Origin: Romanomermis culicivorax
Lineage: Eukaryota > Nematoda > Enoplea > Mermithida > Mermithidae
Length of the DNA: 64,000 bases
Reading direction: 5' to 3'
NCBI GenBank assembly: GCA_963922205.1
Contig: CAWUHX010000046.1
Location: forward strand, 1,116,001 to 1,180,000
Made by a program: the position numbers and the translations under genes. Under the pieces are notes generated by a model, which was given only the letters and a program-made list of their open reading frames with translations, searched no databases and was not told the DNA's origin. This document shows, piece after piece, positions 1 through 64,000 of the stretch (position 1 is the stretch's first letter; every line of letters starts with the position of its first letter).

Positions 1-8
1 CCCCCTGA

Positions 9-1832
9 ACTCCTGCAATCGAACTCATTAATCAAATTCACCAATCTGCATCAAACAAGCCACCCCAAAATGTACCTGAGAAACATACCCCTCACATTCC
101 GATCACACTTAATGGCAAGCTAATTACAAAAGGCATGATTGACACTGGAGCAGTCTATTCACTCATTGATTCCCGAATCGCTCAAATTCTACAGTTAGAC
201 ATGAAACCCCGGCTAGTCCAAGCAAAGGCAGCAAATAATCTCCCGATTCACTTTGTAGGAACCACTTTTGTCACAGTGACAGCCCAAACTATACAGGAAA
301 CAATAATGGTCCATGTCCAAAAAGATTGCACAGCAGACATCCTTTTAGGCAAAAACTTTCTCAGCCGATTTTCGGAATATACTATCAACAATCAGAAATC
401 TCAGGTCAAATTTGGCAATGTTATACTACCCTGTGATGGCCTAGAATATAGCCCCCTTTCGACCTGTGATGGAACCTATCTAGACGAGAAATTAGAACTA
501 CCCTGCCCCCATACAGTAACTGAATTTACTGTCCCCTTGCCCAAATCGTACTTACAGGTCAAACAGCTTGAATTCACCCCGAAACCCAAACAGAATCCTA
601 AAGTCCATTTTGCAGCTTGTATCTCTGAAAATCAAAACAGTCGCATACGCATATCGGTCCTAAACACGCAAGAAACAGCCCAAACTCTTTACCCTGGAAC
701 ATGCATTGGTACAGTCTCCTGTTACATCCCAAAACAGGATGCTTCCACTAAAGTAACCCCCTCCACGCAAAACCAGCCCAACCATTTTGATACATTCACA
801 TGGTTAAAAGAAAATGTTAATTTAACCTCCAGTGACCTCACAGAAACCGAAAAAACGCAACTCCTACGCGCCCTATCGAAGTATCCTACATTATATGCTA
901 AATCCAAAATGGACGTAGGTAGAACCACCCTGGTTTCACATACAATTGACACCAATGGCTCCCAACCCGTACGTAGACAACTTTATCGGACTTCCCCAAA
1001 AGAAAAGCAAATCATACAAGCAGAAGTTGAGCAACTCGCAGCAGCAGGTGTCATCAGCCAGAGCAATTCTCCATGGTGTACCAACACAGTTTTAGTCCCC
1101 AAAAAAGATGGAGGCCATCGTTTATGCATTGATTTTAGAGGCCTCAACAAAGTAACCAAAAAAGATACATACCCCTTGCCCCGCATAGACGAAATTCTAG
1201 ACACCCTCCGTGGAATGAAATATTTTACGTCCCTTGACCAATCCAATGCATATTATTCCATTCCCATAGCACAAGCAGACAGAGAAAAAACGGCCTTTAA
1301 TTGCTCAGCCGGCCAGTATCAATTCAATTACCTCCCCTTTGGACTCACCAATGCCCCAGCCACATTCCAAAGGTTAATGGATGTTATCCTTTCGGGACTC
1401 CAATGGAACACATGCCATGTATATCTCGACAATGTTTTGGTATTCGCAGACTCCCATGCCCAAATGCTGGAACGTTTAGACACTATTCTCACCCGATTCT
1501 CACAAGCAGGCCTTAAACTAAATATACAGAAATGCAAATTCTGCCAGCCCCAAGTCCAATACTTAGGCCACGTCATTTCTCAACAAGGCATTTCACCAGA
1601 CCCCCATAAAGTACAGTCCATTTATGACATACCCACGCCCAAAAGCTCAAAAGAAGTTAAGTCATTCCTTGGCCTACCCTTGTATTATCGTAGATTCATC
1701 CCAAATTGCTCCCAAATTTCCAGCCCACTCACAGCCCTACTCAAAAAGAATTCCGAATTTTCTTGGGGCCCTGAACAGCAAAAGGCATTCACTAAACTCA
1801 AAGAATTGTTAATTCATGCCCCAATACTGTAG
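9..1832 (+). pseudogene. Copy A pol part 1: protease, RT and start of RNase H (dead)
   Basis: Reading opens after a TGA at 6-8 that is an Arg codon (CGA) in the intact relative. The first ATG is at 135. The aspartic protease active site D-T-G is at 141-149, and the family's second motif (L-L-G-K-N-F) is at about 343-360. RT follows, with the finger/palm motifs FRGLN (about 1135-1149) and LPFGL (about 1335-1349). The catalytic box is at 1422-1433 and reads Y-L-D-N, where the intact copy has Y-L-D-D. Loss of this metal-binding Asp should abolish polymerisation. The frame closes at a TAG (1830-1832) replacing a Gln codon, just before RNase H. Protease, RT and integrase are normally made as one polyprotein, so this copy could make at most a protease plus a dead RT. 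Seen: motifs and stops. Inferred: loss of function. Confidence 0.92.
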
Positions 1833-2561
1833 CATCCCGATTTCACCAAACCGTTTATTCTGCAAACTGACACCTCAAAACTCGGAATCGGCGCCATTCT
1901 CAGTCAGCTAGACAGTAAAGGTCAGGATCGCCCCATTACTTTTGGGAGCCGCACACTAAAACCCGCAGAACGCAACTACCCGATAACTGAGTTGGAAACC
2001 CTTGCAGTAGTAGAGTTTGTCAAATATTTCCATCCCTACCTTTTCCAGCAACATGTTATCGTACACACTGACCATACAGCAGTTCAGGCAGTCTTACAGA
2101 AGGAAAACCCGTCCCCTCGCATTGCCCGTTGGGGATTAGCCCTCTCTGGTATTCAAGTCGACATTCCACCTAAGAAAGGCACTGCTAACTGCAACGCAGA
2201 TGCAGTTTCTCGATTCCCCTCACAGACAGCAAAGCAATCCTTTGATATTGAGCAATTAGAAACCCGCCCCGAAATATCCACTATCAATTCGGTATTGGAA
2301 GCTGAAGCAACTGAACAGGAAGAGCAACAGAAAAATTTTGCTGAACTCCAACGCACTGATCCAACTGTCAAAAGTATTTTAGCAAAAATCGCCCAAAAAC
2401 ACACCAAATTTGCAGTGCATCAAAACATCCTCTTTGGTATAGTCGACAAACAGGCAAAACTATACATTCCCAAGTCACAAGTCCAGCATCTCATTGCCTC
2501 TCACCATGACAGCAAATTCACAGGTCATTTTGCTGCCAGGAAAACTTTACACTTGCTCTGA
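1833..2561 (+). pseudogene. Copy A pol part 2: RNase H and integrase zinc-finger part
   Basis: This continues the same frame after the TAG at 1830. It encodes gypsy-type RNase H (first Asp motif T-D-T-S at about 1867-1878, E-L-E-T at about 1989-2000, T-D-H at about 2070-2078, N-A-D-A-V-S at about 2195-2212) and the start of integrase with its HHCC-domain histidines (S-H-H-D near 2500, G-H-F near 2525). Near 2402 four codons present in the intact copy are missing, a 12-nt in-frame deletion. The frame ends at a TGA (2559-2561) in place of the Arg codon of the intact copy, splitting the zinc-binding domain from the catalytic core. The first ATG in this stretch is at 1992, but it is not a plausible authentic start because the domain is a polyprotein segment. 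Confidence 0.9.
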
Positions 2562-3587
2562 CATAAATGTTTTTGGCCCCAAATGAGCCGTGATATCAAA
2601 CGTTACTGCAAAACTTGCCACCCATGCCAGACACAGAAAGCTCTCCGGCACAAAGTGCATGCAAATTTGGTACCAATTCAGCCGACTGGCCCCTTTGATA
2701 GAGTCGGTGTTGATTGCATGGGACCTTTGCCCCTCACTGAAGACGGCAACCAATTCATTGTCGTTTTCATCGACTATTTCACAAAGTATGTCGAGGCATT
2801 CCCGACCCCTGACATCACTGCAGCCACTATCGCCAAGCTATTCGTAACCAAAATTGTTTGCCATCATGGGTCCCCAAAAATCATCCATTGTGATCGTGGC
2901 TCCGATTTTGTATCCGATCTCTTCTCACGGATCACTAGCTTATGCAACACTCAGAAAATTCATACCACCCCATACCATCTAATTGCCAACGGGGAAGTTG
3001 AGCGTTGCAACCAAACTTTAGCCACCCCTATCCGCATGTACATCAATTCAAATCACACTGATTGGGATACTTATCTGCCCTATGCTGTTTTTTCCATCAA
3101 CATTCACAAAAATGATAGCACATCGTATCCCCCATTTGAATTACTCCACAGTAGGCAAGCTAATCTGCCGTCAGATGCAGCCTTAAATTTTTTCCCCACG
3201 TCCTACATGGTTGATTTAGACGATTACGCCCTTCATGTAAAATCACGTTTTACAGAAGCACTCTCAACCGTGCAGAAAAATTTACAAAAAGCTCAAGACC
3301 ACTACACCCATCAGTATAACAAGCATGCTAAGAACATACATTACAATGCAGGTGATCTTGTTCTCTACAAAAATCATTTGTGTAAACAAGGGTTAACTCC
3401 CAAATTCCTCCCTCGCCAAAACAGGCCCTATACAGTTACAAATTTCATATATCCCAACGTTACACTCAAACACCCCCATAAGAATATCACATTTACGGTG
3501 CATGTAAACGAGACAACCCCTTTCTACCCTCAGGAAGCAACTATCGAATCTACCACCACCCCTCCTCAACCTCGAAAGCCTTGAACG
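2562..3587 (+). pseudogene. Copy A pol part 3: integrase catalytic core and C-terminus
   Basis: Same frame as the two upstream segments, opening after the TGA at 2559. It carries the cysteine pair of the zinc domain (C-K-T-C-H-P-C, about 2610-2632) and the full DDE triad: Asp at 2712-2714, Asp at 2892-2894 and Glu at 3000-3002, with the last two separated by 35 residues as in retroviral and gypsy integrases. The C-terminal part has the basic, aromatic region (K-A-K-N, G-D-L-V-L-Y) that follows the core in this family. It ends at 3585-3587, a few bases before the polypurine tract. The triad is intact but the protein would lack its N-terminal half, and several Arg and Gly residues are changed relative to the intact copy. 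Best read as a fragment with no independent start. Confidence 0.9.
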
Positions 3588-3602
3588 AGGACCCTCAACT
3601 CC

Positions 3603-3615
3603 CGAAGGAGGGAAA
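3603..3615 (+). other. Polypurine tract of copy A
   Basis: A purine-rich run (CGAAGGAGGGAAA) sits directly against the TG that opens the LTR. This is the position from which plus-strand DNA synthesis is primed in LTR retroelements. The intact copy has the same sequence with one or two changes in the same place. Confidence 0.85.
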
Positions 3616-4498
3616 TGTAATGTACCTGCTAAAGCAGTACTGTATTTATTAAATATTATTCATTTTCGTATTTTTATCCTCTCAAGGGTGTCTGGGATTC
3701 ACACCCAAACATTCCTATAAAATTAAGTGAAGTACTTTATTTTGATCCATTCACACCCTGGTAGCCCAATTAAGATGCCCCAATTAATTTGCACAAACGG
3801 CAGCTGTTCCCCTAGAACCTACACTAAACTACACATTCCACAGCTACTGTTATCCCACGTAAAAATCGTAAACAACACCTGCACACAGTAAAATACGTAA
3901 AAGCCCCGCCAGACAGTAGTCTCAAGTGTAACGGTAGCGGGGGCCCCACAAAACATGTGTATACAGAGAAACCGATACAGGAAGCATGCACAGAAGCACA
4001 GAGGTGTGGCCAAGCCCACCGTAGAAAGCAAGCGAAGCACGAAAAGCATACAGTGCCAGGAAAGCATTAGAAAGGTGTAACTAAGAAAGCATAAAAAGCG
4101 TAGCAGGAAGCGACAATTGGCGGAAGAAGATGGACAGAAGCTTGACCTCCCGCAGCGCCCAGGGAGTGGCCAAAAATGGCGTATAAAAGAAGAAGCAAAG
4201 CGTGATTTTTGTTATTATTGGTTAGAATTTTCGGATATTGAATTCGTCCTTTTTAAAACCGCGCTCGCCCCGTCCTTTTTATATTTGCAAGCGGCCAATT
4301 GTACGAAAGCAACTTAAACCGAGGCCCCCATTTGTATTGTAAATCGAGACGCGTTTTGTATTGTTGTATCGAGGTCTAAAGCAGCCGTCGATTATTGTAA
4401 AGCCGTATCCCCGTATTGTACGCCCGCGCCCCCCTTTGTTCCCGCCGTAGCGACCGTTGGTTGAAAGTAAAGTACCTCACACAAATCTGGTCGTTACA
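3616..4498 (+). repeat. LTR of copy A (3' LTR, 883 bp)
   Basis: It begins TGTAATG right after the polypurine tract and ends GTTACA at 4498, matching both ends of the 903-bp LTR of the intact copy (TGTAACG...TTACA). The first and last thirds align well with that LTR. The segment after the TATA box is clearly rearranged or diverged, so this is a different LTR variant. The two subfamilies therefore differ most in the promoter-proximal region, where regulatory divergence would be expected. Confidence 0.9.
4182..4189 (+). promoter_or_regulatory. TATA box in LTR of copy A
   Basis: TATAAAAG lies about 0.57 kb into the LTR and is conserved in the same context (GCGTATAAAAGAAGAAG) in both LTRs of the intact copy. 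It is the likely core promoter, giving a long U3 of about 0.6 kb. Confidence 0.65.
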
Positions 4499-5201
4499 AC
4501 CTATTTTTTACAAAAAACTGTACGACTGACCATATTTAGCCAAAGGTTAAAGCTGTGATATCAATGAATCCGATGGAAAACTTAACAGAAACTGTACAAC
4601 CTTACTGCATTTTCTAAACAAAGAAAAAAGCAAAACATGGCGAAAAAATTGATGAATTGGATGGAAAACTTGGCAGAAAATGTATAGTCTTACTGTATTT
4701 CTGAATGAAAAACTAAAAGCTTGGGGAGACAGTTTAATGAACTCGGTAGAAAAACTTGGCAAAAGTGTATGCTCCTACTGTATTTTCAAAACGAAGCTAC
4801 TGAAAAAACATGTTGAGAACATTTTTTACTGCATTCAAAAATAATTGTTAAAACACAACATTGTTGTGTACAATAACAACAAACAGGGAATTTTTAAGGT
4901 TTTAATGGTTTTCCAAATGTACTTTTGACATATCCGACTTATTTTTTTACGCTCTTTTGAATGATGCGAAATACGTTTGTCTGTGGCTTTTAGTTCCGGA
5001 GCTATTTGATATCGTAGTGACTGCATTCTTTTATTGTAGTGCACGACTGACCTTATACTTTTATTGCAATCCGAAGGTGAAAGCTGTAAAGTCGATGAAT
5101 TTGATGGAAAACTTAGCAGAATTTGCATTTTCAAACACAAAACTGAAAACATGGTGAAAATAATCAATGAATTTGATAGAAAACTTAGCAAAAAGTGTAT
5201 T
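4499..5201. repeat. Diverged tandem array flanking copy A
   Basis: A loosely repeated unit of roughly 80-100 bp, with the recurring core GATGAATTTGATGGAAAACT followed by a CAGAAAATGTAT-type segment and TACTGTATTT. It appears near 4565, 4650, 4735, 5095 and 5168. A longer unit also recurs: the ACGACTGACC...AAGCTGT block at about 4522 returns at about 5044. The following MITE is inserted in one unit, and similar wording reappears on both sides of copy B (about 5770-5815 and 15085-15120), so the array probably once ran through this whole stretch. No gene is visible; the short ORFs are products of the repeat. Confidence 0.6.
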
Positions 5202-5768
5202 ACCGTACTACCTCAAATAAACACACAGTGCGTTTATTTTTTCAAACGGTTGCTGGGGTTGCGTCTATTCAAGGGGTGCGTTAATTCTTCCAAACCTCAA
5301 TTTTGGGGGTGCGTTAATTCGAGGTAACGATGATCATTTTCCAATTTTTATTCAAATTCAAGGTTGAAGAAACAACAACATAAACTAAAATTCTAAATCT
5401 ACGGCATGATTAGAATGAGTTTTAGCATAATCTATAACCTCTTGTTTTTTAGCAATAGAATATGCATTACAAGTTTTCCCCGACATACTAGCTGGGCTAG
5501 TAGATTTTTATCATGCAAACAGGACAACAAAATATGAAAAGGTTGTATGTATCCAACCAGCAAAACAAAATGATGTAACATAACATGCCGACGCATATAG
5601 GTACTCATTTTAACAAACGAGCTCGAAAAATAAAAAAAAATAAAAAAAGACGCACCTGGTGCATTAAAGCGAGGGTGTGCATTTATTTTTTCAAATGCTT
5701 TCTAGAGGGTGCATCTATTTGAGGGGTGCGTTAATTCGAGGGGGTGCCTTTATTTGGGGTAGTATGGT
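5202..5768. mobile_element. MITE with ACCRTACTACC ends
   Basis: Terminal inverted repeats ACCGTACTACCTCAAATAAA (left) and the complement of TTTATTTGGGGTAGTATGGT (right) bracket a 567-bp AT-rich element. A 3-bp ATT duplication flanks it (5199-5201 and 5769-5771). Both ends carry subterminal copies of GGGTGCGTTAATTCGAG-like motifs, in the same form near 5265-5325 and 5660-5760, which suggests transposase-binding repeats. The interior has no ORF. The superfamily is unclear: a 3-bp target duplication fits PIF/Harbinger-type elements, but the ends are not diagnostic. Confidence 0.75.
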
Positions 5769-6232
5769 ATTTCTGAAGGAAAAATTCAAAACCTACTGAG
5801 AAAATTGATGAACCCAATTAACTCACATTAAAATTTAACACCGAAAATGCAACAGGTTTTTGGGGGTTGCAGTATCCGTTTTGCTAGCACAATACATGCC
5901 ACCTTATTTTAAAAACTGTAAAAGGTTGTGTGTGTCAAAAGTTTTAAAATTCTTTTTGTGTTACACTATGTCAACGTTTCTCAGGTCCCATTAGTTTGAG
6001 CATATATGTCAACAATATTATGTACTGTACAACAAAGCTGTGTCAGAATTTTTAAAATTCTTTTTTTTGGGGTTGCAGTTTATTTTAGTTTCTCGTCCCA
6101 TAAGTCAAAACGTACTGTATTCTCAAACGTTGGAAACATAGCAAATCTATAAACACGAAGGAAATTTTCATTAAGTACATAATCTAACAGTATGGCCAAA
6201 AAGTTGCAAATTATAGTAAAATTGATGAATAT
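5769..6232. other. Non-coding AT-rich stretch
   Basis: It begins with a continuation of the tandem-array unit interrupted by the MITE, then unique-looking AT-rich DNA. Two related segments of about 120 bp are visible (TTTTTGGGGTTGCAGT motif at about 5855 and about 6064). No gene, RNA or further element is recognised. Confidence 0.5.
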
Positions 6233-6634
6233 TGTAACGAATGGTTTATTCATTGATATTCATTATTTCTCGCTTTAACTTCCTTGTACGATTTTCTGTA
6301 ATGTCCAATCTATCTCTTTTCCATAACTAACTTTTCTAGTTTGATTCCATGTTTTGTGTTTACTCTATTGCTATAATTTTGCTATAATTAGCTCTCTAGG
6401 AGCTCGATCGTTCTAATGGGAATAATAATTACTTAGCTGTTTTACCGCTTATAGACCTTTGTCATAAGGATACATGCAGGCAGAGAGCTAGAGCAGAGCT
6501 AGAACTAATCCATCAGTGTGATTCCCCATAACTTTAATTGCCTTATGCTATATTATAACAGCTACCCAACATTTACGATATTGGCTTCCTATTACAGCTA
6601 CCCAATAAAAGCTTAATAAATCGTTATCATTATA
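6233..6634 (+). repeat. 5' LTR of copy B
   Basis: It begins TGTAACGAATGG and ends ...CGTTATCATTATA; the partner at 14632 matches over the full length with scattered substitutions and two single-base gaps. The 3' end reads TA where a canonical LTR has CA. I see no clear tRNA-type primer site (TGG...) directly after the LTR. Confidence 0.9.
6604..6609 (+). promoter_or_regulatory. AATAAA polyadenylation signal in 5' LTR of copy B
   Basis: AATAAA lies 25 bases before the LTR end and is conserved at 15005-15010 in the 3' LTR, the position expected for LTR-directed RNA 3'-end formation. Confidence 0.5.
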
Positions 6635-7690
6635 TGAGGGTCATCAAAACTAATTATTCGAATTTTGTATGCCAATTACACAAGCAATGACATTGGACGA
6701 GGTACTTACTAATTTAGATTTGTTGCGGGAACATGTTCCTCAGGAGCTAGGTATCCAGAATTAGCAGCACAATGCACTCCAGACCTTGTGACCCAATCTT
6801 ATTGGGTTTGAGCCAGATTTCTTTCATGGTCGGTCCACTTAAAATTTCGAGTCTTGGTTTGATCGGTTTAACTTAGTTGCACAAGCACAAAAATGGGATG
6901 AAACATATAAACGACTAGTTTTGCCAGCCTTGTTGAGGAATGCAGCAGAAATAGTTTATAATAGTCTTAGTGACACCCAATGCACCCAACTTGATTTTCT
7001 AGCTATTACAGAGCTCTTCCGACAAAGATTTCAGCCACCACATATTAGTGACATTCAATCCACAGAGCTTCATGCTCGCCGTCAAAAATCGTCTGAAAGT
7101 GTTACAGATTTCAGTATTGCCATACAAAAATTAGTTCTTGAATCATATCCAGGTTTGCCACTTCATGCTCTAGATACACTCTGTAAAAGATTCTTCATTA
7201 ATGGATTAAACCAGAACTTACGCCCTGATGTGATGAAATGTTTTCTGAAGCAGAAATTTTGGCTAAGCAGCTAGAAACCCAACTACTAATTGAATCACAG
7301 TTGAGAGATAGAGAAAATAAGGAATGGTCAGGTTGCCACTGGGTAAATACCATAAAAACCCAAAACAGTTGACCCAATAATTATCATAGTCCAGCAGGGA
7401 ATCCACATAAGAAAATGGAGAAACAAACCTGTCGCTATTGCAAAAAAGGGGGTCTTTTTATTTCGGTATGTCACAAACATGGCAGTTTCCATGGGTCAAT
7501 CAGCATATAGAATGCCCAAATCAGCACTTCCTAGAATTAAGCCTGGGAACCATACTGTCCATGTTGCACAGCCTTTAGTTCAACCTGAGTGCACACCGCC
7601 CAGTAGTGAACATCTCCTAAAACAGGAAGTTGAAAGCTTAAGGCAACAACTTGAACAGATGTCCCAAAATTTCTCACAAAATCCATCATT

Positions 7691-7699
7691 CAGTGTAAC
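7691..7699. repeat. 9-bp target-site duplication (CAGTGTAAC), left copy
   Basis: CAGTGTAAC occurs here and again at 8683-8691, immediately outside the two ends of the inserted element. A 9-bp duplication is typical of Mutator-like (MULE) transposition. Confidence 0.85.
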
Positions 7700-8682
7700 G
7701 ATTGGGGGTCGTTCCCGCGAAAGGCCCGTTCCCGCGAAAGGCCCGTTCCCGCGAAAGGCTCGTTCCCGCGAAAATTGTATATGTTATACTGTTGTCGTAT
7801 GTTTATACGTAGGGGGGTTCGTTGCCGCGAAAGGCTCAGTATGTTATACCGTTGTAGTATGCTTATACGTAGAGGAGCTCGTTCCCGCGAAAACTTTATA
7901 TTATTCTATGGTAGCGTATCTTTTATGATAATTCATTAGGACTCAAAAACAAAGGAACGTTTTTATTTTTCTTCTACAAAAGTCAAACATTTTTTTTCAT
8001 ACCGCCTAAATTTAATCTTCTTCAACAACTACGCGTGATTTTTTTCCAACCAGATGCCTGATGTAACGCAAATATTGGTGAATTTCGTTCATTAAGTACT
8101 GAAATTCGTGCGGATTCGTAGAATGTGCGATTTTTTTTTCCGAAAAGTATAAATTCGTCCAGGATTGTCTCTACTTTCGTACTGGAGCATAGAGTTCCTA
8201 AGTTGTTTGCTTAGATAAAGATTGACATCACCAAAATCCATATTTTTGATCCGAACGACAGAAATTCGATAGAATATTAAATTCAAAATTACCAACTTTT
8301 TCGTGATTTTTGAGCAAAAAAACATTTTTTGGATGTGTATGCCTATTTTTAGCTTTTGAAAGCTCATTTAATATGCGTCTTTTTAAAATCCGTATGTATG
8401 AGATAGGCACTCCCAGACCACCCACACCTGTAAGAGTTTCATTGCAGTAGTGCATAAATAAGCTCTTTAATTCTTTAATCTTTAATTTATCATTTTTAAT
8501 TGTTTTATTTTTTATCTTAATTAAATCTTTTTTTTTGTACGAAAAATGTTTTGCATATGCCTGTAAAATTTTCGCGTTATCGAGCCTTTCGCGGTAACGG
8601 GCCTGCCCTTTCGCGGGATCGAGCCTTTCGCGGTATCGGGCCTGTTCGCGGTATCGGGCCTTTCGCGGTATCGGGCCATACC
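7700..8682. mobile_element. Mutator-like non-autonomous element with tandem-repeat TIRs
   Basis: A 983-bp insertion in copy B gag flanked by a perfect 9-bp duplication. Each end consists of direct repeats of a 17-bp GC-rich unit (CCCGTTCCCGCGAAAGG and variants). There are four units at the left (about 7708-7776) and six or seven in inverse orientation at the right (about 8570-8675). Two further copies of a ~75-bp block (ATGTTATAC...TACGTAG...CGCGAAA) follow inside the left end (about 7785-7890). The middle is AT-rich with no transposase ORF, so it needs a helper. The TIR units are strongly GC-rich in AT-rich DNA. Assignment to MULE rests on the 9-bp duplication and long TIRs and is an inference. 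Confidence 0.8.
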
Positions 8683-8691
8683 CAGTGTAAC
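8683..8691. repeat. 9-bp target-site duplication (CAGTGTAAC), right copy
   Basis: Exact second copy of the 7691-7699 sequence, after which the host gag frame resumes. Confidence 0.85.
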
Positions 8692-8894
8692 TGCACAATC
8701 TGCCTACCCTGAGAAAGATATGACATCTTAGTATTCTGCACAGCTACCACTCACAAATGTCCATCAGACATTGTGCTACAGTATCCCACTGACCAGAATG
8801 TGGGCGATTTTCCAGTAGATATTCACAAGAGTAGCAGAACGAATAAAAAAAGTGAAATTCTAAGAAGAAGTTTCAGTCCAAAGCTAGGAACAAA

Positions 8895-9525
8895 GTGCCA
8901 ACTAGTGAAAACAAAAATCCTTCAAGTATAAGATGGTATGAAAAGTATACTTCCACCAAATCCCTCTCTATTCAAGTGGGAATGATCGTAGGAATTATTA
9001 CTATGGCAATAATATGCCCATTGACGGTTGGAGTAGAGAATGATTTCTACCAATGTGGTCATGGATGCAGCAGCCATCCAATCGCAATACCAAAGACAAT
9101 GGATTGCAAAATGCCTCCAAAGGAAGTGCCAAAGAAGGTCCAACGGAAGCTCTACCAGCCAAACCGCAAACCAGCCACAATCAAAGCAGGGAAATGCCAA
9201 CTTTGCCAAAGAACAATCTGCAAAAGGAATCGTGTTGGATCAAATCAAAGAAAGGCCTCTTATTTTGGGTGAATGTAAAGCCGTTATTGAAACCAAACAT
9301 TATCGGGATCGTCCCCTAGTACCACTTGCTTCCAATAAATCCTGGACGACCAATCTAATGCTCCATGTTTAGTTTGAATGATGTTGTCCAGATAAATGTT
9401 TCACTGTAGAGAATTTAATTCTGGAGAAAGGACAGATTGCCACCACTGATGGTCACACCTTATCAAGTGATCTTGGCAATATGGGATCATGTTATGCACC
9501 CAGCGGGTACTGTGACACCCAAGAC
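8895..9525 (+). pseudogene. Copy B env-like glycoprotein, N-terminal part
   Basis: This is the start of a membrane glycoprotein homologous to residues about 584-760 of the copy C polyprotein. A hydrophobic signal-like segment begins at 8982 (residues 30-49 of the 8895-9272 frame). A Cys-rich mature start follows, with the pattern C-G-x4-S-x-P-I-A-I-P-K aligning with the intact copy. Reading then jumps frames: 8895-9272, the 9040-9372 frame (the G-I-V-x-D-Q segment at about 9220), and a third frame after about 9383 carrying the C-C-P-D-x-C block. A TGA at 9526 separates this part from the long C-terminal ORF. Cysteine spacing is conserved with copy C, so this was an Env-like ectodomain. No single frame can make it now. 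Confidence 0.78.
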
Positions 9526-9528
9526 TGA

Positions 9529-10890
9529 GTGATAGTATGGGATGCATCAAAGATAGTCTCTCCTTGCAAATATGTTGAACTACGGACATATTCAGCAGTT
9601 TATGGTGGCTCATTCTATATTATTGATGCCATTCAGGGTGCATTCTCAATTCTCTATGTACCACTGAGTGAGATAAAAGGACACCACTGCTTACCTGTTG
9701 ATGTCCTCTTAACTCATCAATGTGTAGCCCTAAAAATAATTAATAGGTACAGAACAAAAAGAGCCTCCAATCCCTCTCGTCCCTCACGACCACAACCACC
9801 CAAACCAGTAAATCCAGTCAATGCTAAGCTACAGTACTTGGAAGCCAAAATATTGGCAATGGAAACAAATGATTTTCGTGAAGTGTGGTCAAACTTTTGC
9901 CACATGAACAACCGACAGATAAATATAATCAACCAACTATTACAATTAGATTCACTTGGAGCTCGAGTACTCCTCAATGGAAACGATATTCACCTCAAGT
10001 TTGCTGGAGAAGCTTTATTAGTATGGGAATGCAAAAAGTATACAGCATCTAAAATCTTCTGGGACTACCAAGTTAATGGAACATGCTATGAGCTCCTTCC
10101 TGTCCTTATTAATAAATTAATGTTTGCTACCTCAGGCAGTCAAGATTTAGTTTCCACTTCACTTACCATAAATTGTAATCATCACATAAGTGGAATCTTT
10201 CAAAACACTCCACAGGATTGGAGAACAGAATGGGGACCTGTCCATGTGAGCATGCTCCCCGTAGAATTTTTGATGCATTCAGTGCCTAATGTAACTGTAT
10301 TCAATGCGCCAGCAATATTTTACAACCAATTAGAAGGCACCATTCATGGCCTGGGAATGTTCAAAAATTGCATGAGTAAAGTGATGAAACTTCAGACACA
10401 AATAAATCAACTTATAGAATACAATTCCGCTTTTTCACTACATCCATCACCTACCAAAGAAATGATTGAAGTTGCTGGAAATGCTGCAAGTAATATGATG
10501 CAGGTACCCAGTAAAAATCTTGAACATTTAATTGGTAGTGCTACAAAGGGAACTGCTGAATTAGCCAATATGCTCTTAGCTGGACCATTACAACTGATAT
10601 TTAACCTAATAGTCACTGTCGCAGCACTATTCAGGATAGCTTTCATCATCTATCTAATAGTAAAATCAAAGCTTGGTTATTGCTTTCGATGTTTTTCAAT
10701 GCCAAAATTTTTGAGGTGCAAAAACCACAGAGTTAGAAACCAGAAAATACTTTTCAATGGTGCATGTGACACAGTAACAATCTCTTGTTATGAACCATTG
10801 AGAAATAATCAACTACCAAGACTCCTACCAGCAAATAGAGAAGCATCCATTTCATATATTGCTGATAGCCACACTATCTTTACTGAGTAA
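9529..10890 (+). pseudogene. Copy B env-like glycoprotein, C-terminal part with furin-like site and TM
   Basis: A 453-codon frame, open from just after a TGA (9526-9528), so its apparent GTG start is not real. It aligns with residues about 765-1250 of the copy C polyprotein. Residues 75-78 (9751-9762) read R-T-K-R, a perfect furin-type R-X-K-R motif, placed before an amphipathic region (N-A-K-L-Q-Y-L...). This fits cleavage into surface and transmembrane subunits. The conserved block G-E-A-L-x-V-W-x-C ... T-C-Y-x-L-L-P ... N-C-x-H-H is present, then N-glycosylation sequons, and a TM segment at residues 356-378 (10594-10662) followed by a Cys- and Lys-rich tail. The position between gag and protease is the same as in copy C. 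The viral source of this glycoprotein type is not established here. Confidence 0.82.
9751..9762 (+). other. Furin-type cleavage motif R-T-K-R in copy B env
   Basis: Codons AGA ACA AAA AGA encode R-T-K-R, matching the R-X-K/R-R consensus for furin-like proteases, in the hinge between the Cys-rich N-terminal and helical C-terminal parts. The intact copy C lacks the motif at the aligned place. Confidence 0.55.
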
Positions 10891-11563
10891 GAGCCATCTC
10901 CAAAAAGTAAATCAGAACAATCAATCCAAAAATCAACCCATCATCAATTTAATTGACCTGCCAGTAGGTGCAACCTCTCTAACCGCTCACATTGTGCCAT
11001 TGGCTGGTCATGTACATCTATTACTAATATCTAATACACCTATTGTAATTAACGATTTTCAAATAATGATGAAAGTTTTTGTAATGGACAACTGTCCTCA
11101 ACAAATGATTTTGGGCAACAATTCTCTTGTCCAGATAGGTGGTAAAATGACCATTGATATCATAAGATAATGGGTTCGTTTTGATGTCCGGTCTCAGATT
11201 CCCTTAATCAAAGGCCTCAAATCCTGTCCAGCACAAAGGGAAATGCCAAAAGTAAAGAAAATGCCCATCCATCCAGCTGAATCAAAAATTGTACCACCTC
11301 GTAGTATTATCAAGTTAACTACACTACAGAAGGCCCCAAATTTGCCAGAACAAGTTAACCTTGTCTTACCTGCAGAAACTTTGATGCAACAAAATAATCT
11401 GATTATTAAGGAAATGCTGGTAACCCAGAATACACCTATTGAAGTCCTCTGTCAAAACTCAATGGTAGCACCAGTAAAATTGTTCAAAAATACGACACTA
11501 GGGTATATAGAAATATTTAGTCAGAGCAATGTTGTAAAAATGGAGTCCATCCTATTTCATTGA
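10740..11563 (+). pseudogene. Copy B protease and protease-RT linker, frameshifted
   Basis: The region after the env tail aligns with the aspartic protease of copy C in two frames. The first half is in the env frame to 10890; there the active-site D-T-G seems to read D-T-V (about 10768), although alignment is loose. The second half is in the 10859-11170 frame, with the I-L-G-N-N-S-L motif at about 11107 matching the L-L-G-K-N-F motif of copy C. The linker to RT is in the 11243-11563 frame (106 codons), with the P-P-R-S-I-I-K-L start and the C-Q-N-S segment aligning with copy C residues about 1345-1420. Several frame changes and the altered catalytic triad mean it is dead. Confidence 0.6.
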
Positions 11564-12447
11564 AGATAAAGATATCAATAGTTCAGCTGAAAACCTCATT
11601 GAACAAAAGCAAAGAAACTGTCCAGCTAATCAATATGATATTATGAGCCAATTTTTAATTGATAATATGGACATTTTTGCTCTCTCTGATACTGACCTCG
11701 GAAGAACTGATATAATGAAGCATAAGATAGAAACCCAAGACCATCCACCAATAAAACAAAGACCTTATTGTGTCCCTTTTTCTCCAAAGAAAAATCATTG
11801 ATGATAATGTGCAGGATCTTTTGGGTAGGAAACTCATACAGCCATCAAGCTGCCCATGGTCAAGTCCTGTAGTACCTGTCAAAAAGAAAGATGAATCTAT
11901 AAGATTCTGTGTCAACTACCATAAGCTCAATGATGTCACAAAGAAAGATGTATTTCCGCTACCTAGTATTGATGATATACTTGACACTGTAGGGAAATCT
12001 AAATGCTTTTCCACATTGGATCTTGCCTCAGGCTACTGGCAGGTGGAAGTAGATCAAACAGATCGTGGAAAAACAGCATTCAGAACCTATTCAGGATTAT
12101 ATGAATTCAATGTTATGCCATTCAGACTTTACAATGCTCCAGCAACATTCCAAAGAACCATGAACAAAGTTTTGACTGGCCTGAAAAACTGTTTTGTTTA
12201 CTTGGATGACATATTGGTCTGCACAGAGACAGTCGAAAAGCATAAAGAAGTGCTTGAAGAAGTTTTTAAATGGCTGCGGTTGGCAAATCTCAAGTTGAAG
12301 TTGAAAAAGAGTCAATTTTTGCAGGAGGAGGTCAGTTTCCTTGGATATAAAGTCACTGCTATGGGCTTGAAAGCCGATGATTCAAAAATTAAAGCTGTCA
12401 AAGAGTTTCCACAGCCCAAGGATAGGATGCAGCTGAAATCCTTTCTA
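11564..12447 (+). pseudogene. Copy B reverse transcriptase, finger and palm
   Basis: RT homologous to copies A and C. The first part (to about 11800) is in one frame, then an open stretch to 12450 encodes most of the palm: V-N-Y-H-K-L-N (about 11910), D-V-F-P-L-P (about 11947), L-D-L-A-S-G-Y-W (about 12016), M-P-F-R-L-Y-N-A-P (about 12115) and a good catalytic box Y-L-D-D (about 12199-12210). The frame stops at 12448-12450, but that TAG belongs to the MITE inserted at 12448, not to the RT gene. The reading frame resumes at 12695. The frameshift near 11800 is a separate break. Confidence 0.85.
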
Positions 12448-12692
12448 TAGTCTGTTTTTTATAAAATGCTCCCAAACAGAAAAGTAACATAAATCAGTAT
12501 TGTCGTCAAAATCGTTTACATAGAGCTCTTTCTGCAAAGTTTTTCGCTGGAAAAATTGTTAAAGGTTAGGTCAGTATGCTCACAAATTTCCAGTCTTATG
12601 TGATATATTGTTTATTAGAAAATCGTGAAAATCTGAAATACTACTTGCTTTCCACTTTCATTATTTAGAAACATTTAAAGAAAAACAGACTA
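12448..12692. mobile_element. TA-flanked MITE (TAGTCTG family) inside RT
   Basis: Ends TAGTCTGTTTTT and AAAAACAGACTA form inverted repeats of about 30 bp with mismatches. TA dinucleotides at 12446-12447 and 12693-12694 are the target duplication, as in Tc1/mariner-type elements. The 245-bp element has no ORF. It splits the RT codon series of copy B exactly between two codons. Related copies in this window are at 31957-32202, 32203-32422, about 34026-34276, about 36004-36251 and 56403 to about 56633. Confidence 0.88.
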
Positions 12693-12694
12693 TA

Positions 12695-13497
12695 GGACTA
12701 GCAACCTTCTATAGAAAATTCATTCCGAGTTTTGCAGATATTGCTCATCCTCTTCACAAACTTCTCCGTAAAGCCATACTGTTCCATTGGACAGATTCTT
12801 GTGAGCAAGCTTTCCAAATACTCAAGCAGGCATTAATTACAGCTCCCGTACTGGCTTACCCTGACTATAGTAAACCCTTCATCATCAAAACTGATGCAAG
12901 TAAAGATGCTCTAGGAGGGGTACTTGCTCAAATTCACAATGATAATGAAAAGCCAATTGCGTACATCAGCCGAGCATCAAGCAAGCATGAAAAGAAAAAG
13001 TAATTGAATTAGGGGCACTTGCTATTGTCTGGGCAATAAAGACCCTCCGGCCTTACTTTTATGGTCAGGAATGCATCCTTGTCACAGATCACGCACCACT
13101 GCAGTACATTTACAAGAATCCATCTACCAGCTTGAGATTGGCAAGATGGAAGATGGAGCTGTTGGAATACAATATCTCTATTAAATACAAACCAGGAAAG
13201 AATAACAATGATGCAGATGCACTGTCTCATATCAGAATGGATGATGAAAAAATAAATGTGATACAAGGAATCGAAGAAGATGATAGTTCAAATGAAAAAA
13301 ATGACAATGGAAGTCACAACCTGGTTGCCCAAGAGCAAAGAACTGATAAATTTTGCAAATGGATAATTGATTATCTTGGGAAAGCATACATCGATCCTAC
13401 AATGTCTGCTGAAGATACCCAGTTCTTATTGGCTGAAGCCTCTCAGTATATGATTTTGGACAATCTACTGTATCGTAGAGGTAACAAAGATAACTGA
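12695..13497 (+). pseudogene. Copy B RT end, RNase H and linker
   Basis: It picks up directly after the MITE with the RT connection (G-L-A-T-F-Y-R-K-F) and runs into RNase H: T-D-A-S near 12891, then a frame change at about 13000, after which E-L-G-A-L-A-I-V-W-A (about 13008), T-D-H-A-P-L (about 13084) and D-A-D-A-L-S (about 13212) follow in a frame that is open to 13497. The metal-binding residues are present, but the frameshift separates them. The last 90 codons are the acidic linker leading to integrase, closed by TGA at 13495. Confidence 0.85.
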
Positions 13498-14590
13498 TCA
13501 CCTCGTATAGTGGTGCCACAGTCCCTGACAACAAAAATATTCAAATTGTATCATGAAGACAAGTTTAGTCTTCATTTAGGATTTACGAAAATGCTCACCA
13601 AAATTTGCAAAAGATTCTATTGGCACAACCTGAATAGTGTCATTCATAAGATGTGCAAGGAGTGTGTAAAATGCTTCTCCTACAAGCAACCAAGTCAGAA
13701 GACAAAAGTTCCAATGCAATCCGTATTGATCCCTGGGAATCCATTCTCAATGATTGCAGTTGATGTTATGGGTCCCTTGCCTCTCACAGAGCATGGTTTG
13801 TTTTAATGGACTACTTTATGAAGTGGCCCGATGTATTTGCAGTGAATAATGTCACAGCAGAGATAACAGCGAGACTTTTTGTAGAAAATATAGTTTGTCG
13901 CTTTGGTAGCCCACATCAAATCCTGTCTGACTGTGGTACAAATTTTACATCAAATTTATTTTGACAAATAGCACGACTTTGTGAAACGGAATAGAAACTA
14001 ACAACACCGTACCACCCCCAAAGTGATGGTATGGTAGAATGATTCAATTGCACACTGACAAATATGCTGAAAATGTATGTTTCTACGACCTACAATAATT
14101 GGGATGCTCACTTACCATATGCCCTTTTTGCCTATCAGACATCAGTCCATGAATCTACCAAGGAAACACCCTTCTACTTACTGTACGGACGTAATGCCCG
14201 GATTCCTGGAGATGAAAACTTCGCAGTGTACCGAAGCCCCTATGTTGAGAGCTTTTCATCATACAAAGAAGAGCTTCAAGATCGACTGACTGTGGCATGG
14301 CAAATAGCATCAGAGCACATACAACAAGCGCAATGACTGCAGAAAACCCAATATGATAAAACAGCCAAGATTGTGATCTTCAAGAAAGGAGATATAGTTT
14401 ATTTGCATAATCCAACCATAAAGCAAGGGAAGTCCCCCAAGTATACCATATATTGGTATGGACCATATCGAATCATGAAGATGGACCCGCCCAATGCCCA
14501 CATATGACTTATAACAAAGCCAGGTAGTCCCCTCAAAGTTGTTCATGTCAATCGGTTACAACTATTCACCACAGAGACCAAGCCTTTGTG
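13498..14590 (+). pseudogene. Copy B integrase, multiply broken
   Basis: The HHCC zinc domain is readable (His near 13549 and 13576, C-K-E-C-V-K-C near 13657-13675), followed by the first catalytic Asp in D-V-M-G-P-L-P (about 13762). A frame change at about 13800 puts the rest in other frames. The second Asp is in S-D-C-G-T-N-F (about 13927). The D-G-M-V-E motif with the catalytic Glu (about 14025-14040) is followed at once by a stop. More stops lie at about 13963, 13993 and 14335. The C-terminal region ends at 14589 with a TGA, 30 bases before the polypurine tract. Gypsy-type DDE integrase, not functional. Confidence 0.82.
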
Positions 14591-14619
14591 AAATTTTATA
14601 TTTCAATGTAGGTTTTTCT

Positions 14620-14631
14620 TAAGGGGTGAGG
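14620..14631 (+). other. Polypurine tract of copy B
   Basis: TAAGGGGTGAGG directly precedes the TG of the 3' LTR. It is purine-rich with one internal T, which fits a plus-strand primer site. Confidence 0.6.
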
Positions 14632-15035
14632 TGTAAGGAATGGTTTATTTGTTGATATTCATTATTTCTCGTCTTAACTTTCTTGTACAATTTTCTGTAA
14701 TGTCCAATCTATCTCTTTTCTATAACTAACTTTTCTAGTTTGATTCCATATTTTGTGTTTACTCTATTGCTATAATTTTGATATAATTAGCTATCTATCG
14801 GAGCTCAATCGTTCTAATGGGAATAATATTTACTTAGCTGTTTTACCGCTTATAGACGTTTGTCATAAGGATACATGCAGGGAGAGAGCTAGAGCAGAGC
14901 TAGAGCCAATCTATCAGTGTGATTCGCCATAACTTTAGTTGCCTTACGCTATATTATAACGGCTACCCAACGTTTAGGATATTGGCTTCGTATTACGGCT
15001 ACCCAATAAAAGCTTAATATATCGTTATCATTATA
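14632..15035 (+). repeat. 3' LTR of copy B
   Basis: Starts TGTAAGGAATGG and ends CGTTATCATTATA, aligning end to end with 6233-6634. The AATAAA at 15005-15010 is conserved. Confidence 0.9.
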
Positions 15036-17465
15036 ATATGAACAACATTTGCATAAACGTCTAGGCTTACTGTTACTTCTGAAACATTGGAATATAGTGA
15101 AAAATCAATGAATTTGATCAAATTTTTAGAATTTTTATGGTTTTGATTTTGATACATTTCAGTTTCAATACTGTAGATGAGACAACCAACACCTAGAAGA
15201 GTCTTTATATGGAAAAATGCTAGTTCAAATTAAAAATTCCATGAGCGTTTTTGAAGATGACGATTAGGCCTTCAATGCATGAGTCATGATGAGGCTTCCA
15301 ATCGCCCATCAAAATTTTTGTTTATTATGGTTTCTAGCAAAGACTTTATTCTCTTCAACAATCTCTGAGTGGCCACATTTCTAGCAACCCATGTAGGAAA
15401 ATTTTTTATCAGCATAAATTTACTTTCAAGTGCAAATTACCAACGATCCGGATACGCCAACATAAACCCCACCAGTCTGTAGAAAATTGAACGCTGAAAG
15501 CAAAAAAATTTATTTTGCAAAACTTCATTTTGAATATTGGCAAGGTTATAAAAAGAAACGGGTAGCACTAAAACCCTGATCGGGTCCACAGATCCAGATC
15601 GACCCGAATCATGATAAATCAGTGGATCGGGTTTTTTTCTCCTAAAATTAGGTTTTTGGGTGCTTAAAACCCCAATCATGACAGATCAGTCCGTCGATCG
15701 GGATCTGTTGCAAATAGGTCTAAAAGACGGATTTTCGTCACGGATCCCCCTACAGATCGGTCTTCAGGAACCCAAATCTTTGATCCGGATCAAATTTTTT
15801 CGAATTTTTTTGTCATGATGAGTATTTTCGCATCACATATTTAGATTTTGATCCAAATCACTATTGTTGATCCAGATCAAATTTTTTTGACCTAGACAAA
15901 ATTTTTTCGTCGCCATAAGCATTTTTGTGTCAGGTATTCACATTTTGATCCGCATCAAATTTTTTGATCCGGATCAATGTTTTTTTATATTTTTTGACCT
16001 AGACCAAATTTTTTGTTTTTTTGAACCAAACTACAATTTTCCGTCATTATGGCACATATGTTCCCTTTATGTATTCAGATCCGAATTTTCTTTAATGCAT
16101 TTTTGGCTCAAAGTTTGAGTGATCTGACTGGGATCCACAATGCATTTTTGGCTCAAAGTTTGAGTGATCTGACTGGGATCCACAACAGATCACTCGAAAA
16201 CAGTTACAATACATGTTCGTATCAATTTGTATGGTCAAAACAAGTTGAATGTTTTGAATGCATGGCCGAAAATGTCCACTCATTTTTGGTCTTAGAATTT
16301 TAGTCATATTCAGTTATCAGTCGATCAATATGGAATTTGAAACTTATTTTACTTGAAAGAAAAATTACAGTAAAATAAGTATGTACACTAGCAAACTAGA
16401 AACAAATAAAAACAAAAACAAATAAAATACATCAGGGGGTACACAAAGACCCTAAATATGGGCTTTAACCACCAATTCATCGTCCCCCTTCCTCGATCTT
16501 TATTTTTACTAAAATAATAAAGAAGTTTAAACACAATATTGATGCAATGTTCCTATTAATTGTTTTATAATTCAAGTGATCCGACACCGAACTTCAATGG
16601 ATCAATCCAGTATTAGGGGTTGAAACCTTAAAAACAATTTGAAAACTAGTTTGTATCACCTGGAACATTTACAAATCAAAAATTTGATACTTTGGAATCT
16701 TTTAAAAATTTCAAGATTTTCTTTTAATTTTTTAAAAACCAATTTAGTACTGTTGGCGATATTTAAAAACGTAGGAAAACAAGTTTCCTAAACTTTGTAC
16801 ATGCATTTTGGGTCTAAAATTTGAAGATCCGTCAAAATGAATCTGTGTTTTTCCCTGAAATTTTCAAAGTCAAAAACCTTAAAAATACTTTGGAAACTTG
16901 TTTGCATCACCTCCTATCATCAACGGAACATTTACAAACCAAAAATTAACAAATTTGAGATTTTTTCAATTTTTCAAAATTTCTTCAATTTTTCAAATTT
17001 TTTTCAATTTTTCAAATTTTTTTAAATTTTTTTTCATATTTAAGTTTTTTTTCAAAAGTTTCCAAAACTAGTTTAGAAATGTCGAGCATGCTTGAAAACG
17101 TAGGAAAACAAGTTTCCTAAACTTTGAGCACATTTTTCGGGAAGAAAATTGTTGATCCGTCGCCAAGTAACCCGGATTTTAGTCATGCACGACTAAAACC
17201 CGGATCGGCCCTCAACGAATCACCCAATTTTCAAACTCAAAAACCTTAAAAATATTCTGGAAACATGATATAAGCACTTCCTATCCTCACAGGAACATCT
17301 ACAAACCGAAAGTTTAAGGTTTTGAAACTTTTTAAAATTTTTCTAAAATTTGAAATTTTTTTAAAATTTAAAAACTTTTTTGAAAATTTTCCAAAAATTT
17401 TTTTTGGAAAAACGCGATAAATTGGATACCTATTGAGATCTTGTTGAGATTTATTCGAAGACAGG
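15036..17465. repeat. Non-coding AT-rich DNA with GATCCGG and other direct repeats
   Basis: No gene is recognised. 15560-16020 repeatedly carries GATCCGGATCAAATTTTTT-like units and the GATCGGG/CCCGATC motif, giving many BamHI-like GGATCC/GATCCGG sites. Three related blocks of roughly 250-330 bp lie at about 16570-16810, 16815-17140 and 17150-17430. They share CAAAAACCTTAAAAATA, GGAACATTTACAAAC and the AAACGTAGGAAAACAAGTTT block (16762 and 17096). Runs of TTTTTCAAAT at about 16960-17040 expand the second block. Confidence 0.6.
16094..16183. repeat. Perfect 2 x 45-bp tandem repeat
   Basis: A 45-bp unit that opens AATGCATTTTTGGCTCAAAG and closes GGGATCCAC is repeated exactly (16094-16138, 16139-16183). 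Identity of the two units points to a recent duplication. Confidence 0.9.
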
Positions 17466-19599
17466 CACGGCGTTTTTGGTCTGCCATTGGGCGTCACATG
17501 ACTGCCTTCCTCAAAAATCAATAGTTCTCGGGTACTTTTGGTACTTCTAAATCTTTTTTGCGATATACTGTAGTCAAAAAATTGGAAAATTATCACAGAG
17601 TAGTGTTTGTTTTTTGAATTTGAAGTTAGTCTGCCGATAAAATTTGAAATATTTCTTCGGAGTTTTGCGTGATAATTTTTTTGCAACGTGGTTTTAATTA
17701 TTCTTTCGCATATCATCGGACTCCGAAAAATTGTGGGCTCGCGTGCTGCTGTTATTTTGTGTTTTTTCTTGGATTTTGAATTTCTTAGTTTGCATTCACT
17801 GTTTTTTCCCTGGGCCTTTTCCTTCTTGTTTAGGGATCAAATTTTTTTGCCCGATTTTCCCGAAGTCGTTTTTTCGCTTAAAAATGCTTGTGTTTTTGAG
17901 TGTTTTTAAGGTTTTTCAAGCCTTCCTTTGTTTTTAGAGATTTTAGAGCCGTTATTAACTCATCGAAATTGACGAAAAAATTGAAATTTCTGAGTTTGAG
18001 GTTTAATCTACTACAAGCATTGCAGAACAAATTTTCAAGCAAACTATCCAACAGCATAATGACTTTGAATTACTTGTGAAATCGATGCTTAAATCCCCTA
18101 TTCTATGATGACAAGTGAGGAGAGCACAAAAAATGGTGTATTTTTTGGATATTGACATTGTGTGATGCTTGGAAATCAATTTTCTGAACCTTTATTTCAA
18201 GAATTAGATGCGAATTTTGTGTTCAAAAATCGTAATTTCTAGAATTTTATTATTTTAAAAATTTTTAAACCAGTATCTCTCATGAACTTGTCCGAAAAGA
18301 TATGAGTAAGAAGAGTAGAAGTTTCAGAAAACTACTTCCGTAAAACTTTAGAATTGATTTTAGGTTAGGAAAGAAATAATCGCTTCAAAAAGCTTCGAGA
18401 CTTGACGAATTGATCTTTCTCAAAAACCGTGTCAAGGAAAAAATTCGAACCTTCATTAAATATCATGGTAAAATATTGAAGATTACCAATTAAAACATGA
18501 CATAATACTTTTAAGATGATGAAAAGTATCATCAATTAAGTGATAAAGTGAAGGTAAACATGCTAAAAGCCCGCCTGAGCTAGATAAGACATAATGATTA
18601 TTAAAGTTAAAATTGGCGCGAAGCACCAAAAAACTTTGAGATTATGACGTTCTAAAATACATCAAAATATATCTTTTCTGTATCTGATCCCCTAAATTTT
18701 TGTTCTCCAAATAGGCAAAGATCCCTAATTTTTTTCAATGTTCCGAATTTTTTCCCAAAAAGCACGATTTGGGGGAAGAACAGTGTTAGCGTTTATCATC
18801 TCACTCACTACACCTAGAGCAGTCAAGAACTCGAAGCTTGACATATAAGATTCTTTTTATAATTTGTGAATAGGGAAATATTGCCTTGTGCTGTTCCCGT
18901 GGGGGGAAACACTGTTTTTCCGCCAATTTTCTCGAACCGAAAGTCTATTTCCCAATTTTCCGCAAGTCGTTTTTTCGCTTAATAAGGCTGAGATTCTTTA
19001 TTCACGTGTTTTTGAACTTAGTTAAGCATTGTGGCATTTTCAATGTCGTTAATTCTTTAAAATTTGAGGAAAAAAAGTTTACATTTTCAGGTTTGATTGA
19101 ATTCGAATATTGATGTTTTTTTGCACACAGCAAACAAATTTCGGGCTGTGCAGCCGAATTTTTCCTGCAAGTTTCATAGTGCAACCGAGAGTCTGATGGC
19201 TTTTTTCGCTACATTTATAGGGTTTCCTGTCTGGTGATGCATTTTTATGCGTTTTACAACAGAAAATACCGAAAATCTTCTGGCAATTCGCATCTGATTC
19301 CAAACCATAAATGTTGTATGATTCTTATTATTTCTCTTGTGCAGTTAGAAAATTTCATCCTAGCCTACGCTTATGTCTTTAATACATCTGCCCAGCATGA
19401 TATGGATTAATTTTTAATAATGTTTTTTGACGTATTTGATGAAAATCAAAATTTTTCGCGATTATTTTCGTATAATAATTTTGTAGATCTGTTGAATTTT
19501 CAGCTTCTGTGAGCATAAACTGTTTGCATTTCAAAAGTGATTTAAACATTATCAGCATTGGATAATAGCAGATGTTTTCGTTGGCTGAAAAATTCAAAT

Positions 19600-20200
19600 T
19601 CTTGGTTGCTTGGATAAATTTTCGAATTTTAGTCTGCGCGCCTGAAAACTCATTGAACTCAATGAAAAGTTAGACTTTCATCTAGGAAATAGAAACTGAA
19701 AAATTCAGTTTCCAGCATTATAGAATTAAAACTGCAACATTTTTCCAGTTAAGGGAATAACTTGACCGATGTTCAAGTTGAGGTTAAAATACCTATCGCA
19801 CTTTTTTATGCTTTAGATCATTTGAAAATAATCTCTTTCGATTAATAACTAATAATTGGTGATCGAAAAGGGAGAAAAATGTTCGACCTATTTTCTCAAT
19901 CAAATGGTCGAAAGATCATAATCGAAATTGATCGTCGATAGTTGCACAAAAATGTTCTGAAAAAATGAGTTTTCTGATGTTTTAGAAGTCTCAAAATCAA
20001 AATTTGTTTGTGCTAGGTGCCGAACAAGTTACTTTTGCCAGCCTATTCCTTTTCCTCCAAAATTCAGTAAATGCGAATGAAATACAAGCGAAGTAGCTTT
20101 TAATTTTTTTCTGATAAAATTTAGTGAATTTATCAACTTAAGAGTGAGCAACTAAAAACTTGGGGGGAAAAATTTAGTTGCACAGACTATTTTTTTGCAA
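19600..20200 (-). repeat. R3 interspersed repeat (minus orientation)
   Basis: The reverse complement matches 29040-29700 and 54680-55350. Shared pieces are the GAACAAGTTAC/GTAACTTGTTCG block next to a CGCCxAGCGCCG palindrome, the GCGAATGAAATACAAG block, and the block GTGAATTCAATGAATTTTCAGTC. Non-coding and diverged. Confidence 0.6.
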
Positions 20201-21603
20201 AAGAACCCTACATTAAATTGCATGATAAACTTAGGGATTAATCTTGCACCAGAAAATTTTTTTACATCTATTAAATAAAATCAAACATTTATTTCAAGAA
20301 TTGGGTTTGTATTTTCTTCTCAAAAGTTGAGCATTCCTTAAATTTATTTTCAAATTTTCAAAATATTATTCATTCATGGGCTCCCATTACATTTGATTGA
20401 AAAGATGCGGATAAGAAGAACAGAAATTTCTGAAAAATTCTCTCCAAAAGCTTTTGAATTCAATTTATGTTAAGAAAGGAACTATCGTTTTGAGAAGTTG
20501 GAAAGCTTGAGATGTAAATATATCCCAAGGAATGTGTCTGGAAGAATCTCAATGTTAGCAACTAAAAAATGAGATAATGCGTTTAAAGTGCTGTAAATTA
20601 TTGAAGATTAATTGTAAATGTAGACACGCTAAAAGCCGTGCCTGAGCTGAATAATAAACAATGATGATTATTAAACTCACTGGCGTAAAGTTCCCCAAAT
20701 TTTTGACATTTAGACTTTCTAAAATGCATCTGTTAAACCACGAGAAATTTCTTCTCACATGGGAAAACAGTCAAAATTTTTATAATTTTTTTTTGGTTTT
20801 TCCCCAAAAAGCAAAATTTGTGAGAAAAAACTAGTAAGCATCCTGCATGTTAACAAAGACCTGGAGTCTAGTGAGGTCGATCAATTGTTTGGGGGTGGGT
20901 TCACTTATTCCCCAAAATTTTAGGGGATGGGCGTACGAAGGAAAAAAAATTCGATTTCTTCACCAAAAATGTCGGAAAACGGTTCCAAAAATGGTGAAAA
21001 ATGTAAACATAAAAAAATTGACGTTTTTGACCATTTTTTGCTAAAAAAATTGACATTTTCAGTATTTTTCTGAACAAAAGTATAGGGGTTAGATATTGTT
21101 AGCCATAGGATTAGAAAATCTGGTGAATCGCCCAATGGCTAGACATATGGCCAACAATTTCTGGGAGGAATGTACCTATAGCACACGCCCCAATTACATG
21201 TATGGTGAGCATCCGTTGTATCCTTAAAAATTAAAAACATGTTTTTCCATCCAGATCTTTGTTTTTGGCAAAAAACTAGAAATGTGAAAGAATATTGGTC
21301 TCATTTATTAGTCAAATTCCAAAACGATTCGGGCGTTCAAAGTAGGTGCATTTTCTATGGTTCAAACTTTGGCATTTTACTATACTTTGTGCTCTAAACG
21401 ATCATAATAATTGATTGCACTATGATCTAGCTCCGAAACAACTACTTCATTTACTAGTCAGCATTTAATAATTGTTATTTTTCAAATTTCATCATTAGAT
21501 GAGAATGTGTTTTCGATCACAGAATTTGAATCAGGTTTTTGAATGACACTTGAAATTTCAACTTTCAGTATTTTATAGAATGTTGAAACCGATGTGTTGG
21601 AAG

Positions 21604-22259
21604 CAGTGTTTTTTTGCATTGTGCAAAATTTTTTCCGCTCGTGCAAAACTTTTTTTTCAGTTTTTTTGCACTGTGCAAAAAAATATTTATCAATTGTGGA
21701 AAAAATTTGGTGTTTTCATATAGAAAAGATGCATTTTGGTAGATCCAAATTTCAAAATTTTCCGGCGCTTCGCGCCAGTTATAACTTTTAATAATCATTA
21801 TTATTTATTGTCAAGCTCAGGCGTGGCTTTTAGCATGTCTACCTTCACCTATTACTAATTTTTAATAGTTTTCATCATCTTAAACGTATTATTTCATGTC
21901 TAATTGGCGATCTTCAATTATCAATATATTTAATGAAGGAAGATCTCTATTTTTGCTTGATACATTTTTTGAGAAAGATCAACACATCAACTTGGTGCAT
22001 TTTAGAAGGTAGTAATCTCAAAATTTTCCCGCGCTTCGCACCAGTTATATCTTTAATAATCATTATTATGTGTTACATAGCTCAGACGCGGCTTTCAGAA
22101 TGTCTACCTTCACCCATCATGTAATGTATAATAGTTTTCATCATCCCAAACGTATTATCTCATGTTGTACAAAAAAAACCCTGTTTAAGAATTTTTCGGC
22201 GTGCAAAACTTTTTTGATTTTTTTGCACCGTGCAAAAGAGCTCGTGCAAAAAAACACTG
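21604..22259. mobile_element. hAT-like non-autonomous element, 656 bp
   Basis: Ends CAGTGTTTTTTTGCA and TGCAAAAAAACACTG are inverted repeats, with a perfect 8-bp duplication GTTGGAAG (21596-21603 and 22260-22267). An 8-bp duplication and CAGTG ends are standard for hAT elements. Subterminal GTGCAAAA motifs recur at both ends. The interior is a direct repeat of about 280 bp (about 21740-21910 and 22020-22170) around the word GCGCTTCGCGCCAGTTATA. No transposase. The homologous place in R1 copy 2 (about 60430-60470) lacks the insert. Confidence 0.88.
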
Positions 22260-24479
22260 GTTGGAAGCACTTCGTGTCAAAATGCTCATGAATATCCAAG
22301 GTTTTTGACTTGTTTAATGTCCATTTAACTGCATTTATTGTGATTCGATATTAAGCATTTATCGAGATTCAATTTTAAGCTGAAAATTTTCATTTTTCAC
22401 TGATTTTTGAGGAAGTAGCGGCTATGAAAATCTGAAAAGTTGTTGAGTTAAGCATCGAAGCACATTGGAGGAAATGCGGAGAAAATTTTTGATCTCATAG
22501 TCCAGGTGGAAAAATGTATATTCCACGATGATGTGCATTTTGCTAATTATTTAGTAGAATAGTTTGAATTGAAACTCAAATTCTCAGATATTCAGACTTA
22601 ATCTTGATTGATATAGATGATCTGAATTCAGGCAGTATAGTTTGCCTTCAGTCCAGCATTTTGTTGTAATTTACGTCTTATTGGATTATTCGTGATTAAT
22701 TTAGGGTTCTATGTAACTATGCACACATTTTGTCGCTGTTATTCATTTGGTTCAGCGATTTTTTGTGTTCTGGTTATCAAGACCTATGTGACTTCTCCGA
22801 GATATTGTATTATAAATGTTGCTTTGCTTTATAATTCATGTGAAATTCATGTTATGCCACATTTGTATATTAGGTTTAATGTGTCTCCCCAGTTTACTCT
22901 GAGAAAATCGTCATAGAAAAAAGTCATTTTTGGTTTGATGTAGGCGTTAAAGTGATATTTTAGAAAAGCTGCTATTTTTTTCTGATTCGAATTTGACACA
23001 ACAATCTATTCGAATTTGACAGAACAATCTAATAAATTTTTTCAATTAGTGAACTGGTCATTTGATGCAAACAGGGGCAACTTTTTGCTCCTGAAACGAT
23101 TTTGAGATATTATGTTTACATTGGCACGGACAATACGTCTATAGTGTCCACACTTTTTCAATCCTACATAATTGATCTTGATTTTTGAAATTGGAAAAAT
23201 TGACAGCTGCAGAGCACTACTATTTTGTAAGAGACAAACAGTTTTGGCTCAATAGAAAGATTTTTTGTATCTGTACAATCCGGAAAGATTGTTGATTTAA
23301 CATGGCCAGAAAATGATTCTCACGGCCCTAAAATCAGAAAATACTGAAAAGTGTTGTTGTGTCCCTCACCAGATTCTATTTCCTAATTCAGATTGGGAAA
23401 TCCACTGGTTTTTCCGAAATTGTGCTTTTTTGGGTGGAAAAAATGTTTGCAAAAGTGGGAAAATGTTGTGGATGCGGCGTGAAAGAACACTATTGTGGTG
23501 CATTTTGTAAGTAAACATGGGACATTGGCTGTTTTTGGATAATAAGTGATTTGTAACCTATTGTGTTGACGGAACCACAGAAATATAACCCCTTCTGTCT
23601 TGACACAACGAGCGAAAAAAGTCACTGCGCGGGAGTTAGTGCTACCCTCACCATTTAGAATTTTACCCCTGTATAGATTTCCAACCTTGGCAACATCAGG
23701 TGCCAAACCATTCGTTTTTCACCTTGGTGCTGGGTTTTACCTTACTGAATGTTTTTTGAGCATTGTTGATGCTAAGGAATTGAGAAGTTGCAGATGTTCT
23801 AGGTGTTATTACCTAAGGATCAATGAAAAGATGAATTTTTCAATATTATAGAAACCAGAATTTTCTGGCTTTAGGCGTTATTTAGCTCTAGAATGTGCTT
23901 TCTGGATACCACTTGCAGTCGTCAAGCTTGCTCGTTTGCTGGAGGTGCCTTCATTTTGATAAAATTACTTAGAACTCTTTTATATAGTGAAAATTTTGAA
24001 TTGACTCAGTTAATTTTTTTCATGAATCATTTTTTCACTGTTTTAATTTCGAGGAGCTAATTTGCATGATGGGTAAAGCTGATTTTTATTGTAAAATTTG
24101 TCGAATCATATTGCACAAGACGAAAATAAGTTTTTATTAATTAACGATCAGTTTTGTTAGTCACTTATTAAAATTGAGCTCATTCTGCTCAAAGTTCAAA
24201 AGAAAGGTTCTGATGACGTCAGCAATTTCGCACATGGTTACTACTTCCAGATCAAAATATGTGGTCTAATTTAATTTTTTTGCTGAATTCTGTCAGATGC
24301 TAGTCATTGTTAGCTCATTTTTGGTCTTAACATGATTCTTTATCAGTCAGATCAAATTGTAAACATTGTTGATTTAATAATTTTCTACGAAAAAAGTTGT
24401 GCATATTCGTTTTGGTTTTTCCTGATTCTGTTTGCTGCCAATCTACGTTCACCCTAAAAAGTATTTAAGTGGAATATCA

Positions 24480-25130
24480 TGAACAACTAAAAAAGCAATA
24501 TAGAAAAAATGGCACAATGTGGGAAATAAATCCTGTAAAAACTAAAACTGCTGAAGAAAAGAATAAAATAGATGAAGAAATAGAGCTGGTGAAAAAATCG
24601 ATAATGCAACATACTTCAAAATAAAACTGAGGGATAACAGAGACAAATAAGCTGGTGAAAAAATTTATAAAGTTGAAATGAGAATGCCATGAATAACTGG
24701 TGCACAACATGATAGGTACGAAAAAATCAATAAACGTATGAAGGGACAATGTCATAAATAAAACTAGAAGATAGCAGACGGATTAGTCTTTTTGCACAGG
24801 GCAAATTTTTTTCTACCAGCAATGGATGGTGAAATGGTCACCGAAAAGTGGTGGAAACATAACTGAGAGATAGTGAACATAGAATAACAAGCTGATGAAA
24901 AAGGTCCACAACCTATACTGAGAACGCGTGGGAAAACAGGTGGAAGTGGCCCACTGAATACTGGTTGCAAAAAACGTGAAAAAAGCCCGTCTTGAATATG
25001 TGACTGACCAGTTGGTGAAAAAATCAATAAACTTGAAAGGAGAATGCACCGAGCAAATGGGCGCAAAAGGTGGAGAGGATAATGGACGGAAAAAATGAAT
25101 AAACATGGAAAAAACATCCATATGGTGCAA
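24480..25130. repeat. Purine-rich minisatellite inside R1 copy 1
   Basis: An irregular array of 70-110-bp units built on AGCTGGTGAAAAAATCxATAAAC...TGAAAxGAGAATGC. The same type of array sits at the matching place in R1 copy 2 (61800-62290). The minus-strand ORFs of 92-117 codons here are rich in Phe, Ser and Ile because of the purine-rich repeat and are not genes. Confidence 0.65.
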
Positions 25131-26050
25131 AATTGATATAAAAAACAGAGCCCTAGAAAAAAACGATTTTTTACACAGCTCCTAGAAAATTATGCTTTTG
25201 AAAAACATCAAATTTATGGCTGAACTGTCTTTTCGAACACGCTTTAGATTTTTAACAATGTTGCCTAATCATTTTAAATGTGAAATTGATAATGTAGGTC
25301 ATGACGAAAGCAATTAGAATTAGGTGAATAATTAAACAGAATCAACATGTATGCATGTGTTTATGAGAAATAAATTTAAAATAGATGGATGAAAAATTAA
25401 TCAGTTGGAAATGCATATTATGCTGCATCTTGAAAAACAAGTACAAGTGGGGCCCATAAAAATAACCACAAAACTAACGAGCAAAAAATATTACAGAAAG
25501 ATTTAGTGGATACTAACAACTAGAAGAAAATTTGAACATTTCCCGGACAAAAAGCCCCAAGAGTACAAATAAATGGAGCATTTGGATGAAAGTAAAAGTG
25601 GTAGAAAAACCTTCCTGAAACAGCCGAATTAGTGCATTTCCCGTACAATAGAAAAAATGAAATGAGTTTAGGCTCAGCGACCATGTTGTTTCCAGAGATC
25701 ATTCCAATTTGACTGGATCCTACTGTTTGACCCACTCATGTTTTCAGTTTAAATATTGCCCCTTTTTTCCAAGCAGCATACACTTACATGGGGGGTATGG
25801 TGAAGTAAATTCGCCCATACCCTTTATATATCCTCGTCCGGAAGTCATGTAGTTTTTTTGAAAAAATTTTTCTGATAACTCCGTGAAGGGGGCCATTGTG
25901 CATCTTGCGTAAATCGATCAGAAAAATTTCCGCACCACCAGTAAAAACAGCTGAAAACATTGAAAAGGTTTCCGTTCCAGGCGTAAAACTCCAAATATTT
26001 TACACATGAGTGCAAAAAAATCCGCTCTGTGTGAAAAAACCTGACTTCAT

Positions 26051-28690
26051 AAACAAATTTTGTGTAAAAACATGCTTTTGTAGCTTTCTTTTTATCTTTT
26101 GCTCAATCACTCACAATTGCTCGATTAAGAGTCAGATGATTCTCCCCCTGGAGAATTCTTGCATTCATATCTGCAAGCATGGTTTTTTCGGCATGTTGCT
26201 AATGAAACCAAAGCTCTACTTATAGAAATTTCAGACGTTAGCACGCATGCTAATGACTGAAAGTGACAAACTTTCAAGGGAACTTCGAGAAGAAAACGAT
26301 ACCAACAAATTGTGGTGAAAACATTCTTTTTTGTTCAAATTCCTTTTGAAACTACCAACATCAAGCATGATTTCACAGATCAATAATACAATAAGAGCAA
26401 GTTATTAGAATCAACAGGCTCATACATTAGTTTCAGACCAATGTCAACTCTGCTAATGAATTTTTTATATTAGCTCGAGTGATAATGGGACTTGTGCTAA
26501 AAAAACCCTGTCTGCATACATGACGGCATTAGGATACCTAAAAAAAGTTATCTGAAGACATTATATTGATTCTGCCAAGAATTGCCAAATCATTTCCTAA
26601 AAGCTTAGTTAGTTGCTTCTGTTTGAGACATCATATTAATGGAAGCACAAATATGCCATTATGAATCCACAGTTCATTCACTTCCAATGACAGATGAAAT
26701 GGAGATATTCTCCACAAATGCAGACTTTCGAGATTTAACGATGGCATGAGCTTGCTGAAAAAACATCATCAAAGATGCCAGACTCGGGGAATGGGCTGAT
26801 ATGTACCATGACTTACCATAACTTACTCTTTCCAGCATTGATCAAATAATGAATATTGATCGCTCAACATTATTTATGATAAGCTCCTGATAACTGGATA
26901 GAGAGGCTCAAGAGGCTGCAAACACGAACTGACTGATCAACTTCCAGACATTTAAATGAAAATCAGCCAATAAATGTTTGTGACCACATTTGCCATTTCC
27001 ATTACAATCAAAAACTATGCTATGGACCACAAAAACAAAAAACACAATGAGCCTTCTACGCGCTATATATGTACAGAAACACAAACATATTATGCACCAA
27101 ACACAAAAAAATAACCATATTACGCGCCACTGCCGAAAATGATTTGTTTCCTTGACGTCAATAAATTTTACAAGTTATCGAAAATTATCAGAAATGTGTG
27201 CATTTTTTAACTGGGTTTCTTACATGGATATGACAAGCCAAAAAATGTATTCTTCTACCATGGAATCAAAAATTCTCATGTTGATTAGAGATGTATGGGG
27301 TAGCGTATTTTGGAGATATCAGGTCCGGATCCAAAATTTTACGGATATTGGGTCCAGGTCCAACAAAAAGGTTGGGCAAATTCAGGTTTGCATACTATAA
27401 ACATAAAGTGTAAAACATAAAACACATGTGCTACAGAATATAGATAATCAATTTTTGGCATTCACCCAGTCGCAATTACAATATTCAACACGACAATAAA
27501 ATTTGGTTGCATTTAAAAATTTTTGATTCCACACATCAAAACTGGCAAATTTTTTTTCTTTTTTAGAGAAACAGTCATTAGTTAGTTTACCTCTAACAGC
27601 ATTCCATTTGCGCTGGATGGGTTTTAGAACCAGACTATGACAGTTTTGTGAAGAAAATGATGAGGAAACTGAAATGCAGGGCGGAGCACCGAAAAACTGA
27701 TTCCGAAACTTTAAGAACGACATAAAATAATTTTTTCAGTCTGTATTGTGAGTTCGGATTAGCTTAGTTCGGATTTTCGTCAAGAAAAAAATTTTTGTTG
27801 CATATAACTCGATCAGGAATCAAGTTATGTATGTAGAGCACTACAGATGCTATTGTTGAAACATTTTTGGGGCTATTTTTCCATTTATCCAGTTGCGAGA
27901 AACTTTAAAACTCATGTTAGGAATGCATGAAATTCGTTTTGAAAACACATCAAAATGCTAATGCATCTCCCAACTGAAACTTTTGCGCCAAAAAAACTGA
28001 TCAGTCTCGAGCTGTATTTATATGCAACTATAGGCCGAAAAAATTGGACTGCACACAGCTCTAAATTTAGTTATAAAATTCAGAAATGAAAATTTGATAC
28101 TAGACTATAAACATACGTACTGAAAACTTGGGAAAAGTTTTAGGCCAAAATTCAAAAAAAAAGTTGACGTTTAACGCATTAATTTTTTGTAAAAATCGTG
28201 CCGAACCTATTTTCCAGCTTACCATGTCAGTGAGATTTATCTTTATCTTATAAGATAAAACTGTGCAAGTAGTTCACGACGACTCGAAAAGAAATTCAAT
28301 GCTGGGAAAATTTAAATAACGCTAGAATTGTTCTGCAAGTTCAAATTTATTCAATTTTCGACTACGAATCTTATATCTAACAACAATGTAAAGACTGGTG
28401 AAAATTAAGCCGAAAATTGTGTGAATTTTCGGTCGGATCGGAACAAGGTACAATCACCAATGATATCGTATTTTCTATTAGAATGAATCAAGCACAAAAA
28501 GTAAGAATTTCAGTTTTAAATCCGAATGTGACTGAATGAACAGAGAATATTCAGAATTTATTTACATTCATTATTCATTGAAAGCCTATAAACTTTGCTG
28601 CAATGATGCTGATACACTGTTCGAAGACAACTCGTTCGTGTTCGAGTCAATTACGAGTACTTAGATAATATTATATTCATTGGCAGTGGC
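26051..28690. other. No gene recognised
   Basis: AT-rich sequence without a recognisable protein, RNA gene or clear transposon end. A minus-strand 91-codon ORF at 27448-27723 has a fairly even composition with several Cys, but I recognise no family and see no supporting splice or promoter context. A GGTCCGGATCC...GGGTCCAGGTCC motif pair near 27320-27365 recalls the GATCCGG repeats of 15.5-16 kb. Confidence 0.45.
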
Positions 28691-28694
28691 TCGG

Positions 28695-29714
28695 CGCAGA
28701 GCACCGAAAATTTTTTGCATTTTCGGCCCCCAAATCGTCTAAAAATCAAGGACATCTAGTCTTTGACCACTCAAAAATTTTGCGCCAATTGGCACAAACG
28801 CTCAAAATTTTTTGTGTCATATTTGAGTGAGTTTACATGAGAAAAAGCAAGAGAATAATTCAAAGGCATAGCTATTATTTCTCATATTTCTTTGACGACA
28901 TTAAAACAACCAAATTTTGACATCACAGGTAAATCAGACAGTAAACTTTGATAAAAAGATAACAATGAAGAATAAAATTTTAAAACTAATTCTCAACAGC
29001 TAACAATTTGACATGAAGGTATGAACTTGACCACAGGCCTTTTTCTCTGCAAAGGCCAGGTTCCAATGTGCAACTTGGGGAAAAATTTTGGTTGCGCAGA
29101 TAAATTTTTAGTTGTTCTTTCTAAAATCAGCTTAATTTCATCGGAAAAACCAGCAAAAACTAGTTTTCTTCTATTTCGTTCGCGTCAGATTTAGGCTTTC
29201 AAAAACAAATTTTCTGTGTTTTGAAGAGAAAATGAAAAGATTGGTGTATGAGTAACTTGTTCGACGCCTAGCGCCGCAAATTTTTCTACGATTTTGATAC
29301 TCTAGAACGCCCGAAAATGAACCTTTTCAACTTTTATTTCCTATACAGAAGGTTTAATTTTTCAGTGAATTCAATGAATTTTCAGTCGGGCAGACTACAA
29401 TTCAAAAACTAGGAAAACAACCAAGAATTTTGATTCTTCAACCAGCAAAAAGTCCCACTTGAACTCAAAATGTTTCAATCACACAAAACGTCAAAATCTT
29501 TTCAAAGACTGCAAAAAGACTTTGGGAAAATAACCGAGAAAAATCTTGCTTTTCGTCAAATTCTCAAAAAAACGACACAGGATCAAACATTTATCCGTTA
29601 AATCTTGATAATCAAAACCAATAAGCATTAGCTGGAATGATATTCTCTAACCGCGTATTGGAGTAATATGAAAAAGTTATTAAAATATTAAAATCCCGCG
29701 CGAAGCGCCGGAAA
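28695..29714. repeat. Inverted hAT fragment followed by R3 repeat
   Basis: 28695-28820 is the reverse complement of 29760-29890 (CGGCGC...TTTTCGGCCCC...TTTGCGCCAATTGGCACAAA), so an inverted pair brackets this segment. 29040-29710 is an R3 copy in plus orientation matching 54680-55620. It includes the CGACGCCTAGCGCCG palindrome at about 29261-29275 and the TCAGTGAATTCAATGAATTT block at about 29353. No coding potential. Confidence 0.6.
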
Positions 29715-30544
29715 CAGTGATTTTTTGTGCCAAAACATGGTTTTCGGCACAAAAAAGTTTGGAATGGCACAAAAAATTTTGGGCGTTTGCGCCAATTGAC
29801 ACAAATTTTTAGACTGGTCGAAGGCGGAATTTCCTTGATTTTTAGTTATTTTTTGGGGCTGAAAACGCAAAATTTTCTCGGCGCTTAGCGCCGAGTCAAT
29901 AAGTATAATAATAAGTTACGTTTATTTGTGTGAAACCTGAGAGAATTGCATTCGAAATAATATATTTGTATGATCGCAACAAACTTTGAGATTGTCAATG
30001 ACTGCAAAAGTGCAAAATGAATAGGAATGTTCACTTGTTCACTCAGTGTGATTAGAAAAATGAATAGGAATGTTCACCTGTTCACTCGGTGTGATTAGAA
30101 ACCGAAATTTCAATTTTCAGTGTTTGATGCGAACAGAAAAATTGACACGATTTTTATGTAAATTAGTATGGCGAATGTATCTTTGTTTTCATCACACTTT
30201 TGGCATAAAACTTTTTGAAAGTTTTCAGTAAGTATGTTTTTACGCTGGAAAAAAATTTTTTGTGCCATTGGCACAAAGTTTTTTAGCGCTTTGCGCCAAT
30301 TGGCACAAATGTCCGTCCGTGCACAGAAAAAGGCTGCCTGGAAAATTTCAACAATTTTCAAATTTATAACGCGTAAAATAACACCTCCGAACAGGAAACC
30401 CGCAAAAAAATATTCCTCAAATTGGTGCCTAAGTACACAAAAATTTACCTCAATTTCAAAAAAAATTCCTCAAAAATGGTCCATTGAGGAAATAGAATAA
30501 CTGTGGTAGGAACTAGAAAACGCTGCTGCACACAAAAAACACTG
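29715..30544. mobile_element. hAT-like non-autonomous element, about 830 bp
   Basis: Left end CAGTGATTTTTTGTGCC and right end CACACAAAAAACACTG. The flanking octamers GCCGGAAA and GCTTGGAA agree at 5 of 8 positions, so the duplication is decayed or the right end is misplaced. It shares GTGCCAAAACATGG, the GGCACAAAAAA motif, the TTCCTTGATTTTTAGT block and the GCGCTTAGCGCCGAG palindrome with the element at 53784-55887. No ORF of note. Confidence 0.65.
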
Positions 30545-30889
30545 GCTTGGAAAATATTTTTCTACAGTAAACAGAATATCTTCTCTAACGTCGCCGCTAA
30601 ATAGTCGACTTTGTTCACAGCCGATTGAAAAAAACACTTTTTTTATACAAAATTTCGTTCAAAACTTTCACAATACGATGAAAGAGCATCACGAGAGCTT
30701 CAGAAAACTATAATATCATCTATGTCTAACGTGCCGTTAATGAGGAAATTCTAATGAAAAACGGTTATATGTTTTCTATTATGTGACGTCAAACACATGA
30801 ATGGCTGGGTAAAGTACACAGCGGGAATACCGGATTTAAAATTATGTAACAACAGTTTTGACGGAGTTTTCGGTGGCTGAAGCAAGTTA
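30545..30889. other. No gene recognised
   Basis: Unremarkable AT-rich sequence between two transposon ends. Confidence 0.5.
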
Positions 30890-31328
30890 CACTACCAGGC
30901 GAAACTAACCCCCGAAAATTCGCGTCCGGGACGCGTCCTGGACGCGTCCGGGTCGCGTCCAGGTCGCATCCAGAACGCGTCTTTTTCGGCAGCACAAAGA
31001 AAACTTTCATCTTTCTTAGTAATTGACATTCATGCAATAACTGTCAATCATAGTTCTTTCATAATGTGTAGTGGATATGCACTTTGTTTTGACCTACAGT
31101 ATGACAACAGTTGACCTTTCGTTTATATCTGGTAAATAATGTGTGCTTTCTATAGGGAGGTAAGAAGGAAGCCTCAGCAAAATTCTTTGGCTTTGTGTGA
31201 CACAAGCACATGGCCTGTCAATTTTATTGTCGGTATAGTGTGCTTTTCGCGTCCTGGGTGCGTCCGGGACGCGTTCTGGACGCGTCCTGGACGCGACCGG
31301 CATGGACGGTTAGTTTCGCCTGGTAGTG
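30890..31328. mobile_element. MITE with CACTACCAGGCGAAAC TIRs and GC-rich subterminal repeats
   Basis: Perfect inverted ends (CACTACCAGGCGAAACTAAC... and its complement, 21 bp) flanked by TA on both sides (30888-30889, 31329-31330), giving a 439-bp element. Directly inside each TIR is an array of CGCGTCCxGGA units: about six at 30930-30982, and about five in inverse orientation at 31248-31300. Both are very GC-rich against an AT-rich centre. These look like transposase-binding repeats. The Arg-rich short ORFs here are translations of this array, not genes. Confidence 0.85.
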
Positions 31329-31954
31329 TATATTAGTAATTTGGGTTTTTCCAGTTTCTGTTTTACTGTTAAAAGCAGAGCTAACAAAATTAAAAATCTT
31401 AGTGTAGCAATATATTTAGAATATTCGACTTAATCATTATTTCATAAAGTTTCGTTGATGATTTGGATCGGAACACACTCTACAAGAGATTTAGCATCTA
31501 ATTTTATTGTTTATGAACAAACTATAGAAAATTCAATCTGTTTACTAAATGTGTCCTTGCATGATTAATACATAGAATCAGTGTTTTTTCTGAAAAAGTC
31601 CCAAAATTTTTTCCTCATGAGGAAAAATCTATTTTTTTAGTTGCTGTGCTTAAAAATCGCTCAAAATCATTTCTGATGTGTTTTTTGAACGTTTCCCATT
31701 AACTTGCATCTTCATCCACGAAAAAACCGAAATTTTTTTGCAAAGAGGCTCGAGCTATGACCTGTTTGTAAACAAAAGTCAAAATTTTTCCCAAAAAAAC
31801 ATACACTTTTTTGCAAATTTTTTAAATTTTTTACAAACTTGGGGGGGGGGTTGGGGGGTTGGGTGATTTTGGGTACATGGTTGGCCAAGTCAGGCAGGCT
31901 CCGTGATTAACAGCTAGATGTACTACTGCAACACCTTTCAAGGAATAAGACCTC
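31329..31954. other. No gene; contains a G-rich tract
   Basis: AT-rich non-coding sequence. At 31841-31866 there is a run of 11 G followed by TTGGGGGGTTGGG, then GGTACATGGTTGGCCAAGT. The latter phrase also occurs next to a G-rich run at about 58532-58580, so this is a shared repeat. Confidence 0.5.
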
Positions 31955-31956
31955 TA

Positions 31957-32202
31957 TAGTCTGTTTTTCTTGAAATGCTCCTAAATAATGAAAGTGGAAA
32001 GCAAGTAGTATTTCAGATTTTCACGATTTGCTAATGAACAATATATCGTATAGGACCGGGAACTTGTGAGCATATTGACCTAACCCTTAACAATTTTTAG
32101 AGCAAAAGATTTTACAGAAAGAGCTCTATGTAGACGATTTTGATGACGGTATTGATTTGTCTCACTTATCTATTTGGAAGCATTTCATAAAAAAACAAAC
32201 TA
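31957..32202. mobile_element. TAGTCTG-family MITE, copy 2
   Basis: TAGTCTGTTTTTCTTGAAAT...AAACAAACTA with TA at both sides (31955-31956, 32203-32204). In reverse orientation it matches the MITE in copy B RT (12448-12692), including the GAAAGTGGAAAGCAAGTAGTA block and the AAGAGCTCTATGTAGACGATTTTG block. Confidence 0.85.
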
Positions 32203-32422
32203 TAAATAATGAAAGTGGAAAGCAAGTATTATTTCAGATTTCCACGATTTTCTGGTAAACAATATATCATGTATGACTGGAGATTTGTGGGCATACTTAT
32301 CAAACCTTTAACAATTTTTAGAGCGAAAAATTTTATAGGAAGAGCCCTATGTAAGCGATTTTGACGACAGTACTGATTTGTGTCACTTTTCTATTTGTAA
32401 GCATTTTATAGAAAACAAGCTA
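32203..32422. mobile_element. TAGTCTG-family MITE, tandem partial copy 3
   Basis: It follows copy 2 without a gap and lacks about the first 27 bp of the left end, beginning at AATAATGAAAGTGGAAAGC. It ends ACAAGCTA next to TA. The head-to-tail array points to local duplication or to insertion of one copy at the end of another. Confidence 0.8.
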
Positions 32423-32429
32423 TAGATCG

Positions 32430-32669
32430 GCTGTCCCAGTAAGTTGACCATCTTAGTAAGATGACTGTCCCACAAAGTCGACTATACTGATAAACCTAAA
32501 GTCCGTGACAGGTTTATGATCCAAATTTGAAATATCAGATTGCTTTCAGGGCCCAGGCGTAGGCTTAGGGTTGGGCTTGTGTAAAAGAGATGTGCAGGTG
32601 ACCTTCTGTAACAGGGACCCAACTGAGATGATCAACTTATTGGAACGATCGACATACTGGGACAGTCTA
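32430..32669. mobile_element. Possible MITE with CTGTCCCAGTA ends
   Basis: CTGTCCCAGTAAGTTGAC at the left and the complement of ATCGACATACTGGGACAG at the right form imperfect inverted ends of about 18 bp around 240 bp. CTGTCCCA is repeated at about 32465. No target duplication can be fixed with confidence, so the class is open. Confidence 0.55.
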
Positions 32670-34025
32670 ATGGTTGGCCATCCTGATAGTGATAGCTTCA
32701 GTGAAGAAGAATTTTAACTGTTCTCTTGGTTTTGAAATGTATCTCAAATGTGTGATTATCTTGCATGTATGTGTTATGACTGAGTTAAATTTTTATAATG
32801 CAACAAAGTGCTTTGTGTTCTTAATTACGCAAATGAGAGGAACGTACTTCATCTATCTGTAATGAAATTCTGGCGTATATTTTCCATCTTATACTTCTAC
32901 TGTAACAGGAGACAATGTCAAGATACATCAAACAGGCAAAAAATGACACACTTGTGACTTTATTTGCTATTTACTTAAAATGCACTTTTTGTTACACAAC
33001 ACCTTGTTGCCCCAAGGTATTCAAATGATGAACTGAAAAGGAAAGAAAACAGAATAGAACTACTTTTGAGGCATCTGACAATGGGTCGGTTTCCTTATTT
33101 TTCAGCCTGCAAGTTCTTTCAAAATCTCGACACTGAAAGATTTTCGTTTTTTTCGCCTTTAGAATTAGATAACTCATAACCGCCGGAAATTAGAAAGACA
33201 CAAAAGACAAAAATATTTAGAATTCTATGAGAAATAACGTCCGATCTGCACCTGACTTTAAAAACCGCGATTTTTCTCAACCTTGCACCCATAACGATAA
33301 CGTAATTTACAATTTTACCTCGACACGTGCCTGTCATGTTAAAGATCATATTGAGTTCTACATTTTAAACTATTTAATGCTCATATTAGATCAAGATCAA
33401 GATTGATGAAGTTGTAACTGAAAACCCTTCATTTTTTAAATTTGTCAAAATTTCGAGACATACTTTTTCGATCAAATGTTAGGTTCTATTGTCAAAAAAA
33501 TCCACATCGAGTATTTTTGAGGGCTATTCAATACGCTATAAATCATTTTTCAGAAGCACGTTTGAGCTGAGAAAAATGAGTTCGAGTGATTTTATTTTTT
33601 TTGCTGCGTGAACTGATTAAATCTTCTTGTGGTGTTTACAATGCAGAGTTTAAAGTATCGCTTAAAAGAAAATTCATTTATCTACCCGATGGCATAAGTT
33701 TTGTATCGTAACTCTCAGTTTTTTCCGAGATATTAACGATCAAAAAAATGTACTTCACTTTTTCATTCCAGCAAGACGCACTACCCCGCTCTGTAAGATT
33801 TTATTCGATTAATGAGCATTGCGGTTTATGGTGGGTGCATACATTTTTTTGACTGATTTGCTCTTGGTCTTAACCTCAGGCAGACTACCTGCTTACCTAA
33901 TGCAGAATTCTGGTTGAACTCCAGCAGATTTTCAGCAACTAAATTTTTGAGTGTCGAAGCTTTCAGTTCTGCCACATTCTGCATAGAAAATTCAAATATT
34001 ATTCAAAATTTAACTGGACCATCTC
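32670..34025. other. No gene recognised
   Basis: AT-rich sequence with only short ORFs (76 codons or fewer) lacking known motifs. No transposon ends identified. Confidence 0.45.
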
Positions 34026-34276
34026 ACTACTTTCTGTTCTGCTTGAAATGTTTGTGAATGATAACAATAGAAAGCATGTAATATTTCATATTTTTACGAT
34101 TTTCTGCTGGACGATTTGTCACAAGGGACTGTAAATTTGTGAGCATACTCAACCCACGTTTAAAAATTATCAAAATAAACAATTCTGTGGTAAAACTTGA
34201 TGTGAACTGTGTCGACGACATTGTTCATCCTTCTCAGTTTTTGCATTTACTAGCGTTTTATAAAAAATGATCTATA
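34026..34276. mobile_element. TAGTCTG-family MITE, diverged copy 4
   Basis: Aligned with copy 2 through TTCTGCTTGAAATG, the GAAAGCATGTAATATTTCATATTTTTACGATTTTCTG block and TTATAAAAAATGATCTATA. The ends are mutated; boundaries are good to a few bases. Confidence 0.65.
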
Positions 34277-34989
34277 GGTGATAAAGATAAGAGAGTTATT
34301 CCTTATATGCACGCGAAAATTTCGCCTTATTTTTTAAAACTCAATGAATGGTTTGAACATATTCCAAGATACGATTTTTGAGAAATTTGGCTTTCCGTTT
34401 CATGACCTATGATAAGTTGAAGAAGATTGCATGCACTTTTGCATCTCATTTTCAGATGTTACTAATTTCCAACTGTCCTGACAGCATTCATTCCGCATAA
34501 AAGTCCAAATTCGTACAGCTACAGTACACCAAGGTTTAGAATTTGTACACTCTTTGGTACGTATATGTACGAAAGATCACAGCGAAGAGATGTGACTCTT
34601 TCCAAATGTTGATTACATGCAGAAGGCCGTGCTCTATATATGCAGGTGTGAAAAAACTTTTCAATCCCTCACCAAAAACTTCATCCGTTAGGAAGTTTTC
34701 TTATCCTTACTTCAAGCATGCGATTTCCAAGAGTTTAAGAGGAAGTCAAAAAAACAAAAAATCAAAAAAACAAAATGTCGTTAAAAAAATATTTGAACAC
34801 TCCCCATAGGATTTAGCAGAAATTTTTTTTTAATTTCTCTACTCACCAATAATGTCTAACAAAATTGCAATCCTGATCTACCTGCTGTATTCAGAGCCAG
34901 GTGCATCCGAAAGTTGACACAAAAAATGATTCATACTACTAAATATGTCACTAACAAGAAACATTGAAGCATCGCAAGAAACACTGAAA
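34277..34989. other. No gene recognised
   Basis: AT-rich. An 88-codon ORF at 34543-34809 ends in a Lys/Asn-rich low-complexity tail and matches nothing I recognise. Confidence 0.45.
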
Positions 34990-35250
34990 ACATTCAGATC
35001 ATACATGCATATATGGGGTAGGGGCGTAAACCCCCTTATCTGAGACCCTGGCCACCCCCTGGCCCCAAAAAAATCGTCAAAAACCCCCCTGAACTTTTTC
35101 CAAGACAGCTTTTTTGATGATTTTTGTGCATATTTTGTATGAAAAACAAGCATTCAAAACATATTTTGTATTTTGCTCGCCCAGCCCCCTACCCCCTGGA
35201 TAAAATGTCCAAGGACCCTGCCCCCTAGAAAATTCTAGCCGTGCATGTCT
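34990..35250. repeat. R4 interspersed repeat
   Basis: The reverse complement matches 57095-57315. Shared blocks include CCCCCTGAACTTTTTCCAAGAC against GTCTTGGAAGACGTTCAGGGGGG, GAGACCCTGGCCACC against GAGCCAGAGTCTC, and GCTCGCCCAG against the GGGCGAGC block. C-rich tracts (CCCCCTGGCC, CCCCCTACCCCC) make it stand out. Non-coding. Confidence 0.65.
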
Positions 35251-36003
35251 GGTTCAGATTAGACAAAAAAGGGATGTGGGTCGAATCATTGATAAAATTT
35301 CATCTACCTATTCACAATAGCTGTGTAACAGGCTGTCTCGAAAGAGATTCAACGTAAGTTGCACTATAAAGTAATCGAAAAAAATTGAGGTTGCAAGTTT
35401 AACGTTACAAAATAAATGTTGGCCGCCTAACTCAGGCCTTTGTCGTGAGGTGCGAGGAGATAGTGCTCTACAGTTGGAGGCATCCTGTTTCACACCGTTT
35501 GACGTCAGCCAGACGAAAATAAATCAGATGATAGTTATTTTAGTACTTTTCCAATATACCAAAGGGTATCCGAACTAATCTCACCGTTTTCCTGCAAATA
35601 GATGTCAAACAATCACTCTATTTGTGATATTGAATGAAATTTTGAAAATTTTCAACGTCTGATTTGAATCCTACCATGCAGCAACCATTGAAGCTGGATC
35701 AACGAAAATTAATCAGGAGTTCGAGCTATAGTTTGCTCCTAAACTAATCCTATGTCCTCAGAACTTTATTGGCTGTGGATTTATTCCTATTCAAGAATAT
35801 ATTTAAGGCTGTCTTGATCTATTGGTCATTCTCTCCAACTACTAGTCTCAAGAACCAGGTTGGATGAAGCCCGGATTTTTCCGGTAACTGGCCTAGGCAG
35901 ATGCAGAGTTCCATTGTAACAGGGTCGATTGTAACACATTTTGGCCGGGGTCTACTCAGCCCAGTTAGAATCTTGGCGATAAAGTGCAGCTATTGAGGAG
36001 TGG
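35251..36003. other. No gene recognised
   Basis: AT-rich DNA with no recognised protein or RNA gene; the longest ORF is 61 codons. Confidence 0.45.
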
Positions 36004-36251
36004 TATAATCTCATATTCTTGAAAAGTTTCTGAACAAAAGGTGTGGAAAGCAGGTACTATTTCATATTTTTTCAATTTTCGGCTGAACCGCGTGTCACAT
36101 AGGACTGCAATTTTATGAGCATACTCTGCTGACTTCAACGGCGTTTTTGGGTGAAAAATTCTGCAATAAAAGTTTTGTTTAAACGCTCTTAATGATAGTG
36201 CTTATTTGAGCCATTTTTCAATTTAGAAGCATTTTAGAAAAAACAAGCTAT
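36004..36251. mobile_element. TAGTCTG-family MITE, diverged copy 5
   Basis: Aligned with copies 2-4 through ATTCTTGAAAAGTTTCTG, the GTGGAAAGCAGGTACTATTTCATATTTT block and TTTAGAAGCATTTTAGAAAA. Ends are decayed; boundaries approximate. Confidence 0.65.
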
Positions 36252-36589
36252 TCGTAGTCGAACTGGTCCTGTTTGTCAGGCAGAAGCTAATCACTGGAAT
36301 GTAGCTTCCAATAGGCGACAAAAGCACCCAGCGCCTTTCATATAAGATTGACAGTTATATGGCCCTATAGACCAGTAGAGCCTGCTTTTCGGGCATAGGA
36401 AATGCGGGTATTAGCTGTACCTACACAAATTTAAAAAAAGAAAACTCATTTGAATGACTGTTTATTGTGTGCTGATCTCTACATATGCGGGATCGGTACG
36501 CGAATTTCGTTGAAATTTCAGCTTAGTATGTTGAATATTAGTAGTGCCTGAACAAAAGAAGAATAAACTCTCGCGACATCCTCTGGAAA
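36252..36589. other. No gene recognised
   Basis: Left flank of copy C, non-coding. Confidence 0.45.
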
Positions 36590-36593
36590 CTTG
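36590..36593. repeat. Target-site duplication CTTG, left
   Basis: CTTG directly precedes the TG of the left LTR and recurs directly after the CA of the right LTR (45903-45906). A 4-bp duplication fits gypsy-type integration. If the LTR is taken to end at GTTAC, a 5-bp ACTTG duplication is possible. Confidence 0.75.
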
Positions 36594-37496
36594 TGTAACG
36601 ACCAGATTTGTGTGAGGTACTTTACTTGGACCAATCGGTCGATACGGTGGGGTAAATAACGGGACGGGGGCGCGGGCGAACGGTTACAATAAACAACGGG
36701 GATCGACGGTCGCTTGAACGTCGACAATAAACGCGCTTCGAATTAAAATACGGACGGGGGCCTCGGTTTAAATGCTTTCGAATAGTCGGCCGCTTGCAAA
36801 TGTATAAAAACGGGGCGAGCGCGGAAGTCAAAACGGAGAAAACCACAAAAAATAAGAATCAGAAATAATGATCAAAATCACGCTTTGCTTCTTCTTTTAT
36901 ACGGCGATTTTGGCCACTCCCTGGACGCTGCGGGAGGTCGAGCTTCTGTCCATCTTCTTCCGCCAATCGTCGTTTCCGGCTACGCTTTTTATGCTTTCTT
37001 AGTTACGCCTCTCTAACGCTTTTCTGGTACCGTATGCTTTCTGTGCTTCACTTGCTTTCTACGGTGGGCTTGGCCACACCTCTGTGCTTCTGTGCATGCT
37101 TCCTGTATCGGTTTCTCTGTATACACATGTTTTGTGGGGCCGCCGCTACTGTTACACTTGAGACTACTGTACGGCGGGGCTTCTACGTATTTTACTGTGT
37201 GCAGGTGTTGTTTACGATTTTTACGGGGGATTACGGTAGCTGTGGAATGTGTAGTTTAGTGTAGGTTCTAGGGGAACAGCTGCCGTTTGTGCAAATTAAT
37301 TAGGGCATCTTAATTGGGCTACCGGGGTGTGAACGGATCAAAATAAAGTACTTCACGTAATTTTGTAGGAATGTTTGGGTGTGAATCCCAGACATCCTTG
37401 AGACGATAAAATGTGAAAATAAAATAATATCTAATAAATGTCTATTACATACAGTATGCTACATGTTTACAGTACTGCTTTAGCAGGTACGTTACA
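36594..37496 (-). repeat. 3' LTR of copy C
   Basis: 903 bp, TGTAAC at the left and GTTACA at the right. It aligns base for base with 45000-45902 (offset 8406) except position 36648. The 76-codon ORF inside it (37034-37264, opposite strand) is identical in both LTRs, has no known motif, and is probably chance. Confidence 0.95.
36894..36901 (-). promoter_or_regulatory. TATA box in 3' LTR of copy C
   Basis: TATAAAAG on the minus strand, same context as in copy A. In a 3' LTR it would drive only outward transcription. Confidence 0.55.
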
Positions 37497-37509
37497 TTTC
37501 CCTCCTTCC
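37497..37509 (-). other. Polypurine tract of copy C
   Basis: On the minus strand GGAAGGAGGGAAA abuts the TG of the 3' LTR, ideal for plus-strand priming. It lies 18 bases after the ORF stop. Confidence 0.85.
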
Positions 37510-37527
37510 GGAGTTGAACGTCCTCGT

Positions 37528-40500
37528 TCAAGGCTTTCGAGGTTGAGGAAGGGTGGGGGTAGACTCGATAGTTGCTTGCCGAGGGTAGAAAGGGGTTGTC
37601 TCGTTTACATGCACCGTAAATGTAGTATTCTTATGGGGGTGTTTGAGTGTAACGTTGGGGTACATGAAGTTTGTAACTGTATAGGGACCGTTTTGGCGAG
37701 GGCGGAATTTGGGAGTCAACCCTTGTTTACACGAATGATTTTTATAAAGAATAAGATCACCTGCCTTGTAATGTATGTTCTGAGCATGCTTGTTATACTG
37801 ACGGGTATAGTGGGCTTGGGCTTTTTGCAAACTTTTCTGCACGGTTGAGAGTGCTTCTGTAAAATACGATTTTACACGAAGGGCGTAATCATCTAAATCT
37901 ACCATGTAGGATGTGGGGAAAAAATTTAAAGCTGCATCTGACGGCAGATTGGCTTGCCTACCGTGGAGTAATTCAAATGGGGGATATGAAGTGCTATCAT
38001 TTTTATGAATGTTGATCGAAAAAACGGCGTACGGGAGATAAGTATCCCAATCAGTGTGATTTGAATTGATGTACATGCGGATACGGGTGGCTAAGGTTTG
38101 GTTGCAACGCTCAACTTCCCCATTGGCAATGGGATGGTATGGGGTAGTGTGAATTTTCTGAGTATTGCATAAACTGGTGATCCGTGAGAAAAGATCGGAT
38201 ACGAAATCGGTGCCACGATCACAATGGATGATTTTTGGGGACCCATGACGACAAACAATTTTGGTTACGAATAACTTGGCGATAGTGGCTGCGGTGATGT
38301 CAGGGGTCGGGAATGCCTCTACATACTTTGTGAAATAATCGATGAAAACGACAATGAACCGGTTGCCATCTTCAGTGAGGGGTAACGGTCCCATGCAATC
38401 AACACCAACTCGATCAAATGGGCCAGTTGGCTGAATTGGTACCAAGTTTGCATGCACTTTGTGTCTAAGAGCTTTCTGTGTCTGGCATGGGTGGCAAGTT
38501 TTGCAGTAACGTTTGATATCACGGCTCATTTGGGGCCAAAAATATTTCTGTCTGAGCAAGTGTAAAGTTTTCCTGGCCGCAAAATGACCTGTGAATTTGC
38601 TGTCATGATGTGAGGCGATGAGATGCTGGACTTGCGACTTGGGAATGTATAGTTTTGCCTGTTTGTCGACTATACGGAAGAGAATGTTTTGATGCACTGC
38701 GAATTTGATCAGAGTAAGGGGGTGTTTTCGGACGATTTTTGCTAAGATACTTTTGACAGTTGGATCAGTGCGTTGGAGTTCGGCAAAGTTTTTCTGTTGC
38801 TCTTCTTGTTCAGTTGCTTCGGCTTCCAAAACTGAATTAATAGTTGATATTTCGGGGCGGGTTTCTAATTGTTCAATATCAAAGGATTGTTTTGCTGTCT
38901 GTGAGGGGAATCGAGAGACTGCATCTGCATTGCGGTTAGCAGTGCCTTTCTTGGGTCGAATGTCTAGCTGAATACCAGAGAGGGCTAATCCCCAACGGGC
39001 AATGCGAGGGGACGGGTTTTCCTTTTGTAATACTGCCTGAACTGCTGTGTGGTCAGTGTGTACAATAACATGCTGCTGGAAAAGATAAGGGCGGAAATAC
39101 TTGACAAATTCGACTACTGCAAGGGTTTCCAACTCAGTGATCGGATAGTTGCGTTCTGCGGGTTTCAATGTGCGGCTCCCAAAAGCAATGGGGCGATCCT
39201 GACCTTTATTATCTAGTTGACTGAGAATGGCGCCAATTCCGAGTTTTGAGGCGTCAGTTTGCAGAATAAACGGTTTTGTGAAATCGGGATGCTGTAGTAT
39301 TGGGGCATGGATGAGTAATTCTTTGAGTTTAGTGAATGCGTTTTGCTGTTCGGGGCCCCAGGAAAATTCGGAATTCCTTTTGAGTAGCGATGTGAGTGGG
39401 CTAGAAACTTGGGAGCAATTTGGGATGAATCTGCGATAATACGAGGGTAGGCCAAGGAATGACTTAACTTCTTTTGAGCTTTTGGGTGTGGGTATGTCAT
39501 AAATGGCCTGTACCTTATGGGGATCTGGTGAAATGCCTTGCTGAGAAATGACGTGGCCTAAGTATTGGACTTGGGGCTGGCAGAATTTGCATTTTTGTAT
39601 GTTTAGCTTGAGGCCTGCTTGTGAGAATCGGGCAAGAATAGTGTCTAAACGTTCCAGCATTTGGGCATGGGAGTCTGCGAATACCAAAACATCGTCGAGA
39701 TACACAAGGCATGTGTTCCATTGCAGACCCGAAAGAATAACATCCATTAACCTTTGGAATGTGGCTGGGGCATTGGTGAGTCCAAAAGGAAGGTAATTGA
39801 ATTGATACTGGCCAGCTGAGCAATTGAATGCAGTTTTTTCTCTGTCTGCTTGTGCTATGGGAATGGAATAGTATGCATTGGATTGGTCAAGAGAGGTGAA
39901 ATATTTCATTCCACGGAGGGTGTCTAGAATTTCGTCTATACGGGGTAAGGGGTAGGTATCTTTTTTGGTGACTTTGTTGAGGCCTCTAAAATCAATGCAT
40001 AAACGATGGCCTCCATCTTTTTTGGGAACTAAAACTGTGTTGGTACACCATGGAGAATTGCTTTGGCTTATGACACCTGCTGCTGCGAGTTGCTCAACTT
40101 CTGCTTGTATGATTTGCTTTTCCTTTGGGGAAGTCCGATAAAGTTGTCTACGTACAGGTTGGGAGCCATTGGTGTCAATTGTATGTGAAACGAGGGTGGT
40201 TCTGCCTACATCCATTTTGGATTTAGCATATAATGTGGGATACTTCGATAAGGCGCGTAGGAGTTGCGTTTTTTCGGTTTCTGTGAGGTCACTGGAGGTC
40301 AAATTGACGTTTTCTTTTAACCATGTGAATGTATCAAAACGGTTGGGCTGGTTTTGCGTTGAAGGGGTTAGATTAGCGGGAGTATTGTGTTTTGGGATGT
40401 AACAAGAGACTGTGCCAATGCATGTTCCAGGATAAAGAATTTGAGCTGTTTCTTGTGTGTTTAGGACCGATATGCGTATGCGACTGTTTTGGTTTTCAGA

Positions 40501-43500
40501 GATACAAGCTGCGAAATGGACTTTGGGATTCTGTTTGGGTTTTGGGGTGAATTCAAGCTGTTTGACCTGTAAGTACGATTTGGGCAAGGGGACAGTAAAT
40601 TCGGTTACTGTACGGGGTGGTAATTCTAATTTCTCATCTAGGTAAGTTCCACCACGAGTTGAAAGAGGGCTATATTCGAGGCCATCACAGGGTAGTATAA
40701 CATTGCCAAATTTGACCTGTGATTTTTGATTGTTGATAGTGTATTCCGAAAATCGACTGAGAAAGTTTTTGCCTAGAAGGATGTCTGCTGTGCAATCTTT
40801 TTGGACATGGACCATGATTGTTTCCTGGATTGTTTGAGCTGTTACTGTGACAAAAGTGGTTCCTACAAAGTGAATCGGAAGGTTATTTGCTGCTTTTGCT
40901 TGGACTAGCGGGGGTTTCATGTCTAACTGTAAAAGTTGAGCGATTCGGGAATCAATGAGTGAGTAAACTGCACCAGTGTCAATCATGCCTTTTGTGATTA
41001 ATTTGCCATTAAGTGTGATCGGAATGTGAGGGGTATGTTTCTCAGGTACATTTTGGGGTGGCTTGTTTGATCCAGATTGGTGAATTTGATTAATGAGTTC
41101 GATTGCAGGAGTTCGGGGGGTATCAATATCGACAAGGACGTATTTCTGCTGTGTTTGTGCCCCACGACGATTAGCTAATTCTAAAAGAGCATGGCCGAAT
41201 GATGGGGGAATGGTCTCATGTAAATGTCTGTTGTTTGATGGTATTTCGTATGCATGTTCGTTTGTGGTATGATGCTTTGGAGAGGGGAAGTATTTTCGAA
41301 GAACGAGAAACGAATAAAAGACGCCTGCAATAACTACAGTAATAACGGCGAGGTTGATAATGATTTGCAGGGGTCCTTTGAGTAAATTGTTTAATCCGTC
41401 CGTGAGACTTTGGGTGGTACCGGTTATTACATGTTCTATGCCTTGACCGGCACCAGAGAGTGTATTTCCGAGTGCTTGGCCAGTGCCTGAGATCATGTTG
41501 TAAACTGTATCGGAATTGAGAGACATTTGGGCGGTGTAATTGACGAGTTTTTGGACAACGTTTTCGAGTGTGTGAGTTTTGTAAATGTATTGTTTCAAAA
41601 AGAGTAAGTTGGTTGAAATAGTTGCAAGTTGATCGTGAAAAATGGCGGGTGTATTAAAATGGAAAAGGGAAAAATTCTGGTTCCAGACAATTTCTAAAGG
41701 TAAATTTGTGACATGCGGGGATCCTGTTTCACTTACCCATGTATTATTCTGTTTGTAAAGGGCTACATGCATGTGATGGCAGTCAACGGTTTGTGAGAAA
41801 GGGGTCAAATCGTTGCCTCCTGGATTTGAAAACATGAGTTCGGTTCCTACGAAAATGGGTAAAAGTTTGTAGCATGTTTGGTTGACTTTATGGTTGTAAA
41901 AGACTTTGGATGCGTTTACCTGCTTGCAGGGCCAGACTGTGAGGGCTTCTCCTGTAAATTCTGCTATGATGTCGGTTCTCTGTAGGAATGCACGCGCTCC
42001 AAGGGTTGCATCAAGACGTAAAATTTGCCATATGAGATCAAGGTGACGCTGTGCCTGTCTGCATAATTCACTCCATACATTTTTGAAATTTTGAATTTCG
42101 AATTCCTGTATTTTGTCTGCTAGATAGTTTAGTTTTGCATTGATGGGTTCAAAATCATCAAAATCGTATAGTGTAGTATGAGTTTGGTTGGTTTTTGGGG
42201 TTAAAAATGCGTTACGATGTGGTGTGCTTTTGTCTAATTGTACAATAATGCCTTGTTCGGTTAGAATGCTGTCTTGGATTTCTGGGCAATTGGGGTTTGA
42301 AAAGAGTGTGTTTTTAACCGAGAATGCACCTTGTAGCTCTTCTATTATCATGTGTGTTTGCGTGAGTTTGATGGGATGTGTATTTTTGTATTCGAAAGGG
42401 CATAAGTTTTCAAATGCTGTTTCATTCCAGATAATGGATCCGTCAGCTGTAACACAATGACCTGATGTCGGTTTGCATGACCCTAGGTCACCTAATGTAC
42501 CTGTCATAGATTTTCCATTCCAAGATGCTATTTGTCCTATTTCTATGATGACGTTAGTGACTGAGGTACAATGGTCTGTACAACACCATGTGTATTCTAC
42601 GCTTAGGGAGTTATTTGTTGACCAAAATCCTGGTTGGGTTTCGTATAATTTTTGACCGTTGTGTTCTTTGTCTATAACGATTGCCTTACAAACATGTGGG
42701 GTTAGATTTTGCATTTCGGTTTGGTCGAAGACAATACCTTTTGATCCAAAAAATCCTGTATTAGTACAAATTTTGCGTTTGCGAACACTGCATTTGTATG
42801 CGTCTGTAATGTGGGGCTTAGTGGAGGGGATATAGATTTTTCCGAATGTTTGTACGGGTTTGTCTACTGTGGAAGGGGGCATGCATGATACAAGTTTTGG
42901 TATGCTGACTGAGTGACCGCTCAATGAAGTTCCACACATCTGAAATTGGGCACTACACGATGTGGGGATTATTATACAAAGAAAAATACAAAACATCGGC
43001 CAATAGAATGTTTTAGTGGAGGCGGCGGGGCACTGTATGTTTTCGTTGTGGCCGGTTTGGTGTTGGGGCTTTTGGTGTTGTCGTTTTGCGATTTTGAGCT
43101 GAGGGGGTGGCCGGTTTGCAGTCTGAATATTCTGTAAAAGTTTGGAATTTGAGTTATGGGATGGGGTTTGGGCTTGCTTACTTGCGGGGGTCGGTAGCAA
43201 TGTTTGGCGGGGGCGAAATTGGTAGGGTTCGGGGGTCAGGCCATGGAGAAGGGACAACAAGTTGCGGCCTGTTTTCGATGGGGTTTCGGGGGCGGTGGGC
43301 GGCGTAGTGTCTTGCTTTCGGGGGATCTTGTAGCCTACGGGGATGGTGGGCGGCGATTTTTCGATTTTTGCGGCTTCAGGCGTGGGGGGTGGTGACATGG
43401 CGCACCAATCGGGTACGTCCAGATCAAGGACGTATTCCTCACTGCGGCGGTGGGTGTTGGGCATGATAGTTCCTAAAGTAGTCTGAGGGCCGTTAGTTAT

Positions 43501-44757
43501 GGCGGGTAATTTTGAGTAAAATGCGGGGTCGTCAATGTCCATGAGGGGTTGGGGTTGCCTGTACTCAATGCAATTTTGAATATTACGACTCTGCTGATTT
43601 GGGCAATGCCTGCTTGTATGACCTCTCTGCTTGCATATAAAACATTGAAAATTGGAGTAGGGTTTTGAAGGGCAGTTATCTGATCTATGTCCTGTTTGGG
43701 AGCAGTGGATGCATGGGCTTTTACAATCACGTGTACTGTGATTATTACGGAAACAGATTTCACATGATTTTCGGGTGCCTACTGATTTACAATTACGAGC
43801 TACGTGTCCGATTTGTCCACACTGGAAGCATGTGGGTTGCCTGGGGGTGGTATTATTCCTGTAAGCATTATTCCTACTGTAAGTGTTGTTACCGAAATTG
43901 TTGTAGCTACTTTGTTGTGGGGGTTGGGGTTTTTGTTTGATCTGCAACTGTAAATCCTTTACTTGTTGTTCTAACTGATGCAAAAGATCCTGTTGGTCTG
44001 TGTTTTTGGTGAGGGAAAAGATGGGTTCGGGTTTTGGGGGTATGAAGGGAAGGACATTAGATTTTAACTCATTTCTAAGAATTTGCTGTTCAATGTAAGC
44101 TGCTTCGTCTGACATTTCTTTTAGAGTTGCGAACCTTCTATACTTAATTGCTTCCCTGATTTCGTTTTGCATGCCTTCTACAAAGAGGGGTTTTATGATC
44201 ATTTCTCGTGCGTCTGTGTTAAAATTAGGGTAGGCAAGGGTTGCGAGATGTTCTAGATCAAATAAGAATTCCGTTACTGTTTCTGACCGCTTTTGTTTTC
44301 TTTCGCGTAAGAATTGTTGATGTAGCTCATTATCTCTATTGTTTGGGAAAAATGCCTGTAATGCGACTTTATACTGCTCGTATGTGTGGGGAGGGTTTTC
44401 GGAATTTGCTAAACTTTTGAATTTTGCTAACGCGGCTCCTCCTAAATGAATTTCTAAACATGCCAACTTTAACTGTACGTCTGTATCTTTCATGCCTTGG
44501 AGTGCCATGAATTGTTCTAATCTTTTGTTCCATTCACCAAAATGTTGGGTCACGCCGCCCGTGAATACTGTAGGTTTCGCGTAAAAATTATTTGCCATGT
44601 TATTACGAATGTTTGCTGTTCTTAGATCATCTATTAGGGTAGGGTTTACTGTATTCTGATTCAATTGTGTGCGTAGGGTACGAAAATGTTCTGAAAACAA
44701 ATCGTTTATCTGTTCTCTAACGATTTCTCCTAAATGATCTTGCGTTTGGTGGGTCAT
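37528..44757 (-). CDS. Gag-Env-Pol polyprotein of copy C, 2409 aa
   Basis: A single open frame from ATG 44757 to stop 37528, starting 242 nt inside the 5' LTR. Domains: Gag capsid (about 40-240), Gln-rich linker, four zinc knuckles (Cys310 to Cys385), Pro-rich spacer, signal-like hydrophobic segment (584-602, likely cleaved after Ala603), Cys-rich ectodomain with many N-x-S/T sequons, TM (1132-1153), tail, aspartic protease (D1260-T-G), RT (Y1686-L-D-D1689), RNase H (D1835), integrase (HHCC, then D2120, D2180, E2216, the last pair 35 apart). All catalytic residues are present. Gag builds the particle and Pol copies and integrates. The Env-like part should cross the membrane, leaving Gag and Pol cytosolic. 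No stop or frameshift lies between Gag, Env and Pol, so separation must come from proteolysis, splicing or internal initiation. The glycoprotein's origin is not proven. Confidence 0.93.
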   Translation of the reverse strand: MTHQTQDHLGEIVREQINDLFSEHFRTLRTQLNQNTVNPTLIDDLRTANIRNNMANNFYAKPTVFTGGVTQHFGEWNKRLEQFMALQGMKDTDVQLKLACLEIHLGGAALAKFKSLANSENPPHTYEQYKVALQAFFPNNRDNELHQQFLRERKQKRSETVTEFLFDLEHLATLAYPNFNTDAREMIIKPLFVEGMQNEIREAIKYRRFATLKEMSDEAAYIEQQILRNELKSNVLPFIPPKPEPIFSLTKNTDQQDLLHQLEQQVKDLQLQIKQKPQPPQQSSYNNFGNNTYSRNNAYRNNTTPRQPTCFQCGQIGHVARNCKSVGTRKSCEICFRNNHSTRDCKSPCIHCSQTGHRSDNCPSKPYSNFQCFICKQRGHTSRHCPNQQSRNIQNCIEYRQPQPLMDIDDPAFYSKLPAITNGPQTTLGTIMPNTHRRSEEYVLDLDVPDWCAMSPPPTPEAAKIEKSPPTIPVGYKIPRKQDTTPPTAPETPSKTGRNLLSLLHGLTPEPYQFRPRQTLLPTPASKQAQTPSHNSNSKLLQNIQTANRPPPQLKIAKRQHQKPQHQTGHNENIQCPAASTKTFYWPMFCIFLCIIIPTSCSAQFQMCGTSLSGHSVSIPKLVSCMPPSTVDKPVQTFGKIYIPSTKPHITDAYKCSVRKRKICTNTGFFGSKGIVFDQTEMQNLTPHVCKAIVIDKEHNGQKLYETQPGFWSTNNSLSVEYTWCCTDHCTSVTNVIIEIGQIASWNGKSMTGTLGDLGSCKPTSGHCVTADGSIIWNETAFENLCPFEYKNTHPIKLTQTHMIIEELQGAFSVKNTLFSNPNCPEIQDSILTEQGIIVQLDKSTPHRNAFLTPKTNQTHTTLYDFDDFEPINAKLNYLADKIQEFEIQNFKNVWSELCRQAQRHLDLIWQILRLDATLGARAFLQRTDIIAEFTGEALTVWPCKQVNASKVFYNHKVNQTCYKLLPIFVGTELMFSNPGGNDLTPFSQTVDCHHMHVALYKQNNTWVSETGSPHVTNLPLEIVWNQNFSLFHFNTPAIFHDQLATISTNLLFLKQYIYKTHTLENVVQKLVNYTAQMSLNSDTVYNMISGTGQALGNTLSGAGQGIEHVITGTTQSLTDGLNNLLKGPLQIIINLAVITVVIAGVFYSFLVLRKYFPSPKHHTTNEHAYEIPSNNRHLHETIPPSFGHALLELANRRGAQTQQKYVLVDIDTPRTPAIELINQIHQSGSNKPPQNVPEKHTPHIPITLNGKLITKGMIDTGAVYSLIDSRIAQLLQLDMKPPLVQAKAANNLPIHFVGTTFVTVTAQTIQETIMVHVQKDCTADILLGKNFLSRFSEYTINNQKSQVKFGNVILPCDGLEYSPLSTRGGTYLDEKLELPPRTVTEFTVPLPKSYLQVKQLEFTPKPKQNPKVHFAACISENQNSRIRISVLNTQETAQILYPGTCIGTVSCYIPKHNTPANLTPSTQNQPNRFDTFTWLKENVNLTSSDLTETEKTQLLRALSKYPTLYAKSKMDVGRTTLVSHTIDTNGSQPVRRQLYRTSPKEKQIIQAEVEQLAAAGVISQSNSPWCTNTVLVPKKDGGHRLCIDFRGLNKVTKKDTYPLPRIDEILDTLRGMKYFTSLDQSNAYYSIPIAQADREKTAFNCSAGQYQFNYLPFGLTNAPATFQRLMDVILSGLQWNTCLVYLDDVLVFADSHAQMLERLDTILARFSQAGLKLNIQKCKFCQPQVQYLGHVISQQGISPDPHKVQAIYDIPTPKSSKEVKSFLGLPSYYRRFIPNCSQVSSPLTSLLKRNSEFSWGPEQQNAFTKLKELLIHAPILQHPDFTKPFILQTDASKLGIGAILSQLDNKGQDRPIAFGSRTLKPAERNYPITELETLAVVEFVKYFRPYLFQQHVIVHTDHTAVQAVLQKENPSPRIARWGLALSGIQLDIRPKKGTANRNADAVSRFPSQTAKQSFDIEQLETRPEISTINSVLEAEATEQEEQQKNFAELQRTDPTVKSILAKIVRKHPLTLIKFAVHQNILFRIVDKQAKLYIPKSQVQHLIASHHDSKFTGHFAARKTLHLLRQKYFWPQMSRDIKRYCKTCHPCQTQKALRHKVHANLVPIQPTGPFDRVGVDCMGPLPLTEDGNRFIVVFIDYFTKYVEAFPTPDITAATIAKLFVTKIVCRHGSPKIIHCDRGTDFVSDLFSRITSLCNTQKIHTTPYHPIANGEVERCNQTLATRIRMYINSNHTDWDTYLPYAVFSINIHKNDSTSYPPFELLHGRQANLPSDAALNFFPTSYMVDLDDYALRVKSYFTEALSTVQKSLQKAQAHYTRQYNKHAQNIHYKAGDLILYKNHSCKQGLTPKFRPRQNGPYTVTNFMYPNVTLKHPHKNTTFTVHVNETTPFYPRQATIESTPTLPQPRKP
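41287..43008 (-). other. Env-like glycoprotein domain inside the copy C polyprotein
   Basis: This covers residues 584-1157. Order: hydrophobic signal (F-Y-W-P-M-F...C-S-A), C-G-T-S-L-S-G-H start of the mature part, C-C-T-D-H-C block (about 731-736), G-S-C-K...G-H-C-V, helical region (about 880-915), conserved G-E-A-L-T-V-W-P-C and T-C-Y-K-L-L-P-I blocks, V-D-C-H-H, a Gly/Thr-rich stretch before the membrane (G-T-G-Q-A-L-G-N-T-L), then the TM. Copy B has the same blocks. No R-X-K/R-R site is seen at the place where copy B has one. From memory the G-E...C...C-Y...P...C...W layout recalls glycoproteins of chuvirus-like negative-strand RNA viruses. That is a weak inference and needs a profile search. 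Confidence 0.75.
43603..43830 (-). other. Four tandem CCHC zinc knuckles in Gag of copy C
   Basis: Residues 310-385 hold four C-x2-C-x4-H-x4-C units in a row (C-F-Q-C..., C-E-I-C..., C-I-H-C..., C-F-I-C...). Such knuckles bind the element RNA in nucleocapsid. One or two are usual in retroviruses and gypsy elements. Confidence 0.9.
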
Positions 44758-44975
44758 TCTTGGTTTACGATGAGATTTCTGCTTAAATGCTTCAATTTTT
44801 GCTTCACGCTGTATTCGTTTAAATGTGTCGCTTAATGCTTCGTTGGAGGGGGTTTCCAGTTTGCTTTCTACGAATACTGTCTTACTGTAGGAAATGATTA
44901 CTACTGTATTATCTAATGCTTCTAAATGCCCGGATAAGAGTACACCTAATTGGGGCAGGGAGTTCCACTGGTTAA

Positions 44976-44994
44976 CGTAACGGTACGGTCACCA
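44976..44994 (-). other. Candidate primer-binding site of copy C
   Basis: On the minus strand TGGTGACCGTACCGTTACG begins five bases after the 5' LTR. TGG matches the CCA end of a tRNA, as needed for minus-strand priming. The tRNA is not identified. Confidence 0.5.
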
Positions 44995-44999
44995 AAATA

Positions 45000-45902
45000 T
45001 GTAACGACCAGATTTGTGTGAGGTACTTTACTTGGACCAATCGGTCGATACGGCGGGGTAAATAACGGGACGGGGGCGCGGGCGAACGGTTACAATAAAC
45101 AACGGGGATCGACGGTCGCTTGAACGTCGACAATAAACGCGCTTCGAATTAAAATACGGACGGGGGCCTCGGTTTAAATGCTTTCGAATAGTCGGCCGCT
45201 TGCAAATGTATAAAAACGGGGCGAGCGCGGAAGTCAAAACGGAGAAAACCACAAAAAATAAGAATCAGAAATAATGATCAAAATCACGCTTTGCTTCTTC
45301 TTTTATACGGCGATTTTGGCCACTCCCTGGACGCTGCGGGAGGTCGAGCTTCTGTCCATCTTCTTCCGCCAATCGTCGTTTCCGGCTACGCTTTTTATGC
45401 TTTCTTAGTTACGCCTCTCTAACGCTTTTCTGGTACCGTATGCTTTCTGTGCTTCACTTGCTTTCTACGGTGGGCTTGGCCACACCTCTGTGCTTCTGTG
45501 CATGCTTCCTGTATCGGTTTCTCTGTATACACATGTTTTGTGGGGCCGCCGCTACTGTTACACTTGAGACTACTGTACGGCGGGGCTTCTACGTATTTTA
45601 CTGTGTGCAGGTGTTGTTTACGATTTTTACGGGGGATTACGGTAGCTGTGGAATGTGTAGTTTAGTGTAGGTTCTAGGGGAACAGCTGCCGTTTGTGCAA
45701 ATTAATTAGGGCATCTTAATTGGGCTACCGGGGTGTGAACGGATCAAAATAAAGTACTTCACGTAATTTTGTAGGAATGTTTGGGTGTGAATCCCAGACA
45801 TCCTTGAGACGATAAAATGTGAAAATAAAATAATATCTAATAAATGTCTATTACATACAGTATGCTACATGTTTACAGTACTGCTTTAGCAGGTACGTTA
45901 CA
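45000..45902 (-). repeat. 5' LTR of copy C
   Basis: 903-bp partner of 36594-37496. In the direction of transcription it starts at 45902. It ends GTTACA in front of the primer site. Confidence 0.95.
45300..45307 (-). promoter_or_regulatory. TATA box driving copy C
   Basis: TATAAAAG on the minus strand about 595 bases into the LTR, followed by an A/G-rich stretch. It is conserved in copy A, so it is the likely promoter of the genomic RNA. Confidence 0.65.
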
Positions 45903-45906
45903 CTTG
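45903..45906. repeat. Target-site duplication CTTG, right
   Basis: Matches 36590-36593. Confidence 0.75.
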
Positions 45907-47139
45907 TCTCGAAAAGTTCCAAATGACGTTTTTGTTTTCTTTTCCAACTCTTTTTTTTCTAACTCTTTTTTGACAATTTAAAAATGGCTTGAAAGTGTAA
46001 AATAGGAGATACAAAAAATTATCCATACCGAGTTATACAGTACTGCCTCCCACATAAATCTATGATTAATGGAGTTACACATGGGTCAATGCGGCATTGC
46101 AAATGAAGAACATTGCAAATGAAGAATCGAAACAAGAAAGAAGTCAAAATGTCCTACGTGATTCAAGAAGTCGTGTTTTATGGAAAATGTAGTAGTATCA
46201 GATTATACCATATTTATAAATAGATTAATATATTTTTATTGAATAAAAATAGTATAACATTTTAAGATTTAGAGCCGAAAAGTTTTGCAATGGTTAATTT
46301 TCAGTCGATTTTACTCCTTTGTTTTATCATCGCAGGTATAACTTTTTTTGAAAATTCAGACCAAAAAACAGCAGACATTTTACATACTGTGAAAATTTTA
46401 CTTTTCTTTGCACCGTCCAGCTTCAACTTTTGATTATGCTGAATCTTGTCAAGTGGGCTCAACTGTCCCCAGCAGGAACAAAGCGGCGTCCGCAACGGCC
46501 AACCATGGCAGTCCGCTAGCAAATCGCGCATATGAGCAGCTTGTCGGGGATGGACATAGTCTATCTCCAGGTTGCGAAGAAATAGCCAAAGTCGACGCAA
46601 ATCGCGTCGACGCCGATTTGCATAGACATTGCGCATAAAAGCGTTGGTCGTCTATGCTTTTGGTCATTCTATGATTGTTTGTTTTATTTTAATAAAGACA
46701 AATCGGCGGGCCAGTAGGCCAATTTTTATATTTATTGTTTATATTATTTTGGTGGAGAATTTCCGCCTGAAATACAATGACCCTGGCCGGACATTCTTTG
46801 GATTACTCGCAGCAGAGGGAATGCAGGTTAGACCCCGGATTTCTGGAGTGCCACCCAGCATGTTAGTCTACATTTACAACTCAGTTCTCGGCCTGACTTC
46901 TAGGTTTGCCCTGGTTTGAAGTTACTTGAGCTCAGAGAGTTATTTTATCTTCTGCAGTTCTTTGGAACGAAAGCAGGAGATCTTTGTTGATTTTGATACT
47001 GACCGAACTGTTGCAAACTTATTCTACCTAAGGTTTCGGCCTGATTAGGTGAATTAGTGAGTGACTGATTAGGTCTATTTTTGATACCAATCCATTTATT
47101 TATATTTCTCAACCTCACCCAAAGTCTCACTTCAACAAG
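45907..47139. other. Non-coding; possible leader or LTR remnant of copy D with GC-rich island
   Basis: 45907-46300 is AT-rich with nothing recognised. 46430-46640 is clearly GC-richer and holds overlapping ORFs on both strands: minus 46301-46636, 111 codons, Arg/Leu-rich; plus 46408-46638, 76 codons. Neither matches a family I know. A perfect hairpin (GTCGACGC-AAATC-GCGTCGAC) is at 46591-46611. The rest (46640-47139) may be the 5' LTR of copy D, since a CA-ending segment (CACTTCAACA) runs into a primer-site-like TGG at 47140. Without a second LTR this cannot be shown. Confidence 0.4.
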
Positions 47140-47157
47140 TGGTGGCTTCTGACTCTC
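47140..47157 (+). other. Candidate primer-binding site of copy D
   Basis: TGGTGGCTTCTGACTCTC directly after CTTCAACAAG. It begins with TGG like tRNA-primed sites and sits seven bases before the gag ATG region. The cognate tRNA is not identified. Confidence 0.4.
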
Positions 47158-47163
47158 AAAGTA

Positions 47164-48966
47164 ATGGAAAATCAGAGGCAAACTCAAGGAGTCAAAAAAC
47201 CTATTGGTTTTTATAGAGAATTGGGAGGTTACAAAATGAGTAAAGACAATCTAGGTGGCCTCAAGAATTCGGGTTTGCCCAGAACACCACCGGGAAAAAA
47301 GGCCCGTGATACAGAAAAGTTAATTGCCCTAACTTCAGCTGAAACTTCAGCTGAAGAGGACAATTGCTCAGATCATAGGCCTTTATTGGTGGAAAATGAA
47401 GGCAATCGACCTACGACCTCGACAGCTGTCGAAAGAGAGGACGACAACGCCATATTATTGTCGAATGAAGATCAAATTTTTAAAATTCCATCCTCGACAA
47501 ACCTCCCGAAGAGAGGCAAATATTTACAACTGCCTATTACGGGACTGGCGCATCCATTACCGAAGATGAACATTCCGGTATTGGATCAACATCAGCGCCG
47601 GCCAACAAATAAACCCGCTCAATTATTCGACACTTACCATCGATTATATTGGGATAATGAGCGGGAGGAACATCGCGAAAATCCTCGAAAGAGCTCATTG
47701 GAGGATAAACTGGACCAAATTATGAACAGGTTAGATGTTTATGATAGCATTGCTAATACAGGTTCACAGAAAGCCAGTAAGGCAAATGAACCGAAGCAAA
47801 GCAATGCTGGTTGTTTGGAACAAGGTGGTGCATTGAAGTTTGGGCAGGCCCAGGAGGAGTTAGCATGACAAAATGATGGTATCACTCTTCAGCAAGACTG
47901 TAGACGGAAAGACCAAAAGTCACGTCTCGGTCCTAAGGAGCAGTTTATGCCTCATTTGCCCACTACCTCAAAAGTGGAGCAGAGAGTGAGTAGTTGTGGT
48001 TTTGACGAAGGTGTAAAAAACCCGAGTCTGATAAATCCAACTATCTCACAACAGAGCAGTTGTATTAGGGGAGAGACCCCAAGTGTCAGGCAGCAGGTTA
48101 TGCCTACAATGATTCCGATTGATCCAGCTTTATGGGTCAATCCGGCTCAAGTAGGCTCAACTGTCTATGACATTGAAAGGGCAATCAAACCAAAATTACT
48201 GCAATCTGACATGCCAAGTAAACAGGTTCTTGCTTTCCTAGTGGAGCTAGAAGGTGAGTTTCGAAAGAATACTCCCGATGAGGTGAAGCTGGAAGCATTA
48301 ACCGGTTTGTCAAGGGACTTGCCGAAAGAATTGGCTGAAGAGTCAACAACATATAGGGAGGCCAGAGACAAGATTTTGAATTATTGTGCTCCAGACTGTA
48401 ACTTGGACATGCTCAAACAGGATTTATTGGATATTGAACAGGAACCCGATGAAGCAGCAACCAAATTCTTAAAAAGGGTTAGAGCACATGTGAATCTCGT
48501 TTACCAGAGTGAAACAAAAGAGTTCAAAAACAAAGTGATCATTGAAACCTTTTTCTATAGAAGTTCTTTAACTTATCAATTAGAACTGCAGAAAGACATG
48601 GCAAAATTCAAAAATTGGTATGATCTTTCGCAGGCAGTCTATGAGATAGAGTTAAAGTACTGGAATGCGATTAGAACATTTGGGCCAAGAGAGCAGCCGG
48701 TGATGATAAATACGGCACAAGCGGAAATTGCTGAGGAGCAGCAAGCCGATGTGAATGTAATCCAAAGGCCTTATGAAAGTGCCCAAAAGCGCAATAAGGA
48801 CTTTAGAAGACCAAACACAGAAAGGCAAACTCCAATGCAATCTTCGCAAAATCAATTGATAGATATAACAGATGATGAAGTACTTGAAGTACCTCTGCAA
48901 CAGGCCATAATGCCTCGGCAACAGCCTGTTGAGGAGCCAAAACTCCCTCATGGTGGCTTTATCTAA
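47164..48966 (+). pseudogene. Copy D gag with internal TGA
   Basis: From ATG 47164 the frame runs to a TGA at 47866-47868, then stays open in the same frame to 48966, so this is one gag of about 600 codons with one nonsense codon. The second part (first ATG 47947, 339 codons) carries the gypsy capsid-like region: a P-S-K-Q-V-L-A-F-L-V-E-L-E-G-E-F-R-K stretch, later a Q-E-P-D-E-A-A-T-K-F-L-K-R-V-R segment, then L-Q-K-D-M-A-K-F-K-N-W-Y-D-L. The last codons are shifted by one frame: a frame from ATG 48950 continues the protein into the zinc-finger part. The TGA is followed by CAA, which could allow some readthrough, but decay is simpler. No Env is seen in this element. Confidence 0.78.
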
Positions 48967-51067
48967 AGAATTTATCAAAATGGCACAATGTTATGAAGAG
49001 ATTAGGAACTCGACCAAAGCTCAAGAGGAAGCCATAACTGCTTCAACTCAGAAAGTTGATAAAGCGAAAGTGAAAGGTCAACAAGAGGTTCAGCAGTGAA
49101 AATGGTGTACTTACCACGAAAATAACACTCACAACACGATTGATTGTAGAACCTTGAATTTTTATAAAGGTCTACAAAACCGTGGAAGGGGTGGAAATAG
49201 TGGAAGAGGCTTTGGAAGAGGAAATCCTAGAGGAAATTTTGGAAATTTCCGAAGTAGAGGAAATTTCAGAGGTAATTTCAGAGGAAATTACGGAGGAAGT
49301 AGAGGAGGTTTTGGTAATGAAGGCGAAAGGGGAGCTTATCAAGTTTCGTTTCCTGATGACGAGGCGGAAAATTTGCAAGAATATGCCGAGTTTCAGGAAT
49401 ACGTAAAGTTGAAAAAGCTCAGGGAGCAGATGAGATTGTTACAGGTTACCACCCAGCTGATGTTACCAGGACCAAATCTAATGGACCAACAACCAGTAAT
49501 CGCAAATCAGAGTTCAAATACCCTGTTGGTTCCACAAAAGGTAGTTAGTCCATCGCAAGCCTCGGGGCAGACAGACCAACCGCCGACTAGTGGTGTCAAC
49601 AGTGTACAGCAAGAACCAATGATGGAGATGAAGATGAAGTTGTGTGGCCTGCATAATTGTGCCATGGAGAAAGAGGAGAATGTGCCAGAAATGGAATGCA
49701 GTGCCGAGTATGGTAGAAAGGCAACTGCACAGGAACTGGATAATATGTTAGCAAGATATCCTAGAACTCAGCCATTTCACATCAAAGTAACTGTGTGTTC
49801 TACTACTGCAAAGGCACTGATTGACATGGGAGCTCAGTGTTCGGTGATGTCCGGTGATTTCTTGAAAAAATCACTTGGACTGGAGTATACAGCGTACCCT
49901 AAGATCCTAAAAGTCACTGTCGCCAATGGTAAAGTAGTTAGTGCACATGGTTACGTTCAGTTTCAAATGCAATGTGATTATGGCCGTTTTCCAGTTAAAG
50001 CTATCATAATACCAGGTTCCGCAGAGGATTTAATATTGGGAACAGACTTCCTAGCACATCCGGAAGTCAATACAGTAATAGATTTTGGAAAAGGTTCAAT
50101 GACCATGATGGGTGTAAAGAAAAGTATTGATTTGTTAACATCTGATAAGAAAGCAATTCCAATAGTTGGGATGCATAATCCGATGATAGCAGAATCAATA
50201 CAAGAACATTCTATTGAAGAAGATCAATGTTTTACAATCGAGCAACTGGAAGATCTAGTTCCAGTAGTGGCTTGTAATAGAATTTACATTCCACACGGAA
50301 CAGATCAGCTAGTGAAAGCTAAATTGTGGAATGAATCCTCGGCAAATAGAATAAATGGAATCATCATAGAAGGAGATGATTCAGAAACGAGATTCAGAAT
50401 AGATGATACTATAGTTGACGGTTCAAAGGAGGACTTTGTATTGATGATCTCCAATAATACGGGTTCCAGTTGCCTGATAGAACCTAATCAAGTTCTTGGC
50501 TACTGTAACTCCGTATTTCGGGGAGAATCAAGTGTATCAATTTTGCAAGCAGGAAATAGTGGAGAAAGTAGCCTAGAGGGCATTTTTGATGCCAAAGAAT
50601 CAAAATTTGATGGAGTTGTGTTTCTGGAAGCATTGTACAAAATGACCTCTAAAGCTACAGTGTCCGAGGAACAGAAAGAGATGGCGATACAGCAACTCGT
50701 GAAATACCGGGATGTATTTAGCCTACCTCATGATCCTCTAACAACTACTCCCCATCTTACTTGTAAAATTGATACAAGTGATGCTAGCCCTGTGGCAAAA
50801 CATTACTACAGAGCTGCCATTGAACGGCGACCATATATCAGACAACATGTGCAAGAAATGCTAGACAAAGGAGTCATAGAGCCATCAAGATTGCCCTGGG
50901 CGGCGCCATTATTCCTAGTAGGGAAGAAAGATGAGTCGCTCAGGCCGGTTGTTGATTTCAGAGGCTTGAACGAGGTCACGAAGGATGATCGATATCCAAT
51001 ACCAAGAATGGATGATTATCTGGACTGCCTCGGGAGAGCAAGATTTTATACGACTCTTGACCTTTAG
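48950..51067 (+). pseudogene. Copy D: zinc finger, RGG-rich tail, protease and RT start
   Basis: In the frame of 48950 a TGA (49097-49099) precedes a W-C-x2-H-x4-H-x4-C zinc finger at 49103-49144, a variant seen in some gypsy Gag proteins. A Gly/Arg/Asn-rich RGG-type stretch (about 49175-49320) and an acidic, Leu/Lys coiled region follow. The protease active site at 49823-49831 reads D-M-G instead of D-T/S-G, and its L-I-L-G-T-D-F motif is normal. RT begins at about 50770 (K-G-V-I-E-P-S, L-R-P-V-V-D-F-R-G-L-N) and ends at TAG 51065-51067, in place of the usual Gln of L-D-L-Q-S-G-Y. The recorded start at 49154 is a TTG with no special standing. Changed protease and stops make it non-functional. 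Confidence 0.85.
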
Positions 51068-53292
51068 TCTGGTTATTAGCAAGTGCCAATGGAAGAAGGC
51101 AGTAAAGAAAAGACTGCTTTCTTGTGTCAAGAAGGGTTGTTTCAGTTCAAAGTAATGCCCTTTGGACTGAAAAACGCACCAGCTGAATTCCAGAGGATGA
51201 TGGAAAGAATCCTTCATCCTCATGTTTGGAAGATATGTCTAGTTTATATAGACGATATCATAGTGTTCTCGAATACGTTCGAGGAACACATAGAAAATTT
51301 GAAATTGGTCCTGGATGCTCTGAGACCAGCCCAGCTTACACTTAAACCGGAAAAATGCGAATTCCTACCAAAGAAGGTACATTTTCTTGGTCATATTTTG
51401 GATTCTAATGGAATTTCGCCCGATCCGAAAAAAGTGCAAGCTATTAAGGAGTTTGAATTACTGGACTCGGTCAAGCATATGCAAAGGTTTCTCGGAATGC
51501 TCCAGTGGTGTAAAAAATTTATACCACATCTGGCAAAGCACGCAGAACCTTTGTATAAGCTGAGGGCCAAGAAAAGGAATAAATGGCTCGTCATAGAGGA
51601 TCATTACAAAGCATTTAATGCTTTGAAAGAAGCACTGGTATCGGTTCCATTTCTTAGGTACCCAGTAATGGATGGCTCAACCCAGTTCATTCTGCAAACC
51701 GATGCCAGTGGAACAGCATTAGGGGCTGTTCTGTATCAAGAGTCTGGAGACGACAAGTGGGTCATAGCATACAATAGCCGTGTGCTAAAAGAGGACGAGA
51801 AAAAGTGGTGTGCAACCGAAAGGGAGTGCCTCGTGATTATCTACGGCCTCAAAATCTACCGGAACTATTTATTGGGGCAGAAAGTATTGATTAAGACAGA
51901 TCACAGACCACTGTTATCAATGAAAGTCAATACTACAACAAATGACAAATTGAAACGGTGGTATGCCATCATAAATCAATACAACCACAAGTTAGAATAC
52001 GTGCCCGGTAGACAAAATGCTATGGCTGACTTTCTCTCCAGAAAGGATGAGCCAGAGGATGTGGTGAAATCACCACCAAAGTGGGAAAGTATGTTCAAAT
52101 CGGATGTTGTTTCCTCTGATGTCAAAGGAATAAAAGAACAAGAACAGCAACAAATTTCCTTGGTGGCCGAGAGGAACAACATCTCCGAGGAGAATAAATC
52201 CTACAAGGATAAAAAGGAAGGAGAGGATGCTCGAATTAGTCCTGAGGACGAAAGAGAGCATTTTAAAGGAGTAGAAGCGGTAGTAACCCGAAGCAAAGTT
52301 TGTGTTTCAGAAAAAGTGCAGAAAGAAAATCAGGAAACTGATAAATCTGTGATACCTAAGAAACAAGACAATGTGCAGTGGTTATACCCGAGAAAGGAGG
52401 AGGAATTTGATAAATCGGGAACATCAGGAGAAAAAGAGATATCTATTGGCCTGATCCCAGATGACTTGATGAGCAAACTGCAAAATGCAGACGAAAGCTT
52501 AAAGCCAATCTGGGATAGATTAGGTGCAAGTAGCACAACGAAGTATCACACTGGGTTCTACGAAGAAAATGGTGTACTGTATAGGGAAACTGAGGCAGAA
52601 AGCGAAGACCAATTGGTCGTACCCGCAAACCTCAGGGACTCTGTACTGCATCAGCATCATGGTGCTGTAATAATGACACACCAGGGTTTCAAAAGAACTC
52701 TGAGTGTCATGAAAAGGCATTATTGGTGGTCTGGCATGGAAAAAGATGTCAGGGAATGGATAAAATACTGCGTTGTATGTCAAATGGCAACTGCAGGAAA
52801 GCCATCCATTCCTCCGTTGATACCCATTGTGCCACAAGGTCCATTTGACATTGTATACGTGAATATAGTAGGAATTTCGCCTTTGGGAGAAAGAATGCCC
52901 TATGTTATAGTTTTTCAGGACTATTTCACAAAATGGGTTCAAGCTGAAATGATCCCAGATCAATCAGCAAATTCAGTTGTGAATGCGTTCTTAGAAGCTA
53001 TAATATTTAGGCATGGAACACCAACGAAACTCCTAAGTGACAATGGATCTTGTTTTATTTCGGATTTAATGAAATCAGTTTGTGATTTATTAGAGTGTAA
53101 GAAGATCTTCACTACTGCTTATCACCCTCAGGGTAATGGTATGGTAGAGAGGTTCAACCAAACTCTAATAAAACAACTGAGAAAAGTAGCTATCACTGAA
53201 CCCGATAGCTGGCCAAGATATCTCAAATCGGTGGTCTTTGCCTATAATGCTACCCCACACGCAGTGACGAAGGCATCGCCATTTGCATTGTT
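51068..53292 (+). pseudogene. Copy D: RT, RNase H and truncated integrase
   Basis: Same frame as the upstream segment, interrupted again by TAG at 51077-51079 in place of the Trp of the S-G-Y-W motif. From ATG 51083: RT box Y55-I-D-D58 (51245-51256), RNase H D207 (51701), T-D-H-R-P-L (about 51896) and A-M-A-D-F-L-S (about 52020). An acidic Lys/Glu-rich insertion of about 130 residues (about 52080-52470) follows, then integrase HHCC (about 52650-52800). The first catalytic Asp reads Asn (N594, 52862), while D653 (53039) and E689 (53147) are normal, 35 apart. At 53293 the coding sequence breaks into repeat R1. The last residues of the open frame (about 28) belong to R1. The rest of integrase and the 3' LTR are not in the window. 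Confidence 0.88.
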
Positions 53293-53416
53293 CACGGTGT
53301 TTTCAGTCTGCCATTGGGTGTCACGTGACCGCCTTCCCCAAAAATCAATACTCCTCGGATACTTTTGGTACTTCTAAATCTTTTTTGTGATTTACTGTAG
53401 TCAATTAAGTTTCAAA

Positions 53417-53425
53417 GCAAATTGT
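53417..53425. repeat. 9-bp target-site duplication GCAAATTGT, left
   Basis: It recurs exactly at 57523-57531, directly outside the two TIRs. Confidence 0.85.
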
Positions 53426-53530
53426 GGCAGTGTCTATTGACCGGATCCGGTCAATATTTTTTTAGCTATTGACAGGATCCGGGCAGGAGAAGATGCTATG
53501 GGAGCGTGATATTGACCGGACGAAAAATAC
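53426..53530 (+). repeat. Left TIR of the 4097-bp element
   Basis: Inverse complement of 57418-57522 with three mismatches. Confidence 0.9.
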
Positions 53531-53783
53531 GGTAAATTGATTGATCACGTGATTCCAATATGCAAAACATTAAAACATGTCGATTACACTCAGAAATATA
53601 CTGTAGTGAAAACCTCATTCGATGTATATAACGTCATGATTATGCCTGGTCGAAGAAGGCGAGTACTGCGTTTTAGCGTCAACACTATACAAAATAAAGT
53701 GCAATGGTTTTTAGCAAATCGATGTTGCAATATTCAGTTATTGTAGGTATGAAATCTGTAAACACGTTTTTCATAGATTATCC

Positions 53784-55887
53784 CAGTGGTTTTTTGTGCC
53801 AAGGTATGGTTTTTGGCACAAAAAATTGGAATGCACAAAAAGTTTTGAGCGTTTGTGTTAATTTGCACAATTTTTTGACTTTTTTAAAACTGAATTTCCT
53901 TGATTTTTAGTCATCTTAGGGACTGAAAAAGCAAAATTTTCGAGGCGCTTGGCGCTCAGTCTTGTAATATTACTTTTATTTGTCTAAAACGCGAGTGAAT
54001 TCTGTTTGTATGATCGCAACAGATTTGAAGATTGTGAATGACTGATGGATGAGTAGAAATTGTTAACTTCCTCCCCTTATTCATTCAGTGGTGATTCGGA
54101 ACCGAAATTTCGTGTTTGATTCGAACAGAAAAATTAACATTGTTTTTTTGGCACAATTTTTCAACAAAAAATTTACGCGACGGGACTATCAGGAGAAAGC
54201 AATTATAGACATCGTTGAATTAATATTTACATCGGTTTTAGAGAGAAAGTCAATATAAAAGAAAGTCAAAACACAAATATTGACTGCCTGACAAATTCTA
54301 TAAAAATATCTGAATTCTCGCAGCCAGGGTTGGGAAAAAAACCATTTCCAAAATTTCGAATTTGGGTTTTTTTATGGGTTTTTCTGGGTTTAATCAGGAT
54401 TTTTTTCATTTCACAATTGTGGATCTGAATTAAGTATGAAAGAAAAGCAAATGCAACATATCTAAAGTTTTATTAACCCATCAACCCAAAAACCCAATGC
54501 CCGCCAACCCTGATAAAAAATGTTTCTTTCAACAAATTTATTCAAAAACGCTCTTCAAAATCACAGTAGAAGCCCAACAGATCAATCATTTTGAATACAT
54601 ACTCAATCAAACAAAGAATAACAATGATCACATATTAGATCAGTCATTATTCAAATCAATCATCAGGTTTTTTTTGCAAACGGAAAAATTTGGCTGCACA
54701 TTTTTAGTTGATCACACTAAAATTGATAAATTCGCTTAGTTTCATCATAAAAATAATACAAAATCACTTCTCTTGTATTTCATTCACTTCATGTTAATTC
54801 CAGACTGTTAGAACTGACTTTCCTGAGTTTTGAAGGAAAAATCATAAGGCTAGCTATACAGTAACTTGTTCGGCGCCCAGCGCCGAAAAATTTTGATTTC
54901 CAGGCCGAAAATGCATTTTCAACACATTCTACTGCAACTGCTGATGACCGATCACGATGTTTTCACCATTTAGTTGGCGGAAGCGTTCAAACGTTTCTCT
55001 ATCATTTTCGATCTAATATATTTGGAGCCAGTAATTTATACCAATCATAATTATTCGTGATTGTTTTCAAACATATAAAGCATAAAAAGCGTGGTAGTTA
55101 TTTTACTTCGGACTTGGATATCAGAAATCAATGCCAGCACTTAGGACCAGAAGAAAATTTAGGATTTTGATATTCTATAACGTTGAAAAATGAGTATTTT
55201 TAATATCTATTTCCTGCATGAAAGGTCTAATTTTTCAGTGAATTCAATGTGTTTTCAGTCAGGCAAACTAAAATTAAAAAATTAGGCGAGCAACAGAGAA
55301 TTTGAATGGCTTTTTCAGATAGAAGGTCTGCCACTTTTCTATGCTGATGATGTCTTAATCATTTTCCAAATGCAAAAAGTTATGTTCATGAAAGTCGAAA
55401 ATTCTAAAGGACCACAAAACGATTTTGTGAAAATGATCTAGGTTTTCGTCAAATATGTTAGAAAGCAATACAAGGTCAAATATTCATCCATAACATGCTG
55501 GTGTTTAAAAGTTGTAGACCTAAGCTAGGCCAACATTTTATACCGCACAAGAGAAATGATACCAAGGATCATAAATGATTTGAAATCTGGTGCGAAGTGC
55601 GGAAAATTTTTAGTATTTCTTTATAAAAATGCATAGCAATGCATCTCCAGATAGGAAACTCACCTTATTAAAAAAATCGTTAGGTTCTAATTTTTACTAG
55701 CCAATTCGGCTTGTGCCTCTAAATTTTTAGAAGCCAGTCAGAATTTTTAGCAGCCATGGCTCCTAATTGGCCTAAAAAAACCTGTTTTTGGCATAAAACT
55801 TTTTAAAGATTTTCAGCATATTTTTGAGGTGAAAAAATTTTTTATGTGTGCCAATTGGCACAAATGTCCGTGCACAAAAAACCACTG
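53784..55887. mobile_element. hAT-like element, 2.1 kb, nested
   Basis: Ends CAGTGGTTTTTTGTGCC and GTGCACAAAAAACCACTG. The flanking octamers GATTATCC (53776-53783) and GTTTATCA (55888-55895) agree at 6 of 8 positions, as expected for an aged 8-bp duplication. Subterminal TTTGGCACAAAA and CCAATTGGCACAAATGTCCGT motifs are shared with 29715-30544. An R3 repeat (54680-55620) lies inside. No intact transposase; short ORFs only. Confidence 0.75.
54680..55620 (+). repeat. R3 interspersed repeat
   Basis: Plus-strand copy matching 29040-29710 and the reverse complement of 19600-20200. It contains the palindrome CGGCGCCCAGCGCCG at about 54871 and CAGTGAATTCAATGTGTTTT at about 55238. Confidence 0.6.
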
Positions 55888-56402
55888 GTTTATCAATTTT
55901 ATGGCATTTATGTGCTCCATGTGGCATGTACACTTTTTTAATGTTGCATTTATCGAAGCATACTAATATAACGATATTGTATGTTCAATATTAATATATT
56001 ACTTCAATTATTGACACTGAAAATTCTGATTTTGTCTGTACGTGACAGTGCTGTTATAATTTGATACCATTGTTTGATTTTGAAGTGTGGGACGTGTGAT
56101 CACATTGAATATATTGTATTTTTATTTGTGCCGCATTCAAATTAGCAGTGTCTGGAATTTGGGATTGCAACACGAAGCAAACGCCCCTAATGTGACCCTT
56201 TCTCTCAAAAGTTGTACAAGTATTATAATTTGAGGATCGGGTCATGCTATGGGAATTGCTGTGAGTGTCTATGATATCGTTTTGAATATTAATGTTTCAA
56301 CATTTATATTTTTTTCAGGAACAATGGCGATGCAGCATGAATCCAAGCAAAATGGATATCCGATTCTTTGTCGATGGTCCGAATTGTCTGCTATCACAAC
56401 TA

Positions 56403-56633
56403 TAGACTGTTTTTCTTGAAATGCTGGCAAATAATAGAACTGAACTCGAGAGAAAGGAATATTCTCCATTTAACGATTTTCTCCTAAACTGTATGTCACA
56501 TAGACAGGAAATTTGTGACCATACTCAAATAATGCTCGGCAAATTTTTTGAGTAATACATCTCAATTAAGGCTTTGTTTAAACGACTTTGGGGACAGTAC
56601 TTACTTTTCAATTATTAGCATAATTAAAATAGG
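56403..56633. mobile_element. TAGTCTG-family MITE, copy 6, right end lost
   Basis: TAGACTGTTTTTCTTGAAAT directly after TA (56401-56402), then the family body (ACGATTTTCT..., TTGTTTAAACGACTTTGGGG). The right inverted end is missing or decayed. Confidence 0.7.
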
Positions 56634-57094
56634 ACTATTATATTCAGTGTCCTTAAAATATTTCTGTTAATCAAAATATGATAAAAAATTGCTTAGAAGT
56701 AGTTTTTATTGCATAAAATCACAAAACATCTAATGAAACCTTACTTTCTTTCTGCCATCAATGTTTACAAGAATAACAAAAGAAACAGACTAGATCTTGT
56801 AGTTAGCAGTTTGGCGTTCTTTCGATTATCGTCCCTGTCTTTATCTGCCTTGTTATCTTGTCATTATCTTGCCCACGAGGGATCTCTTAGTAATGCCAAA
56901 AATTGGCAAAAAACTATCGGGACTAAAAACTCGACCATCAAATGGGACAAAATAAAGTCGACTGTGATGCTCGCCATTGATAAACTAAAATTAATGCCGA
57001 CACTGAGGAAAATGACTCGAAGAAAGTTTTCTTTTTGCACACAATTTTTTCCTTGTCTAGGCACATAATCAAGGTTGGATATCTGACATGCACG

Positions 57095-57315
57095 TCAAGA
57101 ACTTTCCAGGGGAGGGGGTCCTTGGACTTTTTATTATGGGCTAGGAGATGGGCGAGCAAAAAAACAGAAAAGAGTTCTGCGAGCATAAAATATCCAGGAA
57201 AATCATTAAAGAAACTGTCTTGGAAGACGTTCAGGGGGGTGTTTCACGATTTTTTTGAGCCAGAGTCTCAGGTAACGAGGTTTACCCCTCCTCTGCCCCC
57301 CTATGAAGATATATT
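57095..57315 (-). repeat. R4 interspersed repeat (minus orientation)
   Basis: Reverse complement of 34990-35250, with G-rich tracts (GGGGAGGGGGTCC). Confidence 0.65.
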
Positions 57316-57417
57316 TTGGATATGAAAAAAATGGCAGAAAGCGGTGGCTACCGTGTTGTATAAGGTGCTATATGGAATAAGAAGCTCGTCGGAACCAGCT
57401 ATGTATGTTTCTGCAAT

Positions 57418-57522
57418 GTATTTTCCGTCCGGTCAATATCACGCTCCCATAGCATCTTCTGCTGCCCGGATCGTGTCAATAGCTAAAAAAATATTGACCG
57501 GATCCGGTCAATAGACACTGCC
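57418..57522 (-). repeat. Right TIR of the 4097-bp element
   Basis: Inverse complement of 53426-53530. Confidence 0.9.
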
Positions 57523-57531
57523 GCAAATTGT
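57523..57531. repeat. 9-bp target-site duplication GCAAATTGT, right
   Basis: Exact match of 53417-53425. Confidence 0.85.
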
Positions 57532-58531
57532 TGGTTTATTTAGGGCCAAATGTACGAAATTTCTGTTTTCCAATAAGTGTTAAGTCAGAGTGGAGGAAAA
57601 TTTTGGGTTTTTTCATGTATTAAATTTTAGAACATCGATTTGATGCTGCTTAAGCTGATTAGCAGAATCGAAAAATGAATGGGTGTGCGCGGCGCTCTTT
57701 TTCTGCTTTTTCCAATGACTAGCTTGGAATTGTTGAGTTAGCGTTTTTCATCTCTAAAAAAAGGCAGCCAGAAATTCGAACCTTGTCATAAGATTCTTTT
57801 TCTAATTTGGAGAAAGAAAAAGCATTGCTGCGTGCTTTTTTCGAAGTGGCGTTTTGGATCACAGAAATATAGTTCAAAACTTTTTTGATAGGTTGGTTTT
57901 ACCTTAGTATTTAAGCCCAAAGTTTTTTTGCACACAGCAATCAAATTCCGGGTATACAAATGAAGTTTATTTCAAGTTGCAAGGTGCAACCATAAGTCTG
58001 ACAACCCTCTCTTTGGCCTGTGAATCTTTTATGTAATCTTTTTGCTATTTGTTTCGATTCATATCAATTCTGATAGATTCTGAGACAAATTGACATAATA
58101 GAAGTTCTCGAGAGGAAAAACTGCACTTCTTCAAGTGAAGATAACAATTACGAACATACCTGAAGAGGTCCGATCTCTGACTATTTCAGCTCGGGGTTAA
58201 ATAACCCCGAATTTGTGGGGAGGGTGAGTCCAGTTTCCCTAAAATCTTGGAGGGAATCGCGAAAATTCTGAAAATGTTCCCTAAAAAGCCAAAATTAGCT
58301 ATTTTTGCCCAATTTTTCGAGTTGCAGGTACAAACATGGACTTATGGATTTTTTGGATTTTTTATTATTTGCTTTCTTTTGTCTTCGACTAGTAAACAAA
58401 CAAATAACATTTCGGTACTAATCATGCCTGTAACCATACCTGTAAGAGGTCCGAAAAGTTGCAATTTCGGGAGGGGGGGTCAGAAAAAGTCGAAATTTTT
58501 CCTAAAAAAGGCACTTTCTTGCCAATTTCTT

Positions 58532-58612
58532 CAAGTCTGAGGGGGGGTTGGGTATATGGTTGGCCAAGTTGGGGGGGGTGGGTGTGGGTCCCCCAACCCC
58601 CCCCCCCAATTA
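58532..58612. other. G-rich then C-rich tract
   Basis: Runs of 7-8 G (GAGGGGGGGTTGGG, TTGGGGGGGGTGGG) followed at once by CCCCCAACCCCCCCCCCC. It can fold as a hairpin or as G-quadruplexes. The phrase TGGTTGGCCAAGT inside it recurs at about 31880 near another G-run. Confidence 0.6.
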
Positions 58613-61600
58613 CAGGTATGCCTGTAACGGGGCCTCGAGGTGTTGGGTGGATTCAGGCGACTTTTTTGGGGCTGGCGTCACTGATTCCCTAAAATTTTAG
58701 GAGGTCTTCGAAAGAAAAAAATTCGATTTTTTTACTGAATGAGTCCCAAAAAACGGTTTAAAAAATGGTAATTTCTGTCTAAAAACCGTGAAACTATATT
58801 TATAGCGCGAAACGCCAAGAAAATTGACGTTTTTGGCCATTTTTGTTAAAAAAAGATCATTTTTCATTGAAAAATCGGCATTTTTCACTATTTTTCCGAA
58901 CAAAAGTATGGGAGTCTCAATGACTACGATATGGCTAGCCGTAGGATGTGAAAACTTGAAGGGGTTGCTCAATGCCTAGACATATTTCCATTGATTTCTG
59001 ACACCGTTCCAATGGCAATGCCCTGAAATACAAGTAGGTTTATGAAGTTTTCGACACCATTCTAGAAATCGAAAATCTCGAAATTATTTGCTCCTATCAC
59101 GAATAAGACTGTTAGAACCCTCATAATTACAAATCTCAAAATAAGTCAAATCAATTGTACTGCATTTGAGGTAAGTTTGAGTTTTATTCTGAGGAAAATG
59201 TCACTTTCACATACTCGGACAAATATTTCAGGTAACCGCATTCACATATTGTAGAATAATAAGCTGAAAAATGTATTTTTCGGATTTTAAAACCTGTAAA
59301 TCTGTTTTTCTGGTGCTACATGGCGTCGAACAAGGTATATTAGCCATTCTACTCATCATTTCTTCAGAACTCAAGAAATTCAATTTTATAAGTCTGAAAA
59401 TGAGATGAGTCGGTTGGATGAAAAACTAGAAAAATTGATTTTTAGAAATTAAAATACTATCAGCTTCAGTGTGGGCAACCAATATATCTGTCTAAAGAAC
59501 CTAATTTTTCCTCAAACCAAAACTTGGCTCGAGTAAAAAAATCACTTTTTCAAACTCATTAAAAAAATTATAGAATTTGAAAATTAGGCACAATGTATGG
59601 CAATTAAATCGAGTTCGTTGACAAGCTATTTTTTCAAAGCATGTATAAACTATAGAACTTTAAAAATTTAGGTGCATTTTGCTCCTTGCTTATTAATTTT
59701 CGATGCAAAATTTTTTTTCTGACTGTTTTGCTATTTTTCAACTATTTCCGGCCATTTTTTGACTATTTTGAGACTAGCAAGATTTTGGAGACAATGGGTA
59801 CCCCAGACCTATCCCATTAACCCTCTCCCAATTGATTGGAGGTCTTACTGGTATGCTATTTTTGAAAGCGTTTTCAGGACATCAACAAATCCAAAATTTT
59901 AGGAAATCAATAATCCTCCACCTCAGAAAAGGGGCTCTGTTACATGCATGAGACAGATGTATATATTCATAGGCGCGAAGTTTTGAGCTTGATTATCAAA
60001 TACACCAATCATTCAAATCAGACTGAAAGGAAAAAATTGATACTTTTGATTCTCAAATCACTTTCTTACTATTTATGACTGATTTTCGATTGAATAATTC
60101 TTTTTTGGTCAGAATTTATTGTTATTCAAATTGAAGAACCGAGTTTTAATAAATAATCATTGCGCGCTGCATCTATCCATCTCGAGTATTCTGCGATATA
60201 ACTTATGTTCGGATTTCTGAAAATATTTTTCCTTCACCACCAGTTGCAACTTTTAAAGCTATTACTTTTTCTCAAAGTTCCGATTCAGAAATTCTGTGAA
60301 AGTATTTTTTGTGAATCAATCATTTTCGAAAATATGAAACTGATTTGTTTGAATCTATTTAAATGAAAATGTGTTTTTGATCGCAAAAGTTGAATCTGTT
60401 TTTTTTTTTAATGAAGATTCTTAGATGTTGCAACCAGTATATGAATTTTCAAGTACATCGTGTCCAAATGCTCTCTGAGTGTTGAAGTTTTTTGATTTTT
60501 TTAATGTTTATTTTGCTACATTTATCGCGACTCAATTTTAAGAATTCGTCTTTATCCGATTTATGTTGAAAAATTTACTTTTTTACCGATTTTTCAGGAA
60601 ATTGTTGCTACGAAATGTTTAGTTGAGTTAAGCATCAAATCACATCTTTAAACTAAATGTGGAAAAATGTGGAGAATAATTTTATGTCCTTATTCACCTG
60701 AGAAAACTTTGGTACGAAAAAGTTGGTAATTACGTTTCATCATGATGTGTATTTTTAGTATCCATTTAGTAAGATCTTTTCGATTAAAATTCAAATTATG
60801 AGAGATTTAATAAGATTTTGAGTTGTTGATTGAACTGATTATCTACACTCCTGCAATATTTCTTTCGGTTGAGCGCTAAATTGTTGTGCATTATATATGA
60901 TTTATAATTGTTATTCTGGGTTTCTATGTAGCCATGCACACATTTAGTCGCTGTTAATTATTTGGTTCAGCGGTTTTTTGTGTTCTGGCTATCAAGGCCC
61001 ATCATTCATGTTATATCATATTTGTGTATTGTGTTTTAATGAATGCCACGAGTTTATTTCTAGCAAATTCTCATTCACAAAAGCCACTTTTGGCTTGACC
61101 TAGGCGTTGAAATAATATTCTTAAAACGCTGGTATTTTTTCCTATTGTAATTTGATTGAGCGCCATTTTGAATTTTTCAACCTACTCGATGGCTGGGCCA
61201 GTCAATGGGCAGCTTTTCAATGCCGAAAATGATTTCAAGATATATCTAAACTTGGCACGTGAATTGCTTTAAAAGATAGTCTGTTTGTGCCATTTGTTTT
61301 TTCTTCTCAGGGTGCCAGGTTTTTTGGCCTTACGGAATCTTTTCTGTACATTCTCAGTACTGATCGGCGATTTCGGCCAATTTTCTGCTTTTTAACGTGT
61401 TGTTCCCTAGGAATATATAAATAGATGTATTTTCAGAATTTTATGGCTCTCCCAGTGATTTGGCTGATGAATTAATTCATGCCTCATGAGTCCTAGTTGC
61501 AGTCATAAAGTTTGCTGGCCTTGTTATGCCTCTTGGTTATTTTAAGTTGACGAAATCACTCACAGTATTTGAATGAGTCGAAATTTTGCACTCATAGTTA

Positions 61601-61799
61601 ATTAGCGATAGAGGTGTTTTTTCACACCTTAAAATATTGCACATGCGTATTTCTACTCTTTGAATTCCAAGGAGCTGAAAATTGTCATGAATGACAGGTG
61701 TGATTTTCACTATAAAATTTGTTGGATTTATACGTGTGAGATGGAAATAATTGTTCATTAGTTAGAGATAATTTATTTGTCAGTTATTAGGACTAGAAA

Positions 61800-62290
61800 A
61801 TAGAATTAGTGGAAAGTAGATGGACAATAATAGTGACGGCAAAATTAAAGATAAACTTGGAAAAATGAGAGTCTCTTGAAATTAAAACCGGAGGGTAGCA
61901 GATGAAGAAAATAGAGCTGGTGAAAAAATCCACAAACCTCAAAAATAAGACTGCGCCTGAAAAATAGATGGAAATGGGAAAAAATGAATAAACATGAAAA
62001 AGGCGCTTCTTGAAAATATAATGCAGACAAAGGAAAAAAGTCGATAAACTTAGTAAGCAACAGTGATAAATAGGCGTTCCATGAAATAATGCATGCGTAA
62101 AAATGAATAAGCAGGAGAAAAGAGGCGCGCGTTCCCAAAATAGAAAAAAGACATACTGCCGGTGAAAAAAAGTGCTGGGGAAAATGAAACCGACGGATGG
62201 CTTGGAAGGCTGTGAAAAATCGATAATCACGAAGAAAGGAATGGAGCATCTCGAAAATAAAATTAAAAGGAAAATGTTCCATTAAGATGC
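61800..62290. repeat. Purine-rich minisatellite inside R1 copy 2
   Basis: Irregular GGTGAAAAAATC/AATGAATAA units matching the array at 24480-25130. The two 145-codon minus-strand ORFs here are Phe/Ser-rich shadows of the array. Confidence 0.6.
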
Positions 62291-64000
62291 TCCCTCACGT
62301 TGACACTCAGGAGGCAGGAGTGAATCAAAATCCCTAATATATGAATTCGAAACATGGCTTTTTCAGCAACTGATAAATAACAGAGGATACTTCCGCAAAA
62401 TACATTTTCACTATGTTAACAGCAGGTTATAAACAAAAATTTCGACTTTCATCCAAATAACATGTCTAGTAAAACCAACATTTTGAACGCCAAAATGATA
62501 AACCTAGTTTTTCCCAGTTATAAATAACATGAGTGAATGCTAATTTTTGTCCTTCAAACTATGCAGAGACGGAGAAAAATTAGGCTTTTTAAAAATATGG
62601 ATCTCGGACTCCAATTTTGGGCTTCAAAAAATGGTGTTTTCGTACCAGCAACAATCATGCTGGATTTGAGCGGGCTAAGTTCCTGAGAAAAATGGAATTC
62701 TCGATAATATCAGTTTTCAAATTCATGCCTTTTTTCTATCTTCTATAAAAAACGTCTTTTTTCTCAGTATATAAGCGGAAAAAAAATATTTTCATATCGA
62801 AACGATATTTCTCTGTATTTGAAACTGCACCGTTAGACTCACTAATATTTTTTGACCTCATGAAAAACAAATTTTCGAAAATTATTGAGCACATGAAATT
62901 TTGACTTTTTTTGACTGAAAGAAACATATTCCCATAGCATAGAGTCCAGGGAAAAAGTTTTATCATCGGAAAAGATACTTCCACAAATGAAGCACTTTAA
63001 GTTATTCTGGCTAGCTTTCATAATACCCGAATTTACTAAGTACGATATTTTTTATACCCAATGTTTTTAATTGTTTTAAGTCAAAAATGTGTAATTCAAT
63101 TGAATTTTCAAGCTGAAAAGCTGATTTTCACACAAAAAACGGTTCTCGCTGAATTTTGGCGGACAGAGCCAAAGTTTTTGATTTGAAAAAATGTTTTAGT
63201 TTTTGAACTCATAAATTTCTAGCTCTCTTTAACCATTATTCGCTGATTTCATCAACTTTACTTCAAAAAACGCAAAGAAAACTCTTCTGATGTATAACAT
63301 GTCGAATTAAGTGTCTTCAAACTCGAATTATTGGCTATGTGCAGAAAAATTAGCAATTTTATCAATTTCAATTTCAAGTCGGAAATTTTCCATCAGATGA
63401 AATGACTTTCATATTCGCATGAGTGTTTCTTTATCAATATTTCTCCAACATCAGGAAGAGTAAAATCAAAAGAAAAACAGAAATTTTAGAGGCATGCAGT
63501 TTCAGCAGGGTTTTTTCGCACCGGTCGTTCCACATCTTGTAGAAATCGACCACAAAAATTTTCGAACCACCATTGAAAACCACTAAAAACATTGAAAAGC
63601 TTTCCTTTCCATGTGGAAAACTGTCCAAAATATTTTATGCATGACCCGTAAAAAAGCCGCACTGTGCAGAAAAAATTCTTAGTCTGAGGTCTTTGTTTCT
63701 CTTAATTTCAAGCTGCAAAAATTGATTTTAATTTAAAAATAGGATTTTAATTGAATTTATGCTGGTCGAATTCAATAAATACAAATTTTAACATCTGAAA
63801 AAATATTATTCCCAAACTCCATGATGTTATTTTTTCAAGTTTGTTTGGGTATTGTCAGGTAGAAACGGGGATTTTATCAGTTTTGATAGTGAAATAAATT
63901 TTATGTCGAAACAAAATATTCCTCAAACTTTCAACATTTCGAATTAGCCGGCAATATTTTTTTGATGTTGAGAAACAAAACTTTGAAAACAACTACTTTT

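What the first reader, a model, noticed from the sequence alone, without database searches (positions are those of the whole stretch)
36594..45902. Env-like glycoprotein lies between Gag and protease in one 2409-codon ORF
Seen: one open frame holds capsid, four zinc knuckles, signal-like segment, Cys-rich ectodomain, TM, then D-T-G protease, YLDD RT, RNase H and DDE integrase. Known: in retroviruses and in env-bearing Ty3/gypsy or BEL elements, env follows integrase and is usually expressed from a spliced RNA. An internal gag-env-pol order in a single frame is not an arrangement I know. This is the strongest candidate for an undescribed system in the window.
Basis: partly seen in the sequence, partly recalled or inferred. 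Interest (0 to 1): 0.9.

Follow-up and report, generated by a model that had tools for sequence, protein, structure and literature searches.

The report
Envelope gene inside a worm retrotransposon
A parasitic roundworm carries many copies of a virus-like jumping gene whose cell-entry (envelope) protein sits in the middle of its single long protein, between the shell and enzyme parts, instead of at the end where such elements normally keep it.

Summary
Confirmed and extended. Window 36594-45902 is an intact LTR retrotransposon (minus strand; 903-bp LTRs, one mismatch; 4-bp target duplication) with one 2409-codon frame: Gag, Env, protease, RT, RNase H, integrase. Residues 584-1157 are a class III fusogen: Pfam Monjiviricetes_fusion E=2e-18; predicted fold matches herpesvirus gB (Foldseek E=6e-18) and rhabdo-like/nyami/chu-like glycoproteins. 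It is no chimera: at least 76 genome copies (50 of 76 in frames of 2409 codons or more), and 9 of 9 fetched loci of divergent families, keep the order, as do three public proteins of unnamed origin. Four of four further copies have their own 4-bp duplications. Env is under strong purifying selection (pN/pS 0.044 over 11 copies). In an RT tree 12 Env-bearing and 9 Env-less elements split at 100/100. COX1 puts the host at or next to Romanomermis culicivorax, a mermithid nematode. Nematode relatives in print (Atlas; Tas, Cer7) carry env after pol in BEL/Pao elements. Best mechanism, inferred: one Gag-Env-Pol polyprotein threaded through the ER by an internal signal sequence and the Env anchor, leaving Gag and Pol cytosolic, then cleaved. 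Splicing is not excluded.

The parts
45000..45902 (-). 5' LTR (903 bp)
   Evidence: direct repeat, 1 mismatch in 903 to the other LTR
36594..37496 (-). 3' LTR (903 bp)
36590..36593 (.). target-site duplication CTTG, left copy
   Evidence: flanks printed; 4 of 4 other copies also have 4-bp duplications
45903..45906 (.). target-site duplication CTTG, right copy
44977..44994 (-). primer-binding-site-like stretch beginning TGG, 5 nt after the 5' LTR (tRNA not identified)
   Evidence: sequence printed; inference
37497..37509 (-). polypurine tract GGAAGGAGGGAAA next to the 3' LTR
   Evidence: sequence printed; inference
37528..44757 (-). single open frame of 2409 codons, Gag-Env-Pro-RT-RNaseH-IN
43009..44757 (-). 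Gag, residues 1-583, with Retrotrans_gag region and a variable linker after about 400
   Evidence: Pfam; pN/pS 0.068 for 1-400, 0.283 for 401-583
43603..43830 (-). four CCHC zinc knuckles, residues 310-385
42937..42996 (-). internal signal-peptide-like segment, residues 588-607
   Evidence: hydropathy; by eye a hydrophobic stretch stands before the Env ectodomain in the 15 sequences listed
41389..42936 (-). Env ectodomain, class III (gB/monjiviricete-like), residues 608-1123
   Evidence: PF24664, fold, pN/pS 0.047
41287..41388 (-). Env transmembrane anchor, residues 1124-1157
   Evidence: hydropathy peak 2.40
40885..41025 (-). aspartyl protease, matched residues 1245-1291 (DTGA at 1260); match below the curated cut-off, piece cut at 1300
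39547..40029 (-). reverse transcriptase, residues 1577-1737 (YLDD at 1686)
   Evidence: RVT_1 1.1e-38
38977..39360 (-). RNase H, residues 1800-1927
38131..38646 (-). integrase zinc-binding and core, residues 2038-2209
3..3581 (+). second copy of the same family, cut by the window start (protease to integrase, 94-96% aa), interrupted by in-frame stops
6810..14495 (+). degraded element of another Env-bearing family (Env 92% to L019), order gag-env-RT-IN; its protease was not detected
47065..53377 (+). Ty3/gypsy element in which no Env was detected, for contrast

Best explanation
An endogenous, recently active Ty3/gypsy retroelement of a mermithid nematode that carries a captured class III viral fusogen (monjiviricete/gB type) inside its single polyprotein, between Gag and protease. 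Shown here: the order, the intact frame, the Env family and predicted fold, many independent copies, purifying selection on Env, and correlated divergence of Env and RT. Inferred: the whole frame is translated as Gag-Env-Pro-Pol. Gag emerges in the cytosol; the hydrophobic segment at 588-607 acts as an internal signal sequence that feeds the Env ectodomain into the ER; the anchor at 1124-1157 stops transfer, so that protease, RT and integrase are again cytosolic. Signal peptidase cuts after about residue 607 and the element's protease cuts the cytosolic joints. Gag, Env and Pol would thus be made together at one membrane, and Env would let particles leave and enter cells, including from soma to germ line or between hosts.
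Against: No RNA or protein data. The Env model is of middling confidence: 160 of 574 residues under pLDDT 50, pTM 0.42; Foldseek TM-scores to gB are only 0.22-0.38 and whole-chain rmsd to postfusion gB about 40 A, so the match is by domain. Fusion loops were not located. The Env tree does not gather internal Envs: the label needs 3 changes, and 500 of 500 shuffles do as well; P0006, in which Env follows an integrase-like tail, and the solo P0007 fall among them. Acceptor-like sites upstream of residue 588 exist (codons 540, 551), and C. elegans Cer1 makes an extra protein by splicing (PMC10309623). A 1:1:1 ratio of Gag, Env and Pol would be unusual.
Confidence: 0.6

Rival explanations
1. Same element, but expression by cis-splicing: one RNA gives gag-pol with Env spliced out, or a short 5' exon joins to Env. 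The internal Env then acts as an optional exon.
For: Cer1 joins part of gag and a distal ORF by splicing (PMC10309623, passages). Acceptor-like CTTTTACAG at codon 540 and CCCCCTCAG at 551 precede the signal segment, by eye with no ATG between them and M588 in the printed stretch; the leader holds GTAAGA.
Against: The strict donor patterns tried hit only once in the frame, at codon 1008, inside Env. No stop after Env, so an Env-first RNA still reads into Pol. Low synonymous divergence at codons 551-750 might have hinted at a signal, but similar lows occur elsewhere; the odds were lowered from 0.22 to 0.20 for that. Conservation between families was not tested.
Confidence: 0.2
2. Env-Pro-Pol is started separately at M588, by spliced-leader trans-splicing or internal initiation.
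For: M588 is the only Met between residues 481 and 606 and stands at the start of the hydrophobic segment; nematodes trans-splice (recalled).
Against: No corresponding Met in own31/32/37, own33/35/36, P0002 or P0003 (by eye). The spliced-leader search did not complete.
Confidence: 0.08
3. Env is a decaying passenger or has a structural, non-fusogenic role.
For: No fusion assay; middling structure model.
Against: pN/pS 0.044 over 11 copies; Cys and core motifs kept among the five sequences.
Confidence: 0.08
4. Nested insertion, chimera or assembly artefact.
For: None found.
Against: 76 scored copies, 9 of 9 divergent-family loci, and P0002-P0004 outside this genome with the same order.
Confidence: 0.01

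Closest known systems
Atlas virus and other nematode belpaoviruses (PMC9094657, passages seen)
   Same: Nematode LTR element; captured viral fusogen; one stop-free polyprotein (2828 residues, Gag-Pol-Env)
   Different: BEL/Pao pol; env last; class II phlebovirus-like Gc rather than class III
Anakin (Pao with chuvirus glycoprotein, mosquitoes; PMC7642597, passages seen)
   Same: LTR element with a chuvirus-type glycoprotein
   Different: BEL/Pao, not Ty3/gypsy. The paper says that Roo, Tas and Cer-7 carry an envelope-like protein downstream of the polyprotein; the position in Anakin itself was not in the passages seen
Ascaris Tas and C. elegans Cer7 (named in PMC9094657 and PMC7642597, which disagree on which one is herpesvirus-like)
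   Same: Nematode element, one of them with weak gB similarity
   Different: BEL/Pao; env downstream of the polyprotein
Insect errantiviruses (baculovirus-derived env per a passage of PMC12440569; rest recalled)
   Same: Ty3/gypsy with env
   Different: Env from baculovirus; env after integrase (recalled)
C. elegans Cer1 (PMC10309623, passages seen)
   Same: Nematode Ty3/gypsy, no stop between gag and pol
   Different: Extra ORF after pol; its product CERV is made by splicing, acts in RNA export and does not resemble Env
P0006, public protein of unnamed host
   Same: Env 33% identical to this one
   Different: Env follows what looks like a BEL/Pao integrase tail (DUF5641 E=0.015, below cut-off), i.e. 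canonical order

Membership tests
Ty3/gypsy (Metaviridae) | Pol order protease-RT-RNaseH-integrase | tested here: met
   the protease match is below its curated cut-off but DTGA is present
Ty3/gypsy (Metaviridae) | Ty3-type Gag with CCHC knuckles | tested here: met
   Retrotrans_gag 2e-5, over its cut-off; Ty3_capsid 5.5e-4, below its cut-off; zf-CCHC
Ty3/gypsy (Metaviridae) | short target duplication and TG...CA LTRs | tested here: met
Ty3/gypsy (Metaviridae) | RT groups with named Ty3/gypsy references | not tested
   the tree holds only elements of this genome, P0002 and P0004
Class III viral fusogen (Monjiviricetes/gB) | family profile match | tested here: met
   PF24664 66.1 bits, cut-off 27; herpes Glycoprotein_B 16.7 bits, below its cut-off of 43
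Class III viral fusogen (Monjiviricetes/gB) | gB-like fold | tested here: met
Class III viral fusogen (Monjiviricetes/gB) | fusion loops and fusion activity | not testable with these tools
   needs an assay
Errantivirus / retrovirus layout | env downstream of integrase | tested here: not met
   31 bases between the end of the frame and the 3' LTR; Env at 584-1157
Errantivirus / retrovirus layout | class I Env (baculovirus F or retroviral type) | tested here: not met
   Pfam on 584-1157 up to E=1 lists only PF24664, herpes gB and one weak unrelated family
BEL/Pao nematode retroviruses (Atlas/Tas) | BEL/Pao pol | tested here: not met
   RVT_1, RT_RNaseH_2 and Integrase_H2C2 match; no BEL/Pao-type model listed up to E=1; YLDD, not the YVDN that PMC9094657 gives for these

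The most novel reading that the evidence does not exclude
A lineage of nematode Ty3/gypsy retroviruses in which the envelope is an internal, membrane-threaded module of a single Gag-Env-Pol polyprotein. Synthesis itself anchors Gag, fusogen and Pol on both sides of one membrane in equal numbers, which replaces the spliced env RNA and the recruitment of Env to Gag. The lineage has diverged together with its Env into several families and many copies in a mermithid genome.
Probability: 0.42. Interest if true: 0.88.

Novelty: new variant of a known kind. Interest (0 to 1): 0.76.

Why it matters
Env capture is how retrotransposons become retroviruses, and env lies after pol in the cases seen here in print. 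A selected, repeatedly amplified gag-env-pol order shows that another solution exists and raises a testable question: how an internal signal sequence and one polyprotein can build an enveloped particle. It also gives a class III fusogen to Ty3/gypsy: PMC10084718 (passages seen) reported no clear evidence of such capture by Gypsy elements in its set, mostly arthropods, though it lists chuvirus-like glycoproteins in two nematode cases and Gypsy fragments beside many insect ones. The paper searches made here (open-licence papers only, no preprints) listed no description of this order; that is not proof that none exists.

Tried and rejected
Chimera or nested insertion: rejected by copies. Env as non-viral protein: rejected by profile and fold. 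Hidden Env in the other large single-frame Ty3 families of this genome (frames of 2011-2340 codons): 6 such frames were scanned for hydrophobic segments (L001-L004, L007, L008); two (L002, L008) show only a stretch at the RT active site, none a signal/anchor pair, and Pfam on three of them (L001-L003) finds only protease before RT. Sequence search of the PDB: no hits. PHROGs: no hits. Viral contig collection: no relatives. The first structure model (5 rows, pLDDT 50.9) was dropped for the second (8 rows, 62.8). The first pN/pS run mis-registered Gag in 2 of 11 copies and was replaced. The 10 copies read were picked from the top of the 76, skipping one with a shorter frame, so they lean to intact copies. 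Rows left out of the RT tree: window copy A, window elements B and D, L018, P0003, P0005 (partial, split or truncated). Env-less rows came from RT hits that I picked out of 150 scored, so Env-less relatives inside the Env clade may have been missed. P0005 (Meloidogyne floridensis): Env and protease by Pfam, Gag only by a weak match (E=5e-4). Not answered: spliced-leader pattern, DUF5641, P0006 and window 9529-10887 searches of the own genome (tool busy).
Full report
What is there. The element runs from 36594 to 45902 on the minus strand. Its LTRs are 903 bp with one mismatch, the flanks share CTTG, a purine tract abuts the 3' LTR, and a TGG-containing stretch follows the 5' LTR. One frame of 2409 codons fills the inside; 31 bases lie between its end and the 3' LTR. 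Pfam on four pieces gives Gag with knuckles, Monjiviricetes_fusion, aspartyl protease (below cut-off, piece cut at 1300), then RT, RNase H and integrase. Hydropathy shows two segments, at about 583-607 and 1124-1157, around a stretch with 16 Cys and eight sequons.

Copies. A search of the own genome (359 Mb, 595 contigs) with the Env piece scored 76 places of 4209 candidates; all 76 have no stop inside Env, at 98-100% identity, and 50 of 76 lie in open frames of at least 2409 codons. The tool scores only the best candidates, so counts are lower bounds and biased to good copies. Ten of the 76 were read from Gag to protease: 10 of 10 open throughout; they were picked from the top of the list. 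For four of these both LTRs were read: 4 of 4 have their own 4-bp duplication (ACGA, GTGA, TTTC, ATGT) and 10, 3, 2 and 4 LTR mismatches, with 11, 0, 0 and 1 gap positions. The focal pair has one mismatch.

Other families. PF24664 scored 68 places of 2320 candidates in the genome, all 68 over the cut-off; 0 of 14 control genomes matched (the ones named in other calls are prokaryotes, so this is a weak control). Nine loci were mapped (L005 and L019 from an RT-chosen set, L031-L037 from the PF24664 list): 9 of 9 have Gag, then Env, then protease and RT; three (L005, L032, L033) are unbroken over the stretch read and six are interrupted. Env identity to the focal one is 37-61% and RT identity 44-72%. 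Of 20 RT-chosen loci, 12 hold a Ty3-like Pol by match; 2 of these 12 carry Env and in 10 none was detected. Outside this genome, P0002, P0003 and P0004 (unnamed hosts) have the same order, P0003 ending in the RT region, and P0005 of Meloidogyne floridensis has Env then protease behind a weakly matched Gag.

Selection. Over 11 copies pN/pS is 0.068 in Gag 1-400, 0.283 in the Gag-Env spacer 401-583, 0.044 in Env, 0.191 in 1158-1230 after the anchor, and 0.077 in 1231-1300 of the protease part. Env is held as tightly as the core proteins while its borders drift. This is what a needed, separate module would show; it does not by itself prove infection.

History. In an RT tree of 21 rows the 12 Env-bearing rows are one side of a branch at 100/100, against 9 Env-less rows of the same genome (the tool warned of long branches, P0002 and P0004 among them). 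Env and RT identities correlate over seven lineages (r=0.80; 20 of 5040 permutations reach it). In the Env tree, however, P0006, P0007 and the fragment P0008, which are not known to be internal Envs, fall among the internal ones, with 6 of 14 inner branches well supported, and the label is no more clustered than in shuffles. P0006 begins with a tail that looks like BEL/Pao integrase (DUF5641 E=0.015, below cut-off) followed by Env. So one capture followed by joint divergence fits the RT data, but exchange with BEL/Pao elements is likely at some point and its direction is open.

Host. A COX1 stretch in the genome (read with code 5) is 97% identical to Romanomermis culicivorax and 84% to R. nielseni. 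The host is that species or a close one, of class Enoplea; Meloidogyne is of class Chromadorea, so the arrangement, if P0005 shares it, is either old or has moved between nematode classes.

How it may work. Gag is made first in the cytosol. The internal hydrophobic segment, preceded by basic residues, can open a second, lumenal stretch; the anchor, followed by basic residues, closes it. Pol is then cytosolic again. The order gag-env-pol is thus consistent in topology. By eye no Met stands near the signal segment in 4 of 8 lineages (own31/32/37, own33/35/36, P0002, P0003), which argues against separate initiation. Nothing ends translation after Env. Signal peptidase and the element's protease would have to release the parts; their sites are not shown. 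Splicing is the main rival: Cer1 does it (PMC10309623) and acceptor-like sites precede the Env. Synonymous divergence is low over codons 551-750 (0.014-0.050 per 50-codon block), but blocks at 1-200, 301-350, 401-450 and 1051-1100 are nearly as low (0.040-0.059), so this is weak.

Known relatives. Atlas virus is a stop-free Gag-Pol-Env polyprotein of a nematode BEL/Pao element with a class II Env (PMC9094657). Anakin is a Pao element with a chuvirus glycoprotein (PMC7642597). PMC10084718 found no clear evidence of such capture by Gypsy elements. [quoted passage not shown] Of each paper I saw only the passages returned. Searches aimed at this order or its relatives listed nothing that describes it.

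Verdict. It is a new variant of a known kind, an env-bearing LTR element, with a gene order that I did not find described.

Noticed in passing
window 6810-14495 (+): A decayed member of a second Env-bearing family (Env 92% to L019) lies in the same window with the same order; it was not dated.
   Followed up: partly
window 1-3581 (+): A second copy of the focal family, cut by the window edge and interrupted by in-frame stops.
   Followed up: partly
window 47065-53377 (+): A Ty3/gypsy element without detected Env next to the focal one, with an interrupted frame.
   Followed up: partly
own genome C122:529097 and 537506; C293:390075, 397532, 404985; C180:404, 8769, 17134: Evenly spaced matches that look like head-to-tail arrays; the C122 spacing of 8409 is close to 8406 (focal element minus one LTR), so neighbours may share an LTR.
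   Followed up: no
focal family, codons 551-750: Synonymous divergence among 11 copies is lowest here (0.014-0.050 per site against 0.10-0.18 in many later blocks), though some other blocks are nearly as low: an RNA signal, exchange between copies, or chance.
   Followed up: no
P0006 (739 aa, public contig of 5675 bases): A relative of this Env follows what looks like a BEL/Pao integrase tail, hinting at exchange of Env between BEL/Pao and Ty3/gypsy.
   Followed up: partly
own genome C117:992573-993922: A COX1 stretch 97% identical to the R. culicivorax mitochondrial protein lies in a numbered contig; a nuclear copy or mitochondrial sequence in the assembly.
   Followed up: no
window 31982-32415 and 36031-36243: A 213-bp repeat, two copies 221 bases apart (84%) and one weaker copy (64%) near the element's left edge.
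   Followed up: no
PMC9094657 and PMC7642597: The two papers disagree on which nematode element (Tas or a Cer element) has the herpesvirus-like env.
   Followed up: no
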